Notes under the pieces: model-generated
Told to the model about the DNA's origin: nothing
Seen by the model: the letters and a program-made list of their open reading frames with translations, nothing else
Database searches by the model: none
Position numbers and translations under genes: made by a program
Part shown: positions 1-64,000 of the stretch, in pieces
Layout of the letters: the number at the start of each line of letters is the position of its first letter
Numbering within the stretch: position 1 is the stretch's first letter
DNA from: Hexactinellida sp. DTS-2022
Lineage: Eukaryota; Porifera; Hexactinellida
NCBI GenBank assembly: GCA_028753945.1
Contig: JAPNXP010000016.1
Span: forward strand, 2,822,001 to 2,886,000
Reading direction: 5' to 3'
Length of the DNA: 64,000 bases

Positions 1-180
1 ATTGGATTTTTGGAACCACCGGTTAATAGATTTCACTGCTTAATCGGGTTAAAATTTCACAGGATTTATAGGACGGAATTACATTTTGGCTTAAAATATT
101 TTCGGTTAATAGATTTCTCCGCTTAATCGGGTCAAAGTAACCTGGTCCCGAGGTGGCTCTATTAAGCGGAGTCGACTGTA
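1..180. repeat. pogo-like MITE family B (truncated by window edge), in receptor intron
   Basis: Right part of a short palindromic element ending CGGAGTCGACTGTA. Full copies elsewhere (57859-58047, 61202-61372) start CAGTCGACTCCGCTTAATAG. No coding capacity. Confidence 0.75.
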
Positions 181-212
181 TGTATAACAAGGATTATTTA
201 TTAACAACTTAC

Positions 213-1507
213 CGTAGTTTGAGTCAGTTAGCACGCCTAATCCCCCTGAGCAAGTGCTACCATAACACTCTCCAGTATAATAGCTATCCTCTTTATTAGC
301 TACAGTATAATCGTATGATATGAGAGGTGCACAGTTAGTAGGTTCTTCTGTGCAGCCGTATAGCTGGTACTGTATGCAGTATATAGTGGGGTCTTGTGAA
401 GGGGATACTCGCCTTATCTGTTAATAGTAATATACAGTTCAAACCGGTATTTTCTAACCATTTTTTTCAGATAAAAATAGTAAGAAAAAACCGATAGTTA
501 GAAAAAACCGATGAAAAATACAGTACAGTTGGAATTTCTTACAAAAAAGATTGCATCATTAATAGTTAGAATAAAACGATAAGTTAGAATAACCCGAGTT
601 AGAATAAACCGGTTTCGACTGTATTATAAACTCCCGTTATAACTAGTAATTAATGCATGTTTACAAAATGTTTAAAATAAGGTATAATGTGTATAATGAA
701 CTCCCGTTATAACGAAATAACTGCTTATAACGAAATGTAGATTTTCCCCAGAGCACTAAATGCATTAATTATTATCCGCTTATAACGAATATCCTGATAT
801 AACGAAGGGATTTACAGGTCCCAAGCACTTCATTATAACGAGAGTTTACTGTATTATAAATCAAATTCATTTATGTCATTCTTGTAACTATAATAGATTT
901 CGTTAGTAGGAACACCAGGCGACAGTCTTAATATGTTCGTATTATCCGGAATTCATATTAACCGGAGTCACTTGCATGCATTTGTATAGCTAGGGAATTA
1001 ACCTTGTACTCCTTAATCGATATTTCGCCTTATCCGTGTTCCTATTAACAGAGTCTACTGTATGTATATATATATTTGTTGTTGTTTACTAACCTGAACT
1101 TTAGTTGCATATATTGCAGTGAATGATACTTTAACGAATGTTTTGTTTATGACACTTCTCCTAGGAATGTTGACACGTTTGTCGTTGATGATGAGTTCAT
1201 ATTCCACTAGGTCTATTTGAGATTCTATGTAGTTGCATGGGGACTTTCTATCTGTATTAACTCTGATTGCTAAACCGGTCAAATAATGTGGTTCCGTTAA
1301 TTCCAGCTCTACAACTCTCAGGCCTCCCTTTAGCATAAAGTAGTCGTCAGATCTTAAGATGGGAATTGGTGTCAGGTCGGTAGGTGTTACAAACTGGAAC
1401 TTATTTAGGGTGCCATTAGTGATTAGTGGGGAATTACAGTCCTTAACATTAACTCCGATAACTGATATTATCTGTAGGGAAAGCAATAGGAATATTACTG
1501 GTATCAT
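213..1507 (-). CDS. DDR-type discoidin receptor, 5' part (exons 213-417 and 1094-1507)
   Basis: Seen: the first exon starts at the ATG at 1507 with a signal peptide (residues 1-19) and reads to a CAG/GT donor at 1093. The second exon begins after TTAACAG at 418 in the same frame and ends at a GTAAGT donor (211-212), phase 1. Exon 2 contains YCIQYQLYGC, the end of an F5/8 type C (discoidin) domain. It then has YDYTV...GLGVLTD, matching the start of the second discoidin-like domain of animal discoidin domain receptors (GLGQLTDG in DDRs). Exon order and phases are the same as in the complete relatives at 5177 and 12142, so a third exon with the rest of domain 2, a membrane helix and a tail is expected off the window edge. 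A TATA box lies 38 nt upstream. The 676-bp intron is almost entirely transposons. Ligand unknown; collagen binding is only a possibility from DDRs. Confidence 0.72.
433..623. repeat. MITE family F (CAGTTCAAACCGG ends)
   Basis: Begins TACAGTTCAAACCGG and ends CCGGTTTCGACTGTA, flanked by TA. Inverted internal copies of a TAAGAAAAAACCGA-type motif. Related copies at 24494-24652 and 43509-43662. Confidence 0.75.
690..853. repeat. MITE family C (AACTCCCGTTATAACG ends)
   Basis: Inverted-repeat element with GAACTCCCGTTATAACG on the left and CATTATAACGAGAGTTTACTG on the right. A partial second left end lies at about 625-650. Copies at 24311-24460, 33805-33955, 59533-59680 and 59698-59841. Confidence 0.7.
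893..1062. repeat. MITE family A variant (AACACGGATAAGG type)
   Basis: Element with AGTAGGAACACCAGG on the left and GTGTTCCTATTAACAGAGTCTACTG on the right. It belongs to the CTCGTTAATAGGAACAC variant of family A, also at 2114-2448, 6274-6430 and 47338-47405. Sits in intron 1 of the minus-strand receptor. Confidence 0.65.
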
Positions 1508-1544
1508 CTTTGTAAGAATATACTGTTTATTCTATTAAAACTCT

Positions 1545-1552
1545 CTTTTATA
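1545..1552 (-). promoter_or_regulatory. TATA box of minus-strand receptor
   Basis: TATAAAAG on the minus strand, 38 nt before the ATG at 1507. The other receptor and small membrane-protein genes of this cluster have similar elements. Confidence 0.6.
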
Positions 1553-1675
1553 GATTGCAATGAAAAAGCTGAGTCATTTCTTTGTTATAGCTATTCTATT
1601 GTATTAACTAAATGGAACTGATACTGAAAGTTAATTGTGGTTTGTTCTTTGTTAAAAGTGCACACAGATTAATCA

Positions 1676-4160
1676 TCAGAATATATATTTACACATAAAT
1701 GAATGTTTAACTATTTCTTTCAGTTTCAGTCTCAGACTACTGTCCTCTTTCAGAATGCCACTCAACAGCTCTATGGCCTGACGGGACAATTTCTCCGGGA
1801 TCTTTAACTCGGCTCGTATCTGCTTAACCAGGTTCCTAGCACTGTTCCCATCGAAGGGGAGACATCCACAGAGCAGGGCGAATAGGATAATGCCGCTGCT
1901 CCACACATCAGCTGCTCTCCCGTCATAAGGGACGCCCTTTAGGATCTCGGGACACGCGTAGGCAAAGGAGCCACACGAAGTGCTAAGCATTATGTCTCTC
2001 TTCCTAACAGATAATGTGTGATAACAGGAATAGGTATAGCCTTATAGGTATAGTAATACGTAGCTGTGCTTATTATAGTTAGGTATTGTGATAGTAAATG
2101 TTGTACAATAGTCTCGTTAATAGGAACACGGATAAGGGAAATATCGGTTAAGGAGTACAAGGTTTAATTCCCCTAGCCTATACAAATGCATGCAAGTGAC
2201 TCCGGTTAATACGAATTCCGATTAATACGAACAGGGTTTCATCCAGAAAATTTCCTTCGCGCCTAGATTTAGTTTGAATTTGCTCACAAGAGCTTAAATT
2301 ATTAAATTTGTATTGCGTCTATGGGAGCATCTCTTGATTTTCCCGAGGATAGAAAAGTTTTGTTCAAAATAATGCGCTTGGATGAAACCCTGGTATGAAC
2401 AAATTTGATGGTCCCCTGGTGTTCCTATTAACGAGAGTCTACTGTATGTTGTTGTGTGTTGTTTTATTCCTAAATGTTGTATATTGCTAGTGTTTTCAAG
2501 CACATCTACGTAATACACTAAATGAAAACGAAAGTTAATTACAGTCGTTTAATATAATGATTAAATAGTTAATTAATCATCAGCAATATTCTCATTAATT
2601 GATTGCATAAATTCTTACATTTCTGGAAAAACATAACTTTCAATTTCCATGTCTACTTCTGATTCAATCCTTAGTTAAAAGGAAATTATTAAGGATTACA
2701 AGAAATATTATATTTTCCGTTGTGAATTCTTTCGATATTACTTTGGTATCATCTACCTGGTTACTAGACAGGTATATTGGAATTATTATAATTAGTTCTT
2801 ACATACATTGTATTTGTCCTGTACCTTACATCAACACATTATGTTATTAGTTCTAATTAAGTTGCATACAAAGGTGAAATAGTTTAAGTCATATAAAAGG
2901 AAATTTCCCAAAACTAACACAAATCCTATGCAAATATTATATGAACATATTAAGTAATAAGATTCGTTATTTGAGTCCCAAAGGGACAGTTCAAATGTTA
3001 CGTGACGCTAACAAGGGTATAGGGGGTAAACTAATATGTGACAGACCATCCTTTTTATTTTACAAACCGGTGAAAAATCGTGACATAGGTAAGGAGTGGG
3101 ATAATTTTCGGAATTTTTGCTTTTTAATTTCAGCAAAGGAATAATAAAATTGCTATAAAATAATAGAAAAATTGCTTTAAAAATAAACAAGAAATTTCAG
3201 TGAAAAATTAATTTATTGTATTAGTTTAGTTCCTATAATAATTCTATTTACATCTATTCTATAACTTGCTATTAGTCTTACTACATATTGTAATTACTTA
3301 TGTACACATTTATTGTAAAATTTTCAGGCATTTGCAGAATCTTTTCTTGCAACATCAACAATTAACCTTTGCAAATTCGGGTTTTCATATTAAAAGGTTT
3401 TGACCGGTATATAAATAAGTTAAATATTTTGTATGTAAACTCACATATTGATTGCAAATCCAAAGTCGGTTATTTTCACTTTAAGTCCTGGGTCCAACAG
3501 AATATTCTCACACTTTAGGTCTCTATGAGCAATCCCATTGGAATGCAGATATCTGAGAGCTTCTACCATTTGTGAATATATGAAACAACTCACTTCCTCC
3601 TTTTGAGGTCCTTTCTTATTAATGAAGTTTAATAAATCTCCATTTCTAACAAGATCCATAACCAAGTATACTTTAGAATCACTTTCAATTACTTCTCTTA
3701 CACAAGTTAAATTTGGATGGTTTAACTTCTTTATAATCTCAATTTCTCTCGGTAAGAATTTTGTTGAGAAATCTATTGGAGTTTCTTTAACTTTTATTAT
3801 TTTAATCGCGACTTTTTCACCGGTTTTTCGACATCGAGCCATTCGTACTTTGGCATATGTTCCATGTCCGATAATGTTATATAAATCGTATCCTTTGTTC
3901 TTGTCTCGCAATTGAATATTGTTGCACATTTGAGAAATATTTGAGTCGAGTTTGCTTCCATTCTGTTTGTTCGATAAATCGAATTTTTGAATTATAGAAA
4001 TCATTTGATAAAGTATAAAAATAAATAATTGAATCTTAAGATATGAATTAAAATAATTTGTTTTGCTTTTATAGTTTTCGTTGTCTGCATACTCTCTGTC
4101 GAACCAATCAAAACCCGAAAATCCCATTGGTCCATATAACCTCAATAATCCATAATACAT
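1676..4160 (-). CDS. TSSK-type serine/threonine kinase (exons 3445-4160 and 1676-2003)
   Basis: Predicted 347 residues. Seen in order: glycine loop GHGTYAKV, VAIKII lysine, HRDLKCENILL catalytic loop, DFGFA, then across the intron CGSFAYACPEIL (activation and APE segment) and YDGRAADVWSSGIIL. HRDLKCEN, DFGFA and CGS.AYACPE are hallmarks of the testis-specific serine kinase branch of the CAMK group. All catalytic residues are present, so it should be active. The donor at 3444-3443 (GTGAGT) and acceptor TGTTAG at 2004 join in phase 2 to give NMKRDIM. The N-terminal 90 residues before the kinase are unlike TSSKs and contain a hydrophobic stretch; an internal methionine (MISIIQ, about residue 53) is an alternative start. 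In animals TSSKs act in sperm formation. No functional link to the flanking receptors is shown beyond proximity. Confidence 0.85.
2114..2448. repeat. Nested MITEs inside TSSK intron (family A variant interrupted by family K)
   Basis: A family A variant (left end CTCGTTAATAGGAACAC, right end GTGTTCCTATTAACGAGAG) is interrupted at about 2236-2391 by a second fold-back element. That insert has ends GGTTTCATCC / GGATGAAACC and the internal string GCGCCTAGATTTAGTTTGA. The inserted family also occurs at 15829-16000 and 22188-22365. Confidence 0.65.
2520..3440. other. Rest of TSSK intron; contains MITE family I (2970-3125)
   Basis: AT-rich intron sequence. 2970-3125 holds a fragment of the element whose copies carry GTTCAAATGTTACGTA...GTGACATAGG (15493-15650, 17390-17550, 21855-22008, 23740-23892). 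The open frames here come from that repeat. Nothing else recognised. Confidence 0.55.
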
Positions 4161-5134
4161 ACATGTTCAATAGTCAAAAGTTCATAAATGCATTCAATTA
4201 ATTTATTATTTTCAAATATTGTTCCATAATAGTGTACAGTATTTCCCCGAATAAGCACCCCGGCGTTATTGTTTTCATGGACAAATTTACACTTAAATTC
4301 CTATGAAAAATCCAGAAAATAATATTTTTAAGTGTATACTAATTTTATCATACAAACGCCACTTGAATTGACCCGACGCTTATTCAGTGAAAAACTGTAG
4401 TATACTTACTATATACGTAGTTCACTCTGTTTAATTAAATATTCCAAGTAATTCCTTACTCTTATTTCGTAATGATGATATCTAAATGTAATGTGACCTC
4501 GTAGCAATAATTTATAGGTTAATACTTATTAATATTAGTATTGTTGAAAGCCATAATAATAATATTAAACGTATTAATCTAGCCACAAATATAGTATGGC
4601 ATAATCGTAATAGACAATTGATTGGAATTTGGCATATACCTGACAAAATTTGGTAGATTTATGAATTTATTTTATTGATTAATTTGTTTAATTAATTTTA
4701 TTGGGTTTTGATTAAAATTATTGTTAGAATTGGTTAATTTTGTCTAATTTAAACTAATTGTGTATAATTAACATTAGAACATTCAATTAAATGCTTTTAA
4801 TTATGGAATTTACGCATTCCAAAGTTCAATAAGTGTGTCAAATTATCAATGAAATTAACTTGAAAATTAAGAAGATTAACTTTCACTAAACGATGTATTT
4901 GGTGGTTCAATATAAACTTGATAGTAGGTGTAAGTATAATGTTACATAAAAGAAAAATGTTGTGTGTGACATTGTCTGTTAATTATAATAAATCATGCAA
5001 ATAACATGCATTCATATTAAAATTCATATTCAAATTCATAAATATTCATTCAATTATGCATATTCGGGGGAAAAGAATTCGGTAAATAAATTGCAGGATC
5101 AACAAAAAAATTGATGTTAAGTTAGCCATTAGAG
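4161..5134. other. Divergent intergenic spacer, no gene seen
   Basis: Lies between the divergently transcribed TSSK and receptor genes. Very AT-rich. A short imperfect inverted repeat at about 4238-4402 (GAATAAGCACCCCGGCG and CCCGACGCTTATTC) could be another degenerate MITE. Confidence 0.45.
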
Positions 5135-5140
5135 TATAAA
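5135..5140 (+). promoter_or_regulatory. TATA box of receptor gene DS1
   Basis: TATAAA in the context AGAGTATAAATTG, 36 nt before the ATG at 5177. Confidence 0.55.
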
Positions 5141-5176
5141 TTGTAGATTTTCTTCAAATTTCATTAACTTAAAATT

Positions 5177-7865
5177 ATGATTTCAGTATTTGTATTTGTG
5201 TTATTTTTGCCATTAATTCAAACACAGTATGCCTCCAAATGTAATATTCCAATTTTGAAATCCTGGATTTTAAATCAAAATTTTGTTGACTATCGATTTC
5301 CAACCGATTCAGTTTCTGTGATAGATAAAAATCAGAATTTATTGACACCTTTTGATAGTTCAAAATTCCCATTTTGGAAAGATTTTGGATCAATATGGAG
5401 AATCACAAAAATGAAAAACTTTATTGAAATCCAATTTACAAATCCAATTTTGATTTCAAGTTTTTCGATCACATCTTGTACGGAAATTTCAGGGAATTGT
5501 ATGCCAAATAACCCCAACACAAATTCAGCATACACATTTGATTATAAATTAACGGAAAATGGAATGTTAAATCGCCTAAAACCTGTACATTTCCCGAATG
5601 GAAATATATTTATTGAAAATGAAATCGATGGCCTACCAACAGAAATTAGTTTCAAACCGATTCAAGCAGAATCAATTCGGGTATGTTGTTGTTTATTTCT
5701 ATTTTGTATACAAAGTTTATAGTGTTTTTGTTTGTGTTTAATAATTATACCCATTTTTAGAGGAATAAAGTCCTAAATATTCAATGAATTTATGATTAGT
5801 AATACAGTAGAACCTCGTTAGTAGAACACAGTTAATACGAACACTATTCAGTCCCCTTCAAAGCCTTTCCAATACAAATAACATTGGTTAATACGAATTC
5901 CGGATAAGGCGAACGCATTTTGACGGTCCCCTGGTGTTCGTACTAACGAGGTTCTACTGTATGTTCATTTATTTGTTTATTTATTTTGTTTATTTACTTG
6001 TAGGTGACAAAGAAATATTCTGTTTCAGACACAACAAACGCGAATTATTTCATGCAATTAGAGATATTTGGATGTTCAAATTTTCCACAAAATATCGTTT
6101 CACTTAATCCAAACATATTGCATTATGATGTGAAACCTAGCTTTACATTGCCTGATGCAAATGCATTGATGCATGGCTTGTGTACTCATTATGGGTGTAA
6201 TGGGTTAACTGATACACTCATTGATGGAATTATAGGTCAGTTCAAAATAAATACACATTAAAACCTTTTTAAGGTAGATTCTCGTTAATAGGAACACCAG
6301 GGGACCGTCGAAATATGTTCGTATTACCCGGAATTCGTATTTATCGGAGTTACTTGCATGCATTTGTATAGGCTAGGGGAATTTAAACTTTGTACTCCTT
6401 AACAGATATTTCCCTTATCCGTGTTTGTACTATTTGTATATGCAACTATATCTAGACCTGAAATTATTATTCAACAGTGTTTAAAACCAATATAACAATG
6501 ACATATTATAGAAGGAATTTGCTAACATATGAATTTATTGTACGTGTACACAGTCAGGTTATTTTATTATTAATATTCAAGGAAGAATATTGTGTCATAA
6601 TAAAGAGACTTTATAATAAGCGAACTCACTTAATACAAACCCTATGTAAGTTGTTAAATTGGGACCATAGGGCTTGTTCATTTATAAATTCAAATTAAGC
6701 AGACGAAAAATTGTTCACAATAAGCAGAGTAATATTCTTATCATAATTTCCTGTCAATTCCTAGAACTTTTATATTTATTCTATTTTTATTTTAGTTATT
6801 GATTCATCTTTCACTCGAAATTCCCAAAATATAATCAAATGGAATAACAACGGTATAAACGGACAGAATATATTTGTCAAACTATATTTTAACGGCGATT
6901 TCCAATTGAATTACTTGGTTATTCATTCTATTTATGATGGAAATAACAGGATTTGGACACCAAACGTGTTTATAAATGGAACAAAACAAATTGAATTACA
7001 TAACAAGGCATCATATGGTACATCGCATGCAATATTTGAATTAATTGGCGACACAGACAATCAATTAATTATAGAATTAACAGTGAAACATGATGTGAGT
7101 CTAATTATATCAGAAATTGAAGTGTTTGGAATACAAAAAGTTACACAAAACAACAATAATTCGTTTGAATTCGGTGAACAAAATATTCAGTTGTTTATAT
7201 CTTCTATTTATTTCACAATAACTTTAGCCTTAATTATCCCACTTCTAATTTCTGTTGTTGTTATTTGTTTCCGATTGAAAAGACAAACTCTTTATCTACC
7301 AATTCAACAAAACTCAAATAATTCAAACTACTCACATATTTTCAATTCAAAAGAAATATTACGTTACAATGAACAGTCAAATAATTCAAATTCAAGAGTG
7401 ACATCATATGACCCTTCAGAGATAGTTCCAATTGGAACTGAAACTAACTTAAAGAGACTCGACACAGATGTCCTTAATAATATGTACGAACGTATACCCA
7501 CCCTTATAACAGGTCAGGAATCTTCTTTAAGAAAATCTAACAAATATAAACACAGTCAAATTAAAGAGCCACAATCCCAAACTGGAACTGAAACTAACTT
7601 CCCCGTTTATAGTATGCCTACAAAGAAGAATAAACCTGTATCTCATGATGGGTATTTGGAACTAAGGCATATGAGTGTTGAGGGTCGTATACCCACTTTG
7701 GCAACACCTCAAGATGACGATCCTTATTACGATTATGTTCGTCCAATTTCAGCCGCTTTACAAGTACAAGGTTGTTCTAAGGAATCTGTTAATGAGCCTA
7801 ATCACCAATATTTGAATACTAAACAAGTTCCTAATTATGTTAATAATACCAATACTGCACTATAA
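5177..7865 (+). CDS. Kinase-less DDR-like receptor DS1 (exons 5177-5680, 6004-6235, 6796-7865)
   Basis: Predicted type I membrane protein of 601 residues. Signal peptide at 1-16. A discoidin domain runs to about 188 and ends LEIFGC. A second DDR-like domain (LHYDV...NGLTDTLIDG) runs to about 360. One membrane helix at about 378-403 is followed by basic FRLKRQ and a 200-residue tail. The tail has no kinase but carries tyrosine motifs: YLEL (Y532), PYYDYV (Y556/557/559), YLNT (Y584) and YVNN (Y593). The last two fit the GRB2 SH2 consensus pY-x-N. Splice phases 0 and 1 match the paralogue at 12142. Known: DDRs couple the same ectodomain plan to a tyrosine kinase. Inference: this receptor depends on a kinase in trans, or on partners, for signalling. 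Intron 1 holds a family A MITE, intron 2 a family A variant and a family E element. Confidence 0.8.
5803..5961. repeat. MITE family A, full copy in DS1 intron 1
   Basis: Starts TACAGTAGAACCTCGTTAGTA and ends ACTAACGAGGTTCTACTGTA; about 160 bp, palindromic, TA ends. This is the commonest repeat in the window. Confidence 0.85.
6274..6735. repeat. Family A variant (6274-6430) and family E MITE (6547-6731) in DS1 intron 2
   Basis: The left element carries TCTCGTTAATAGGAACACC and the inner CTTGCATGCATTTGTATAGG. The right element starts CAGTCAGGTTATTTTATT and has ACTTAATACAAACCC, as in the family E copies at 37428-37629, 51328-51516 and 58127-58328. Confidence 0.65.
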
Positions 7866-7959
7866 ATTGGTGTAGAAATTGTTAGTTGTTTGTTTTATTT
7901 ACTTTTGAATTAAAATATTTGTGTTGATTTGCCCTAATTTGATTTTAAGAAATTATTTA

Positions 7960-8090
7960 TACAGTAGAACCTCGTTAGTAGGAATACCAGGGGACTCTCA
8001 AAATGTGTTCGCCTTATCCGGAATTCGTATTTACCAATATCATTTGTATTGAAAAGGCTTTGAAGGGGACTGAAATAGTGTTCGTACTAA
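7960..8090. repeat. MITE family A, right end missing
   Basis: Begins TACAGTAGAACCTCGTTAG and stops after GTGTTCGTACTAAGG, without the right terminal repeat. Lies just downstream of DS1. Confidence 0.7.
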
Positions 8091-8278
8091 GGTCAAAATT
8101 AACGTATATATGTTAGCTTTCTAATGTAATTTAATGAACTTATATAACATGAAAATTCACTTTTTCGAAACAAATTTTGTATTGGAAAAGTATTGACCTA
8201 AATATAATTAAACTTTTGATATAATAAGTTTTTTGTTTATTTGTTTGTTTGTTATAAATATACATATGAATATACATA

Positions 8279-8782
8279 TTATACAACACTAATTTCATTG
8301 CATTCATCAGTAGAAGCACATTCTGTAACAGATTCCAATGTGTAAGAATATTTGTTTGTTAGAGCATTCATTTCTTGATAAGTACTTTCAGTGCTAACTG
8401 ATTTGTTTAATAATTTATTTCTTTTCTCTTTTAATTCAATTTCTGAATGAGTATCGAGGGACATTGGGTTTATTATTAGTGTATTGTTAATTTTTGGATG
8501 AATTCTTTGGTTTTCAATCATTCCTGCAGGGTTTATTTCTGAGTATATTGTTCCGTCTCTTTCAGATCGATGTCTCCTAATTGGAGTTTTGATTATTTCC
8601 TCCTTTTTCTTATATTTTTTTCCAAAACAATAACAAACAACACAATTACAAACACAACATAATAATGTTATTATTAATACACACAAGAAAACAGGGATTC
8701 CTATTTGAAGAATGTATTTAACTGGGATTAATAAAATTGCATTTGTAAATGTTTCGTTTGAAAAAGTTATAATTTCAACCAT
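8279..8782 (-). CDS. Small single-pass membrane protein TM-A with tyrosine-motif tail
   Basis: 167 residues, one exon. The N-terminal 20 residues hold one glycosylation site (NET). A membrane helix at about 27-52 ends in a Cys-rich run and a strongly basic stop (KKYKKK). The 110-residue tail has TIYSEI (Y80), STYQEM (Y135; pYxxM, the PI3-kinase p85 SH2 consensus) and KYSYTL. No known domain and no family recognised. The size, helix and tail plan is repeated in the next two genes on the same strand, which makes them look like a diverged tandem family. Inference: a membrane adaptor, like vertebrate DAP-type or ITIM-bearing chains. Transcribed towards DS1. No TATA box is obvious. Confidence 0.62.
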   Translation of the reverse strand: MVEIITFSNETFTNAILLIPVKYILQIGIPVFLCVLIITLLCCVCNCVVCYCFGKKYKKKEEIIKTPIRRHRSERDGTIYSEINPAGMIENQRIHPKINNTLIINPMSLDTHSEIELKEKRNKLLNKSVSTESTYQEMNALTNKYSYTLESVTECASTDECNEISVV

Positions 8783-9378
8783 TTTACAAATTTGAAATTT
8801 GAATTTAATATCCGAACAACAGATTTTGTATAAGTATTAATGCATATTTAAGTTTCCGTAAGCTTTTTGTAATTAATTCTGAATTTTCTGAATTTAATCT
8901 TTACCTGTAAACCAAATTCCTATTATTCTACAATTGTGCGGTTATTAATTTAGCTTAGTGAACATGATATATTTCTTTGGAATTATTATGAAACTAACTT
9001 TGTATACGTGGTATATTATATCATTTTATATTATTTGATTATGTATTGAATCTAAATATTTAAACTTATAAACCTATGCCATAATTCAACCAAATACATT
9101 GAATTGATTTACGTATTTCTAAAGTAATTTTGGACGAAATTAGAAGTTTTGTTTGTAGCAATTTTTAAACGAATTTTATAATGAAACTAATAATATTCAA
9201 GTATACACAAGTAAGTTATCCATATTTGGAACTTTTCATTAATATTTAAAGAATTTGTTAATAATTACAATTAAAAAATTATTTATTTATTAATTTCATT
9301 CTCAAATGTAATTCAATCAATCATTGAACAGAATTTAAGCTAAAAAGTGAGTATTTATTTAGTATCCATGGTTATTGT
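8783..9378. other. Spacer, nothing recognised
   Basis: About 600 bp of AT-rich sequence between two small membrane-protein genes. No MITE ends and no open frame of note. Confidence 0.5.
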
Positions 9379-9897
9379 TTAAATAATACTCTCATAATGA
9401 TGGCTTGAATTAGTATGTAGTGAATAGATATCTTTCCTTGCTACATAATCGTATGGATATTCATCTTGTTCATATACCTGGTTACGTGACTGGTAGTTTG
9501 GAATGTGGTTTATTTGGTTGCGATTTTCTGGTAAAGTTAATGTCTCGTATAATGTTTGACTGTTTGCTATTATGGAATAGTGTACTTGTATATTTGTTTC
9601 AACTCGATTTCTGTTGTTGTTGTTGTTATTGTTGTTGTTATTTATCCCACAATTTTGGTTGGAATAAACAATATAAGTTTTTGTGAATTTATTGTCCATG
9701 TTTTTACAAAGACAATAACAACAACAAACTACAAAAAAGATTGAACAAACACAAAATGTAATTAGAATAAACAAAATGGTTAATATATACCATTTATCAT
9801 TTTGTAAAGTTTGTAATACATTATTTTCTTCAAAAAAATTATTACATGAAACGATTGAAAATAGAAAAAAAATTATAAACAAGATCTTACTATCCAT
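9379..9897 (-). CDS. Small single-pass membrane protein TM-B with ITIM-like tail
   Basis: 172 residues, one exon. Signal-peptide-like N terminus (1-18), about 17 extracellular residues, helix at about 37-63 ending FFVVCCCYCLCK. A ten-residue Asn run (86-95) is encoded by AAC/AAT repeats. The tail is unusually rich in tyrosines: VHYSII (Y107, exactly [IVL]xYxx[ILV], an ITIM), TLYETL (Y117), YEQD (Y142), YPYDYV (Y149/151), IYSLH (Y158), HYESII (Y168). DYPYDYV-type sequence is shared with DS1 and TM-C. In vertebrates ITIMs recruit SHP phosphatases; whether that applies here is inference. Family not recognised. Promoter has a clear TATA box. Confidence 0.62.
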   Translation of the reverse strand: MDSKILFIIFFLFSIVSCNNFFEENNVLQTLQNDKWYILTILFILITFCVCSIFFVVCCCYCLCKNMDNKFTKTYIVYSNQNCGINNNNNNNNNNRNRVETNIQVHYSIIANSQTLYETLTLPENRNQINHIPNYQSRNQVYEQDEYPYDYVARKDIYSLHTNSSHHYESII

Positions 9898-9929
9898 TTT
9901 TAATTATTTATGAGAACAATTATTGTTCC

Positions 9930-9937
9930 TATTTATA
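9930..9937 (-). promoter_or_regulatory. TATA box of TM-B
   Basis: TATAAATA on the minus strand, 32 nt before the ATG at 9897. Confidence 0.6.
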
Positions 9938-10208
9938 CTATATAACTTAATCATTTGACTTTACATAATGTCTTAAATTATTCTTTTGATTTACATTAAA
10001 TTTAAATATTACCTCATACAACAATGTATTCTAGAATTTGTCTTTTCTAATTCAGTTTTGTTAATGAAATATTGATTTGTATTAAAATAAAATATTCCAT
10101 CATATAGTGCGAGTTTATTTATTTGTATTTATTGGGTTCAAAAATACAAATAATTGTAGAATTATAATTCCCGATTTTGCCCCACGAAAACTTGAGTGAT
10201 AAATAGAC

Positions 10209-10369
10209 TACAATAGAACCTCGTTAATACGAACACGGTTAATTCAAACACAATTTCAGTCCCTTTCAAAGCCTTTTCAATACCTTTGTTATTAGTTATT
10301 ACGAATTCCGGATAAGGCGAACACATTTTGACGGTCCCCTGGTGTTCCTACTAACGAAGTTCTACTGTA
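10209..10369. repeat. MITE family A, full copy
   Basis: TACAATAGAACCTCGTTAAT ... AACGAAGTTCTACTGTA, intergenic between TM-B and TM-C. The rest of 9898-10590 is AT-rich with no gene. Confidence 0.8.
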
Positions 10370-10590
10370 TTTCCATAAATTTAAACAACAAACACATATA
10401 TTAACATGATTATTAATCCAACTAATTTCCAATTTTGAATAAAACAATCATGATTTATAGCATAATCAATGAAATATTTTGTAATAAGAAATGGTTTCAA
10501 AAGGAATTAGCAAATATGTTTAAATAGCAATGTATTTAATAATACATTTATTCAAGTTATTTAACAAATTTGAGGTAAACCACCTGCTTA

Positions 10591-11112
10591 TTAAGGATTA
10601 GTTATAAATTCTTTAAACTTGGGAGTAGGATTATTAACAACATAATCGTACACAAAACTCTGGGTGGCTTCGCTTGCATTATTGTTTGTGTTTATTTCCG
10701 GATTAGATTGAGTTGGTTCGCATTCCTTAGGTGTTAGTTGGTTGCTAACTAAAGATATCTCCGTATTATTCCTTCCGAGTTGACTGCAAATTGTATCGTA
10801 TTTGTTCGATTCTTCAATTTGAGAAATTTGAGAATTTGGATTCAATATTTGTTTCTGAAGTTTATTTTTGCAAAACAAAGATCCATTTGAATAATAACAT
10901 TTTGTTTTTGGAAGATTTTTTGATTTCTTAAAGCAACAATATAAACAAGAACAAGAACAACAACAACATAATACACAAATAAGACAACATATTATGTTAA
11001 CAATAAATACCCATATGGAAATATAAAACCAAGTTTCCTCCAGAAAATTTGTGGAACAATTTGATTGACTACCACATTCAATTGGATTCATGAGACATTT
11101 AAAATTAAACAT
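10591..11112 (-). CDS. Small single-pass membrane protein TM-C with YDYV tail
   Basis: 173 residues, one exon. About 28 extracellular residues with three cysteines and an NCS site. Helix at about 29-52 runs into CCCCSCSCLYCC, a likely palmitoylation zone. The tail has KYDTI (Y105) and FVYDYVVNN (Y155/157). The YDYV core recurs in TM-B and DS1. No signal peptide is evident, so it may be an N-out protein without cleavage. No known domain; grouped with TM-A and TM-B by size, layout, strand and adjacency rather than by overall sequence similarity. Confidence 0.6.
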   Translation of the reverse strand: MFNFKCLMNPIECGSQSNCSTNFLEETWFYISIWVFIVNIICCLICVLCCCCSCSCLYCCFKKSKNLPKTKCYYSNGSLFCKNKLQKQILNPNSQISQIEESNKYDTICSQLGRNNTEISLVSNQLTPKECEPTQSNPEINTNNNASEATQSFVYDYVVNNPTPKFKEFITNP

Positions 11113-11147
11113 TGTTATTTACGAATATATTTTGTTGTTTTGACTGC

Positions 11148-11155
11148 TATATATA
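11148..11155 (-). promoter_or_regulatory. TATA box of TM-C
   Basis: TATATATA on the minus strand, 35 nt before the ATG at 11112. Confidence 0.5.
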
Positions 11156-12095
11156 TTCAAATTTATTTTGTGGGTATGACTGTATATATACACGTATTTG
11201 TAGGTTGTTTTTACTGACATAAACAAGAAATTAATTAAATCACATGGCATACGAATCAATAATTCCTAAGCAATTTTAATTCTCTGACTTTTAGATTTGC
11301 ATTTGTGTGCATATGTAAGCTTAGTTACATAATACTTCCCAAAGGATTTTTAATTTTAGATTAAGCTTATATCACTTTCAACTTTATTCAAATAGTAATT
11401 ACTTAATTTGTAAGATTAATTTTTGCGGGTAATTAATTTCATGTGATATTGAACTCTGTATTTATAATCTAGTATTGCATAATAGGAACTGAAATTATGT
11501 GATTAATATGTAATTCTGGCGCTTAAAATTAGAAGGATATTTTTTATTGTAAGCATAATTAATTTATGCACCATTTAGTAATAATAGTATTTAGCGCGTA
11601 GATACTCAAATATTATTCAATATGAATAAAGGTAATAACAACAAATTTTATAAAATTTATGATTGCAAAATAACTATAAATGTTATAAAATTTCTGAATT
11701 GAGGCAAATATGAACAAATTATATAAAATTTATGAATAGAGGTAAATAACAACAAATTTATAAAATTTATTAATTGAGATAAATAACAACAAATATTATA
11801 TTTTTCGCACAATGGATGATATTCTCTCTCTGGAAATACCACATTCCATAGTTCCATTTATGATGTAGTAATTAGAGTGGAAACAGGTGTTACATAATGA
11901 TTTCAGTTCCATAAGTAACTTAATTAATCACATATAATTAATTGGTCATCCTATTCTTATCAAAAGTAATTCAACACTTCATAAAATGAACTCTCAAATC
12001 CATTCAATGGATGTAATAATACTAATAATGCATTCCATTGTAAGCTTATGGTTGTCAGGGAAATGACATGATACTGTTGACAAAGTCATTTCTAC
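11156..12095. other. Divergent spacer between TM-C and DS2
   Basis: No gene. Contains a short tandem degenerate AT repeat (ATAAATAACAACAAAT type) at about 11630-11800. Two GGAACTGAAA matches lie at 11485-11494 and, on the minus strand, 11901-11910. Confidence 0.45.
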
Positions 12096-12102
12096 TATAA
12101 AT
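12096..12102 (+). promoter_or_regulatory. TATA box of receptor gene DS2
   Basis: TATAAAT, 39 nt before the ATG at 12142. Confidence 0.55.
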
Positions 12103-12141
12103 CTCAATTAATATTCTCCCAACCCAATATTTCAAACTCAA

Positions 12142-15029
12142 ATGCAGGTTTTTTTCTTGATTTCAATTCAATTTATAATCGGAACTTTGGGCTATAGCGA
12201 TATTTGCAACCAAGAATTGTTTAATTCTATTTTGAATAAATCACAAGAAATTATAAATGAAACAGTAAAGAATTCGAATTTATTCCAACTCGAAAACTCA
12301 ACTTATACTCTCCCACATATTTCTCAAAATAATTCATTCTGGGTACTACACATAAATGAGGGTTTAACAATAAATCTTAAAAATATTTATGGGTCAAGAT
12401 TCATAATAACTGGCATTGCAATTAACCAAATTCCTCCACAAAACGAGCTGCTAAGAAATAAGTGTGTAACATATGTTGATTACGGAGATTCACAAGAATT
12501 CTTAATCCGGTACACAGTAGCTAGTTTCAGTTCCAATTTGGTGTCAGGATATTCCTCAGATGGTTTGTATGTGTTTAACGGTGTGGCTAGATATATTGAT
12601 GTTTCTGTTAAGCGAGCATTTAACCCAACTCTTTCTGATGCAATCGAGGTAAGTTCCTAAATATTATGTCTGCTAATCAGGGTATATTTGATATATCTGA
12701 TTTGGTTTGATGGAATTTAGTGACAAATTATTTGGTTTTAAATGATTTGAAATCTCAAATTATGTGATTTGAGCAAAGATATATTATTTATTTATAACCC
12801 TGTTGTTGATATGCTTTCTCTAAGAAAATAGCTGTGAAATTTATTTTTCCGGATTTTAAGATTAATTTTAATTTATTCTAGTTAGGTACTATTTATTTTT
12901 TCCAGCGGTGAATTTATTATTCATAATTCTTTTTGAAAAAATGACAATTTATGTTGACTTTATTATTTCTCTGATTGAATTCTGATTTGTTTACAGATTA
13001 CAAAGGCGTCTAACAACGACAACAACGACAACAACAACAACAACAACAACAAACTCCCTTATTGTCTCCGTATAGAACTATACGGCTGTTTAGAAAGAGA
13101 CATAATAAGCCCTTTAACATATCCTACAATTCTATTCTACGATTTTCCTAACTCTATAGAAGGAATAATAACAGGTCTCTTCTCTGCTGATTATGCGTAC
13201 ACTGGAATATGTTCTGGCTTGTATTGCACTGGAGGGAATGGGATGTTAACTAATGGAGACATAGGTAAGATATTTATTCTGTAAACAACAACAACAATAA
13301 CAACAACAACAACACAATAAATATTTGCTTTTACATTTTAGTGAACTTTTCTAAAAACAACAAAAACAAAACATTAAATATTTGCTTTGATATTTACCAT
13401 AACCTTTGCAAAAAAACCAATACAACAACAACAACAACAATAACAATAGATATATTCGCTTTGACATAAAACTTCGCAAAATATAACGACAACAACAAAA
13501 ACAACAATTAATATTTTCTTCCATATTTTCCATATTTAGTATACTTTGCACAAATATAACGACAACAACAACAACAACAATTAATATTTTCTTCCATATT
13601 TTCCATATTTAGTATACTTTGCACAAATATAACGACAACAACAACAACAACAACAAAAATATATTTGACATGTTTTACAACACTTTCCTTCTAACATTTC
13701 AGTGTACGCCACTTTAATTATAGCATATCGGCCACATTATAATCTCACACTTTAGGTCTCCCCATGCCTACATCCCAGAATACTATTTCGCTACACTCCT
13801 CCTCGAGATGCAAACTTACTTTCTACTTCAGTATCCTTGCTAACATTAGTTCCATACGACTGTATGGGGCGATTGGAATGTATGGTACTGTGATGTCATA
13901 CCCACCCTATAGTGTAGCAATACAGAACGAAACTACAGTTACATACGACCCGAGTAATGGCATAGAACTTCATACACAAATTGGGAATAATTCCTATCTT
14001 ATTGAGATACAAACGCCCATTAATCTTGTTGGGGAAATAACATTGGAATTAAGAGCTTATGTGTCAACAACATTATTGCTTAACGAGATACAGTTAAGGA
14101 ATGGAAATATCATATTAAATACACTAACACAGGAACTAGAATTCGGAAACAGTTATAATGAAACTACTCAACTCACTAGTCAAACAACAAATGATTCAAT
14201 TCCTATAAATGATCAATTTCTTACAAATGAACCATTTCTTACAAACCCACAACCAACAAATGACCCAATTCTTACAAACCCACAAACAATAAATGATCCA
14301 ATTCTTACAAACCCACAACCAACAAATGATCCAATTCTTACAAACCCACAAACAACAAATGACCCAATTCTTACAAACCCACAAACAACAAATGACCCAA
14401 TTCCTATTAATCCAAATCCAAATCCACCACCCCCACCTACACCAAATCAACCGGAACCTGATACAAACCTAGGTTCCTTTATTATCACAGACCCCACTTT
14501 TCTAGAGACCGATTTCCCCCCAACTATTCCCTTAACAGAGGAGCTATTCAATCTAGCCTATCCGTCTACTATAGTATCTATAGCTATATGCATTCTCTGC
14601 ATGCTAGTCAGTTGTGTTAGTCTATTTATAGTAACGGTATGTTGGTTCTTCTTATTGAAGTACAAACTGAGATATGACGAGGTTAAGAAGGAAGTTACTA
14701 AATATAGAATCACTCAAGAGGTGTTAGCCAAAAACACTAATTTAAACAGCTGTCAACTTTCTGAGTATCCGAAGGAAAACACTTTCAAACGAAATTGGCC
14801 ACAAAATGAAATTATGCCACCTCTGCCACCTAATAATTGGGTTCCGGATTCTGAAATTTACGCAGCAATTCCCGCTGAAACATTTGAACAAGAAATGAAT
14901 CGTTACATAACACCTAATTATGATAATTCAATTGGAAATACCATTGTTACAATGCCGTTGTCAAACAGTTCCCATAATTTGGTGCCAATGAGGGAAGATA
15001 GTTACATGGCCATGTCACCGAGTAAATAA
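12142..15029 (+). CDS. Kinase-less DDR-like receptor DS2 (exons 12142-12648, 12997-13264, 13756-15029)
   Basis: Predicted 682-residue type I membrane protein. Signal peptide 1-17. The discoidin domain is interrupted by an Asn/Asp run (NNDNNDN...) at the start of exon 2 and ends LRIELYGC. The second DDR-like domain (LFYDF...GGNGMLTNGDIG) continues into exon 3. A Thr/Asn/Pro stalk has five 11-residue repeats of the TNDPILTNPQ type plus PPPPPTP. Membrane helix at about 529-559. The tail has PPLPP (SH3-type), EIYAAI (Y627), NYDNS (Y647, pYxN) and SYMAM (Y675, pYxxM). Exons 1 and 2 have the same phases as DS1. The exon 3 acceptor is uncertain: the pyrimidine-rich CAG at 13702 would end translation within about 20 codons, so the weaker TTTAG at 13755 was chosen. 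An AATAAATAAA signal lies at about 15091. Confidence 0.76.
13480..13670 (+). repeat. Tandem repeat in DS2 intron 2 carrying acceptor-like TTTAG
   Basis: Units of about 75-80 bp with CATATTTAGTATACTTTGCA followed by (ACA)n and TTAATATTTTCTTCC. Two near-identical units and one older variant. The intron also has several AAC/ACA trinucleotide runs. An identical copy lies at 19872-20062 in the duplicated segment. Confidence 0.7.
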
Positions 15030-15135
15030 TTGGGATTTTATTTATTTTATTATTTATGTTTATAATTGTGTATAAAGTATAAATTGTGTGAATAAATAAA
15101 GTTTGAAAAATATTTGTGCCAAAAAATTTAGTATT

Positions 15136-15311
15136 ATAGTATAACCTCGTTAGTACGAACTCAGTTAATACTAAATTCCGGTTAATACGAACACTATTTC
15201 AGTCCCTTTCAAAGCCTTTTCAATACAATTGATATTGGTTTTACGAATTCCGGATAAGGCGAACGCATTTTTACGGTCCCCTGGTGTTCGTACTAACGAG
15301 GTTATACTGTA
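15136..15311. repeat. MITE family A, copy downstream of DS2 (duplicated at 21495-21670)
   Basis: TATAGTATAACCTCGTTAGTA ... TACTAACGAGGTTATACTGTA, about 176 bp. Confidence 0.85.
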
Positions 15312-15345
15312 GTAAAATATATGCTGGTCATTACAATAACATATA

Positions 15346-15812
15346 AAACGTGTGAATTGCCGTATAATTATATGAAGTAACGCTACTGAATTGTTGGATT
15401 GGGGAGGATTGCCTTAAGTGTGGTTTAACAGGTCTGTCATAAGAATAGTTCCGAATCGTATGACTCTAGAGCTCTGTAATGACCAGCTATTTTAGGGCCC
15501 GTACAAACGTTATGTAACCCTTCTAAGGGGAAGGGGTGTCAACCAATGTGTGACATCCTTTTTATATTAAAAACAGGCCAAAAGGCGTCACATAGGGAGG
15601 GGGTCTAATTTCCTGAAACTTTGAGTTACATAACGTTTGAATGGCCCCTTTATTTATTAAATATAAGAATATCAAATGTCTAGAGTCATTCGATTCGGAC
15701 TAATCTCACGACAGACCTGACAAACCACACTTTTAAGGCAATCCTCTCAATCAAATTATCTAGTAGCGTTACTTGATATAATTATACGGGAAATTCACAC
15801 ATTAATTCTGAT
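15346..15812. repeat. Large fold-back element (family J) with a nested family I element
   Basis: Arms of about 130 bp (GTGTGAATTGCCGTATAATT on the left, AATTATACGGGAAATTCACAC on the right) flank a family I element at 15493-15650 (GGGCCCGTACAAACGTTATG ... CATAACGTTTGAATGGCCC). A second copy lies at 21705-22160. Confidence 0.75.
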
Positions 15813-15828
15813 ATGCAATACCACCAGG

Positions 15829-16260
15829 GTTTTTTCAGGCAAAATTTTATGTCAAAAATTTTTTAAAATTTTTTACTCGCGCCTAGATTTAGTTTGAGCT
15901 AGCTCACACACGTCCAAATTACTATTACATGATTGGCAGCATCTCTCGATTTTCGCGCGCCTAGAAATTTTTCTTAAAAAATATACGCGCCTGGATGAAA
16001 TCATATCTTATAACAGGGCCGTAGCACCCAAACCGGCCGGACCGGTTTTTGCAAAAAGTCGACTGCCCAATTCATGCAAAACCAGTGTCCTTTGTGAGGG
16101 TGAAGTTCGTTTTTCCCGTTGAGCTTTACTACTCATATCTTTGATGATTCATTAGCACACCATTCTGACCTTATTCCTTTGATTTCGTTTAGTTATGGAC
16201 TAGGGACTTATTCACTGTAAGTTGTAAGTATTATTGAGCCTATTGAGTTAAAAAAAAAAT
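15829..16260. repeat. Family K fold-back (15829-16000) and an A-tailed repeat (16013-16260)
   Basis: The first has GCGCCTAGATTTAGTTTGAG and ends CGCCTGGATGAAATC. The second starts AGGGCCGTAGCACCC and ends in a run of A, which is compatible with a retroposed 3' end but has no recognised tRNA boxes. Both are repeated at 22188-22615. Confidence 0.5.
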
Positions 16261-16268
16261 CAATATAA

Positions 16269-17925
16269 AAAGTATTAATTAAAAACCCCGCTTCGCAAAT
16301 ATGAATTTTTGAGTTCAATAGACCTTGCCAGTGCCTATAATTATATTTGAAAAGGTTTAGGCCGATATGAGTAATTCCTTATTAGTAATTTTTATTTTAT
16401 TTGTAATAAAAACCATAGTTTCAATTCTCCATAGCAACCAACTTCAGCTTAGATATGCATATCCTCATTTTGGTTCCAATTCTATTGATTTTCGCGCGAT
16501 TATTGACCTCAATAGAACTGACCTTTGAGCTACCAGATCGCAGAGAACAATGTTTTAGCGAAGAAATAGAATCGAACAAGAATTGTATGTTAGAATTTCA
16601 GGTTATAACGGGCGGGAATTTCGATATCGACGTTATACTTTTAGACCCAAGTTCTAATGAGCTATTTAGTGAACAGCGAAAGGAATACGGTATACATTCC
16701 TTTACAACTCGCATTGCTGGCGAATACACGTTTTGTTTCAGTAATGAGTTCTCGACTGTGACACACAAACTTGTATATTTCGAGTTTACAACCGGTGAAA
16801 TTCCAATCGACGCCGGTGAAACGGGGAAAACACATACCGCACTTACTCATATGGAAACCAAAGCGGTTTCGATACACAATGCGATGAATATGATTATTGA
16901 CTTTCAGACGCATCATAGGATTAGGGAGTCACACGGCAGAAGCATTGCTGAGAGGGTTAATGAAAGAGTTCTTTTGTGGTCGCTTTTGGAAACTGGGATT
17001 ATCGTAGTTATTTCTATTTCACAGATCTTAGTGCTTAGATGGTTATTTGTGGAGAAAAAGTCTGCAATTTGATTAGTTGATTGTTTAATGGGTTGTTATT
17101 AATTAAATTATTAGTTATTGTCTATTTTTATATTTATAGTAGATTCTCGTTAGTAGGAACACCAGGGGACCGTCAAAATGTGTTCTCTTATCCAGAATTC
17201 GTATTAATTTGTATTGAAAAGGCTTTGAAGTGGACTGAAATTGTGTTCTTATTAACCGGAATTTCGTACTATGTCATATGGGATCTATTCTAAGTGCCGT
17301 TATAGACCGGTTCTACTTTGTTTAGGAAATTAAATGTCCTTTTGTCCTAAATCTCTATAAGGGGAAATACACGTATAATATAATTGGCAGTTCAAATGTT
17401 ACGTATCGCTTCCAAAGGAAGGGGGGTCAACCAATGTCTTACAAATCATCTTTTTATTCTAGAAAATGCTTAAAAGTGTGACATAGGGAGGGGATGTCTA
17501 ATTTTCCTGGAATTATCCTTACGTAACGTTTGAATGGCCATATTAATTATAATTATGTAAATCCCTAGTTATACTTAGTATGTATAAGTTTAGGTAATAA
17601 TACTTGCTAATTATAAGTAGAATTTATTCTAGAATGTTCCATAGAACTTAAAAGTTCTAAAATTAGTATTTTGTAGCAGAAATAATAGAAAACTATTAGA
17701 AAAAGAAAAATGTCGAAAACATTATTTAATATTCTGCTAACATATTCAATGTTAGGACGAATGTCTACTCAAGTATTCGTAATGTTTTCAATTTTTTATA
17801 GTTTTCATTGAAAGCTAATATCTGAAACAAATAAATAGAGATTCAATTTTATTAATACGAATTCCGAATAATACGAACGCATTTTGACGGTCCCCTGGTG
17901 TTCCTACTAACGAGGTTCTACTGTA
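16269..17925 (+). repeat. Left arm of a perfect inverted repeat (about 1657 bp)
   Basis: Reverse complement of 17964-19620; no mismatch found by reading. Contains the whole p24 gene, a degenerate family A element (17136-17320), a family I element (17390-17550) and the right half of another family A element (to 17925). Confidence 0.9.
16455..17072 (+). CDS. p24/TMED cargo receptor, copy 1
   Basis: 205 residues, single exon. Signal peptide 1-19, GOLD domain with the usual cysteine pair (QCF ... NCM region and an F-C-F-S-N turn), coiled coil at about 125-170, membrane helix at about 176-197 (LETGIIVVISISQILVLRWLF) and a short cytosolic tail VEKKSAI. The p24 family cycles between endoplasmic reticulum and Golgi, with aromatic and KK residues of the tail binding COPII and COPI. 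The helix and tail look closest to the gamma class (TMED1/3/5/7). DNA-identical to the inverted copy at 18817-19434; the copy at 22806 differs at four residues. Confidence 0.88.
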   Translation: MHILILVPILLIFARLLTSIELTFELPDRREQCFSEEIESNKNCMLEFQVITGGNFDIDVILLDPSSNELFSEQRKEYGIHSFTTRIAGEYTFCFSNEFSTVTHKLVYFEFTTGEIPIDAGETGKTHTALTHMETKAVSIHNAMNMIIDFQTHHRIRESHGRSIAERVNERVLLWSLLETGIIVVISISQILVLRWLFVEKKSAI

Positions 17926-17963
17926 TTAGTAAACTAACATATAACAGTAAACTATTTAGTAAA
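17926..17963. other. 38-nt spacer of the inverted repeat
   Basis: Its reverse complement follows the third p24 copy in natural order at about 24262-24299, so the spacer belongs to the right arm and the left arm is joined on at 17925/17926. Confidence 0.85.
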
Positions 17964-19620
17964 TACAGTAGAACCTCGTTAGTAGGAACACCAGGGGACC
18001 GTCAAAATGCGTTCGTATTATTCGGAATTCGTATTAATAAAATTGAATCTCTATTTATTTGTTTCAGATATTAGCTTTCAATGAAAACTATAAAAAATTG
18101 AAAACATTACGAATACTTGAGTAGACATTCGTCCTAACATTGAATATGTTAGCAGAATATTAAATAATGTTTTCGACATTTTTCTTTTTCTAATAGTTTT
18201 CTATTATTTCTGCTACAAAATACTAATTTTAGAACTTTTAAGTTCTATGGAACATTCTAGAATAAATTCTACTTATAATTAGCAAGTATTATTACCTAAA
18301 CTTATACATACTAAGTATAACTAGGGATTTACATAATTATAATTAATATGGCCATTCAAACGTTACGTAAGGATAATTCCAGGAAAATTAGACATCCCCT
18401 CCCTATGTCACACTTTTAAGCATTTTCTAGAATAAAAAGATGATTTGTAAGACATTGGTTGACCCCCCTTCCTTTGGAAGCGATACGTAACATTTGAACT
18501 GCCAATTATATTATACGTGTATTTCCCCTTATAGAGATTTAGGACAAAAGGACATTTAATTTCCTAAACAAAGTAGAACCGGTCTATAACGGCACTTAGA
18601 ATAGATCCCATATGACATAGTACGAAATTCCGGTTAATAAGAACACAATTTCAGTCCACTTCAAAGCCTTTTCAATACAAATTAATACGAATTCTGGATA
18701 AGAGAACACATTTTGACGGTCCCCTGGTGTTCCTACTAACGAGAATCTACTATAAATATAAAAATAGACAATAACTAATAATTTAATTAATAACAACCCA
18801 TTAAACAATCAACTAATCAAATTGCAGACTTTTTCTCCACAAATAACCATCTAAGCACTAAGATCTGTGAAATAGAAATAACTACGATAATCCCAGTTTC
18901 CAAAAGCGACCACAAAAGAACTCTTTCATTAACCCTCTCAGCAATGCTTCTGCCGTGTGACTCCCTAATCCTATGATGCGTCTGAAAGTCAATAATCATA
19001 TTCATCGCATTGTGTATCGAAACCGCTTTGGTTTCCATATGAGTAAGTGCGGTATGTGTTTTCCCCGTTTCACCGGCGTCGATTGGAATTTCACCGGTTG
19101 TAAACTCGAAATATACAAGTTTGTGTGTCACAGTCGAGAACTCATTACTGAAACAAAACGTGTATTCGCCAGCAATGCGAGTTGTAAAGGAATGTATACC
19201 GTATTCCTTTCGCTGTTCACTAAATAGCTCATTAGAACTTGGGTCTAAAAGTATAACGTCGATATCGAAATTCCCGCCCGTTATAACCTGAAATTCTAAC
19301 ATACAATTCTTGTTCGATTCTATTTCTTCGCTAAAACATTGTTCTCTGCGATCTGGTAGCTCAAAGGTCAGTTCTATTGAGGTCAATAATCGCGCGAAAA
19401 TCAATAGAATTGGAACCAAAATGAGGATATGCATATCTAAGCTGAAGTTGGTTGCTATGGAGAATTGAAACTATGGTTTTTATTACAAATAAAATAAAAA
19501 TTACTAATAAGGAATTACTCATATCGGCCTAAACCTTTTCAAATATAATTATAGGCACTGGCAAGGTCTATTGAACTCAAAAATTCATATTTGCGAAGCG
19601 GGGTTTTTAATTAATACTTT
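17964..19620 (-). repeat. Right arm of the perfect inverted repeat
   Basis: Mirror of 16269-17925. It ends abruptly at 19620, where DS2-derived sequence starts with no obvious homology at the joint. Confidence 0.9.
18817..19434 (-). CDS. p24/TMED cargo receptor, inverted copy 2
   Basis: Identical protein and DNA to the copy at 16455-17072, on the opposite strand. It carries its own 5' flank only as far as 19620, about 186 bp before the ATG. If the inverted repeat is an assembly artefact, this gene does not exist as a separate locus. Confidence 0.7.
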   Translation of the reverse strand: MHILILVPILLIFARLLTSIELTFELPDRREQCFSEEIESNKNCMLEFQVITGGNFDIDVILLDPSSNELFSEQRKEYGIHSFTTRIAGEYTFCFSNEFSTVTHKLVYFEFTTGEIPIDAGETGKTHTALTHMETKAVSIHNAMNMIIDFQTHHRIRESHGRSIAERVNERVLLWSLLETGIIVVISISQILVLRWLFVEKKSAI

Positions 19621-21388
19621 CTGGAGGGAATGGGATGTTAACTAATGGAGACATAGGTAAGATATTTATTCTGTAAACAACAACAACAATAACAACAACA
19701 ACAACACAATAAATATTTGCTTTTACATTTTAGTGAACTTTTCTAAAAACAACAAAAACAAAACATTAAATATTTGCTTTGATATTTACCATAACCTTTG
19801 CAAAAAAACCAATACAACAACAACAACAACAATAACAATAGATATATTCGCTTTGACATAAAACTTCGCAAAATATAACGACAACAACAAAAACAACAAT
19901 TAATATTTTCTTCCATATTTTCCATATTTAGTATACTTTGCACAAATATAACGACAACAACAACAACAACAATTAATATTTTCTTCCATATTTTCCATAT
20001 TTAGTATACTTTGCACAAATATAACGACAACAACAACAACAACAACAAAAATATATTTGACATGTTTTACAACACTTTCCTTCTAACATTTCAGTGTACG
20101 CCACTTTAATTATAGCATATCGGCCACATTATAATCTCACACTTTAGGTCTCCCCATGCCTACATCCCAGAATACTATTTCGCTACACTCCTCCTCGAGA
20201 TGCAAACTTACTTTCTACTTCAGTATCCTTGCTAACATTAGTTCCATACGACTGTATGGGGCGATTGGAATGTATGGTACTGTGATGTCATACCCACCCT
20301 ATAGTGTAGCAATACAGAACGAAACTACAGTTACATACGACCCGAGTAATGGCATAGAACTTCATACACAAATTGGGAATAATTCCTATCTTATTGAGAT
20401 ACAAACGCCCATTAATCTTGTTGGGGAAATAACATTGGAATTAAGAGCTTATGTGTCAACAACATTATTGCTTAACGAGATACAGTTAAGGAATGGAAAT
20501 ATCATATTAAATACACTAACACAGGAACTAGAATTCGGAAACAGTTATAATGAAACTACTCAACTCACTAGTCAAACAACAAATGATTCAATTCCTATAA
20601 ATGATCAATTTCTTACAAATGAACCATTTCTTACAAACCCACAACCAACAAATGACCCAATTCTTACAAACCCACAACCAACAAATGATCCAATTCTTAC
20701 AAACCCACAAACAACAAATGACCCAATTCTTACAAACCCACAAACAACAAATGACCCAATTCCTATTAATCCAAATCCAAATCCACCACCCCCACCTACA
20801 CCAAATCAACCGGAACCTGATACAAACCTAGGTTCCTTTATTATCACAGACCCCACTTTTCTAGAGACCGATTTCCCCCCAACTATTCCCTTAACAGAGG
20901 AGCTATTCAATCTAGCCTATCCGTCTACTATAGTATCTATAGCTATATGCATTCTCTGCATGCTAGTCAGTTGTGTTAGTCTATTTATAGTAACGGTATG
21001 TTGGTTCTTCTTATTGAAGTACAAACTGAGATATGACGAGGTTAAGAAGGAAGTTACTAAATATAGAATCACTCAAGAGGTGTTAGCCAAAAACACTAAT
21101 TTAAACAGCTGTCAACTTTCTGAGTATCCGAAGGAAAACACTTTCAAACGAAATTGGCCACAAAATGAAATTATGCCACCTCTGCCACCTAATAATTGGG
21201 TTCCGGATTCTGAAATTTACGCAGCAATTCCCGCTGAAACATTTGAACAAGAAATGAATCGTTACATAACACCTAATTATGATAATTCAATTGGAAATAC
21301 CATTGTTACAATGCCGTTGTCAAACAGTTCCCATAATTTGGTGCCAATGAGGGAAGATAGTTACATGGCCATGTCACCGAGTAAATAA
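19621..21388 (+). pseudogene. 5'-truncated copy of receptor DS2
   Basis: Starts inside exon 2 (last 36 bp, 19621-19656), then intron 2 and exon 3 (20148-21388). It lacks the signal peptide and the whole first discoidin domain, so no receptor can be made from it. Exon 3 is intact and differs from 13756-15029 only by one fewer 33-bp stalk unit (four instead of five). It could be the real 3' end of DS2 on the other haplotype. Confidence 0.8.
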
Positions 21389-22630
21389 TTGGGATTTTAT
21401 TTATTTTATTATTTATGTTTATAATTGTGTATAAAGTATAAATTGTGTGAATAAATAAAGTTTGAAAAATATTTGTGCCAAAAAATTTAGTATTATAGTA
21501 TAACCTCGTTAGTACGAACTCAGTTAATACTAAATTCCGGTTAATACGAACACTATTTCAGTCCCTTTCAAAGCCTTTTCAATACAATTGATATTGGTTT
21601 TACGAATTCCGGATAAGGCGAACGCATTTTTACGGTCCCCTGGTGTTCGTACTAACGAGGTTATACTGTAGTAAAATATATGCTGGTCATTACAATAACA
21701 TATAAAACGTGTGAATTGCCGTATAATTATATGAAGTAACGCTACTGAATTGTTGGATTTGAGAGGATTGCCTTAAGTGTGGTTTAACAGGTCTGTCATA
21801 AGATTAGTTCCGAATCGTGTGACTCTAGAGCTCTGTAATGACCAGCTATTTTAGGGCCCGTACAAACGTTATGTAACCCTTCTAAGGGGAAGGGGTGTCA
21901 ACCAATGTGTGACATCCTTTTTATATTAAAAACAGGCCAAAAGGCGTCACATAGGGAGGGGGTCTAATTTCCTGAAACTTTGAGTTACATAACGTTTGAA
22001 TGGCCCATTTATTTATTAAATATAAGAATATCAAATGTCTAGAGTCATACGATTCGGACTAATCTCACGACAGACCTGACAAACCACACTTTTAAGGCAA
22101 TCCTCTCAATCAAATTATCTAGTAGCGTTACTTGATATAATTATACGGGAAATTCACACATTAATTCTGATATGCAATACCACCAGGGTTTTTTCCAGGC
22201 AAAATTTTATGTCAAAAATTTTAAAATTTTTTACGCGCACCTAGATTTAGTTTGAGCTAGCTCACACACGTCCAAATTACTATTATATCATTGGCAGCAT
22301 CTCTCGATTTTCGCGCGCCTAGAAAATTTTCTTAAAAAATATACGCGCCTGGATGAAACCATAACTTATAACAGGGCCGTAGCACCCAAACCGGCCGGAC
22401 CGATTTTTGCAAAAAGTCGACTGCCCAATTCATGCAAAACCAGTGTCCTTTGTGAGGGTGAAGTTCGTTTTTTCCCGTTGAGCTTTACTACTCATATCTT
22501 TGATGATTCATTAGCACACCATTCTGACCTTATTCCTTTGATTTCGTTTAGTTATGGACTAGGGACTTATTCACTGTAAGTTGTAAGTATTATTGAGCCT
22601 ATTGAGTTTAAAAAAAAATTCAATATAAAA
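19621..22630 (+). repeat. Segmental duplication, copy 2
   Basis: Partner of 13229-16268. Includes duplicated MITE families A (21495-21670), J with I (21705-22160) and K (22188-22365). Confidence 0.9.
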
Positions 22631-24261
22631 AGTATCAAAAACCCCGCATCGCAAATATGAATTTTTGAGTTCAATAGACCTTGCCAGTGCCTATAATTAT
22701 ATTTGAAAAGATGTTAGCCGATATAAGTAATTCCTTATTAGTAATAATTATCTCTTATTCACACCATAGTTTCAATTCTCCATAGCAACTAACTTCAGCT
22801 TAGGAATGCATATCTTCATTTTGGTTCCAATCCTATTGATTTTCCCGCGTTTATTGACCTCAATAGAACTGACCTTTGAGCTACCAGATCGCAGAGAACA
22901 ATGTTTTAGCGAAGAAATAGAATCGAACAAGAATTGTATGTTAGAATTCCAGGTTATAACGGGCGGGAATTTCGATATCGACGTAATATTATTAGACCCA
23001 AGTTCTAATGAGCTGTATAGTGAACAGAGAAAGGAATACGGTATACATTCCTTTACAACTCGCATTGCTGGGGAGTACACATTTTGTTTCAGTAATGAGT
23101 TCTCGACTGTGACACACAAACTGGTATATTTCGAGTTTACAACCGGTGAAATTCCAATCGACGCCGGTGAAACGGGGAAAACACATAACGCACTTACTCA
23201 TATGGAAACCAAAGCGGTTTCGATACACAATGCGATGAATATGATTATTGACTTTCAGACGCATCATAGAATTAGGGAGTCACATGGTAGAAGCATTGCT
23301 GAGAGGGTTAATGAAAGAGTTCTTTTGTGGTCGCTTTTGGAAACTGGGATTATAGTAGTTATTTCTATTTCACAGATCTTAGTGCTTAGATGGTTATTTG
23401 TGGAGAAAAAGTCTGCAATTTGATTAGTTGATTGTTTAATGGGTTGTTATTAATTAAATTATTAGTTATTGTCTGTTTTTTATATTTATAGTAGATTCTC
23501 GTTAGTAGGAACACCAGGGGACCGTCAAAATGTGTTCTCCTTATCCAGAATTCGTATTAATTTGTATTGAAAAGGCTTTGAAGGGGATTGAAATAGTGTT
23601 CGTATTAACCGGAGTTTCGTACTATGTCATATGGGATCTATTCTAAGTGCCTTTATAGACAGGTTATACTGTGTTTAGGAAATTAAATGTCCTTTTGTCC
23701 TAAATTTCTATAAGGGGAATACATGTATAATATAATTGGCAGTTCAAATGTTACGTATCGCTTCCAAAGGAAGGGGGGTCAACCAATGTCTTATAAATCA
23801 TCCTTTTATTCTAGAAAATGCTTAAAAGTGTGACATAGGGAGGGGATGTCTAATTTTCCTGGAATTATCCTTACGTAACGTTTGAATGGCCATATTAATT
23901 ATAATTATGTAAATCCCTAGTTATACTTAGTATGTATAAGTTTAGGTAATAATACTTGCTAATTATAAGTAGAATTTATTCTAGAATGTTCCATAGAACT
24001 TAAAAGTTCTAAAATTAGTATTTTGTGGCAGAAATAATAAAAAATTATTAGAAAAAGAAAAATGTCGAAAAACATTATTCAATGTTAGGACGAATGTCTA
24101 CTCAAGTATTCGTAATGTTTTCAATTTTTTATAGTTTTCATTGAAAGCTAATATCTGAAACAAATAAATAGAGATTCAATTTTATTAATACGAATTCCGA
24201 ATAATACGAACGCATTTTGACGGTCCCCTGGTGTTCCTACTAACGAGGTTCTACTGTATTT
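22631..24261 (+). repeat. Third, diverged copy of the p24 segment
   Basis: Homologous to 16269-17925 with scattered substitutions and small indels (for example AAAGTATCAAAAACC in place of AAAGTATTAATTAAAAACC, and a shortened stretch near 24070). Flanked on the right by single-copy sequence leading to the E2 gene. Confidence 0.88.
22806..23423 (+). CDS. p24/TMED cargo receptor, copy 3
   Basis: 205 residues, same layout as the copy at 16455 with four visible changes (L4F, A14P, F71Y and one T to N near residue 127). The open frame is intact. With a unique right flank this is the best anchored of the three copies. The conservative changes suggest a functional allele or paralogue. Confidence 0.88.
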   Translation: MHIFILVPILLIFPRLLTSIELTFELPDRREQCFSEEIESNKNCMLEFQVITGGNFDIDVILLDPSSNELYSEQRKEYGIHSFTTRIAGEYTFCFSNEFSTVTHKLVYFEFTTGEIPIDAGETGKTHNALTHMETKAVSIHNAMNMIIDFQTHHRIRESHGRSIAERVNERVLLWSLLETGIIVVISISQILVLRWLFVEKKSAI

Positions 24262-24310
24262 ACTAAATAGTTTACTGTTATATGTTAGTTTACTAATCGT
24301 TGTTTACTAA

Positions 24311-24652
24311 TACAGTCAACTCCCGTTATAACCAAGTCGGTTATAACGAAGTCATTAGTAACATGAATAGTTTATATAGCCTATAAGCTATCGATTTACT
24401 CCGCTTATACGAAATGAAACTACGGTCCCAAGCACTTCGTTATAACGGAAGTTGACTGTACCTTAGTTATTATGTTTACCATACGTTTGTTTACTACAGT
24501 TCAAACCGGTTTTTTCTAACCATTTCTTTTCAGATAAAAATAGTAAGAAAAAACCGATGGAAAATACAGTATAGTTGGAATTTCTTACAAAATATTGCAT
24601 TACTAATAGTTAGAATAAACCGATAAGTTAGAATAAACCGGTTTCGACTGTA
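24311..24652. repeat. Adjacent MITEs: family C (24311-24460) and family F (24494-24652)
   Basis: TACAGTCAACTCCCGTTATAA ... GGAAGTTGACTGTA, then TACAGTTCAAACCGG ... GGTTTCGACTGTA. Directly upstream of the E2 gene. Confidence 0.8.
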
Positions 24653-24713
24653 TACTATGTGTGTTTACTACTGTTTACTACTATTGTTGTTGTTTACTAG
24701 CTAGGTGTGTGTT

Positions 24714-26514
24714 ATGTCTACTCCCTCTCGCCGTAGACTCGTCCGAGACCTGAAGAGGTTACAACAAGACGCGCCCCATGGAGTCATTGCCACTCCGATG
24801 GACAACAATATTATGCTTTGGAACGCGCTTATATTCGGACCAGATGATACTCCATTCGAAAACGGGACTTTCAAATTAGTTCTAGAATTTTCTGAGGAAT
24901 ATCCGAATAAACCGCCTAAAGTTAAGTTTCTGTCTAAGATGTATCATCCCAATGTTTATGCTGACGGGAGCATTTGTCTGGATATTCTGCAGAACAGGTG
25001 AGGAGTAGTAAACAACAACAAAAACAATAACAGTGAGTAATAAGGTTAGATATTGATTTAATAATTAATTGATTAATTATAGAGAGGTGTCTCAAATAGA
25101 ATTCAAATAGATATAGAACTGATACCATGTCATTTATTCACATAAATAGAGATTAGAAAGATAAATAAACCGACCAACAAATAAACAATCCATTAATCTA
25201 ATAAACAAACAAACAAACAAACAAACAAACAACCAACCAACCAAACAAATAAACAAATAAATAAACAACCAACCAACCAACCAACCAACCAACCAACCAA
25301 ACAAACAAACGAATAAACAAATAACTATATATCTACCTATCTAACTACCTATACCTATAACTATAACTAACTAACTACAGTAGATGTCGGATATAAGCAC
25401 ACCGGTTATAAGCACACTATGTTGGAAAACGGTTGCCATATACCCTGTATAATATATGTCGGTTATAAGAACATTAAGTGCAGTTCCCGACGATGTGCTT
25501 ATAACAGACATCCACTCTATTATACTATTACTCCTAACTACAGATGGAGTCCCACTTACGACGTGTCTGCAATCCTAACCTCGATACAGTCTCTGCTGGA
25601 TGAGCCTAACCCGAACAGTCCGGCCAATGGACAGGCGGCACAGCTGTACAACGACAACAGACGCGAGTATGTTAAGCAGGTGAGAGCCAATGTTAAGCAG
25701 GAGAGGTATACCTTATGTAGTTAAGCAGGTGAGAGCCATAGTTAAGCAGGAGAGGTATACCTTGTGTAGTTAAGCAGGAGAGGTATACCTTGTGTAGTTA
25801 AGCAGGAGAGGTATACCTTGTGTAGTTAAGCAGGAGAGGTATACCTTGTGTAGTTAAGCAGGAGAGGTATACCTTGTGTAGTTAAGCAGGAGAGGTATAC
25901 CTTGTGTAGTTAAGCAGGAGAGGTATACCTTGTGTAGTTAAGCAGGAGAGGTATACCTTGTGTAGTTAAGCAGGAGAGGTATACCTTATATAGTTAAGCA
26001 GGAGAGGTATACCTTATGTAGTTAAGCAGGAGAGGTATACCTTGTGTAGTTAAGCAGGAGAGGTATACCTTGTGTAGTTAAGCAGGAGAGGTATACCTTG
26101 TGTAGTTAAGCAGGAGATGTGGTATACCTTATGTAGGAAATTAACGCGCCATGAAATTTTCCTATAATAGGGTATGTTAAGCAGTATGTTAAGCAGTTAT
26201 AACAGGTGTTATAACAAGTAAAACAAATAAACAAATACCTTATTATAGAAAATTAAGGCGCCATGTAATTAACGCGAATTGGAGCTGAACATTTTAAAAT
26301 ACATGAAATTAACGCGAATAAATTTTAGAAAAAAATTCAAATTTTTTTTATGGCGCGTTAATTTCCTATAATAAGGCGTGTACAAACGGTATGTTAAGCA
26401 GTATGTTAAGCAGTGGTTATCCAGGTGAGAGCCATAGTGGAGGAATCCTGGGCAGCCGGCGAGCAGCCCAAGCCAGAGCCGAGGGAAAAGGAGAAACACG
26501 GGGTGGCTAATTAA
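24714..26514 (+). CDS. UBE2A: RAD6/UBE2A-type ubiquitin-conjugating enzyme (exons 24714-24997, 25544-25679, 26425-26514)
   Basis: Predicted 169 residues. N terminus [17 protein letters not shown] is the RAD6 signature. The catalytic cysteine sits in [18 protein letters not shown], followed by [28 protein letters not shown], diagnostic for the UBE2A/UBE2B class. Phases 2 and 0 join cleanly. The last exon gives VRAIVEESW as in other RAD6 proteins and then a 20-residue charged extension (KPEPREKEK), where vertebrate UBE2A ends at 152. Known role: E2 enzyme that monoubiquitinates histone H2B and PCNA with RNF20/40 and RAD18. Intron 1 holds an (AAAC)n array and a family D element. Intron 2 is a minisatellite copied from the exon 2 boundary. 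Confidence 0.93.
25200..25312 (+). repeat. (AAAC)n / (AACC)n microsatellite
   Basis: Tetranucleotide repeats in intron 1 of the E2 gene. Confidence 0.85.
25376..25519. repeat. MITE family D in E2 intron 1
   Basis: TACAGTAGATGTCGGATATAA ... ATAACAGACATCCACT. Relatives at 35940-36099, 46032-46191, 50648-50791, 58820-58982 and 59104-59173. Confidence 0.75.
25671..26140 (+). repeat. 28-bp minisatellite derived from an exon-intron junction
   Basis: About 15 units of GTTAAGCAGGAGAGGTATAC plus CTTGTGTA. The exon 2 end GTTAAGCAG and the donor GTGAGAGCC are part of the first units (25671-25690 and 25725-25745). Confidence 0.9.
26140..26400. repeat. Fold-back element in E2 intron 2
   Basis: Inverted ends CCTTATTATAGAAAATTAAGG and GTTAATTTCCTATAATAAGG at about 26238-26385, with GGCGCC / GGCGCG cores. 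A partial end lies at 26136-26172. Confidence 0.6.
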
Positions 26515-26763
26515 GCAAACTGGAACTATAACCAGAACCAAGGGAAAGAGGAATATTGGGTGGCTAAAATTAATCAAATTGGACCTATAACCGGTACTAA
26601 CATCTGATATGTGATTAATCTCTCACTAGGTAGAAATAACCTTGTTATTGTTATTGTTTGTTTGCTATGTATTTGAGTTTATTGTTTTTCTTGATTTAGT
26701 GTTATTATTAATTGGCTTTAAAACAATTTTTTTTTCATTTTTTGCATAAAATTAGGTAAATAT

Positions 26764-29700
26764 ATGAGCGACGAATTTCAGTACAAGGAATGTGAGTTTT
26801 GCAAGAATGACATTCCAATCTTAAACTTTGATCTCCATGGAGCGACTTGTCGACGTCATCATTTTAAGTGTGAAAAATGTGGCGAATTTGTGTCTTTAAG
26901 TGGCAGAGAGGATCATGAGCAAATGAACCATTCCACAGAGAGGTGTGAAAAATGTGGCACAACTTATAAACCAATCGATAAACCCATTCATTTGTCCGTG
27001 TGTCGGCTATCAAGTGTAGTCTGTGAATTTTGTGACTCGAGTGTAATTCGAAAAGATTTCTCGGAGCACCAAGTGGCCTGTGGCGCCCGAACTGAGAAGT
27101 GTGAGAATTGTGGCAGATACGTAATGCTTAGGGACACATTGACACATGTGTGTGCCACCGCGACACAACCGGACTTCACGGAGAGAATAGGAACTATGTT
27201 TAGTTCCGGTTTAGACAGAAATGATGAAGTTTTGTATTATCGAGATCTACCTTTTTCAGATTCCCCTGACTTGTCGAGAAATACCGAATTTACAAACACA
27301 ATAAGATCTACTGTACCAAATATACCATTCGTGCCAAATGTGTCTACTGTACCAAATGTACCATTCGTGCCAAATGTGTCTACTGTACCTATTCCACCAT
27401 TCGTGCCACTTAAAACGCCAATTGTACCAAATGTGTCGAATATGCCATTTGATCCTATCCCACCATTTGTGCAAAATGTGTATAGTGTGCCAAATATGCC
27501 AAATGTGTCTACTGTGCCACTTCAAACACCACTTATGCCACTTGTGGCGACACCTTCCCCTCTGGAGCCACCTACATTTGTGTCGCTTTCTTCTCTGGAA
27601 CGGAGACTGCCTCAGGACGGAGATTCCAACTCGACCGAATTCGAAAATCTGAAAAATTTGGATTCTGAAATGGAAAGAGACCCGTCAGCGCCTTGCGAAT
27701 TCTGCGGAAATCAAGTGCCCTTATTGGCGCTGGAGGGACACCAGTTACACTGCAAGTTTAGGAGCTACGAAACTGGAACTGAAACTAAGTATTGTGTCGG
27801 TTGTAAACAGATGGTTCCGGAAATGGATTTGGAGGAACATTCAAGGATTTGTAAGCCGACAAGTAAAATTGAGAAGTTTGATCAATCGATTGGTTCTCAT
27901 TACGCCCGTAGAAACAAACTGGAACTTAAACCGGAACTAACTCCGTTACATAGTTCCAGTTTGGTGCCGTGTGAGTTTTGTACTCAAATGGTAGACTTTT
28001 CGGAAATATTAACTCACCAGACAATTTGCCCCGAGCGGAATGTGCCAATGGAATTTGGAGCAATTTCAGTTCCACAAATAAAATGTAGTTTTTGTAACGA
28101 ATATTTGGATGAATTTAAGATTGAAGAACATCGAAAATATTGCATTTCGAAACCAAGAACTGAGATTAATTGTCAGTTTTGTTTAAAGAAAATTAGTTTG
28201 GAAAAGTTGCCCAGACATCTCAAAACATGTCCTAAAAAACCTGACGAAATATCGAAGCGGAAATGTAGCTGGTGTTCGGATTATTTTGAGGATGAATTAT
28301 TGTCGGATCACGAAAACACCTGTTCTTACCGCAATGTTAGAGGCAGGCGGGGAATTCACGAACTGGAACTACCTTTCGGGGACAGTAAACCTAGTCTAAA
28401 AATAGAACGCGAAAAAATAGAGACCATCGATAATAAATGTCAGTTTTGTAGATTCCCACAACCGGCATTTGATATGGAAAATCATAAAAATGCATGCAGC
28501 AAAAACCCAAAATATCGAAAGAAAATCCCTTCTTTCGATATTTCTCCGACAACCGATGAGTTTGTTAAACCTACGAGTCCTGAACTCATGTTTCCTAAAC
28601 CACAAGCCAAACTGGAACCTAAACTGGAACTGAAACTAAGACCGGAACCAATCAAATTCGAACCAAAAACTCACGAAAAGTTGCCAAAATCTGAAACTGA
28701 TAGGAATCCATTCTCAAGGGACCAATCAAACACGAAACTTCACAGTACACTTCGGACCATGGATAATCTTTCCTTTGAATTAAATGATCCAAAATTCAGT
28801 AATAAACAGGAACCTTACAAACCAACAAAAACAACAACAACAACAACAACAAAACATCCAAGTAGCACTCCATACAACATATATTCTCGAACAGACCCGA
28901 CGCCTAAACAACAAACATATGAACACAAACAACAACAAACATATGAAAACAAACAACAACAAACAGATACAATCAAGAATCCAAAGCCAAGTGTTTATTC
29001 TCATAGAAAACCCTCACAATCTCCAACCGAATTATTTCGGAACAAAACCGAAAATACTTTGGCTTTCAATGATTTAATATCCGACAATGATAATCTCAGA
29101 TTTATTCCATCTTCAAAACAATTCAAATGCGAACTGAAACAACCGTTAGTTCCGATTTCAGGTCTTTATAATAAACCGAAGACAGTTCCTATTTCTCACA
29201 CCTCTCAAACAGATAACAAACCCCACTTGACACCTACTCAGGACACTTCGTTGCCATTCCAATTGCCAGCCCCGTTACCAAGACCAGATCCCGTTCCATC
29301 TTCAAGTCTCCCGAAATCCCACTATACCGACACTAACGCCTCTTATAAACCGGAACCAAACACACGTAAACCGGAACCAACTTACAACGAACCAGGACAA
29401 ATCCCTTATAAACAAAAGCAAAACCCTTTTAAATCGGAACTAAGCTACAATAAACCGGAACCAACTGCATATAAATCGAAAATAGGTTCACATAAACCAG
29501 AACCAACTGACAACAAACCAGAACCAACTTCTTACAAACCGGAACCAACTTCTTATAAACCGAAACCAACTCCTTATAAACCGGAACCAACTCCTTACAA
29601 ACCGGAACCAAGACATAAATCCTCTCCCAGTCAGACTAAGTACCCCAGACGAACTTCTCCCAAAAGTGCAGAATTGGAATTTCCCGATTCTCACATTTCC

Positions 29701-29916
29701 GGTTATGTACCGAAACACCGAAGTCCGGATATTGAGTACCCGCCTAATTACCCTAATTACGCGCCTAAACTGAAAGGGAACTATACCAGAACTTCCTCTT
29801 CCGGAACTGAAACTATAGTAGAGCCGTCACATTCCATAGCACATCCCATAGCAACCCATAGGAAGACACCTAGTGATTTCAGTCAGAAGTACAAACAGAC
29901 TTCTAATTACAAATAA
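26764..29916 (+). CDS. TRAFD1-like zinc-finger protein with long repeat tail
   Basis: 1050 residues in one exon. The N-terminal 130 residues carry TRAF-type fingers ending HQVACGARTEKCENCGRYVMLRDTLTH, close to the HEDYCGARTELCGNCGRNV block of TRAFD1 (FLN29) and XAF1. A VPNVSTVPNVPFVP low-complexity segment (about 180-280) follows. Then seven CxxC...HxxxC modules of one type (about 310-600: CEFC, CVGC, CEFC, CSFC, CQFC, CSWC, CQFC), many more than in TRAFD1. The C-terminal 450 residues are disordered, with poly-Thr/Gln and YKPEPT repeats (about 860-960). In vertebrates TRAFD1 and XAF1 are interferon-induced and restrain TRAF/NF-kB signalling; a similar role here is inference. The start is preceded by a possible acceptor, so a 5' untranslated exon is possible. 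Confidence 0.78.
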   Translation: MSDEFQYKECEFCKNDIPILNFDLHGATCRRHHFKCEKCGEFVSLSGREDHEQMNHSTERCEKCGTTYKPIDKPIHLSVCRLSSVVCEFCDSSVIRKDFSEHQVACGARTEKCENCGRYVMLRDTLTHVCATATQPDFTERIGTMFSSGLDRNDEVLYYRDLPFSDSPDLSRNTEFTNTIRSTVPNIPFVPNVSTVPNVPFVPNVSTVPIPPFVPLKTPIVPNVSNMPFDPIPPFVQNVYSVPNMPNVSTVPLQTPLMPLVATPSPLEPPTFVSLSSLERRLPQDGDSNSTEFENLKNLDSEMERDPSAPCEFCGNQVPLLALEGHQLHCKFRSYETGTETKYCVGCKQMVPEMDLEEHSRICKPTSKIEKFDQSIGSHYARRNKLELKPELTPLHSSSLVPCEFCTQMVDFSEILTHQTICPERNVPMEFGAISVPQIKCSFCNEYLDEFKIEEHRKYCISKPRTEINCQFCLKKISLEKLPRHLKTCPKKPDEISKRKCSWCSDYFEDELLSDHENTCSYRNVRGRRGIHELELPFGDSKPSLKIEREKIETIDNKCQFCRFPQPAFDMENHKNACSKNPKYRKKIPSFDISPTTDEFVKPTSPELMFPKPQAKLEPKLELKLRPEPIKFEPKTHEKLPKSETDRNPFSRDQSNTKLHSTLRTMDNLSFELNDPKFSNKQEPYKPTKTTTTTTTKHPSSTPYNIYSRTDPTPKQQTYEHKQQQTYENKQQQTDTIKNPKPSVYSHRKPSQSPTELFRNKTENTLAFNDLISDNDNLRFIPSSKQFKCELKQPLVPISGLYNKPKTVPISHTSQTDNKPHLTPTQDTSLPFQLPAPLPRPDPVPSSSLPKSHYTDTNASYKPEPNTRKPEPTYNEPGQIPYKQKQNPFKSELSYNKPEPTAYKSKIGSHKPEPTDNKPEPTSYKPEPTSYKPKPTPYKPEPTPYKPEPRHKSSPSQTKYPRRTSPKSAELEFPDSHISGYVPKHRSPDIEYPPNYPNYAPKLKGNYTRTSSSGTETIVEPSHSIAHPIATHRKTPSDFSQKYKQTSNYK

Positions 29917-29959
29917 CTATTGACCATAGTTGTTGCTAACCTCTGAATTATTATGTCTT

Positions 29960-30060
29960 GATATAATCATGTTGTTGTTGTTGTTGTTGTTTAGTTGTTT
30001 GTTGTTATTATTTTTCTTTAGTTGTTGTTGTTATTATTGTTGTTATTGTTATTTTTGTGT
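29960..30060. repeat. (GTT)n-rich low-complexity sequence
   Basis: Runs of GTTGTTGTT between the TRAFD1-like gene and the C2H2 gene; no coding support. Confidence 0.7.
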
Positions 30061-30190
30061 GTTTATGTTAACTTCTTTTCTCAACTGTATATCTAACTTT
30101 AGATTATTTATTGATATGTCAACAACAACAATATTATATTATATCTTATGTTTAGTTCAGTTTACTAATTGGTTGCTATGTATATTTAGG

Positions 30191-33100
30191 ATGGAATGTT
30201 TAGTATGTAAACACAGGTATGTTAGAATCGGGAATTATTTGCGACATTTGTCAGTCGAACATCCAGAAATCGATACAGATGATATTAGAACTGAAACTAA
30301 GACAAAAGGTAAATAACAACAAAGTTGAACACATTTGTATATTCTGTATTTATCCAAAACTCCTATAACAAAATAGTAACAACAATATTACTATCATTAT
30401 ACTTTATTACACAAACAAAATCAACAACATTTCTACCAATATGCTGTATATTTATTTAACTCTTAACAACAACAACAATAACAAGAGCTATATCTCTTAA
30501 TACACTGTATATTGCATATTTATTTAACTCATAACAACAACAACAACAACAACAATCACTTGATTAGAGATTTGAATTTGCTCTCAAGTTGTTTTGTAAC
30601 AAAATCCAATTTTGTCACTGCATGTTCCAACTGACCAATGCTAGAATCCAATTGGTCAATCATAGAGAAATATTGTTCCAATTCCTCATATTTATCGTTC
30701 AATTCTTGTGTTTGTTTACTTAACTCTTCACACCTTGTTGACATTTGTTTGTATTTGTTTGTTGTTGCGTTATTCATGTTTGTCAACAATTGATATTCGC
30801 TCGCATTTGCTTCCAATTCACCTTGCACGTAAATAGAAACGTCAGAAAACATCTGATGAGATTTTGTTCGCATTTCATTTCGTGTGTCTGTTCTTGGTGT
30901 TACGTCATCAATGCTACGTGTTGGACTCTCTTCCGTCATAGTTCCGGTGTTAGTTCCAGTTTAAGCAACAATTGTATACTGTGTATAGCTAGCTATTAAT
31001 GGTCTAAGGTTGTATAGTAATTGTATAGTTATATGTAAATACTGGTATAAGGTTGTATAGTAATTGTATAGTTATATGTAAATACTGGTATAAGGTTGTA
31101 TAGTAATTGTATACTGTATAGGTATAATACCGACATAAGGTTGTATAGTAATTGTATATAATTGAATAGATTCGTTTTAAAGAAATGGTTGCTTATAAAT
31201 TATTAGTTACAATTGCAACTTTGAATAACATAGTTCCTATTACTGAGATAAGGGGTAGAACAGGATTATAATTTTGTTTTTATTTCAGTCCCTTCAAATC
31301 CTTTTCAATACAAATGACACCGGTTAATACGAATTCCGGATAAGGCGAACACATTTTGACGGTCCCCTGGTGTTCCTATAAACGAGGTTCTACTGTAAAT
31401 ATAATTATTTTCCTATAGAGTCACACGCGACACCAATTAAGCCACAAAACAAATGTGTCACTTGTCACAAAATATTTCCATCTCGGCACAAACTAAACCT
31501 CCACTTAAGAACACATTTGGACACCCTAGCTTTTCCCTGTAATCTCTGTGACGTCAGATTTACAACCAGAACCAAATTGAGACTTCATAAAGAAGGAACA
31601 CATTCGAAAGGAATATTCCATTGTAGTCAATGCAAACAAATCTGTAATAATAAACTGGCACTTAGTAGACACAATAAAATACACAAAGGTAAGTTAATAT
31701 AGTTATTTATTTAGTGGTTGTTTATAAAATGTGATTTTATTGGGATTAATTAAATTCATTTTCTATATTATTATAACTCGATTGTTTGTTTGATAATTTA
31801 TGAATCGCTTTATTATTTTATTATTTGGTTGATTGTTTATTTGATTGTTTACTTGTTGTTTACTCATTAGTTTGTTTACTTGTTGTTTACTCCTTTGTTT
31901 GTTTATTTGTTGTTTACTTTAGAAGGTGTTAAGAAACAACACGCGTGTACACATTGTGGGAAGACACATTTGAGCGCCACTAGTTTGAAGTCTCACCTTT
32001 TGACACATTCCTTAGAGAAGCCGTATCCATGCAAAGAGTGCGGGATAAGTTTCTCAAGAATCTCAGGTCTCAGTTCACATTCCAAACTCCATTCTGGTAA
32101 CCAGGAGTTCTCTTGTAGCGTTTGTAGCGACACGTTTGTTACGAGTAAGTTGTTGTTTGTTTGTTTGTTTGTTTGTTTGTTTGTTTGTTTGTTTGTTTGT
32201 TTGTTTGTTTGTTTGTTGTTGTTGTTGTTTGTTTGTTTGTTGTTGTTGTTTGTTTGTTGTTGTTTGTTTGTTTGTTGTTGTTTGTTTGTTGTTTGTTGTT
32301 TGTTTGTTTGTATGTTAGTATGTTTATTACTTTATTTGTTTGTTTGTTGTATGTTTGTTTGTTTGTTTGTTTGTATGTTAGTATGTTTATTACTTTATTT
32401 GTTTGTTTGTTGTATGTTTGTTTGTTTGTTTGTTTGTATGTTAGTATGTTTATTACTTTATTTGTTTGTTTGTTGTATGTTTGTTTGTTTGTTTGTTTGT
32501 ATGTTAGTATGTTTATTACTTTATTTGTTTGTTTGTTGTATGTTTGTTTGTTTGTTTGTATGTTTGTTTGTTTGTTTGTTTGTTTGTTTGTTTGTTTGTA
32601 TGTTTGTTTGTTTGTTTATTGTTTGTTTGTTTGTTTGTTTGTATGTTTGTATGTTTGTTTGTTTGTTTGTATGTTTGTTTGTTTGTTTATTGTTTGTTTG
32701 TTTGTTTATTTGTTAGTTTATTTGTATGTTTGTTTGTTTGTTTATTGTTTGTTTGTTTGTTTGTTTGTATGTTTGTATGTTTGTTTGTTTGTTTGTATGT
32801 TTGTTTGTTTGTTTATTGTTTGTTTGTTTGTTTATTTGTTAGTTTATTTGTATGTTTATTTGTTTTTTTGATTGTATGTTAGTTATCTATTTTTGTGTTT
32901 ATTTATTTGCAAACAATTTAGAGAATTCTCTCAAGAAGCACCAGATATGCCACTCCCAATTGAAACCTTATTCTTGTCCGGAATGTGACAAAACATTTTC
33001 CAGGAAAGGTGACTTAAATGTTCACAAACGCACTCACTCAAACACGCGCCTATTTAAGTGCGGAATTTGTGATAAATCCTTTCTTCGAAGTTCCCATTTG

Positions 33101-34346
33101 AATTCTCATCGAAAAATACACACAAAAAAACTAGTTTGTCAGAAATGCGGAAATTCGTTTGAATACAATCAGTTTAGTGAATTCTGCAAACATAGAGATT
33201 CTTGTAAACTCAAGGCTTTGGAAAAGGTATATGTTACATTCCTTAATCCACTATTGGTTACTATGGGGTGGTTAATTTTCGCCATTGGTAAAGTTTGTTT
33301 TAAAAGTATAGAAGAGTGTTTATAACATTCCTTAATCAGTTTTTGTTGCTACGATATGTTGTTGTTAATTTCTCGCCATTGTTAAGGTCACTTTTCCACT
33401 TTTTCACTTTTTTCAAATTTCCACTTTTTTACTTTTTCACTTTTTCAATTTTCACTTTACCAATTTCACTTTCCACTTAACTTATACGAACAACAGTTTC
33501 CCTCCTCTCCCCCTATTTATAGGAGTTCCTCCCCTCTCAGCTGTCCCCGCTCCCGGACTACTTATTCTCGCCAATCAGCTTCTGCTCTGAGGACACTCAG
33601 CTGGAGGAGCTGTACACAGAATCCCAGCAGTTCTCTCTCATGTCCCACACTGCTAATGAGGCTGTCACACAGGTATACACTGGCCAATCGGATTACACCT
33701 TTGTTAATACTCTCCTGGTTATTTAACAATTGAACTGTGTTAATAATACTCCTCTGGTTATTGGCCAATAGAATATAGACTAGTCATATAAATATTACAT
33801 CAACTCCCATATATGAAGTCGCTTATAACGATTGTGTTATACTCACATACTAAATTAATAGCTTATATTTCGGCCAACACCTTTTCAAATGTAATTTTCA
33901 GTTACTTGGCAAGGTCATTTCCCAAGCACTTCGTTATAACGATAGTTAACTGTAGTAATTATTTTCCAATATAATGTTCTCACATTACTGAGGTGTGAAA
34001 ATATGATTAATCGACCCCCATATATAATACACCATATACTGTGTCTACAAATCAAATTTATATCAAATCAGATGAATAGTTCCGGTGTTATTAAGTTAGT
34101 TCCAATTGTGTCTATTTATAGGCTCTCAAATCTGTGGTGCATACTCCGGATATTTACGACTCTCCTTTCTCACAACACTTTCCATTCCACGCATACCAAC
34201 ACTCGGACCTAGCAACCAATCAGTTCGACGAGTTCATATTCCCGCCTAATATGCATATTCTTGGTTCCGGATTCGATGTGTCTGTCAGAGGTGTTAGTTC
34301 CAGTGATGTAATCACACCTCTTATTGGTTCCTATTTCACTAATTAA
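30191..34346 (+). CDS. C2H2 zinc-finger protein, ten fingers (exons 30191-30308, 31419-31688, 31923-32144, 32922-33226, 33523-33672, 34122-34346)
   Basis: Predicted 429 residues; all five junctions keep phase. Fingers 1-10 begin at CLVC, CVTC, CNLC, CSQC, CTHC, CKEC, CSVC, CPEC, CGIC and CQKC; the last is atypical (ends C-K-H-...-C). Finger 7 is split by the intron at 32145-32921. The C-terminal 125 residues are acidic and aromatic (LPDYLFSPISF, FDEFIFPP) and look like an activation region. Probably a nuclear DNA-binding protein. The finger number recalls TFIIIA/ZNF types but no orthologue is claimed. Intron 1 contains BLOC1S2 on the other strand and a truncated family A element (31283-31396). 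Intron 3 is a (GTTT)n array. Confidence 0.8.
30556..30939 (-). CDS. BLOC1S2: BLOC-1 subunit 2 (nested antisense gene)
   Basis: 127 residues, one exon. From residue 30 (MFSDVSIYVQGELEANASEYQLL) through LNDKYEELEQYFSMIDQLDSSIGQLEHAVTKLD to the end LESKFKSLIK it follows BLOC1S2/BLOS2 closely, with helical heptads throughout and the expected length. BLOS2 is a small coiled-coil subunit of BLOC-1 and BORC, which work in lysosome-related organelle biogenesis and lysosome positioning. It lies wholly within intron 1 (30309-31418) of the C2H2 gene on the opposite strand. Runs of ACA/AAC repeats follow its 3' end. Confidence 0.9.
   Translation of the reverse strand: MTEESPTRSIDDVTPRTDTRNEMRTKSHQMFSDVSIYVQGELEANASEYQLLTNMNNATTNKYKQMSTRCEELSKQTQELNDKYEELEQYFSMIDQLDSSIGQLEHAVTKLDFVTKQLESKFKSLIK
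31010..31150 (+). repeat. Short tandem repeat (AAGGTTGTATAGTAATTG, ~50 bp period)
   Basis: Three to four units with TATAGTTATATGTAAATACTGG spacing, just upstream of BLOC1S2. Confidence 0.7.
32145..32900 (+). repeat. (GTTT)n microsatellite and higher-order array filling an intron
   Basis: Pure GTTT runs, then a four-fold higher-order unit of about 69 bp with GTATGTTAGTATGTTTATTAC, then further GTTT/GTAT. Long open frames rich in Val, Cys, Leu and Phe come only from the repeat. Confidence 0.9.
33805..33955. repeat. MITE family C in C2H2 intron 5
   Basis: CATCAACTCCCATATATGAAG ... TCGTTATAACGATAGTTAACTG. Confidence 0.65.
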
Positions 34347-34373
34347 TGCTATGTTTATTTGCTATATTGTCAT

Positions 34374-34472
34374 TATTAAGTTGACTCTGCTTAAAAGGGT
34401 CAGTTTTGTTCCAGGGTGGTTTGACCCGATTAAGTGGAGAAATCTATTAACCGGTATTAAGCGGAGTATACA
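34374..34472. repeat. MITE family B, partial
   Basis: AGTTGACTCTGCTTAAAAGGG ... AAGCGGAGTATAC between the C2H2 and NHL genes. Confidence 0.6.
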
Positions 34473-34569
34473 TTATTAAGTTTGCAATATTATAAATCGT
34501 CTTAATCCATGGTAGTACATTAGTATTATAGTTTATTGTTATAGTTCCACTTATAGTTCCATATTAGAA

Positions 34570-37500
34570 ATGACTGACACAGATTTATACTCGCAGAAAG
34601 ACAAACAAACCTTGAAATCCTCTCTAAACAAGTCCGCCACCTATCTGGAACTAATAACGCACATCAAATCGGAACTAAGAGAGAAGCGAGAGAATATTAT
34701 GTCAGAAATTAGTGTCAGTTATCAGATAATACTCGAAAAAGTAGAAATCGAGAGAGCGCGTTTGACAAATTGGGTTTCGGATGAGTTTGACGCTAAGCTA
34801 TTGGAACTAACACGAATAGAATCGGAACTAACTGAGATGAGACGGGAAGTTGTAGAGCTAGTCGAGCAGGACACTCAGTTCAACTCGCAGCAATCTGGAA
34901 CTGAAACTAAACACGTGAGTATACTCGAGTATATAGTAGTGTTGTAAGGTCGGAAAATTTGCTAGGAAATTTCCGGAAATTTTCAAATAAAGTTCCTAAG
35001 CATAATTTGAAATATGTAATCGTTCCAGAAATTTCCATAGAAAACAAAATTTTTGAAAATTTTACAACACTAGTATATATAGTGTTTGGTGTCAGTTTAA
35101 GTTAATTAACTACAGTAGAACCTCGTTAATACGAACACCAACGGACGGTAAATATGTGTTCGCTTTATCCGGAGTTCGTATTAACCGGAGTAATACCCAT
35201 TGAATAGCCATTATAGGGACCTGATTTGTGGAACTGTTTGTTCGTATTATCCGGAAATTCGTACAAAAAAACGAGGTTCTACTGTAGTTAGTGTTTGGTG
35301 TCAGTTAAGTTGTTTACTGAGGTGTGAGAATGTGATTAATCAGGTGTCACCTTCAGAAGACACATTTGAGAATCAGTTCCTATCCCTCTCCTCAATATAC
35401 TCTCTACATTCCTATCTCTCTACCCAGTTGCTAAGCAGAATAGAGGTACCGGAGTATACACTCGAGTTGGATCAGCTGTCTCTCTCGGCTCAGCTCACCG
35501 GCCGGTTAGTTCCTATGTTAGTTCCGGTTAGCTACTATGTTAGTTCCGGTTATGATTGTTCAATGTGCTCACTTCTTTCTTTTTTTGATTTTTGATTTTT
35601 TTGAGAGAATTTTAGTTCCGAAGTTGACTAATTCATTGAAGATAACAAGAATAATTCATGAATTATTCGATAAAATATCTCTGAAATGAACGGAGCTAAA
35701 AGGAAACCTTTATAGTTATGATGACATTATAAAAAATCTAAATTACAGCTGTGCCGATAGCATCTTACTTTTGGAGGCCCTGCACTACCAAAACCCACCT
35801 TCAAAGGAACATGCTGTCGGCACAGCTGTAATTTTAGATTTTTATATATATTTTCTCGAATAATTCATGAATATGTCACCTTAGGTTAGTTCGTAAGTTG
35901 TTAGTTCGAGTATCGAAATTCACTGTCTTTTGTTATTATTACAGTAGATGTCGGATATAAGACACCGGTTATAAGAACATATCGGATATAAGCACACTAT
36001 GTTGGAAAACGGTTGCCATATACCCTGTAAAATTTATGTCGGTTATAAGAACATTATATGCAGTTCCCGACGATATGCTTATAACCAGCATCCACTGTAT
36101 AATTTTAATTTTTAATTTTGAAAATTTTGAAATATATTTAATTTTGAGATTATCTACTAATGTATGAATGTGTCACCCTAGGTTGGTTCCATTTTATGAA
36201 TGTGTAACCTAGGTTGGTTCCATTTTATGAATGTGTCACCTTAGGTTGGTTCCATTTTATGAATGTGTCCCTTAGGTTGGTTCCGGTTCGGGTGTTGCGG
36301 TTTGAGCGGGACTATTCGCGTGTGGATCTCCCGCTGAGATACCTCGGGGTGTCAGACAGGATTAGGAGCGCGAGTTCTCTTATACATGATGTGTGCATTG
36401 ATAGGGAGGGGAGTATATACGCACTCGATAGAGGGAACACACAGGTAAACAACAACAACACCAACAACAACATACTAGTAGACAAGTAGATAAACAAACA
36501 AATAACAACATGCTAGTAAACAAGTAAACAAACAAACAAACAAACAAAATTATATAAAATCCTTAATAACCGTTGTTTACTAGTTTGATTATTAGTTTAT
36601 TTACAAATTTGTATACCAAAGTGTTTACTAGTTTATTTACAAATTTGTTTACCAAGTTGTTTACTTGTTTACCATTTGTTTATCAGTTTGTATACTTGTT
36701 CGTTTACTAGTTCACCAGTTTGTTTATTTGTTTGTTTACTTGTTTACCAGTGTGTTTACTAGTGTGTTTACTTGTTTGCCACTTTGTTTACTTATTTGTT
36801 TGTTTGTTTGTTTGTTTGTTTACTTGTTTACCTGTTTGTTTACCATTTTGTTTACTTGCTAGGTCCACATATTTGACTCTGAGTTCCAATACAGATACTC
36901 GTTCGGAGAGAGGGGATTTGAAATCGGGGAGTTTGTGTGCCCCTGGTCCATAGCGTTCTGTTTCCACACAAACAGAATTATAATTAGCGATTGTCTACAA
37001 TCCAGTGTACAGTCGTTTGATTTGGAAAGCAAAATGGTTCAAAGGGTTAAATTGGGACGCGTTGAAAAGTATGCACAAATTGGTGGGATTTGTGTTTCAA
37101 GTGAAGGTGAAGTGTTTGTGGTTAGTTCGTGGGAAAACTGTGTCAAAGTTTTGTCACCTAAATTCAAGATAATTAGGGAAATAGGCGGGGGAATATTAAA
37201 CGCGCCTAAAGATGTACAGGTGAGATTATTTTAAATTTAAGATTTATTTTTGCATAAAATTCTAATAATTATCGTACTATATAAAGATAAATATATTTGC
37301 ATATAATTTTGTTTTTAATAAATATATCAGCCAACATCTTTTCTAGTGTAATTTCAGGTCATTTTTAACATAAAATTCACTTTTCGAAGCCTGATTTTAT
37401 ATTAAAAAGGTGTTAACCGTATATAAATACAGTCAGGTTCTTTTATTATGAACATTCAAGGGACCAAAAATTGTGTTCATAATAGAGAGACTTCATAATA

Positions 37501-38061
37501 AGCGAACTCAACTTAATACAAACCCTATGTAAGTTGTAAATTCGGCCATAGGGCTTGTTCATAATAAAAAATTACGGTATTAATATTAAGCAAACGGAAA
37601 ATTCTTCACAATAAGCAGACCTGACTGTAGTTGAATATAAGTTATTGTTTCATTTTGTACTTAAATGGATGTCCTTTTGGTAATATGGAACTATATAATC
37701 CCCTATTGGAACTAACAAGTTTATATTAATATTATTATTCTAGTTGGTAGAAGATAGATTATTCGTTTTGGAAGCAATACAACCACATTTTAGAATATTT
37801 TCTGTTACCTCCCAACATTTGTACGATATTCACACAAACGAGTTACTTTCTAATCCATGGTTTTTCTGTATCGACAGTTTAACTGATATTATTCTAGTCA
37901 CAGAGTTTTCGAAACATCAAATTAGGGCAGTTGACAAACAAGGTATAGTTTTTCACACCTTTGGGAATGAGTTTTTGAGTTATCCAGCTGGAATAGCTGT
38001 CAACAACAACAAACAAATATTTGTTTGTGACTCGATGCATTTACGTTTGGTTGTTTTCTAA
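34570..38061 (+). CDS. Coiled-coil NHL-repeat protein (exons 34570-34914, 35344-35504, 36276-36444, 36863-37219, 37744-38061)
   Basis: Predicted 449 residues; phases 0, 2, 0, 0 join cleanly. Residues 1-150 are mostly helical coiled coil (ELREKRENIMSEI ... LTEMRREVVELVEQ). From about 190 to the end there are NHL-type beta-propeller blades with recurring G..VD/CID..G.IYALDRGN.QVHIFD-like sequence and closing YPAGIAVNNNKQIFVCD. This is the C-terminal half of TRIM2/3/32/71-type proteins, but no RING or B-box finger is present upstream in this frame. NHL propellers bind RNA or protein; without a RING, ubiquitin ligase activity is not expected. Introns 1 and 2 hold family A and D elements, a fold-back element and tandem repeats of the splice-site regions. 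Confidence 0.78.
35111..35286. repeat. MITE family A, second subtype, in NHL intron 1
   Basis: TACAGTAGAACCTCGTTAATA ... ACGAGGTTCTACTGTA with internal CACCAACGGACGGTAAAT; a sister copy lies at 56027-56211. Confidence 0.8.
35735..35852. repeat. Fold-back element family L
   Basis: Arms AATTACAGCTGTGCCGA(T/C)AGCAT... and ...ATGCTGTCGGCACAGCTGTAATTT, about 118 bp. A second copy lies at 63230-63345 in an intron of another gene. Confidence 0.8.
35940..36099. repeat. MITE family D in NHL intron 2
   Basis: TACAGTAGATGTCGGATATAA ... ACCAGCATCCACTGTA. Confidence 0.8.
36160..36290 (+). repeat. Tandem copies of the acceptor of NHL exon 3
   Basis: Four to five units of about 32-34 bp, ATGAATGTGTCACCTTAGGT followed by TGGTTCCATTTT; the last CTTAG is used as the acceptor at 36275. 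Confidence 0.8.
36480..36862 (+). repeat. Degenerate GTTT/AAAC repeats in NHL intron 3
   Basis: Runs of GTTTACTTGTTTACC and AAACAAAC; no coding support. Confidence 0.7.
37325..37629. repeat. Repeat fragment and MITE family E in NHL intron 4
   Basis: 37428-37629 starts ACAGTCAGGTTCTTTTATTA and ends GCAGACCTGACTGTA. 37325-37427 matches fragments near 33870 and 3380 that contain GCCAACA(C/T)CTTTTC. Confidence 0.65.
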
Positions 38062-38555
38062 TTCACACTTTTTTCTCTCAAATTTAAACCAATCAGATTC
38101 GGACTCAGTAACGTATGTATTGTTTGTTTGTATAAATTATTGTTGTTGTTGATAATTTTAGGTTTGTTAATTATATTTTCACGCATATTAACTCCATTTT
38201 GATTGCGTAATCAATTCTTAAATTGCAATTGCGAACACCAGGGGACCGTCTAATTATGTTCCCTTATCCAAAATTCGTATTTAACCTAAGTATATATTAA
38301 CTGGAGCTAAGTATATTAACCGTAACTAAACAATTTGTTCTATTTTATTTACTTTATTTGTGTCAATATGTTGTTTGGAAAATGCAAATACCTATGTATT
38401 ATCCATGCTACAAATAGACTATTTAATACTAGCCACTTACTAACAAATTGAACTAATAAGTCCTTACAAGTCTTGTTCTCGTTTCATCTTTAAAAGGCTT
38501 ATAAAGGAACTGGAACTAAGTATATATTAACCGGAACTAAGTTATAATATACGAG

Positions 38556-38702
38556 TTTACTTATCCACCGATCATCGGCGTTTGTATTAAATAACCTGGC
38601 TACTTTCTACCGATTGTTTTTTTTATATTCATAAACACCATCGGTAGAAAGTAGCCAGGTTATTTATTACAAATGCCGTTGATCGGTGGATAAGTAAATT
38701 CA
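38556..38702. repeat. Long hairpin, arms about 62 nt
   Basis: TTTACTTATCCACCGATCA near 38560 pairs with TGATCGGTGGATAAGTAAA near 38690, and AACCTGGCTACTTTCTACCG with CGGTAGAAAGTAGCCAGGTT. About five mismatches; loop of about 20 T/A-rich bases. No other copy seen in the window. Confidence 0.75.
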
Positions 38703-38766
38703 TAAAATATTAACTGGAACTATACTATATAATACTAATCACTAACAACACAAACTAATCAAGTTC

Positions 38767-40133
38767 TTACAAATCCTGTTCTCTTCTCGCCTTTGCATTA
38801 AGAACTACGCGTTTGAATAGTTCCATATAAAACAAAACAGTTTCGGTTGTATCGTCGTTACCAGGAATGGCATACATTGTTGTGTTTGGATTTGAATCCG
38901 AGTCACAAATAGCTACGATCGGAATGCAACACCTTTCTGCCTCTTCGATTAGGAAAGTGCTTCTAACGCAATTAAAGCAAATAACAACATCCGGATAAGG
39001 CGCCGTTCTTAGGTAGGTTCCTGAGTTCGTGAATGTTCCTAGAGAGGTGTTAGTTAGTCCCTTATAGGGCCTGTTTTGTGACCCTATATGGGTGTTAGTT
39101 CAGTTCCTATAATAAAACCTCTAAAGTGAACACTTTCAAGAAATGAACAACTACAAAATATGAACACTTTCTGTCACAAAATTTCCCCATTGCTTTAGAG
39201 TCTAGACACTGATAAATAATGAAAAGTGAACACCAAAAGTGAAATTTTGGCTGGTCCCCAGTGTGTTCACTTTCAGAAGGTTTACTGTAGACATTAATTA
39301 GAGTATCCACTGTACATTTATATCCAGACTTTACAGCGTATTATCCATGGTACAATTAGTATAGTGTGCATACCTGAACTTTATATGGCAACCGTTTTCT
39401 AGTAGATTGTTCTTATAACCGGCATCCACTGTCTTTAAGGTATGCTGGAAATGGTTCGAAAAACCAAAATAGGAAATTGTTCGAATTTTTAGTGTTGCTG
39501 CACCATGGATATGAGAAAATCCCGGCTTGAATCCAAGGTACAACAATACAAAAATGTAAGTCGAACTATTTCCTATTTTGTTCGAACTATTTCCTATTTT
39601 GAAAAAATCGAACCATTTCCGTATTACCGTCTTTAATATCCAGACATTATATAGCATATCCATGGTACTTTAGTGTGCTAACCTGATATCCACCTGTCTG
39701 TAACGAAATACTCTCCACATTCCCTGGCTAGTTCCTGTGTGACTCTTGTGAAATGCGGTCTCTCATTAGCGAACACAACAATACCATTCCTGTACACAAC
39801 ATGGCTAACAAAGTTCATAGCTCTTCTCAATCGAGGGAGAGTTTCATCTAAATTTAGAACAGAAATACCATCCATTGTACCTGTAATGTAATCATTCATT
39901 TCCGCATTCCTCTTGCCAATTCGGTGACCAAGGTGAACTCTGTTTTCAAACAGGTCTCGCATTGACACCATTTTGTTGACACCAAAGTAATCTTTTGATT
40001 TTAAAGCGAAGTGACTGATGTGTTCGATTTTCTTCTTATCCATGGTTGCTTGTTGGTATGGGTTGCGATACGAAAGTGTACTGAAAGACACAGCATTCAA
40101 GGGTGAAAATATACTTTTGTGTAAACGGAACAT
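38767..40133 (-). CDS. MRPS2: Mitochondrial ribosomal protein uS2m (exons 39683-40133 and 38767-39038)
   Basis: Predicted 240 residues. Ser/Arg-rich N terminus fits a mitochondrial targeting sequence. Then the S2 core: VHLGHRIGKRNAEMNDYITG, LDETLPRLRRAMNFVSHVV, VTDRWISGGTFTN (spanning the intron, phase 1) and PIVAICDSDSNPNTTMYAIPGNDD, the nearly universal S2 block. It belongs to the small subunit of the mitochondrial ribosome. The donor at 39682-39681 (GTTAGC) and acceptor CTCTAG at 39039 fit. The intron of 644 bp is almost all repeats. The length agrees with S2m of other animals without long extensions. Confidence 0.92.
39050..39620. repeat. Repeats filling the MRPS2 intron
   Basis: 39117-39290: element with CCTCTAAAGTGAACAC and GTGTTCACTTTCAGAAGG (family H, CTCTAAAGTGAACA ends). 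39340-39435: right part of family D. 39445-39620: fold-back with GGAAATGGTTCGAAAAA and GAAAAAATCGAACCATTTCC arms. Confidence 0.65.
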
Positions 40134-40244
40134 TTGTGGTTTTCTAGTTTGATTTGTAAGCGGTTTCTATGGAATACATTTCCAATATGGGTTTATAATA
40201 AATACAATATGTTCTTTCCGGTGCCCTTTAATTATTTTGGCGCC

Positions 40245-40316
40245 TCATTACTAATTCCGGATAAGGCGAACATATTTTACGGTCCCCTGGTGTTCCTACT
40301 AACGAGGTTCTACTGT
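40245..40316. repeat. MITE family A, right half
   Basis: TAATTCCGGATAAGGCGAACA ... AACGAGGTTCTACTGTA between MRPS2 and WDR6, which are divergently transcribed. Confidence 0.75.
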
Positions 40317-40483
40317 ATTTACCAACAATTTTTTAGGTGCTTCAAAGGTGAGTTATATTGACTATAAACTCACCTCTATATTAGTTTATTCCTGCACAAA
40401 TTAATTCCATTTATCTGTCCTATTAAGCGAAATAGTTCCACTTTATAACATTCCATATATTTGTTAGAATTATTGCCTATAAA

Positions 40484-43437
40484 ATGACTCTACTACCCGT
40501 GTCTGCTGTTTGTTGCGTTTCAACAGATGTTCTATTAATAGCACAGGGTTCACACCTTATTTTGTCCCGTCATGGTTCCATTTCAACCCACAGTATCCTT
40601 ACAACCGGAACTATAATCCATGGTATCAAACCTTGTTCGGAACTGGGCGATAATCTTAATATTGTTTTTGGACAGAAAGAATTACAGATTGTGAGAATAA
40701 ATTCCGAATTAGAGCCTATTTATTCTAAACCAATAAAATTGGAGGATTGGATAATCGCCTGTCATTCATTCACGGATTTTATATTCATTTTAACAATTCA
40801 TAACGAATTTTCTAAAATTAGATTTTCTGATGGAACTATCTTGCATTCAATTTCCCCACCAATCAAATGCATTATTTATTCTGCCAGTTTGCACGGACAC
40901 AATATTGACACCTTTAAAATAGCTTCTGGAACCGTAACTAACAAGATTATACTTTGGCGCCCTTTTAATACCGAATCGGAACCAACTTCCTTAACCGGGC
41001 ATGACGGTGTCATATTCAGCGTTGAGTTTAACGGAACTGGAACTAAGTTAGTTTCAGTTTCAGATGACAGGACTGTCCGTGTGTGGGATTTGTCAGGCGC
41101 CACTTTATTAACAGCGACACTTTACGGACACAAGGCTAGAATATGGAGTGCCATATTTGTGCCATCAAATAACACATTTATATTAAGCATTGGGGAAGAT
41201 TCAACTTTGAGATTATGGTCTGTTGAAAAGTGTGAGAATATCCACACATTTATTGGGCATAAAGGGAAAAGTGTTTGGAGTGTGACCATTTCAGAAGATG
41301 GCCGATATGCCTATACAGGTGCTAATGACTGTAGTGTTAGAAAGTGGAACCTAACACCTTATATTCATAATAATAAAAACACTAAAACTATGAATATTGA
41401 GTTGCCCAATGAAACTCCGCGGATTGTGCATATATTGAGCAGCTGTTATTCTGTTGTATTAACTTCCGTTGGAAATCTGTGGGAAATACAAATGGTAACC
41501 GGAGTAACCAATCTGGTGTATAAGAATGCATTATTTTCCTCATACTGTGTCATGGTAATGACACTTTCAAAAGACACGATTTCTATTGGTGGATTGAAAG
41601 GGCATCTTGTGTTGTTAAATGTGGCAGATTGGAATATAATATATTTTGACAAAATTTGCGAAGGAAAAATACTGAATTTGAACTGGTGTAAGAATCAGTT
41701 CTTAATTATATCAGAAATGTTTGGTTCCTGTATAATCACAAAACTCTCTGATGAACACGAACTTATAAAGTTACACATTTTAACACTCCCATATAGCAGC
41801 CATAGATGGGTTACAAGTTCTATTATAATTAAGGAACAGTTAATTCTTGGTGATGGAAAAGGGTCGCTTCATTTGTATTCTAATTTCAACGATAAAAATC
41901 CAATTTTTAGCTTATTTAAAATCCATGGTCCAAATCCAGTAACTTCTCTGCAACAAAAAGGCGAATTTATTTACTCAACTGGTAGAGATGGGAAATTGAA
42001 AGTTATACAAATCAAAGATGAAAAGTTAATTTTGAAAAACTCAATTCAAGTTGTGAGGCACAGTAGTTGGTTGGAGCGTATTTATATTAGTTCCAGTTCC
42101 AATTACATCGTACTAGCTTTGGCATTCCACGGGAATGACATTCTATTGGTTAACGTGAGCACTGATACAACGCTAGCTAGTATAATGTGTGGTGGCGGAC
42201 ATAGGTCTTGGGACACAAATTCTTTTGAGGACATTTTGGAAACTGGAAAACTCTTTATTTCATATATCAAATGCCATGAGACCATATTCGTAACTAGGGA
42301 TATCGAGGGTATTTGTGATCACCCGTTTTCAGTTCCATTTTTGGGGAGAGAAGGTTTGTGTGTTTGTATTTTGGATACTTTTGTTGATGGCACAATTGTA
42401 TTGGCAGCTGGAGACGAAATTGGAAGTTTGTCGATTGTTATTTCGGTGAAAAGTGGTTTTAAAATAGTGTCCACAAATCAATGTCATGTAGGGAATATCA
42501 ATGCGATAGAAGTTTGTTTTGTAAACAATAATTTGTTTATGTTTACAGCAGGTGGACGCGGTCTTTTGAAAGTTTGGGAAGTAAACAAAAGTTGTTTACA
42601 AAATCCGAATAATATTTTTGAATTTTATTTTTTTGTTTGTGAAGTTTCCGCGAAACCTATTTTTAAACGCAAAAGCAAGAAAATAATTGGTCAATCTGAA
42701 ATTGATGATTTTCGTATAACAACAATTTGTTTACTTTCTCTGCCAGATTCAAAATGTGTTGTTTTTTGTTGTTGTTCCGATGGGTTTATTCGTGTTTATT
42801 TGTTTACACCTGATACCCTATTGACACCTATCACATGTGTAGAACATACAAATCGTTGTTTACTCTCAAGTTGTTTACTTTATTCTCACAATTTGACACC
42901 TATTTTACTCACAGCTGCCACAGATGGAGAAATCGTATTTTGGGAAACTTCAAAAATATTTCAAAATTTAGACACATTTTTAGTTACAGATTTCATTCCA
43001 AGTTTATTAACAAAAATAACAACAATAACTTGTCACCTTTCAGGTGTTAATTCCATTTGTATCGCCTACAATTCTGTTCCAAAAATAGCTACTATAGTTA
43101 CTGTTGGCGATGACACCTCTATTTGTCTCACAAAAATAAATTTATTTTCTGAAGGAATTAGCAAAATGAGTCAAACAAAAAATTTAACAGAACACACTTC
43201 ATCAATTGTAAAAGCTGAAATAATAGAATTTGAAGAAAAGTTTTTGTTGTTACAGATTCAAAAGATCAGAGATTAAAATTGTTTGTGCTTAACAATATGG
43301 AACTAACACTGGAACTAAAGGAAACACGTCTGTTGGATGTGAGGAACATATCGGGTTTTAGGTGTCAAAGGATAGGGGGGCATTTGAAGGTGTTTGTTGT
43401 TGGTGAAGGTTTACAAACTATTGATCTAATTTTATAA
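40484..43437 (+). CDS. WDR6: WDR6-like WD-repeat protein with an apparent frameshift near the 3' end
   Basis: The main frame 40484-43276 gives 930 residues. It has ASGTVTNKIILWRP, LTGHDGVIFSVEF, SVSDDRTVRVWDLSG, GHKARIWSAIF and GHKGKSVWSVTISEDGRYAYTGANDCSVRKWNL, in the order and spacing of WDR6. WDR6 (yeast Trm734/Rtt10) is the partner of FTSJ1 for 2'-O-methylation of the tRNA anticodon loop. The frame stops at 43276 in the middle of a blade. Reading one base back from 43255 gives DSKDQRLKLFVL and about 60 further residues to a stop at 43437 that fit the last blade. A missing base in the assembly, a real frameshift or an overlooked small intron could explain this. Polyadenylation signals (AATAAATAAA) lie just after 43440. 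Confidence 0.85.
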
Positions 43438-44340
43438 TTTTAATAAATAAAAATATTCTTTAAAATATATTTTCGTTTGATACAAATTTAGTAAAATAAC
43501 ACAATAAATACAGTCAAAACCGGATTTTCTAACTAATATTTATTCGAAATGTGTAAGAAATTCCAATTTTGTTTTATTTTAATTCGGTTTATTCTAACTA
43601 TCCGATTTTCTTACATTATTTCCATGCAAAGAATTGGTTAGAAAAAACCTGTTTCGACTGTATTTGATATTGTTTACAAATTGTTTTCGTTGAATTAACA
43701 GACATCATTTTGATGGATAATCCACAAATACACAAAAACAAACAAAGTATAATTATTCTGACTGAGTTTATTAATGTTATTATAAAGTTAAAACTAATGG
43801 AAAACATTTTATTTATATTATTCGATTAGAAATTTGTTTTGTCTAAAATACTGCTTTCAGGGAGCAAACAAAGATTAGTTTTGAACTCTTTATATTATAC
43901 CAGTCTATTGCATTCCTTATGTCATTACTCGTTGTATCTAGTTACACTATAATTAATTGAATGTGTAAAACTTCAATTAAGGAATTACTAATACAAGCTG
44001 CTTGTTCGCGCTCCAAATTCCCTCACATTCTATTTCAAGCATATTCCTTTTCAAATTACGAGCCCTTCGGTCTCGGTCGCTTTGCGACAGATCGGTACCA
44101 CGCACCTCAAGTAGACGGCCGCTACGCGGCCTTACTCACTGAACAATTGAAATAATACTAAAAGAAAAACATGCAATGTAATACAGACACAATTGATTGG
44201 TTAGATGAATTTATTTTAATCAATCAAATTGCAGCCTCAGAAAATCTTTTTATTATGCACAATCTATTTATACTAATTGGTGAAGTCTGCTATCCATACT
44301 AACAAACCCTCGAATTTAATTGGCTAACATATTTTGTCAC
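43438..44340. other. Intergenic repeats: family F (43509-43662) and composite repeat M (43990-44290)
   Basis: Family F is a complete small element with CAGTCAAAACCGG and CTGTTTCGACTG ends. Composite repeat M has a GC-rich block GAGCCCTTCGGTCTCGGTCGC followed by ACGGCCGCTACGCGGCC and later CAATCAAATTGCAGCCTCAG; it recurs at 46490-46680 (3' part) and inverted at 52325-52740. Confidence 0.65.
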
Positions 44341-44661
44341 CTTTAAATGTTAATATTTCTATTCCAAAACCAATAGATCGTTGTCGCAGTACAAAATTAC
44401 CCCTAGATACAAATTTTCAGCTTTATAGGACTCGTAGTCTTTGCTAAAAAGTTTAATAAAAGATGAAAAAATAAAAATAAAGATAAAAAAATGAAAAACA
44501 CAGAAAAGCGTGTGTGGTGTGTGTGTGTTGTGTGGATGCAAAGATAATGCATTCAAAGTGGAACCAAGATGCGTCAATGTGGAACTAAGCTGTTTGAGTT
44601 AAAAAATGCGAGAGAATATAAGTTAAAAGCGAAGGCCTAATCCTTAGTATTAAAACTGCTG

Positions 44662-44994
44662 TTATTCATTTTCAAAGTTGGTTGAGTCTACAACATCTAA
44701 GAACTCATCGACTATAATAGCGAATGAAATGAAATCAAGTTCTAGTTTCAGTTCCAATACCAATTCTGTAAGGTACTCTTTAATCAGAATCAACTGTTCA
44801 ATTTCCTCTTTATCTTTATTTCTGTTTTTTGTTCGGTAAACTTTCATTTTTTCAGTTCTCCTCTGTTTTTTGATGATTTTATGTATCTCAGGTGAAAATC
44901 CACTTTGTTCGATGAACCTATTTAAACAACGAATATCCCATATTTTGATCTTTTCAAGTGTTAAGCCGTCCGTATTATGAAAGTATTCTGCCAT
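44662..44994 (-). CDS. Small Maf/bZIP-like protein, paralogue A
   Basis: 110 residues, one exon. An N-terminal helical segment (DIRCLNRFIEQSGFSPEIHKI) is followed by the basic stretch QRRTEKMKVYRTKNRNKDK and a heptad-like region rich in Leu and Ile (IEQLILIKEYLTELVLELKLEL). Column by column this matches the three genes at 48689, 50099 and 54325, with the shared core RRxx[KQR][ML][KR]xYR. It is the most diverged of the four, and the zipper is short. No other known domain. bZIP function (DNA binding and dimerisation in the nucleus) is inferred only. A GGAACTGAAA string encodes part of ELELKLEL. Confidence 0.55.
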   Translation of the reverse strand: MAEYFHNTDGLTLEKIKIWDIRCLNRFIEQSGFSPEIHKIIKKQRRTEKMKVYRTKNRNKDKEEIEQLILIKEYLTELVLELKLELDFISFAIIVDEFLDVVDSTNFENE

Positions 44995-47900
44995 TAATTG
45001 TTTGGTATCTACTAATCTAATTGAGATAGAAGTACAATCAACTTCAATAATTGGAAAATCGGTATTTGGGAAATAAATAACGTGCGAAAACCGGTAAATT
45101 GAGACAGATTAATTTGAAACCGTTTTTGGAAACTTGTAAATTGGATTTAGTTAATTAATTAGGACAAAACATAAAACAAGTGTCTCAATTTTACACTGAA
45201 AACTTTTGTAATACGTATTATACGTTAAATTACTAAATAGTTATAATTATGCAGATAATAATGTACAATAATCGGTTTATTGTGAAATCGACATATTTTA
45301 CATGTAGTATAGTATTATTTGTCCCTCGTCATGCAATATATATTTCGTGTTCTAAATAACTTAACTTATTAGTAGAACACAGTTAATACGAACACTATTT
45401 CAGTCCCCTTCAAAGCCTTTCAATACAAATGATATTGGTTAATACGAATTCCGGATAAGGCGAACACATTTTGACGGTCCCCTGGTGTTCGTACTAACGA
45501 GGTTCTACTGTACATTAGAGATAATTATCGTACGTATTATAAAACTATAGTAATTTCTAATATACCTTATTTTATAATAGTAAAATTGCAACAAATGTTT
45601 GAAATGTAACTATATATTCTTTGGATTATTAATTGTTTGATAATTGCTTTAATTTATACTAACCCAAGTTGTTTAGTCTAAAATGAAATGATAATAACTA
45701 GTACACGACAGATATTTATTTTGAAAATTTAGATTTGTACAATTAACGTAGCAAAATTCATTTGTTATTTAGCTTGTTTGTACACAAACAATATCAAGGG
45801 TACAAACTTTGTTTACTTTTTAATCCATTTTGGGAGAAAGAGACACAATAACTACAGTAAATATAAATATAATTTTGCTTACGGAGTCAGTTAGTAATTA
45901 GTTAATTACCCGTTAGTACGTACAACAAGGGACCGTCATAATGCGTTCGCCTTATCCGGAATTCGTGGTAACCGGTGTCATTTGTATTGAAAGGCTTTGA
46001 AGGGGACTGAAATAGTGTTCTCTTTTAGCAATACAGTGTATGCCGGTTATAAGAACATCGTCGGGAACTGCACTTAATGTGCTTATAAGCGACATAAATT
46101 ATATAGGGTATATGGCAAACGTTTTCTAACATAGTGTTCTTATATCCGATATGTTCTTATAACCGGTGTGCTTATATCCGACATTTACTATATTGCTCTA
46201 TTAGTAAGTTATTTTCAGTCCCCAAGCGAGCATTTAATATTAATTCTGTTCCTCTAATAGCAAGTTGTCCTATTAGCAATCAAATTTCGTGCAAAATGCG
46301 ACTTGCTATTAAAGTAGCATCAAATACTGCTAAAAATGTAGAAAATCATTTATACTCTCTTAATTCTTAGAAAAGAATTAACTTGCAAAATTGTAACTTT
46401 TATTTAATTCCTGACGTAAATCACCAAAACATAGTTACAACTCTAGATAATAGAACTAATCTTTCAAACTATTTATTTGTGCTTTTTTTGGCTTAGCTCA
46501 ATAAATTTCAGTTGCACGATAAGGATAGCTCGAATCCAAATAATACTAAAAGAAAAACAGGCAATAGAATAGACAAATTATTGATTGGTTAGATGAATTT
46601 ATTTTCAATCAATCAAATTGCAGCCTCAGAAAATATTTCTATTATGCACAGTCTATTTATACTAATTGAATAACTTATGTCTACCATGGCCTATACTATA
46701 TTATACGGCTAGATAAGTTAAGTATTTGCTCATTTCATTTCCAGGCCAGTGTTTACTTTCTAATTGCTCGTAAAATCAATTACTTATTGTCATGGAATAA
46801 ACTAAACTTAGGTTTTCAAATACGCTAGAAACATCTAAAATACTTTAACCACAATGACGTAATCAAATATATGGTAATTTTAAATTCCAGCAATGCAATC
46901 TTAAGAATTCCAATAATTGTACTGGTTGCTACAATACTTTACAAGACACATTCTTTCAAAGAGTTTCAAATTTCTAACTTTCAAAACCAGTCTGTTCATA
47001 TGTACTAACCAAATTGATGTGTTGTATTTATCATAGTTTCAATTTGGGTATACTATTGTCCTATAGACCACCAACTGTTATTATATAATGAAGTGTAATC
47101 GAATGTCCAATCTTACTTTGGGTGCAAAGGACATAGTATTAACCATGTTCGTACTAACGAGGTTCTACTGTTATACGTTTGATGGTTGAATAACTAAATA
47201 TATGTCGTATATGAATGCACTATTAACGGATAATAACAATTATATATTGTAATATATACTAACAGTATATGTAGAGTAAACAAATTAGCAGATACACTTA
47301 ATTAATATCGTATGAAAACTATTTTACTGGAACTACAGTATACTCTCGTTAATAGGAACACGGATAAAGCGAATATCGGTTAAGGAGTACAAGGTTTAAT
47401 TCGTATAAATAGAAAAAAAAACACTTTCATTTTCACTTTCAATTGAAATTCAATTAACTTTACTTTCACTTTCGCCCGCCAGCTTAGGGCTTGTTAATTA
47501 AACCAATATTTAAGTATTGTATAAGGAATTTATATATGTACGTATGGTATCTAGGATTTTCGTGTCTGGCACTTTATTATGGGGGTAGAAATTTTCCGGC
47601 ACAAAAAGATATTAGCCATATTACATAATCAGTATAATTAAATGATGCGGCATTATTTTAAGGAGGTAAAACTGCTACGGTGCAAAACAATTGTTCATTC
47701 AAGCATTTCTGGACCAGAAATCTGGCCATACACCTGACAACTAATTAGTGCCAACCCGGCACCTAAATCGAATCGCAATTCATGCACTTTTGACCACAAC
47801 TGATGCCTCTATACTCCGCTTAATAGAGCCACCGGTTAATAGATTTCTCCGCTTAATCGGGTCAAAAATTTCACAGGATTTATAGGACGGAATTATAGTT

Positions 47901-48637
47901 TAACTCAAAATATTTTCGGTTATTAGATTTCTCCGCGCAAACTACCCTGGAACAAAACTGACCTTATTAGGCGGAGTCGACTGTATATAGTGTCATTAAT
48001 ATAGGTGTTAATATTTTATGGCTAAATCTTATTGGTCCAGGTTGTTAAACCTCAATTTGTCTTTAAAAACAGTTTTAATAAATTATGGTTACATCTTAAG
48101 TTCCAAGCTGTAACCATAGTAATAGTTAGCAATTTTTATGCTGCCTTCCATTTCTCTTAAATGCATGATGTATGCTAATTTAGTTTTTAACTTTTAGGTT
48201 GTTTGTCTAACTAACTATGATTACTGAATAAGCAACTTTGATATATATTTAGATCTTTAGTAGTATTTGTCATTGTATAATATTTTCAGGGGTTAATTTC
48301 TAAATTAATTTAACTACAATTTATATGTAATTCAGTTTTCTATAGAATTTGCTGATTTTATTAACGAAATTTATTTAATTTTTTTCGTAGAGGGAAATTT
48401 TCCAATTTACTTTCCATTCGTTTATAATTCGACAGCTCGTTAATATTGGCTAATTTATATCTGATAGTTAATTATTGTTCTGCTTATTGTCCAATTTTAT
48501 GTAGAGAATTTATATATTGGGCCCGTTCTCCCAATTTACCAAAAAATACTTTAAATAATTTTCAGTTTTAAAGTTCAAATATTTAACTTACCTTTTGATT
48601 TAATTTATTTGTACGAACCCGTTGGAATGGTGACTAG
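44995..48637. other. 3.6-kb gene-free stretch with scattered repeats
   Basis: Family A at 45369-45512 (left end short) and a partial one at 45920-46028. Family D at 46032-46191. Family G (ATTAGTAAGTTATTTTCAGTCCCCAAGCGAGCA...) at about 46195-46310. Composite repeat M at 46490-46680. Family A fragments at 47145-47171 and 47338-47405. Family B at 47810-47985. The rest is AT-rich with no frame of note. Confidence 0.6.
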
Positions 48638-48645
48638 TATAAATA
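48638..48645 (+). promoter_or_regulatory. TATA box of bZIP-like paralogue B
   Basis: TATAAATA, 43 nt before the ATG at 48689. Confidence 0.55.
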
Positions 48646-48688
48646 CAAATAACTTTAGTAATTTTAAAAACAATAAATTTGGGAAATT

Positions 48689-49030
48689 ATGTCTGCAAAA
48701 GATTTGAAGTTTATCAAAAAGTTTGACATTGATCCAATTTGGATAATGGACATTGATTTCCCAAGTTTTAAACGTTTTCTATGTTTCAAAAATATAACTT
48801 CGTTTGAAGCGGAACAACTAAAAATAGTTAGACGCAAATTGCAATTACGCAAATATCGTTTGGAAAACTATTATCGGAAGAAGGATCAACTTTCTGATTT
48901 ATTGGAAAAGAAAAGAAAACTTGAAATGGAGAGGGCAGAACTTTTGAAAGAAATTGAAAATTTCAAAAATGAGATTTCATTAATGGATTTTATGACCTGT
49001 TTGGATCAATTGGAAGTTCAATACAAATAA
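48689..49030 (+). CDS. Small Maf/bZIP-like protein, paralogue B
   Basis: 113 residues, one exon. Layout: helical N-terminal part with DIDFPSFKRFL, basic region VRRKLQLRKYRLENYYRKK (about 47-65), then an uninterrupted coiled coil with leucines and isoleucines at heptad spacing (LSDLLEKKRKLEMERAELLKEIENFK) to about 100. The block aligns with the extended homology plus basic region of Maf-type factors (RRTLKNRGYA against RRKLQLRKYR), but the asparagine that contacts DNA bases in bZIP proteins is replaced and the distal arginine is a tyrosine. It might therefore dimerise without normal DNA recognition. Not assigned to a named family. Confidence 0.62.
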   Translation: MSAKDLKFIKKFDIDPIWIMDIDFPSFKRFLCFKNITSFEAEQLKIVRRKLQLRKYRLENYYRKKDQLSDLLEKKRKLEMERAELLKEIENFKNEISLMDFMTCLDQLEVQYK

Positions 49031-49229
49031 TTCGATACCTTAAAATTTATTTTCTGCCCCCTAAATTAATTGCTTGCAAATTTGCTAGCTAACTACTTGT
49101 TTTGCTCTGCTTTAGAAAGTTTTTGATGTTATTTTGAATCTTTTGATGATTATTTATTTAATTTTGTTTGTTCTTTTGTTGTCGCAAATATGTAAATAAA
49201 TTATGCTTATTTCCTAAAACTATTAATTT

Positions 49230-49625
49230 ACAGACACAATAATAGGTGTCTCTATAGAGGAACTGATTCCTATTAGAATCTCTATGTACAGACACAATAA
49301 TAGGTGTCTCTATAGAGGAACTGATTCCTATTAGAATCTCTATGTACAGACACAATAATAGGTGTCTCTATAGAGGAACTGATTCCTGTTAGAATCTCTA
49401 TGTACTGACACAATGATAGGTGTCTCTATAGAGGAACTGATTCTTGTTAGAATCTCTATGTACAGACACAATAATAGGTGTCTCTATAGAGGAACTGATT
49501 CTTGTTATTATCTCTATGTACAGACACATTAATAGGTGTCTCTATAGAGGAACTGATTCCTGTTAGAATCTCTATGTACAGACACAATAATAGGTGTCTC
49601 TATAGAGGAACTGATTCCTGTTAGC
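49230..49625 (+). repeat. 58-bp minisatellite, about seven units
   Basis: Unit contains GACACAATAATAGGTGTCTC and TATAGAGGAACTGATTCC, then TATTAGAATCTCTATGTACA. Units differ by single bases only. The GACAC...GTGTC and TAGAG...CTCTA inverted pairs give each unit hairpin potential. Lies 200 bp after paralogue B. Confidence 0.92.
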
Positions 49626-50098
49626 AATTGAACTATAAAATGGAAACATATAAATTTATATTTATTTCTTTGATTATATAATTATATTAATTTTTTTGAT
49701 TATAATTTAAGTCCTCGTTTGTTAATTTAAGTTCGCGTTTGTTAATTTAAGTTCGCGTTTCTAATTTTGTGTGATTGGTTCCAATAGGAATTATAATCCC
49801 TTGCGAAAATCTGTTTAATTCCAAATTAGTCAATTTATTTACACAGGTGCCAATTTTGACTTTCTATTACTCGAAAGTGTTAGTTGCATATAGTTGTTAC
49901 GTAAACAAAGTATTTTATTTGGTTATTTGGAAAAATACCTCCTTATTTTACATAAATTTACAAGTGCCACCATTTATGCTCCAATAAACCAGTTGAATAC
50001 AAGACAATAAGTATATATACAAACCCAATTTAAATATTCCATATACAAATCCAATTTAAATATTCCATATACAAACAAACTATAAGTTTCATTCAGAA
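49626..50098. other. Spacer upstream of paralogue C
   Basis: A 22-bp near-tandem repeat TTAAGTTCGCGTTTGTTAAT at 49709-49765. Duplicated ACAAACCCAATTTAAATATTCC and a TATATATA (50012-50019) upstream of the ATG at 50099. No other gene. Confidence 0.5.
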
Positions 50099-50383
50099 AT
50101 GACCTTTCAAGAACTAAACTTTTCATTTCAACTTGGCGTCACAATTGATTGGCTACGAGATTGTGAAAATAAAGAACTTTGTGACTTTATTTTTGTAAAC
50201 AATATTGACGCTTTTGATGTTAAAAATATGCGTGAAATTCGTCGGAAATTTCGTATGAGGCATTATCGACTTGAAAGTTATTACAAGAAAAGTATTCTTC
50301 AATTAAACAAAGTCAAAGAAGATCTAATCGATGTTAAAGCATCTCTGGAAAATGAAATTATGTTTTACAAAACAAGTCAGTAA
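50099..50383 (+). CDS. Small Maf/bZIP-like protein, paralogue C
   Basis: 94 residues, one exon. Same plan as paralogue B: N-terminal helix with WLRDCENKELCDFIF, basic segment IRRKFRMRHYRLESYYKKS (about 41-60) and a shorter coiled coil (ILQLNKVKEDLIDVKASLENEI). The block RR.x.RMRHYRLESYY is nearly identical to RRKLQLRKYRLENYY of paralogue B, so the two are the closest pair and lie 1.1 kb apart on the same strand, consistent with tandem duplication. Lacks the last helical stretch present in B and D. Confidence 0.6.
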   Translation: MTFQELNFSFQLGVTIDWLRDCENKELCDFIFVNNIDAFDVKNMREIRRKFRMRHYRLESYYKKSILQLNKVKEDLIDVKASLENEIMFYKTSQ

Positions 50384-53300
50384 TAAGGCCAACAAAAAAT
50401 ATTTATCTTTGCATATTTACATATTACCATAGTTACTTGTTTAGCTTGAGCTCAGCTTTGCTTGCTTGCTTATTTGTTTTTGTTTACTTTCATGTGCTTA
50501 CTAGTATATTTGTGTACATAATGTTCTGCTAATACATTGAATACACATACACACTATTAAAAATTCGAGCTGTCGCAATATTTGTACGTAATTAATGTAT
50601 TCTTGGATACAGTAGAACTTATTAATAACAGCTACCCAAGGAACTAGTACAGTGGATGCCGGTTATAAGAACATCGTCGGGAACTGCATATAATGTTTTT
50701 ATAACCGACATAAATTATATAGGGTATATGGAAACCGTTTTCCAGTAAAATGTCCTTATAACAGGTGTTCATATATCCGATAAATACTGTAGAAATATTG
50801 CTCTATTGGCAAGTTATTTCAGTCCCCAAGCGAGCATTTAATGTTAATTCTGTTCTTCTAATAGCAAGTTCGCCTATTATCAACAAATTTCCTGAAAAAT
50901 GCGACTTGCTATTACGCGAACACCACTTTTGTAATAAGTTACTTTCATTATGTGTTTATATTAATTTAGATATTGTATATACGAGACTAATTATATAGCA
51001 TAGATATTATTAACTTAACTTCCAATGGGGACCGTAGTATAAAGTAGGCTGAAACGAATATTCGAAATGTAACGAACGAACCTTTTTCTAAACGAACGAA
51101 TATTCGAATATTCGTTCGTTTGGATGAGTAAGCATTAAATCAATTTCTAGAAACAAAATACATTGGAAAATAGGTTTTGATAATGTACAATGGTATAATA
51201 ATAGCAAGTTATATCCTTATTACTAACGCACATAATAATATGCTATATATCTGGTTTGTAATTGCTTTGTACTTAACTTTACATAATGTTAGTATGTATA
51301 CAGTATTACATTTGATTTTGCTTATAATACAGTCATGTCTGGTTATTTTGAACAATATTTCGTATGCTTAATATGAACTTTTATTATTAACAAGCCCTAT
51401 GGCCGAATTTGACAACTTACATAGGGTTTGTATTACGTTGAGTTCGCTTATTATGAGTCTCTCTATTATGAACACAATTTTTGGTCCCTTGAATGTCAAT
51501 AATAATAACCTGACTGACTTAAGGGTAAATAATTTATATTTCAACCTAGGCCTTTTGCCCACTTATGGGATAATTATTAGAGAAAACTTACTATACCACC
51601 CAAGTATTAAAAGGCTTTGAAAGAGACAGGAACTAAGTATGTACTAACCGGAACTAACTACAGTGGTGTTCGCGTAATAGGAAATCGAATTTTGCTTGAA
51701 ATTTGCTTGCTAATAGGCGAACTTGCTAATAGAAGAACAAAATTAACATTAAATGCTCGCTTGGGGGGAAAAATAACTTGCTATTAGAGCAATATTGTTA
51801 TTACAACATTTGCTATTAGAGCAATATTGTTATTAGAGCAATTGCAATTAGGCGAACAACATTATACGTATGTTTTAAGCGGAATTGTCAGTTTATTATA
51901 AAGACAGTTTTGTGTACAATTGTAGTTTATATTTTGAAGAGAACCACAAAATCTTTCAAATAATTGAGAAAGGGCACATTCTATAATGACATATTTATTG
52001 TGTGAATTTACAGGGATAATATATCTGAGGTTTACACATATGTTGTATAGCAATTTATAAATCCACTCATTATATTTCCAATAATAATTGTTGAAAGATA
52101 TATCAACTTACATACACTTTATAGTTTCAATTCAGTAATGTTGTAATCATTTGTATTCTGAGAATTAATTAAAGCTAACTGACTTTGGTTTTAATTTGTT
52201 GTACAGTACATAATGGATATATAGTGATTATGATGGGATATGGAATTTTTGGCCAAATTACCACTATATCCAATATTTCACTATTACCATTATATAACAG
52301 CATCTAATATATATGACTTATATCCATTAGTAACTTATTCAATTAGTATAAATAGACTGTGCATAATAGAAAGATTTTCTGAGGCTGCAATTTGATTGAT
52401 TGAAAATAAATTCATTTAACTAATCAATCATTTGTCTATTCTATTGCATGTTTTTCTTTTAGTATTATTGGATTCGAGCTATCATTATCGTGCAACTGAA
52501 ATTTATTGAGCTACTAATGGGAGGATTTGAATTTCCCAAACAAATTACATTGTATGGCATTCTTATTAAGACTTTATGAGGAATGTATTTAATACACCAC
52601 AGAGATACATAATTTAGTTTCAAGGCGTAGTAAGGCCGCATAGCGGCCGTCAATTGAGGCGTGAAGCGCCGAACAGTCTCAAAGCGACCGAGACCGAAGG
52701 GCTCGTGCTGTAAAATATGAAATATGAGGGCCAAGGAAGGTCAAAAATCCAATATTAGGCCGTATAAAATAAATAACTTGTTTATCATCCCCGACGCCCC
52801 AATTTTTACTATCCGTCCGGATCTATTTTATTATTATCTTATGAAAATAATCGTACAAAATATAAGCAATAAACTTGTGTAAAGTACCTACTATGCATAA
52901 ATCTTTAATAAGTCCTATATTTTAGAGCATTACTTTAATTATTTGGGCATTGTCATGTTATTTTCTAATTAAATTAAATATTTATATTTATTTTTGGAAT
53001 AGGATTATGTTATTTGCATATTAATGGGAATAAAAAATAAAAATAAAATCCCGTCCGCCTTCCCAATTTTCTCGAAAAATATGGATGATAAACAAGTAAT
53101 TTATTTTATTTGGCCTAATAATATTGTATAATCTGTGCACAAATTATCACTCTATCCAATAATGATATCACTATAACCAATAATATTTGTATGGGATTTG
53201 CTCGGGGACACACCTAAAGCGGAAAAATTCTAACTATATCCAATTTGTACTTTATATATTAACAGGTGTCGCTAAATATACCGGAACAATATAGTACATC

Positions 53301-54300
53301 GTATAAGGAAACACATTTTGACGTGGTGTTCGTACTAACGAGGTTCTACTGTACATATTTGTTAACTGAAACTATCCTTAAATTAGTATTACATCGATAC
53401 CAACGACATTAGTTGTCCGCTAAAAGGAATTTAGTACTAAATCATAAGACAGGAAGTTATGAAATAATAAACCCATAATTATTCATATTGCAACTAATTA
53501 GTTATATAAATAGATAATAGTCATAATACTATATAGTAAGTTTATATGTTGAATTATGGTACAAATCAAATTCTTTAAGTTGTGATGAAATGAAAGTAAA
53601 ATTTAACAAATTCTTCAGTCATTTTAATTCATTATTCAGTCAACTCCGCTTAATCGGGTCACTTTGGTAAAGGATAGTTTGACCCGATTAAGCTGAGAAT
53701 CAAATTAACCGAAAATATACTATTTTGAGTCAATCAATCCAAACTTTGCCCAGAAAAAGCAAATTTGAGCTCAAAATCCCTAATTTTGACCCGATTAGCC
53801 GAATATCTTTTGTATTACAGTATAACCTCGTTAGTACGAACGCGCTTATTACGAAACTCCAGTTAATTAATACGAACACTATTTCAGTCCCCTTCAAAGC
53901 CTTTTCAATACTAATGACATCAGTTAATACGAATTCCGGATAAGGAGTACACATTTTGACGGTCCCCTGGTAACGAAGTTCTACTCTTGCTTCAATTGGC
54001 ATGATTTTGTTCCATGAAAATGCGCCATTAATTAATTAATTAAGCGAGTTTACTGTAATTTGATACTTATTATAATGTTGCTATCACCAAGGATAAATTC
54101 CTGCGCGAATTTCATTAGGCGCGTATTAATAACCGAATCTAATTAGCTAACCGATTCGAAATTAGGCGCTAAATATTAATTTAATAATAGCGCTTAAACT
54201 TTATTTATTGATTATTAAGTTAATTAGCCGATTATATTTACAAACGAATTTGATTGGTAGTTGTAACAAACAGTTTAATTAGCAACATAGCAAAGCATTA
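50384..54300. other. 3.9-kb gene-free stretch with many repeats
   Basis: Family D at 50648-50791 and family G at 50795-50930 and 51660-51850. A short palindromic AT motif (ACGAATATTCGAATATTCGTTCG) near 51095. Family E at 51328-51516. Composite repeat M inverted at 52325-52740. Family A fragment at 53300-53352, a partial family B at 53637-53730, and a full family A at 53817-53990. No convincing gene. Confidence 0.6.
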
Positions 54301-54324
54301 AAAAATAAATTCAAATTTATAAAA

Positions 54325-54648
54325 TTAGAAATCTTGGTTTAATAAATCTAATAATTCAATCATTGCCATTTTGTGTTTCAGTTCTTCAATTTCATCTTCC
54401 AAAGAATTTGCTTCATCTACCAGATAATTCCTTGTTTGCATTAGTTGATTTATTTCCACTTTTTGTCGCGTGCTACTCTCATTTCTGTATTTCCTCATCT
54501 TGATTCTACGGCGAATGCATTTGATTTCACGTATGTCACGCTTTGGTACCAGTTTGTCTGTCAGTAAGGTGTTCAGTGACATTATATCGGCGTCAACCAC
54601 TTCTTGTTTCTTCAAGCCATATTTCTTCAAAATTTCAAAATCAGACAT
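54325..54648 (-). CDS. Small Maf/bZIP-like protein, paralogue D
   Basis: 107 residues, one exon. The DADIMSLNTLLTDKLVPKRDI segment resembles the extended homology region of Maf proteins (MSVRELN...SKEEV). It is followed by the basic region CIRRRIKMRKYRNESSTRQK (about 45-64) and a coiled coil (INQLMQTRNYLVDEANSLEDEIEELKHKMAMIELLDLL) to the C terminus. Of the four paralogues it is the most Maf-like. As in the others, the invariant bZIP asparagine is absent. Separated from paralogue C by 3.9 kb of transposon-rich sequence and on the opposite strand. Confidence 0.62.
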   Translation of the reverse strand: MSDFEILKKYGLKKQEVVDADIMSLNTLLTDKLVPKRDIREIKCIRRRIKMRKYRNESSTRQKVEINQLMQTRNYLVDEANSLEDEIEELKHKMAMIELLDLLNQDF

Positions 54649-54709
54649 GAACTTTTTAAGATCTCAAAATAATAATTTGTGTTTTTTAAAAAGGTAGTTG
54701 TAAAATTTA

Positions 54710-54717
54710 CTTTTATA
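54710..54717 (-). promoter_or_regulatory. TATA box of bZIP-like paralogue D
   Basis: TATAAAAG on the minus strand, 61 nt before the ATG at 54648. Confidence 0.5.
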
Positions 54718-56355
54718 GCTGTTTAATTAGTTTCACTTTAAATGCTATTTGATTATTTATAGTTTATTGCTTATATCATTTCTAAATTTATGAACTGAAT
54801 TGACGTGTTCGCCTTTTGTGAGTTCCTTCTAATTTTAGAAATCCTGGAAATTACAGTTTTTCCCAACCTTTGTTTACTTATTGTTTATCCTTAATTTAGT
54901 ATCAACTTAGCTGATTTCACCTTGGTTACTTGTAGAAGCACCAATAATGTTGTTAATTAATTTAATCACAAAATGATTAGCATATTTACTGGAATTCATT
55001 TACATTTAATCAGAATTAGCAATTTGTTAAATATTTCGATTGAATGGTCATTTTTTTAATTCTGTTAAGTTACAGATGTTTCATTCCAATTTAACAGTTC
55101 TAATTATGTTATTTAGTTAGTAGGAATTTGTCCCTTATCCTAAATAAGTGTTAATTAAAAGGTATGAATAATTATTCAAACTCTTTGACCGGAATTTATT
55201 ATTATTGAATCCGTTGTATTAACCGTGTTATATTAACGAGGTTTTACTGTATTATTACGAAATATTTTAATTGGTCAGTTCAATCGTTATCTTTATAAAT
55301 ACAACACAATTGATTTTCCGTAAAAACAACAAATTCCATTTGTTGTATTACACATTTATACTATTCAATAGTTTTAGTTTCTATATAACTAATTTAATGA
55401 ATTATTTATTACAAATATTATAATTCATTGAAAGTATTAATTCAATTTACGTATATTTATTTCTTAAAATATATATTTGTTATTATTACATAATATTTAC
55501 GAATTGAGACAAATAATTATGTCGATATTCTATTTCCGTTTGGAAACTTGATAATCATACGTTGTCTTTAGTGGCACTTTATATATGGTAGTTTGTCTAA
55601 ATAAAGTCATTTGCTTAATATAGTTAGTTCAATATCGATTACTATTTATCAATTTAGCGTTTTAATCATTGTGACTAATTAGTGACTAATTAATGACTTA
55701 AAATTAACATAATTTGTCTACAATTTATAATTTGTGGACACATTTTTTCTCCAAATATGGAAATTAATTTGTTAAAATTATTCAAGTTGTTATACATAGT
55801 ATTATATCAGCCAATGAATTCACAGTATTAATTACAGTATTCTGGTTACTCAATTGACTTATGAAATGCGAGCTATTTATATTATACAAACCACTCAATT
55901 TAATTGGTTAATAAATCCTTATTCTTGTATAGTAGTTTGGTTGTTATTAATTTTATAATTTAAGCCCCTAAGGGACAATTTTTCAAGAGGGCTACTATTC
56001 GATTTCCCTATTCTAATTTAACAACTACAGTATAACCTCGTTAATACGAACACCAACGGACGGTAAATTTGTTCGCTTTATCCGGAGTTCGTATTATCCG
56101 GAGTAATACCCATTGAATAGCCATTGTAGGGACCAGATTTGTGGAACTGTTTGTTCGTCTTATCCGGAAATTCGTATTAACCGTGTTCGTACTAACGAGG
56201 TTCTACTATATTTCTATTTAACACACCTATTATATTTATAATACCTATTCTATATTTAGCCCCTATACCATTTAATTAACACCTATTTTATTTAGAATAC
56301 CTATAATACATTTAATACCTATTATATTATTGTGTGTGATTAGCCGTTATTTCCA
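54718..56355. other. Gene-free stretch; family A subtype 2 at 56027-56211
   Basis: AT-rich spacer. A family A remnant ends at about 55254 (ACGAGGTTTTACTGTA). 56027-56211 starts TACAGTATAACCTCGTTAATA and ends ACGAGGTTCTACTATA. Several ACCTATTATATTTA-like words precede the AF10-type gene. Confidence 0.55.
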
Positions 56356-57783
56356 ATGTCAGATTCAGTTTCCAAACCGGATATAAGATGCTCTGTCTGT
56401 TTCGACGATAAATCCTGGAAAGAAAACCCGCTGGTCACCTGTGACAGCTGTAATCTTACGGTGCACCAAGCTTGCTATGGCATTCCAAAGCTCCCGGACG
56501 GTTGCTGGCTTTGTCAGACTTGTGAATCCCAAGAACGGATGGCACGTGTTAAGTGTGAATTGTGTCCAATGAAGGGTGGCGCGTTGAAACGAACCGACAC
56601 AAATGGATGGGCCCATGTTGTGTGCGCACTTTATATCCCGGAAGTTCGTTTCGCGGACACTCGTACGATGGAGCCGATTATAATATCACGAATTCCGCGA
56701 GATAAATTCAGTAAAACGTGCCACATTTGCGATGAGTGTAATCAAGATAGGAATGCTTCTTATGGGGCTTGTATGACTTGTAACTGGCTTTCTTGTAAAG
56801 TGTCTTTTCACGTAACTTGCGGTCAGAAATTCGGTTTATTAACAGAGGAGGAGGAGTCAAGAGATGGAAATACTGTTCGGTATTGCGGTTACTGTCCGAA
56901 CCATTTGACGCGTATTGCCCTTAATGATAGAAGGAAACCCATTAGTCATTCTGTTAATACAGGTAACACTTCTAATCCGCCAACTGATAAAGTGGCTGTT
57001 AAGAGGAAGTTGACACCTAATCTCGATGAAGGTGTTACAAAACGTGCCGTGGTATCCTCTGCAAGTTGCTGTTCCTCTCATTCCGATTCTGACACCTCGA
57101 ATGGGACAGTAAACAAACCTGTAAACAAACATAAGAAAACAACAAATAAGAATGTAAACAAACAGGATACAAAGAATAAACAAATTGCGACTAAGAAGTC
57201 ACCCGTTGCTCCAAAATCGGAACAAATTCGATCGAAAGTACATCCTCTTTCGAGACAACTTTCTAAAACATTTTCACAATCGGAACCGAAACTAACAAAG
57301 GTGTTAGTTCCAGATAGCCTCGAGAAAATGTTGGATAAACAATGGGAACAAACGAGTGAATTTATATTCGACCAAAGTACCCGTTTGGGAGAGATTGACA
57401 CTTTGTTAACTTCTTTACACCATTTGCAAAGCGAAAATAATGAACTTAAAAATTCGATGCAATCTTTGTCAATAAAAACAGAACGATATCAATCCTCCAA
57501 TTTGTATCTTTCCAGTTTGCTAACAATGCATGCTGTGGGACAAATAACATCAAAAATCCCGCAATTTAAACCTCCCGAGACCATCCCTCCAAAATCTATA
57601 AAATCGCGAAAAAGGATTTCAAAAGACGGCGATTTGAATTCTAAAATTACAAAACGTAAAAACAAGAAAAAGACAACAACAACAAATGAAGAAGTAAACA
57701 AACAAACTGAAACTTTAGGTAAACAAGAGAATCAAGAATTAACTGAAACTATTTCCAAACCAGAACTAACACATGAGGATTAG
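56356..57783 (+). CDS. MLLT10: AF10/AF17 (MLLT10/MLLT6) orthologue, short single-exon form
   Basis: 475 residues in one exon. PHD finger 1 (about 12-57: CSVCFDDKSW...NPLVTCDSCNLTVHQACYGIP...CWLCQTC), a zinc knuckle (CELCPMKGGALKRT) and an extended PHD finger 2 (WAHVVCALYIPEVRF...CHICDECN...FHVTCGQKFGLL) to about residue 185. After a basic Lys/Asn linker comes the OM-LZ region (about 322-386: EKMLDKQWEQTSEFIFDQ, then LLTSLHHLQSENNELKNSMQSL). OM-LZ is specific to AF10/AF17 and binds DOT1L, the histone H3K79 methyltransferase. Vertebrate proteins are over 1000 residues, so this is a minimal version keeping reader and DOT1L-binding modules. The symbol denotes the AF10/AF17 ancestor; one orthologue of both genes is likely. 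Confidence 0.9.
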   Translation: MSDSVSKPDIRCSVCFDDKSWKENPLVTCDSCNLTVHQACYGIPKLPDGCWLCQTCESQERMARVKCELCPMKGGALKRTDTNGWAHVVCALYIPEVRFADTRTMEPIIISRIPRDKFSKTCHICDECNQDRNASYGACMTCNWLSCKVSFHVTCGQKFGLLTEEEESRDGNTVRYCGYCPNHLTRIALNDRRKPISHSVNTGNTSNPPTDKVAVKRKLTPNLDEGVTKRAVVSSASCCSSHSDSDTSNGTVNKPVNKHKKTTNKNVNKQDTKNKQIATKKSPVAPKSEQIRSKVHPLSRQLSKTFSQSEPKLTKVLVPDSLEKMLDKQWEQTSEFIFDQSTRLGEIDTLLTSLHHLQSENNELKNSMQSLSIKTERYQSSNLYLSSLLTMHAVGQITSKIPQFKPPETIPPKSIKSRKRISKDGDLNSKITKRKNKKKTTTTNEEVNKQTETLGKQENQELTETISKPELTHED

Positions 57784-57858
57784 GAACTAAGAATTCGTTC
57801 TTTTTAATTAACTTTACTGTTTGTATTATTGTGTGATTAATAATATAAGTTATGTTGA

Positions 57859-58328
57859 TACAATCGACTCCGCTTAATAGAGCCACCGGTTAATAGATTT
57901 CACTGCTTAATCCGGTCAAAATTTCACAGGATTTATAGGACGGAATTACAGTTTTACTTAAAATATTTTCTGTTGATCGATTTCTCCGCTTAATTGGGTC
58001 AAAGTAACCTGGTCCCGAGGTGACTCTATTAAGCGGAGTATACTGTAATTACAAATATACTTATCATTAATTTGAACCAAGAATATTATTAGTTCCATTT
58101 ATAATCCATGGTACTGGAACTATAAATACAGTCAGGGTCTGCTTATTATGAACAAGATTTCGTCTGCTTAATGTGAAGATTTTTTTTATTTTGAACAAGC
58201 CCTATGGTGTATGGTCCCAAATAAACAACTTACATAGGGTTTATATTAAATTGAGTTCGCTTATTATGAAGTCTCTATTATGAACACAATTTTTGGTCCC
58301 TTGAATGATCATAAAGAACTTGACTGTA
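57859..58328. repeat. MITE family B (57859-58047) and family E (58127-58328)
   Basis: TACAATCGACTCCGCTTAAT ... AAGCGGAGTATACTGTA, then ACAGTCAGGGTCTGCTTATT ... ACTTGACTGTA. Fills most of the space between the AF10-type gene and SSBP1. Confidence 0.8.
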
Positions 58329-58476
58329 TATAGTTAGTGGAAATATATCTATTTGTTTATTTTCTATTTATTAACACAAACAAACTACAAATAAAGTCGT
58401 TTAACAAAACAAGTAATAATCGAATCGAATCTAATTAACAACTAAATTATTTGTTTACTACTAATGTTTACGAATT

Positions 58477-60327
58477 CTATTTTTCTTCAAACGAAATTCC
58501 CTTTCCTTCCCCGATAACTTGTTCGTCTAACGAATCTTCTCTTTCTCTTTCAGTTTCAGTTCTAGTTTCAGTTCCAAATTGCCGATCCTCCCTTGTTAAC
58601 TGATTCATAAAGAATATTAGATGGTTGGCTATAAATTCAGTGTAAGGGACATACAATTGTATTTGAGGCTCAAAATAAAATCTGTATGAAATGTCCCCTG
58701 ATATTTGTGCTATGTTATCTCGTCTCATCATATTAGAGTTGTTGTACGCACGTATACACGATTTGGGGACAATCACCCTATACAAACATATATTTGGTAA
58801 TAAATACAGTTTTGTACAATACAGTGGATGCCGGTTATAAGCACATCGTCGGGAACTGCATATAGTGTGCTTATAACCGACATAAATTATATAGGGTATA
58901 TATTGCAACCGTTTTCCAACATAGTGTTCTTATATCCGATATGTTCTTATAACCGGTGTGCTTATATCCGACATATACTGTATTTCAGTCCCCTTCAAAG
59001 CCTTTCCAATACAAATTATATTGGTTAATACGAATTCCGGATAAGGCGAACATATTTGACGGTCCCCTGGTGTTCCTACTAACGAGTTCTACAAATACTA
59101 TACAGTAGATACCGGATATAAGAACATTATATGCAGTTCCCGACGATGTTCTTATAACCGGTATCCACTGTATAGTATTTGTAGAACCTCGTTAGTAGGA
59201 ACACCAGGGGACCATCAAATACGTTCGCCTTATCCGGAATTCGTATTAGTCAATATCATTTGTATTGAAAAGGCTTTGAATGGGACTGAAATAATGTTCG
59301 TATTAACCGTGTTCGACTGTATTTGTATATAAGTACCATATAACAACAAGTGTTTAGTTTCAATAGGAACCATGTTACTAGTTCAGTTCTTATAATAACA
59401 GTTCTATTAACAAGCCATAGCTACTGTATTATGACAGTAACATTAGGAGTTAGTATTCAGATAGTCCATAGCGTATCCATGGTACTTTCATATGTAATTG
59501 CAACTGGACTTCAATCCACGGTACTTTACCAATACAGTGAACTCCCGTTATAACGAAATGGATATTTCCCCCCAGAGCACTAAATGCATTAATTATTATC
59601 CGCTTATAACGAATACTCGGATATAACGAAGGGATTTACAGGTCCCAAGCACTTCGCTATTATAACGAGAGTTCACTGTAATTGCCCGGGTTTGATTACA
59701 GTTAACTCTCGTTATAACGAAGTGCTTGGGATCTGTAAATCCCTTCGTTATAAGCGGATAATAATTAATGCATTTAGTGCTCAGGGATGAAAATCTCCCA
59801 TTTCGTAATATCCGACTTAGTTATAACCGAGTTATACTGTACGTAATATAATCCTGTTATAACGGGAATACACTGTACAACAATTGCCCAATCAAATACC
59901 CGTGTTTCTATTTCACTGTACAACAATTGCCCAATCAACTACCTGTGTTCACTGTACAACAATTGCCCAATCAATACCTGTGTTTCTGTGTACACGCGGT
60001 CCCATCGGGATAAGTGTGTCCCGTAAGCAAAGAGAAGCAGTTGTAAGTATCCCTAGTCCGTCCTCTCGTCAGCTCTATCTGCTTAACGTCCGTCAATACT
60101 CTACCCAACAAATGTACCATTGATGAGGTGGGATATCTAAATGAACCATCTCGCATTTTCACAAAGTTACGGACAAGAAATTTAGGGTCAAGCGTTGTGT
60201 TTGTTCCTCTGTTTGGCTCTTGTTGTTGATTGGGTGATTCATCTGTAAACAAACGTGTTTGTATACGGGTGGAGTAAACAAATGTTGATCTTCTTATGAA
60301 AGTGTTTATTCCTGTTATAAGTGACAT
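58477..60327 (-). CDS. SSBP1: Mitochondrial single-stranded DNA-binding protein (exons 59978-60327 and 58477-58777)
   Basis: Predicted 216 residues, longer than the usual 148. The Arg/Ser-rich N terminus (TFIRRSTFVYSTRIQTRLF) looks like a mitochondrial presequence. SSMVHLLGRVLTDV matches the opening V.LLGRVG.D strand of SSB OB folds. NCFSLLT matches the FSLAT strand. Across the intron (phase 2) KHRVIV matches WHRISV; then IAQISGDISYR takes the place of IYLEGKIDY, and FIANHLIFFMNQL that of IIADNIIFLSDQ. So the OB fold is complete but diverged. The last 40 residues are a charged low-complexity tail with GTETRTETERERE. Role: coats single strands during mitochondrial DNA replication. The intron is packed with family A, C and D elements and donor-derived repeats. 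Confidence 0.8.
58820..59321. repeat. MITE cluster in SSBP1 intron: D (58820-58982), A (58983-59093), D fragment (59104-59173), A (59176-59321)
   Basis: Four elements nearly end to end, with families A and D alternating and some truncated. The second family A piece is inverted relative to the first. Confidence 0.75.
59533..59841. repeat. Two family C MITEs in inverted orientation
   Basis: 59533-59680 starts TACAGTGAACTCCCGTTATAA; 59698-59841 starts TACAGTTAACTCTCGTTATAA. They share GCACTAAATGCATTAATTATTA in opposite directions, only 17 bp apart. Confidence 0.8.
59870..59990 (-). repeat. Tandem copies of the SSBP1 donor region
   Basis: Three units of about 35-37 bp on the minus strand, each with ACACAGGTA or a variant followed by TTGATTGGGCAATTGTTGTA and CAGTG. 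The first GTATTG is the donor assigned at 59977-59976. Confidence 0.8.
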
Positions 60328-60419
60328 GTTGCAAGTGAATTTTATAGAATTATATTGGGATTGTAAGTAATAATTCTGAAGTAGATTTATATTGTGGTTG
60401 TATTATATTAGTATTTATT

Positions 60420-60560
60420 TTTTTAATTAATTGATTGTTTGTTTAATTGTTTGTTTAATTGTTTAATTAATTAATTGTTTGTTTGTTTGTTTGTTTAATT
60501 AATAGTTTGTTTGATTGTTTGTTTGTTTGTTTGTTTGTTCGTTTAATTCATTGTTTGTTA
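60420..60560. repeat. GTTT/TTAA simple repeats
   Basis: Runs of GTTTGTTTGTTTAATTAA between the divergent 5' end of SSBP1 and the 3' end of the LITAF-domain gene. Confidence 0.75.
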
Positions 60561-60708
60561 TCTGTATTTTATTAATTTATTTTGCCATATACAAAAAGGT
60601 AAATATACAAACAAATTGAAACAATACAAATATTTATGAAACTATAACTTGTTTATTCTCCATATTACAAATCACACATTTTACAAATCAAACTCCGCAT
60701 TCCAATCA

Positions 60709-61170
60709 TCAAGTCTCGTTGCCATGTCTTTCTTTGAACTGGTATATAACTTCGTCACATTTTGGACAAATATGCCCAATTCCTTTCGACTTACCTGTAC
60801 ACGGAAATAAAAATACACACGGGATACAAACCCAAAAACCTATTAGACAGAACAACAAACAAATAATAACAACAACAACACTATTATATTGTGACTTAAC
60901 TTTTGTAAACACATGTTTACCACAATTGGGACACAAAACAAATTCACTGGATTCCCTTAAATCACACAAACTCTTTGGAATAGGTCCCAAAATCCGAATT
61001 GGTCTGGTATAATAATGTTCTATAGAATGTACAGACTGTTTGAAACTGTGTCCGTTAATAGTTTGCATTTCCTGAGGTGTGAATGGCATTGCATATTCCC
61101 GGTTGCTATGGAATATTGGGGGAGAATATATAGAAATATGGGACGGTATTATTAGACTACGCTTTTCCAT
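60709..61170 (-). CDS. LITAF-domain membrane protein
   Basis: 153 residues, one exon. The LITAF domain fills the C-terminal half: CPNCGKHVFTKV (C80, C83), a hydrophobic stretch at about 98-123 that dips into the membrane (VVVVIICLLFCLIGFWVCIPC), and the second knuckle HICPKCDEVIYQF (C135, C138), so all four zinc ligands are present. LITAF/CDIP-type proteins are monotopic on the cytosolic face of late endosomes and lysosomes. The N-terminal half (1-75) has no PPxY or PTAP motif, unlike vertebrate LITAF, so its link to ESCRT and NEDD4 partners may differ. Several paralogues usually exist in invertebrates and no orthology to a particular one is claimed. Confidence 0.88.
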   Translation of the reverse strand: MEKRSLIIPSHISIYSPPIFHSNREYAMPFTPQEMQTINGHSFKQSVHSIEHYYTRPIRILGPIPKSLCDLRESSEFVLCPNCGKHVFTKVKSQYNSVVVVIICLLFCLIGFWVCIPCVFLFPCTGKSKGIGHICPKCDEVIYQFKERHGNET

Positions 61171-61201
61171 TTGTGATGCTAAATAAAATAAATCAAAAAA
61201 T

Positions 61202-61562
61202 TACAGTCAACTCCGGTTAATAGAGCCACCGGTTAATAGATTCACTGCTTAATCGGGTTAAAATTTCACAGGAATTATAGGACAGAATTACAGTTTGGCT
61301 TACAATATTTTCGGTTAATCGGGTCAAAACAACCTGGTCCCGAGGTGGCTCTATTAAGCGGAGTCGACTGTATACAGTAAAATAGTTAAAAAACAAAAAA
61401 ATAGTTATACAGTAGAACCTCGTTAGTAGAACACGGTTAATACGAACACTATTTCAGTCCCCTTCAAAGCCTTTTCAATGCAAATTATATTGGTTATTAC
61501 GAATTCCGGATAAGGCATTTTGACGGTCCCCTGGTGTTCCTACTAACGAGGTTCTACTATAA
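61202..61562. repeat. MITE family B (61202-61372) and family A (61409-61562)
   Basis: TACAGTCAACTCCGGTTAATA ... GCGGAGTCGACTGTA and TACAGTAGAACCTCGTTAGTA ... ACGAGGTTCTACTATA, upstream of the LITAF gene. Confidence 0.8.
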
Positions 61563-61758
61563 ACATAGAAGTGTTAAAATATGGATATATAGATCGTATA
61601 TGATTCTCAATATTTGTATATTCGTTTGGTATTTATATGAAACCTGTTTGCCTGTTGGTTCTAATATATGACTTTATTTCAATTCAGTTACAATTTCTAT
61701 TCACTATTTGGAATCCTTTTTAAACTAATATTTTGTGTTAGAATATAATAGGTACATA

Positions 61759-61789
<31 letters not shown>

Positions 61790-61930
61790 GCTTTTCTATA
61801 CAAACAAAACTTTGCTGAAATTTAAAAACAAATAAACAACTAACTAACAAATTAACTAACTAACTAAGTAACTAACTAAGTAACAAACAAACAAACAACA
61901 AACTAACTAACAAACAAACAAACAAACATT
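61759..61930. repeat. (GTT)n and (AAAC/AACT)n microsatellites
   Basis: Simple repeats GTTGTTGTT at 61759-61790 and TAACTAACTAACAAAC at 61840-61930. Confidence 0.85.
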
Positions 61931-61978
61931 AAATGCTTTATGTAACTTAACTTGTCTATTGTTATTGTTATTTGCATC

Positions 61979-62130
61979 CATATATGTAGACGGTCTATAA
62001 AAGCCCATACAAATAAGCCAAAAATTTGTAGACCGTCTATAAATTCTGTAGACCAAAAGCCCTGCCGTCTATGGGTAATACTAATGTATATGTAAGAAAA
62101 CCTGGTCTAGAAATAGACGGTCTACATATA
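61979..62130. repeat. Short inverted-repeat element with TAGACGGTCTA ends
   Basis: ATGTAGACGGTCTATAAAAG on the left and AATAGACGGTCTACATATA on the right, with two internal copies of GTAGACC-type words. About 150 bp. No second copy in the window. Confidence 0.6.
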
Positions 62131-62359
62131 AGTTATTTCTTATTATTGTTTGCATTCTTATATGACTTTATTTCTTATTATGACTTTATGTGCTATCATA
62201 ATAACCCTGCATAATGCAACTTATCCATTGTACATAATCTTGTTAGAAACCGTATGTGACAACTGTAATGTCATCTTTGTATTTCCAGTTCTCACCATCT
62301 GGACATTATTATAAGGCCTGACTGTATTAAAGTACTATGGATATGCTATAATACAAATA

Positions 62360-62511
62360 CACAGTATAACCTCGTTAGTAGGAACACCAGGGAACCGTCA
62401 AATGCCTTATCCGGAATTCGTATTAACCAATATCATTTGTATTGAAATGGCTTTGAAGGGGACTGAAATAGTGTTCGTATTAACTGTGTTTTACTAACGA
62501 GGTTAAACTGT
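62360..62511. repeat. MITE family A
   Basis: ACAGTATAACCTCGTTAGTAG ... CTAACGAGGTTAAACTGTA. The rest of 61563-62735 has no gene. Confidence 0.8.
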
Positions 62512-62735
62512 ATATGTATACATATAATCCGTATATATATATATATGGCTTGTTAATAGAACTTGTATTATAGGAAATTAGGAATTGAACTAAACATTTG
62601 TTTATAGATGAGTTTGCTATAGAAATGAACTTTCAAATTTGTTCCGATTGCCATTAAATAGGTGTTAATATCATAGTTCCTATTGCCACTAAATAGGTGT
62701 TAATATCATAGTTCCGATTGTGTTTAGCCGTTAGA

Positions 62736-62861
62736 ATGACAACAAGAGATATTGGGTATAGCCTTGTTAAGATACAGGAGGATTTGAATAAGCTGAAACA
62801 AGCAATTGGAAGAGGGACTCATAATGATGGTACCCCTATAGACCTTAATGTTATAGAGGTA

Positions 62862-62895
<34 letters not shown>

Positions 62896-63714
62896 ATAAT
62901 AATTGTTGTTGTGTTGTGTTGTTGTTGTTTTCGTTGTTATAGTTGTTATAATAATTGTTGTTGTTGTTATGTTGTTGTTGTGTTGTTGTTATAGTTGTTA
63001 TAATAATTGTTGTTGTTGTTATGTTGTTGTTGTTGTGTTGTGTTGTTGTTGTTGTTATTGTTGTTGTTATTGTGTTGTTGTTGTTGTTGTGTTGTTGTTG
63101 TGTTGTTGTTATTTTTGTTGTTATAGTTGTTATAGTTGTTATAATAATTGTTGTTGTTGTTATTATTTTTGTTATAATTACCTTTCTGAAATGGTTTAAC
63201 ACTTTCATAGTGATGATGACATGTCCAAAAAAGAAAATCCAAATTACAGCTGTGCCGACAGCATTTTCCTTTGTAGGCACTATCAATTGCCACCAAAAGG
63301 TAGTGCCTCCAAAGGAACATGCTTCGGCACAGCTGCAATTTTAGATTTTTTATTATAATTGTTGTTGTTATAATTATTGTTGTTGTTGTTGTGTTGTTAT
63401 TGTTGTTGTTGTTGTTGTATAGAGTGTTGTTGAGAGGACACAAGTTAGAATCGGCAGAGCTATAGAGAGGGCGTCTCAGGATAAGAACAGCCGGGTCACT
63501 ACTCTCGCATTCCTATCGCCATCTCGGTCGCTAAGCCCGGAGCGAATACAGCTGTTATTGAGAGAGACCGTCAGCCAATCAAATCCCCGCTTGAAATCTG
63601 GCGCGCATTCGCCTAGACCGCCTGGGAAACTTGAACCAATTAAATCGCAGGATTCTGAAGTTACTATTTTTAGAAGTCCAACTAAGAAAACGCTTGATAA
63701 GCGATCTCATAAAG
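62736..63714 (+). CDS. Unrecognised gene, 5' part (exons 62736-62858 and 63423-63714)
   Basis: Exon 1 encodes a 41-residue amphipathic helical start (MTTRDIGYSLVKIQEDLNKLKQ) and ends at a GTATGT donor in phase 0. Exon 2 starts after TATAG in frame (SVVERTQVRIGRAIERASQDKN), continues with a Ser/Pro/Arg-rich part (FLSPSRSLSPER, SPRPPGK, FRSPTKK) and ends at AAAG/GTAACT in phase 1, so more exons lie beyond the window. Codon use and GC content in exon 2 are higher than in the surroundings, which supports coding. Several SP/TP sites suggest phosphorylation. No domain recognised; the helical N terminus could be a coiled-coil dimerisation segment. Confidence 0.62.
62859..63422. repeat. Intron made of (GTT)n arrays with a family L fold-back (63230-63345)
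   Basis: Long GTTGTTGTTATAATAATTGTT arrays flank an element with arms AATTACAGCTGTGCCGACAGC and GCTTCGGCACAGCTGCAATTT, the same family as 35735-35852. Open frames on both strands are artefacts of the repeat. Confidence 0.85.
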
Positions 63715-64000
63715 GTAACTTGTTGTTGTTGTTGTTTTGATATTATTTGCTAAATAATCTTACGCTTTATCCTGTAATGCTACTATTATAGAGTTACACA
63801 ATGTAACGATTTAAGACCATAGGCTATGAGTAAACCTAATGACTTGAACTTTTTGATAACTTGTTCAATTATTCAACTTATGATGACTTAGTAATTATGA
63901 TTTGGTTCTATTGGTTCAAATAAGTGTCTAATGCAATATACTGTATATGTTTTTTCTCAAAAGCTTGCATTCTAATTACCCACCTGTGTATCTAGTAATC
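63715..64000. other. Start of the next intron; nothing recognised
   Basis: GTT run followed by unique AT-rich sequence to the window end. Confidence 0.4.

Follow-up and report, generated by a model that had tools for sequence, protein, structure and literature searches.

Receptor and small-protein genes of the locus

The window, a stretch of 64,000 nucleotides on a contig (C8) of the glass sponge Hexactinellida sp. DTS-2022, carries three receptor genes, DSX, DS1 and DS2, whose predicted products each have a hydrophobic, signal-peptide-like N-terminus and one further transmembrane (TM) helix. Gene models were picked among several open-frame options by the fit of their splice sites. DSX lies on the minus strand: exon 1 (1094..1507), an open frame with a GT donor in phase 0, encodes the signal peptide and most of the DS domain; exon 2 (213..417) encodes the end of the DS domain and the start of the DS-like domain; and exon 3 (C8:2820470-2821461), with the TM helix and tail, falls outside the window, to its left. 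Once that sequence is included, DSX is complete at 536 aa. DS1 and DS2 are on the plus strand. The exons of DS1 (601 aa) encode the signal peptide and DS domain (5177..5680), the DS end and DS-like start (6004..6235), and the DS-like domain, TM helix and a 192-aa tyrosine tail up to the stop (6796..7865). Those of DS2 (682 aa) encode the signal peptide and DS domain (12142..12648), the junction CLRIELYGC with the start of the DS-like domain (12997..13264), and the DS-like domain, a repeat-rich stalk, the TM helix and a 121-aa tail up to the stop (13756..15029). The introns of the three genes correspond in position and are in phases 0 and 1, and all three tails end at a stop codon without a kinase. 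A 97% identical partial copy of DS2 (19621..21388, plus strand) runs from the last part of exon 2 through to exon 3, intron 2 included; exon 1 and the greater part of exon 2 are missing, and the copy is either a truncated duplicate or an assembly artefact.

Three one-exon genes, all on the minus strand, are grouped between DS1 and DS2, rather than interleaved with the receptors as first described. They encode TMA (8279..8782, 167 aa; Cys-rich helix, TIYSEI and STYQEM in the tail), TMB (9379..9897, 172 aa; signal-peptide-like start, Cys-rich helix, YDYV in the tail) and TMC (10591..11112, 173 aa; very Cys-rich helix, YDYV in the tail). Each has a short ectodomain, a single TM helix with 7-11 Cys in the helix region, a CXXC sequence at the membrane and a multi-tyrosine tail (5, 11 and 5 tyrosines in TMA, TMB and TMC). 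The initial annotation of these as small one-exon proteins with a Cys-rich helix was accurate, down to the motifs TIYSEI, STYQEM, VHYSII and YDYV.

The receptor array has Ig-domain genes and LRR-EGF receptors as neighbours. GC content was 31-42% in the eight stretches measured. Among five cathepsin exons read, the active-site Cys is replaced by Ser in one and by Gly in another; the Ser is reminiscent of sponge silicatein.

Discoidin domain receptor identity and kinases

Pfam scans of single C8 receptor sequences gave no match to a DDR or discoidin family, so the name discoidin domain receptor (DDR) rests on profiles and on the family members found on contigs C1 and C14. A profile of four C8 receptors (A1), compared with PDB at E up to 10, had human DDR1 (4ag4, E 0.035) as its sole match. 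A profile of six members (A3) matched the same entry at E 5e-6, at the DS/DS-like junction; its six PDB entries also include DDR1 8pe9 (E 0.24) and DDR2 2z4f (E 2.1), both non-significant. The C1 member alone matched only 4ag4 in PDB (E 0.01), and in Pfam it matched PF21114 at E 3e-4, where it ranks third among 17 families that fall below the curated cut-off. Genome scans found F5_F8_type_C at four other places and PF21114 at one place only (the C1 member, E 0.26), neither of them in the window.

In DDR2, the disulphide Cys30-Cys185 ties the beginning of the DS domain to its end (PMC2807035). Both of these cysteines are present in 10 of 13 members, including DSX, DS1 and DS2; two members have neither and DSY has one only. 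Taken together, these comparisons support a predicted DDR-type ectodomain of two discoidin domains in DSX, DS1 and DS2. The ectodomain and the missing kinase proposed in the initial annotation are thus borne out by profiles and kinase scans, and its three receptors are real as kinase-less DDR-type proteins, but their number was too low: C8 holds six family genes inside 38 kb, one of which, DSZ, has an interrupted third exon.

The collagen contacts of DDR2 include Trp52, Asp69, Arg105, Glu113 and Cys73-Cys177 (PMC2807035). At an identity of about 20% to the human sequence, their conservation is not visible by eye even in the sponge's two DDR kinases, and the ligand may therefore be something other than collagen. 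Triple-helical collagen is what triggers DDRs, and the genome does encode a fibrillar-collagen COLFI domain. The DS-like domain has CX4C in six of the seven C8/C15 members and CX6C in the remaining one, a feature absent from all six C14/C1 members. The proposed grouping of the C8 members with the C15 member rests on this shared CX4C/CX6C.

In all, 14 family members were found in the genome, 12 of them kinase-less. Outside C8, single members lie on C15, C1 and C11, and three kinase-less ones on C14. Of the 14, 11 are compatible with introns in phases 0 and 1; five of these are not independent, as the model script permitted those phases only. The C8 receptors are strongly diverged, sharing no more than 13-24% identity with the ectodomains of C14, and the tree leaves them at open forks on long branches; we claim an order of duplication for two C14 pairs only.

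The 104 kb that surround the C8 cluster yielded no tyrosine kinase exon, and a genome scan with PF07714 gave no further kinase match near the cluster. The only kinase-profile match in these 104 kb is a Ser/Thr kinase gene (1676-4166, minus strand), TSSK-like by our reading; since it shares the strand of DSX and lies upstream of that gene, it is not placed to supply a DSX kinase. Two DDR kinase genes, G2 and G4, are both on C14. DDR1 or DDR2 make up 11 of the 12 PDB matches of the G2 kinase domain at E up to 1e-50 (best 8e-69) and 11 of the first 12 of 20 for G4 (best 1e-70), where one EGFR-labelled chain ranks ahead of the DDR1/DDR2 entries. Each of these kinases adjoins a kinase-less sister, with ectodomain identities of 85% and 59%, and both pairs are starred in the tree. 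DDR and Eph genes are known from sponges (PMC6485061), and Eph-like receptor kinases are encoded here on C1. SH2 domains gave 62 matches in the genome. With two DDR kinases, many other kinases and SH2 proteins encoded elsewhere, the self-contained phosphotyrosine module suggested for the locus has to be given up.

A possible objection to the count of kinase-less receptors is that G1 and G3 on C14 encode alternative ectodomains, spliced onto the kinase exons of G2 and G4, which would leave only the others kinase-less. G1 and G2 share a strand, with G1 about 0.7 kb upstream, and the donor at the exit of G2/G4 exon 3 is kept, in good form in G3 (GTGAGC) and in weaker form in G1 (GTAGTT). However, G1 and G3 each also read through to a stop. 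On C8, where the search gave no tyrosine kinase exon, such splicing is no option, and for the C11 gene, a single open frame with TM helix and tail, it is not an obvious one. We consider this arrangement possible but doubtful. Unless G1 and G3 do splice on, the kinase-less state would have arisen more than once.

Tyrosine motifs and membrane helices

Motif excess in the 12 kinase-less tails was taken as the observed against the expected count in 3000 shuffles. For Yxx[LIVM] the count is 44, with 16.9 expected (2.6 times chance), and for YxxM it is 10, with 2.5 expected; none of the 3000 shuffles reached either count. Yxx[LIV] makes up the largest class (34 versus 14.6), and Pro-rich PxxP stands at 22 versus 11.9. 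Controls showed no excess of Yxx[LIVM], either in 14 other exons (26 versus 28.8) or in 13 family ectodomains (50 versus 53.0). The tails of DSX, DS1 and DS2 together have 11 Yxx[LIVM] against 5.1 expected, a count reached by 17 of 3000 shuffles; their YxN (4 versus 2.9) and YxxM (1 versus 0.7) are at chance level. The tyrosine-motif tails described initially therefore stand through Yxx[LIVM], whereas the pYxN and pYxxM motifs also named there do not exceed chance in these three tails, and a YxN (Grb2-type) character is rejected on its chance-level count.

The motif Yxx[LIV] fits AP-2 as well as SH2 sites. The receptors might accordingly serve adhesion, endocytosis or clearance, their YxxPhi motifs being AP-2 sorting signals with no phosphotyrosine signalling, a reading that suits the predominance of Yxx[LIV]. 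YxxM and PxxP are also enriched in the 12 tails, which better fits SH2/SH3 docking, although in the six C8 tails alone neither excess is significant (YxxM 3 versus 1.1, 259 of 3000 shuffles). We think a purely sorting role rather improbable.

The excess of tail tyrosine motifs bears on another alternative, that these are decoy or dominant-negative DDRs which damp the true DDR kinases by binding ligand or by pairing with them, their tails mattering little. The kinase-less sister beside each C14 DDR kinase would suit this role, and there is a precedent: the splice isoforms DDR1d and DDR1e have the DDR ectodomain and TM helix with the kinase wholly or partly missing and are predicted to be inactive (PMC4332414), and a decoy role has been suggested for them (PMC10785288). 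Those isoforms are splice forms of one kinase gene, whereas the receptors here come from separate genes, each with a stop of its own and a tail rich in motifs. An excess of 2.6 times chance is hard to explain for mere decoys, and the 13-24% identity of the C8 members to the C14 ectodomains makes pairing with the C14 kinases doubtful. A decoy function is, in our judgement, unlikely.

Pairing of the DAP12, CD3 and FcRgamma type uses opposite charges in two TM helices. No D, E, K or R was found in the TM cores of DS1, DS2, DSX, DSY, TMA, TMB or TMC, so that pairing of this type is rejected for the seven helices examined. The small proteins resemble transmembrane adaptors of the LAT/PAG type more closely than they do DAP12. 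LAT, LIME, NTAL, PAG, SIT, TRIM and LAX share with them a short extracellular part, one helix and several tail tyrosines, and LAT, LIME, NTAL and PAG have a CXXC palmitoylation motif at the membrane (PMC2803307); TMA, TMB and TMC differ in a far higher Cys content. Pfam gave them no match above cut-off, so that no sequence homology to LAT, PAG, SIT or the other adaptors was seen there. Genome searches with TMB and TMC gave no relative better than E 0.02, and the TMC matches at E 0.02-0.04, which fall on the Cys-rich helix in Eph-like receptor kinases encoded on C1, were set aside as composition. A common origin of the small proteins with the receptor tails was also rejected: the best pair, DS2/TMA, was reached by 7-26 of 8000 shuffles, non-significant after correction for 105 pairs (TMA against the G5 tail, 34 of 8000).

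These results weigh on the initial proposal of a receptor array for immunity or self-recognition that has small adaptors of its own, in which ligand-binding chains pair with signalling-only chains. Six strongly diverged receptors beside Ig-domain genes and LRR-EGF receptors would fit such an array; the layout of TMA, TMB and TMC is TRAP-like, and the DS2/TMA similarity hints at a shared origin. Against this, the helices carry no charged residues, the similarity is lost on correction, and no clear relatives of TMB or TMC turned up in the genome. The chain pairing is thus not borne out, and we regard the array as a whole as decidedly improbable.

Proposed origin and signalling of the receptors

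The interpretation we favour, at somewhat better than even confidence, is that DSX, DS1 and DS2 are kinase-less discoidin domain receptors, expanded in this lineage, which would act as co-receptors and signal through motif-bearing tails phosphorylated in trans. As in DDR1 and DDR2, the predicted proteins have a DS plus DS-like ectodomain, a single TM helix and a long cytosolic, tyrosine-bearing region next to the membrane; the juxtamembrane region of human DDRs has 142-170 residues (PMC4332414), and 10 of the 12 kinase-less tails are 99-217 aa long. Unlike DDR1 and DDR2, the C8-cluster receptors have no kinase domain, the DS-like domain of the C8/C15 members carries CX4C or CX6C, and the collagen contacts could not be recognised by eye.

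The kinase-less family may go back to true DDR receptor tyrosine kinases whose kinase exons were lost, the C8 tail probably being the former DDR juxtamembrane region. The receptors would cluster through ectodomain and TM helix, perhaps together with the true DDR kinases of C14, and a DDR or Src-type kinase could then phosphorylate the tail in trans. Yxx[LIVM] sites would in turn dock SH2 proteins of the SHP2, PI3K and Src type, and some of them may double as AP-2 sorting signals. TMA, TMB and TMC may be LAT/PAG-like phosphotyrosine scaffolds in the same membrane.

A broader version, to which we give a low probability, is that an early animal split a receptor tyrosine kinase family into a multi-gene set of kinase-less sensors with phosphotyrosine tails, some beside a kinase sister, and added LAT-like scaffolds at the same locus, giving an independently evolved receptor/adaptor phosphotyrosine system. 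If true, this would be a receptor/adaptor system built from DDRs, analogous to vertebrate immune receptors. In the literature, covered mainly as titles and abstracts, we found no description of kinase-less DDR gene families, though an earlier one is possible. DDRs are described as kinases, yet 12 of the 14 members found in this one genome have none, and their orphaned tails are motif-rich instead of decaying. The family may therefore offer a testable case of how a receptor kinase becomes a scaffold or co-receptor, and a way to ask whether receptor/adaptor logic like that of immune systems arose outside vertebrates.

Receptor genes and their genomic surroundings

The genome searched comprised 112.4 Mb in 18 contigs, with the window at C8:2822001-2886000. 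Its three kinase-less genes of discoidin domain receptor (DDR) type were modelled from open frames and GT-AG sites, the fit of the splice sites deciding among several open options; in these models DSX (minus strand), DS1 and DS2 (both plus) have three exons apiece, and hydropathy gives each protein one signal-peptide-like start and one further transmembrane helix. DSX is completed (536 aa) by a third exon beyond the left edge of the window (C8:2820470-2821461, minus strand). The small membrane proteins TMA, TMB and TMC are single-exon genes on the minus strand between DS1 and DS2, and a Ser/Thr kinase gene, TSSK-like by our reading, occupies window 1676-4166 (minus strand). A direct duplication (window 13229-24260; 4.7 kb, 97%) takes in the last part of DS2 exon 2, the rest of that gene and a p24-like gene; this and an inverted repeat (window 16269-19620; 3.35 kb, 99.4%) reflect either recent duplication or an assembly artefact. 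Short repeats of ~75-180 bp, 77-95% identical and with TTCGTTAGTAGGAACAC-type ends, occur in introns and intergenic DNA (window 894-1040, 5796-5961, 7953-8090, 10209-10382, 15128-15316 and others) and are likely MITEs.

The whole-genome search for more such clusters that the initial annotation had suggested yielded further members on C8, C15, C1, C11 and C14. DSY, DSZ and DSV lie on the minus strand of C8 left of the window, the six C8 receptors all falling within C8:2798672-2837029; the third exon of DSZ is interrupted, which may reflect damage to the gene or an additional intron. Searching with DS2 found DSU (C15:4.116 Mb), DSW (C1:0.727 Mb) and several places at C14:0.10-0.11 Mb, and searching with DSX found DST (C11:14.158 Mb), a single open frame. 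On C14, five DDR-type genes, G1-G5, stand in a row (C14:93105-112874; pieces L025, L026 and L030), with kinase and kinase-less genes alternating; a tandem repeat of >2 kb separates G3 from G4. The genome searches found 14 members in total, 12 of them without a kinase, a count possibly short of divergent members, neither the DS2 nor the DSX query having recovered them all. The 11 of 14 members with resolved introns, all but G3, G5 and the intronless DST, have them in phases 0 and 1 at matching places; for DSV, DSU, G1, G2 and G4 this agreement is consistent rather than independent, as the script permitted these phases only. In the DS-like domain, ahead of its GGxGxLxDG motif, CX4C is present in six C8/C15 members and CX6C in the seventh, DSY; neither occurs in the six C14/C1 members or in DST, and we take this sequence feature to be a mark of one kinase-less branch.

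Interspersed with the receptors to the left of the window are five similar-looking single-exon frames (L005 75-677, minus; 1812-2264, plus; 3496-4125, minus; L006 6284-6904, minus; 8707-9222, plus). The three minus-strand frames match Ig families above cut-off; the two plus-strand frames had no match at E 0.001 but resemble one Ig domain by eye. The single frame compared with the PDB matched a phage tail protein at E 1.5e-15, a protein with an Ig-like domain at E 4.5e-12, MALT1 at E 1e-5 and CEACAM6 at E 0.001. Two one-frame membrane receptors ~30-40 kb left of the window (L032 950-2824, plus; 6614-8581, minus) have nearly identical short tails; the former matched LRR and EGF families and the latter was assessed by eye. 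On C1, two receptor kinases of one long frame each (L047 and L048; C1:16.37 and 16.57 Mb) are Eph-like, show by eye a SAM domain at the C terminus and have a Cys-rich membrane region. A cathepsin-like exon (L056, C1:17465719-17465838) has Ser for the active-site Cys (GSCGSSWAFS), resembling sponge silicatein in this; another of the five such exons read (L058) has Gly at this position.

DDR-type ectodomains with and without kinases

The C8 members share only 17-26% identity with one another, and singly gave no useful Pfam match. Profiles were searched against 177,635 distinct PDB sequences. With a profile of DS1, DS2, DSX and DSY, nothing but human DDR1 4ag4 (E 0.035) matched at an E of 10 or less, and this match ran across the CLRxELYGC junction to enter the DS-like domain; enlarging the profile by DSW and DSZ brought 4ag4 to E 5e-6. 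The non-significant entries were DDR1 8pe9 (E 0.24) and, over a short stretch, DDR2 2z4f (E 2.1), the remaining three of the six being unrelated (E 1.2 to 9.3). DSW alone matched only 4ag4 (E 0.01); in Pfam it hit the DDR DS-like family PF21114 (E 3e-4, below the curated cut-off), outscored by two families, also below their own cut-offs, that cover the stalk and helix region. The DDR-type ectodomain proposed initially for these much diverged C8 proteins is thus borne out.

The absence of kinases also held, no tyrosine kinase exon being found in 104 kb of C8. G2 and G4 continue into tyrosine kinase exons and G1, G3 and G5 do not. With the G2 kinase exons joined, the PDB gave 12 matches with an E of 1e-50 or lower, 11 of them DDR1/DDR2 (best 8e-69). 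With those of G4 joined there were 20 matches; among the first 12, 11 were DDR1/DDR2 (best 1e-70), preceded by one chain annotated as EGFR that has no single stretch passing. By sequence, both kinases are DDR-type. A profile built from these two and an Eph-like kinase gave six exon matches on C14, nothing in the 104 kb of C8 but the Ser/Thr kinase gene (at window 3444-4166), and no match within 10 kb around DSU or DSW. A PF07714 genome scan likewise showed nothing else near the C8 cluster among the scored candidates (143 of 391; 146 matches).

A tree built from 13 ectodomains pairs G1 with the kinase gene G2 as sisters (85% identity; starred, 100/100) and G3 with the kinase gene G4 (59%; starred, 99/99), and the starred branches require at least two changes of kinase label. 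Because DDRs in animals are kinases, the kinase was probably lost rather than gained. The splice donor at which G2 and G4 leave exon 3 is kept in G3 and more weakly in G1; G3 and G1 therefore might share the kinase exons of their neighbours. For the C8 genes, no such splicing possibility was found.

Tyrosine tails and small membrane proteins

The tails had been described as carrying SH2-type tyrosine motifs, which stands for Yxx[LIVM] but not for YxN. Across the 12 kinase-less tails, with that of DSZ counted up to the end of the DNA piece read, Yxx[LIVM] occurs 44 times against 16.9 expected and YxxM 10 against 2.5 (0/3000 shuffles each), PxxP 22 against 11.9 (4/3000), ITIM-like motifs 11 against 5.0 (40/3000) and YxN 6 against 6.3. 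Yxx[LIVM] is also in excess in the six C8 tails (20 against 9.3, 1/3000; YxxM 3 against 1.1, 259/3000), in DSX, DS1 and DS2 (11 against 5.1, 17/3000), where YxxM is at 1 against 0.7, and in TMA-TMC (8 against 3.9, 74/3000). Pooling DSW, four C8 receptors and TMA-TMC gave Yxx[LIV] 20 against 9.5 and YxN 7 against 7.1. Two controls, 14 other likely window exons that we picked from long frames (26 against 28.8) and 13 family ectodomains (50 against 53.0), were at chance, and the Yxx[LIVM] excess therefore belongs to the tails.

Homology between the tails of G1 and G2 is clear (z 14.5), and both have a DPYYE site, which DDDPYYDY in DS1 resembles, perhaps by chance. Ten of the 12 kinase-less tails are 99-217 aa long (G1 56, DSW 47), and the human DDR juxtamembrane region has 142-170 residues (PMC4332414). 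From this homology and length, our reading is that the kinase-less tail would be the old DDR juxtamembrane region.

Transmembrane adaptor proteins have a short ectodomain, one helix, a membrane CXXC and several tyrosines (PMC2803307), and in structural description TMA, TMB and TMC are alike in all four. The initial annotation had raised a parallel to receptor/adaptor complexes; the proteins are tied to the receptors by position and motif style only, and the helix cores of TMA-TMC, DS1, DS2, DSX and DSY have no charged residue, which speaks against a DAP12-type assembly. TMA-TMC matched no Pfam family above cut-off; genome searches with TMB and TMC gave only self-matches, else E 0.02 or worse. 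YDYV is common to DS1, TMB and TMC. A similarity between the DS2 and TMA tails (7-26/8000 shuffles) was lost after allowing for 105 comparisons.

Possible roles of kinase-less receptors

Kinase-less splice isoforms of DDR1 are already known (PMC4332414, PMC10785288); in the open-licence PMC literature, as far as its available portions go, a family of several kinase-less DDR genes was not found described. One paper credits sponges and ctenophores with DDR orthologues (PMC6485061), and another has the DDR kinase family arising in bilaterians, later than its FA58C domain (PMC8662651).

The genome encodes phosphotyrosine parts: two DDR kinases, many other kinases (the 146 PF07714 matches include Ser/Thr kinases) and 62 SH2 matches. 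COLFI collagen gave one clear match and one weak. As rival readings, the kinase-less receptors may be decoys, serve in sorting or form a recognition array. On the simplest reading, they would sense ligand, be phosphorylated in trans and dock SH2 proteins through their phosphorylated tails. Human DDRs form ligand-independent dimers via the transmembrane region (PMC4332414), and by analogy mixed complexes of the kinase-less receptors with G2 or G4 are therefore conceivable.
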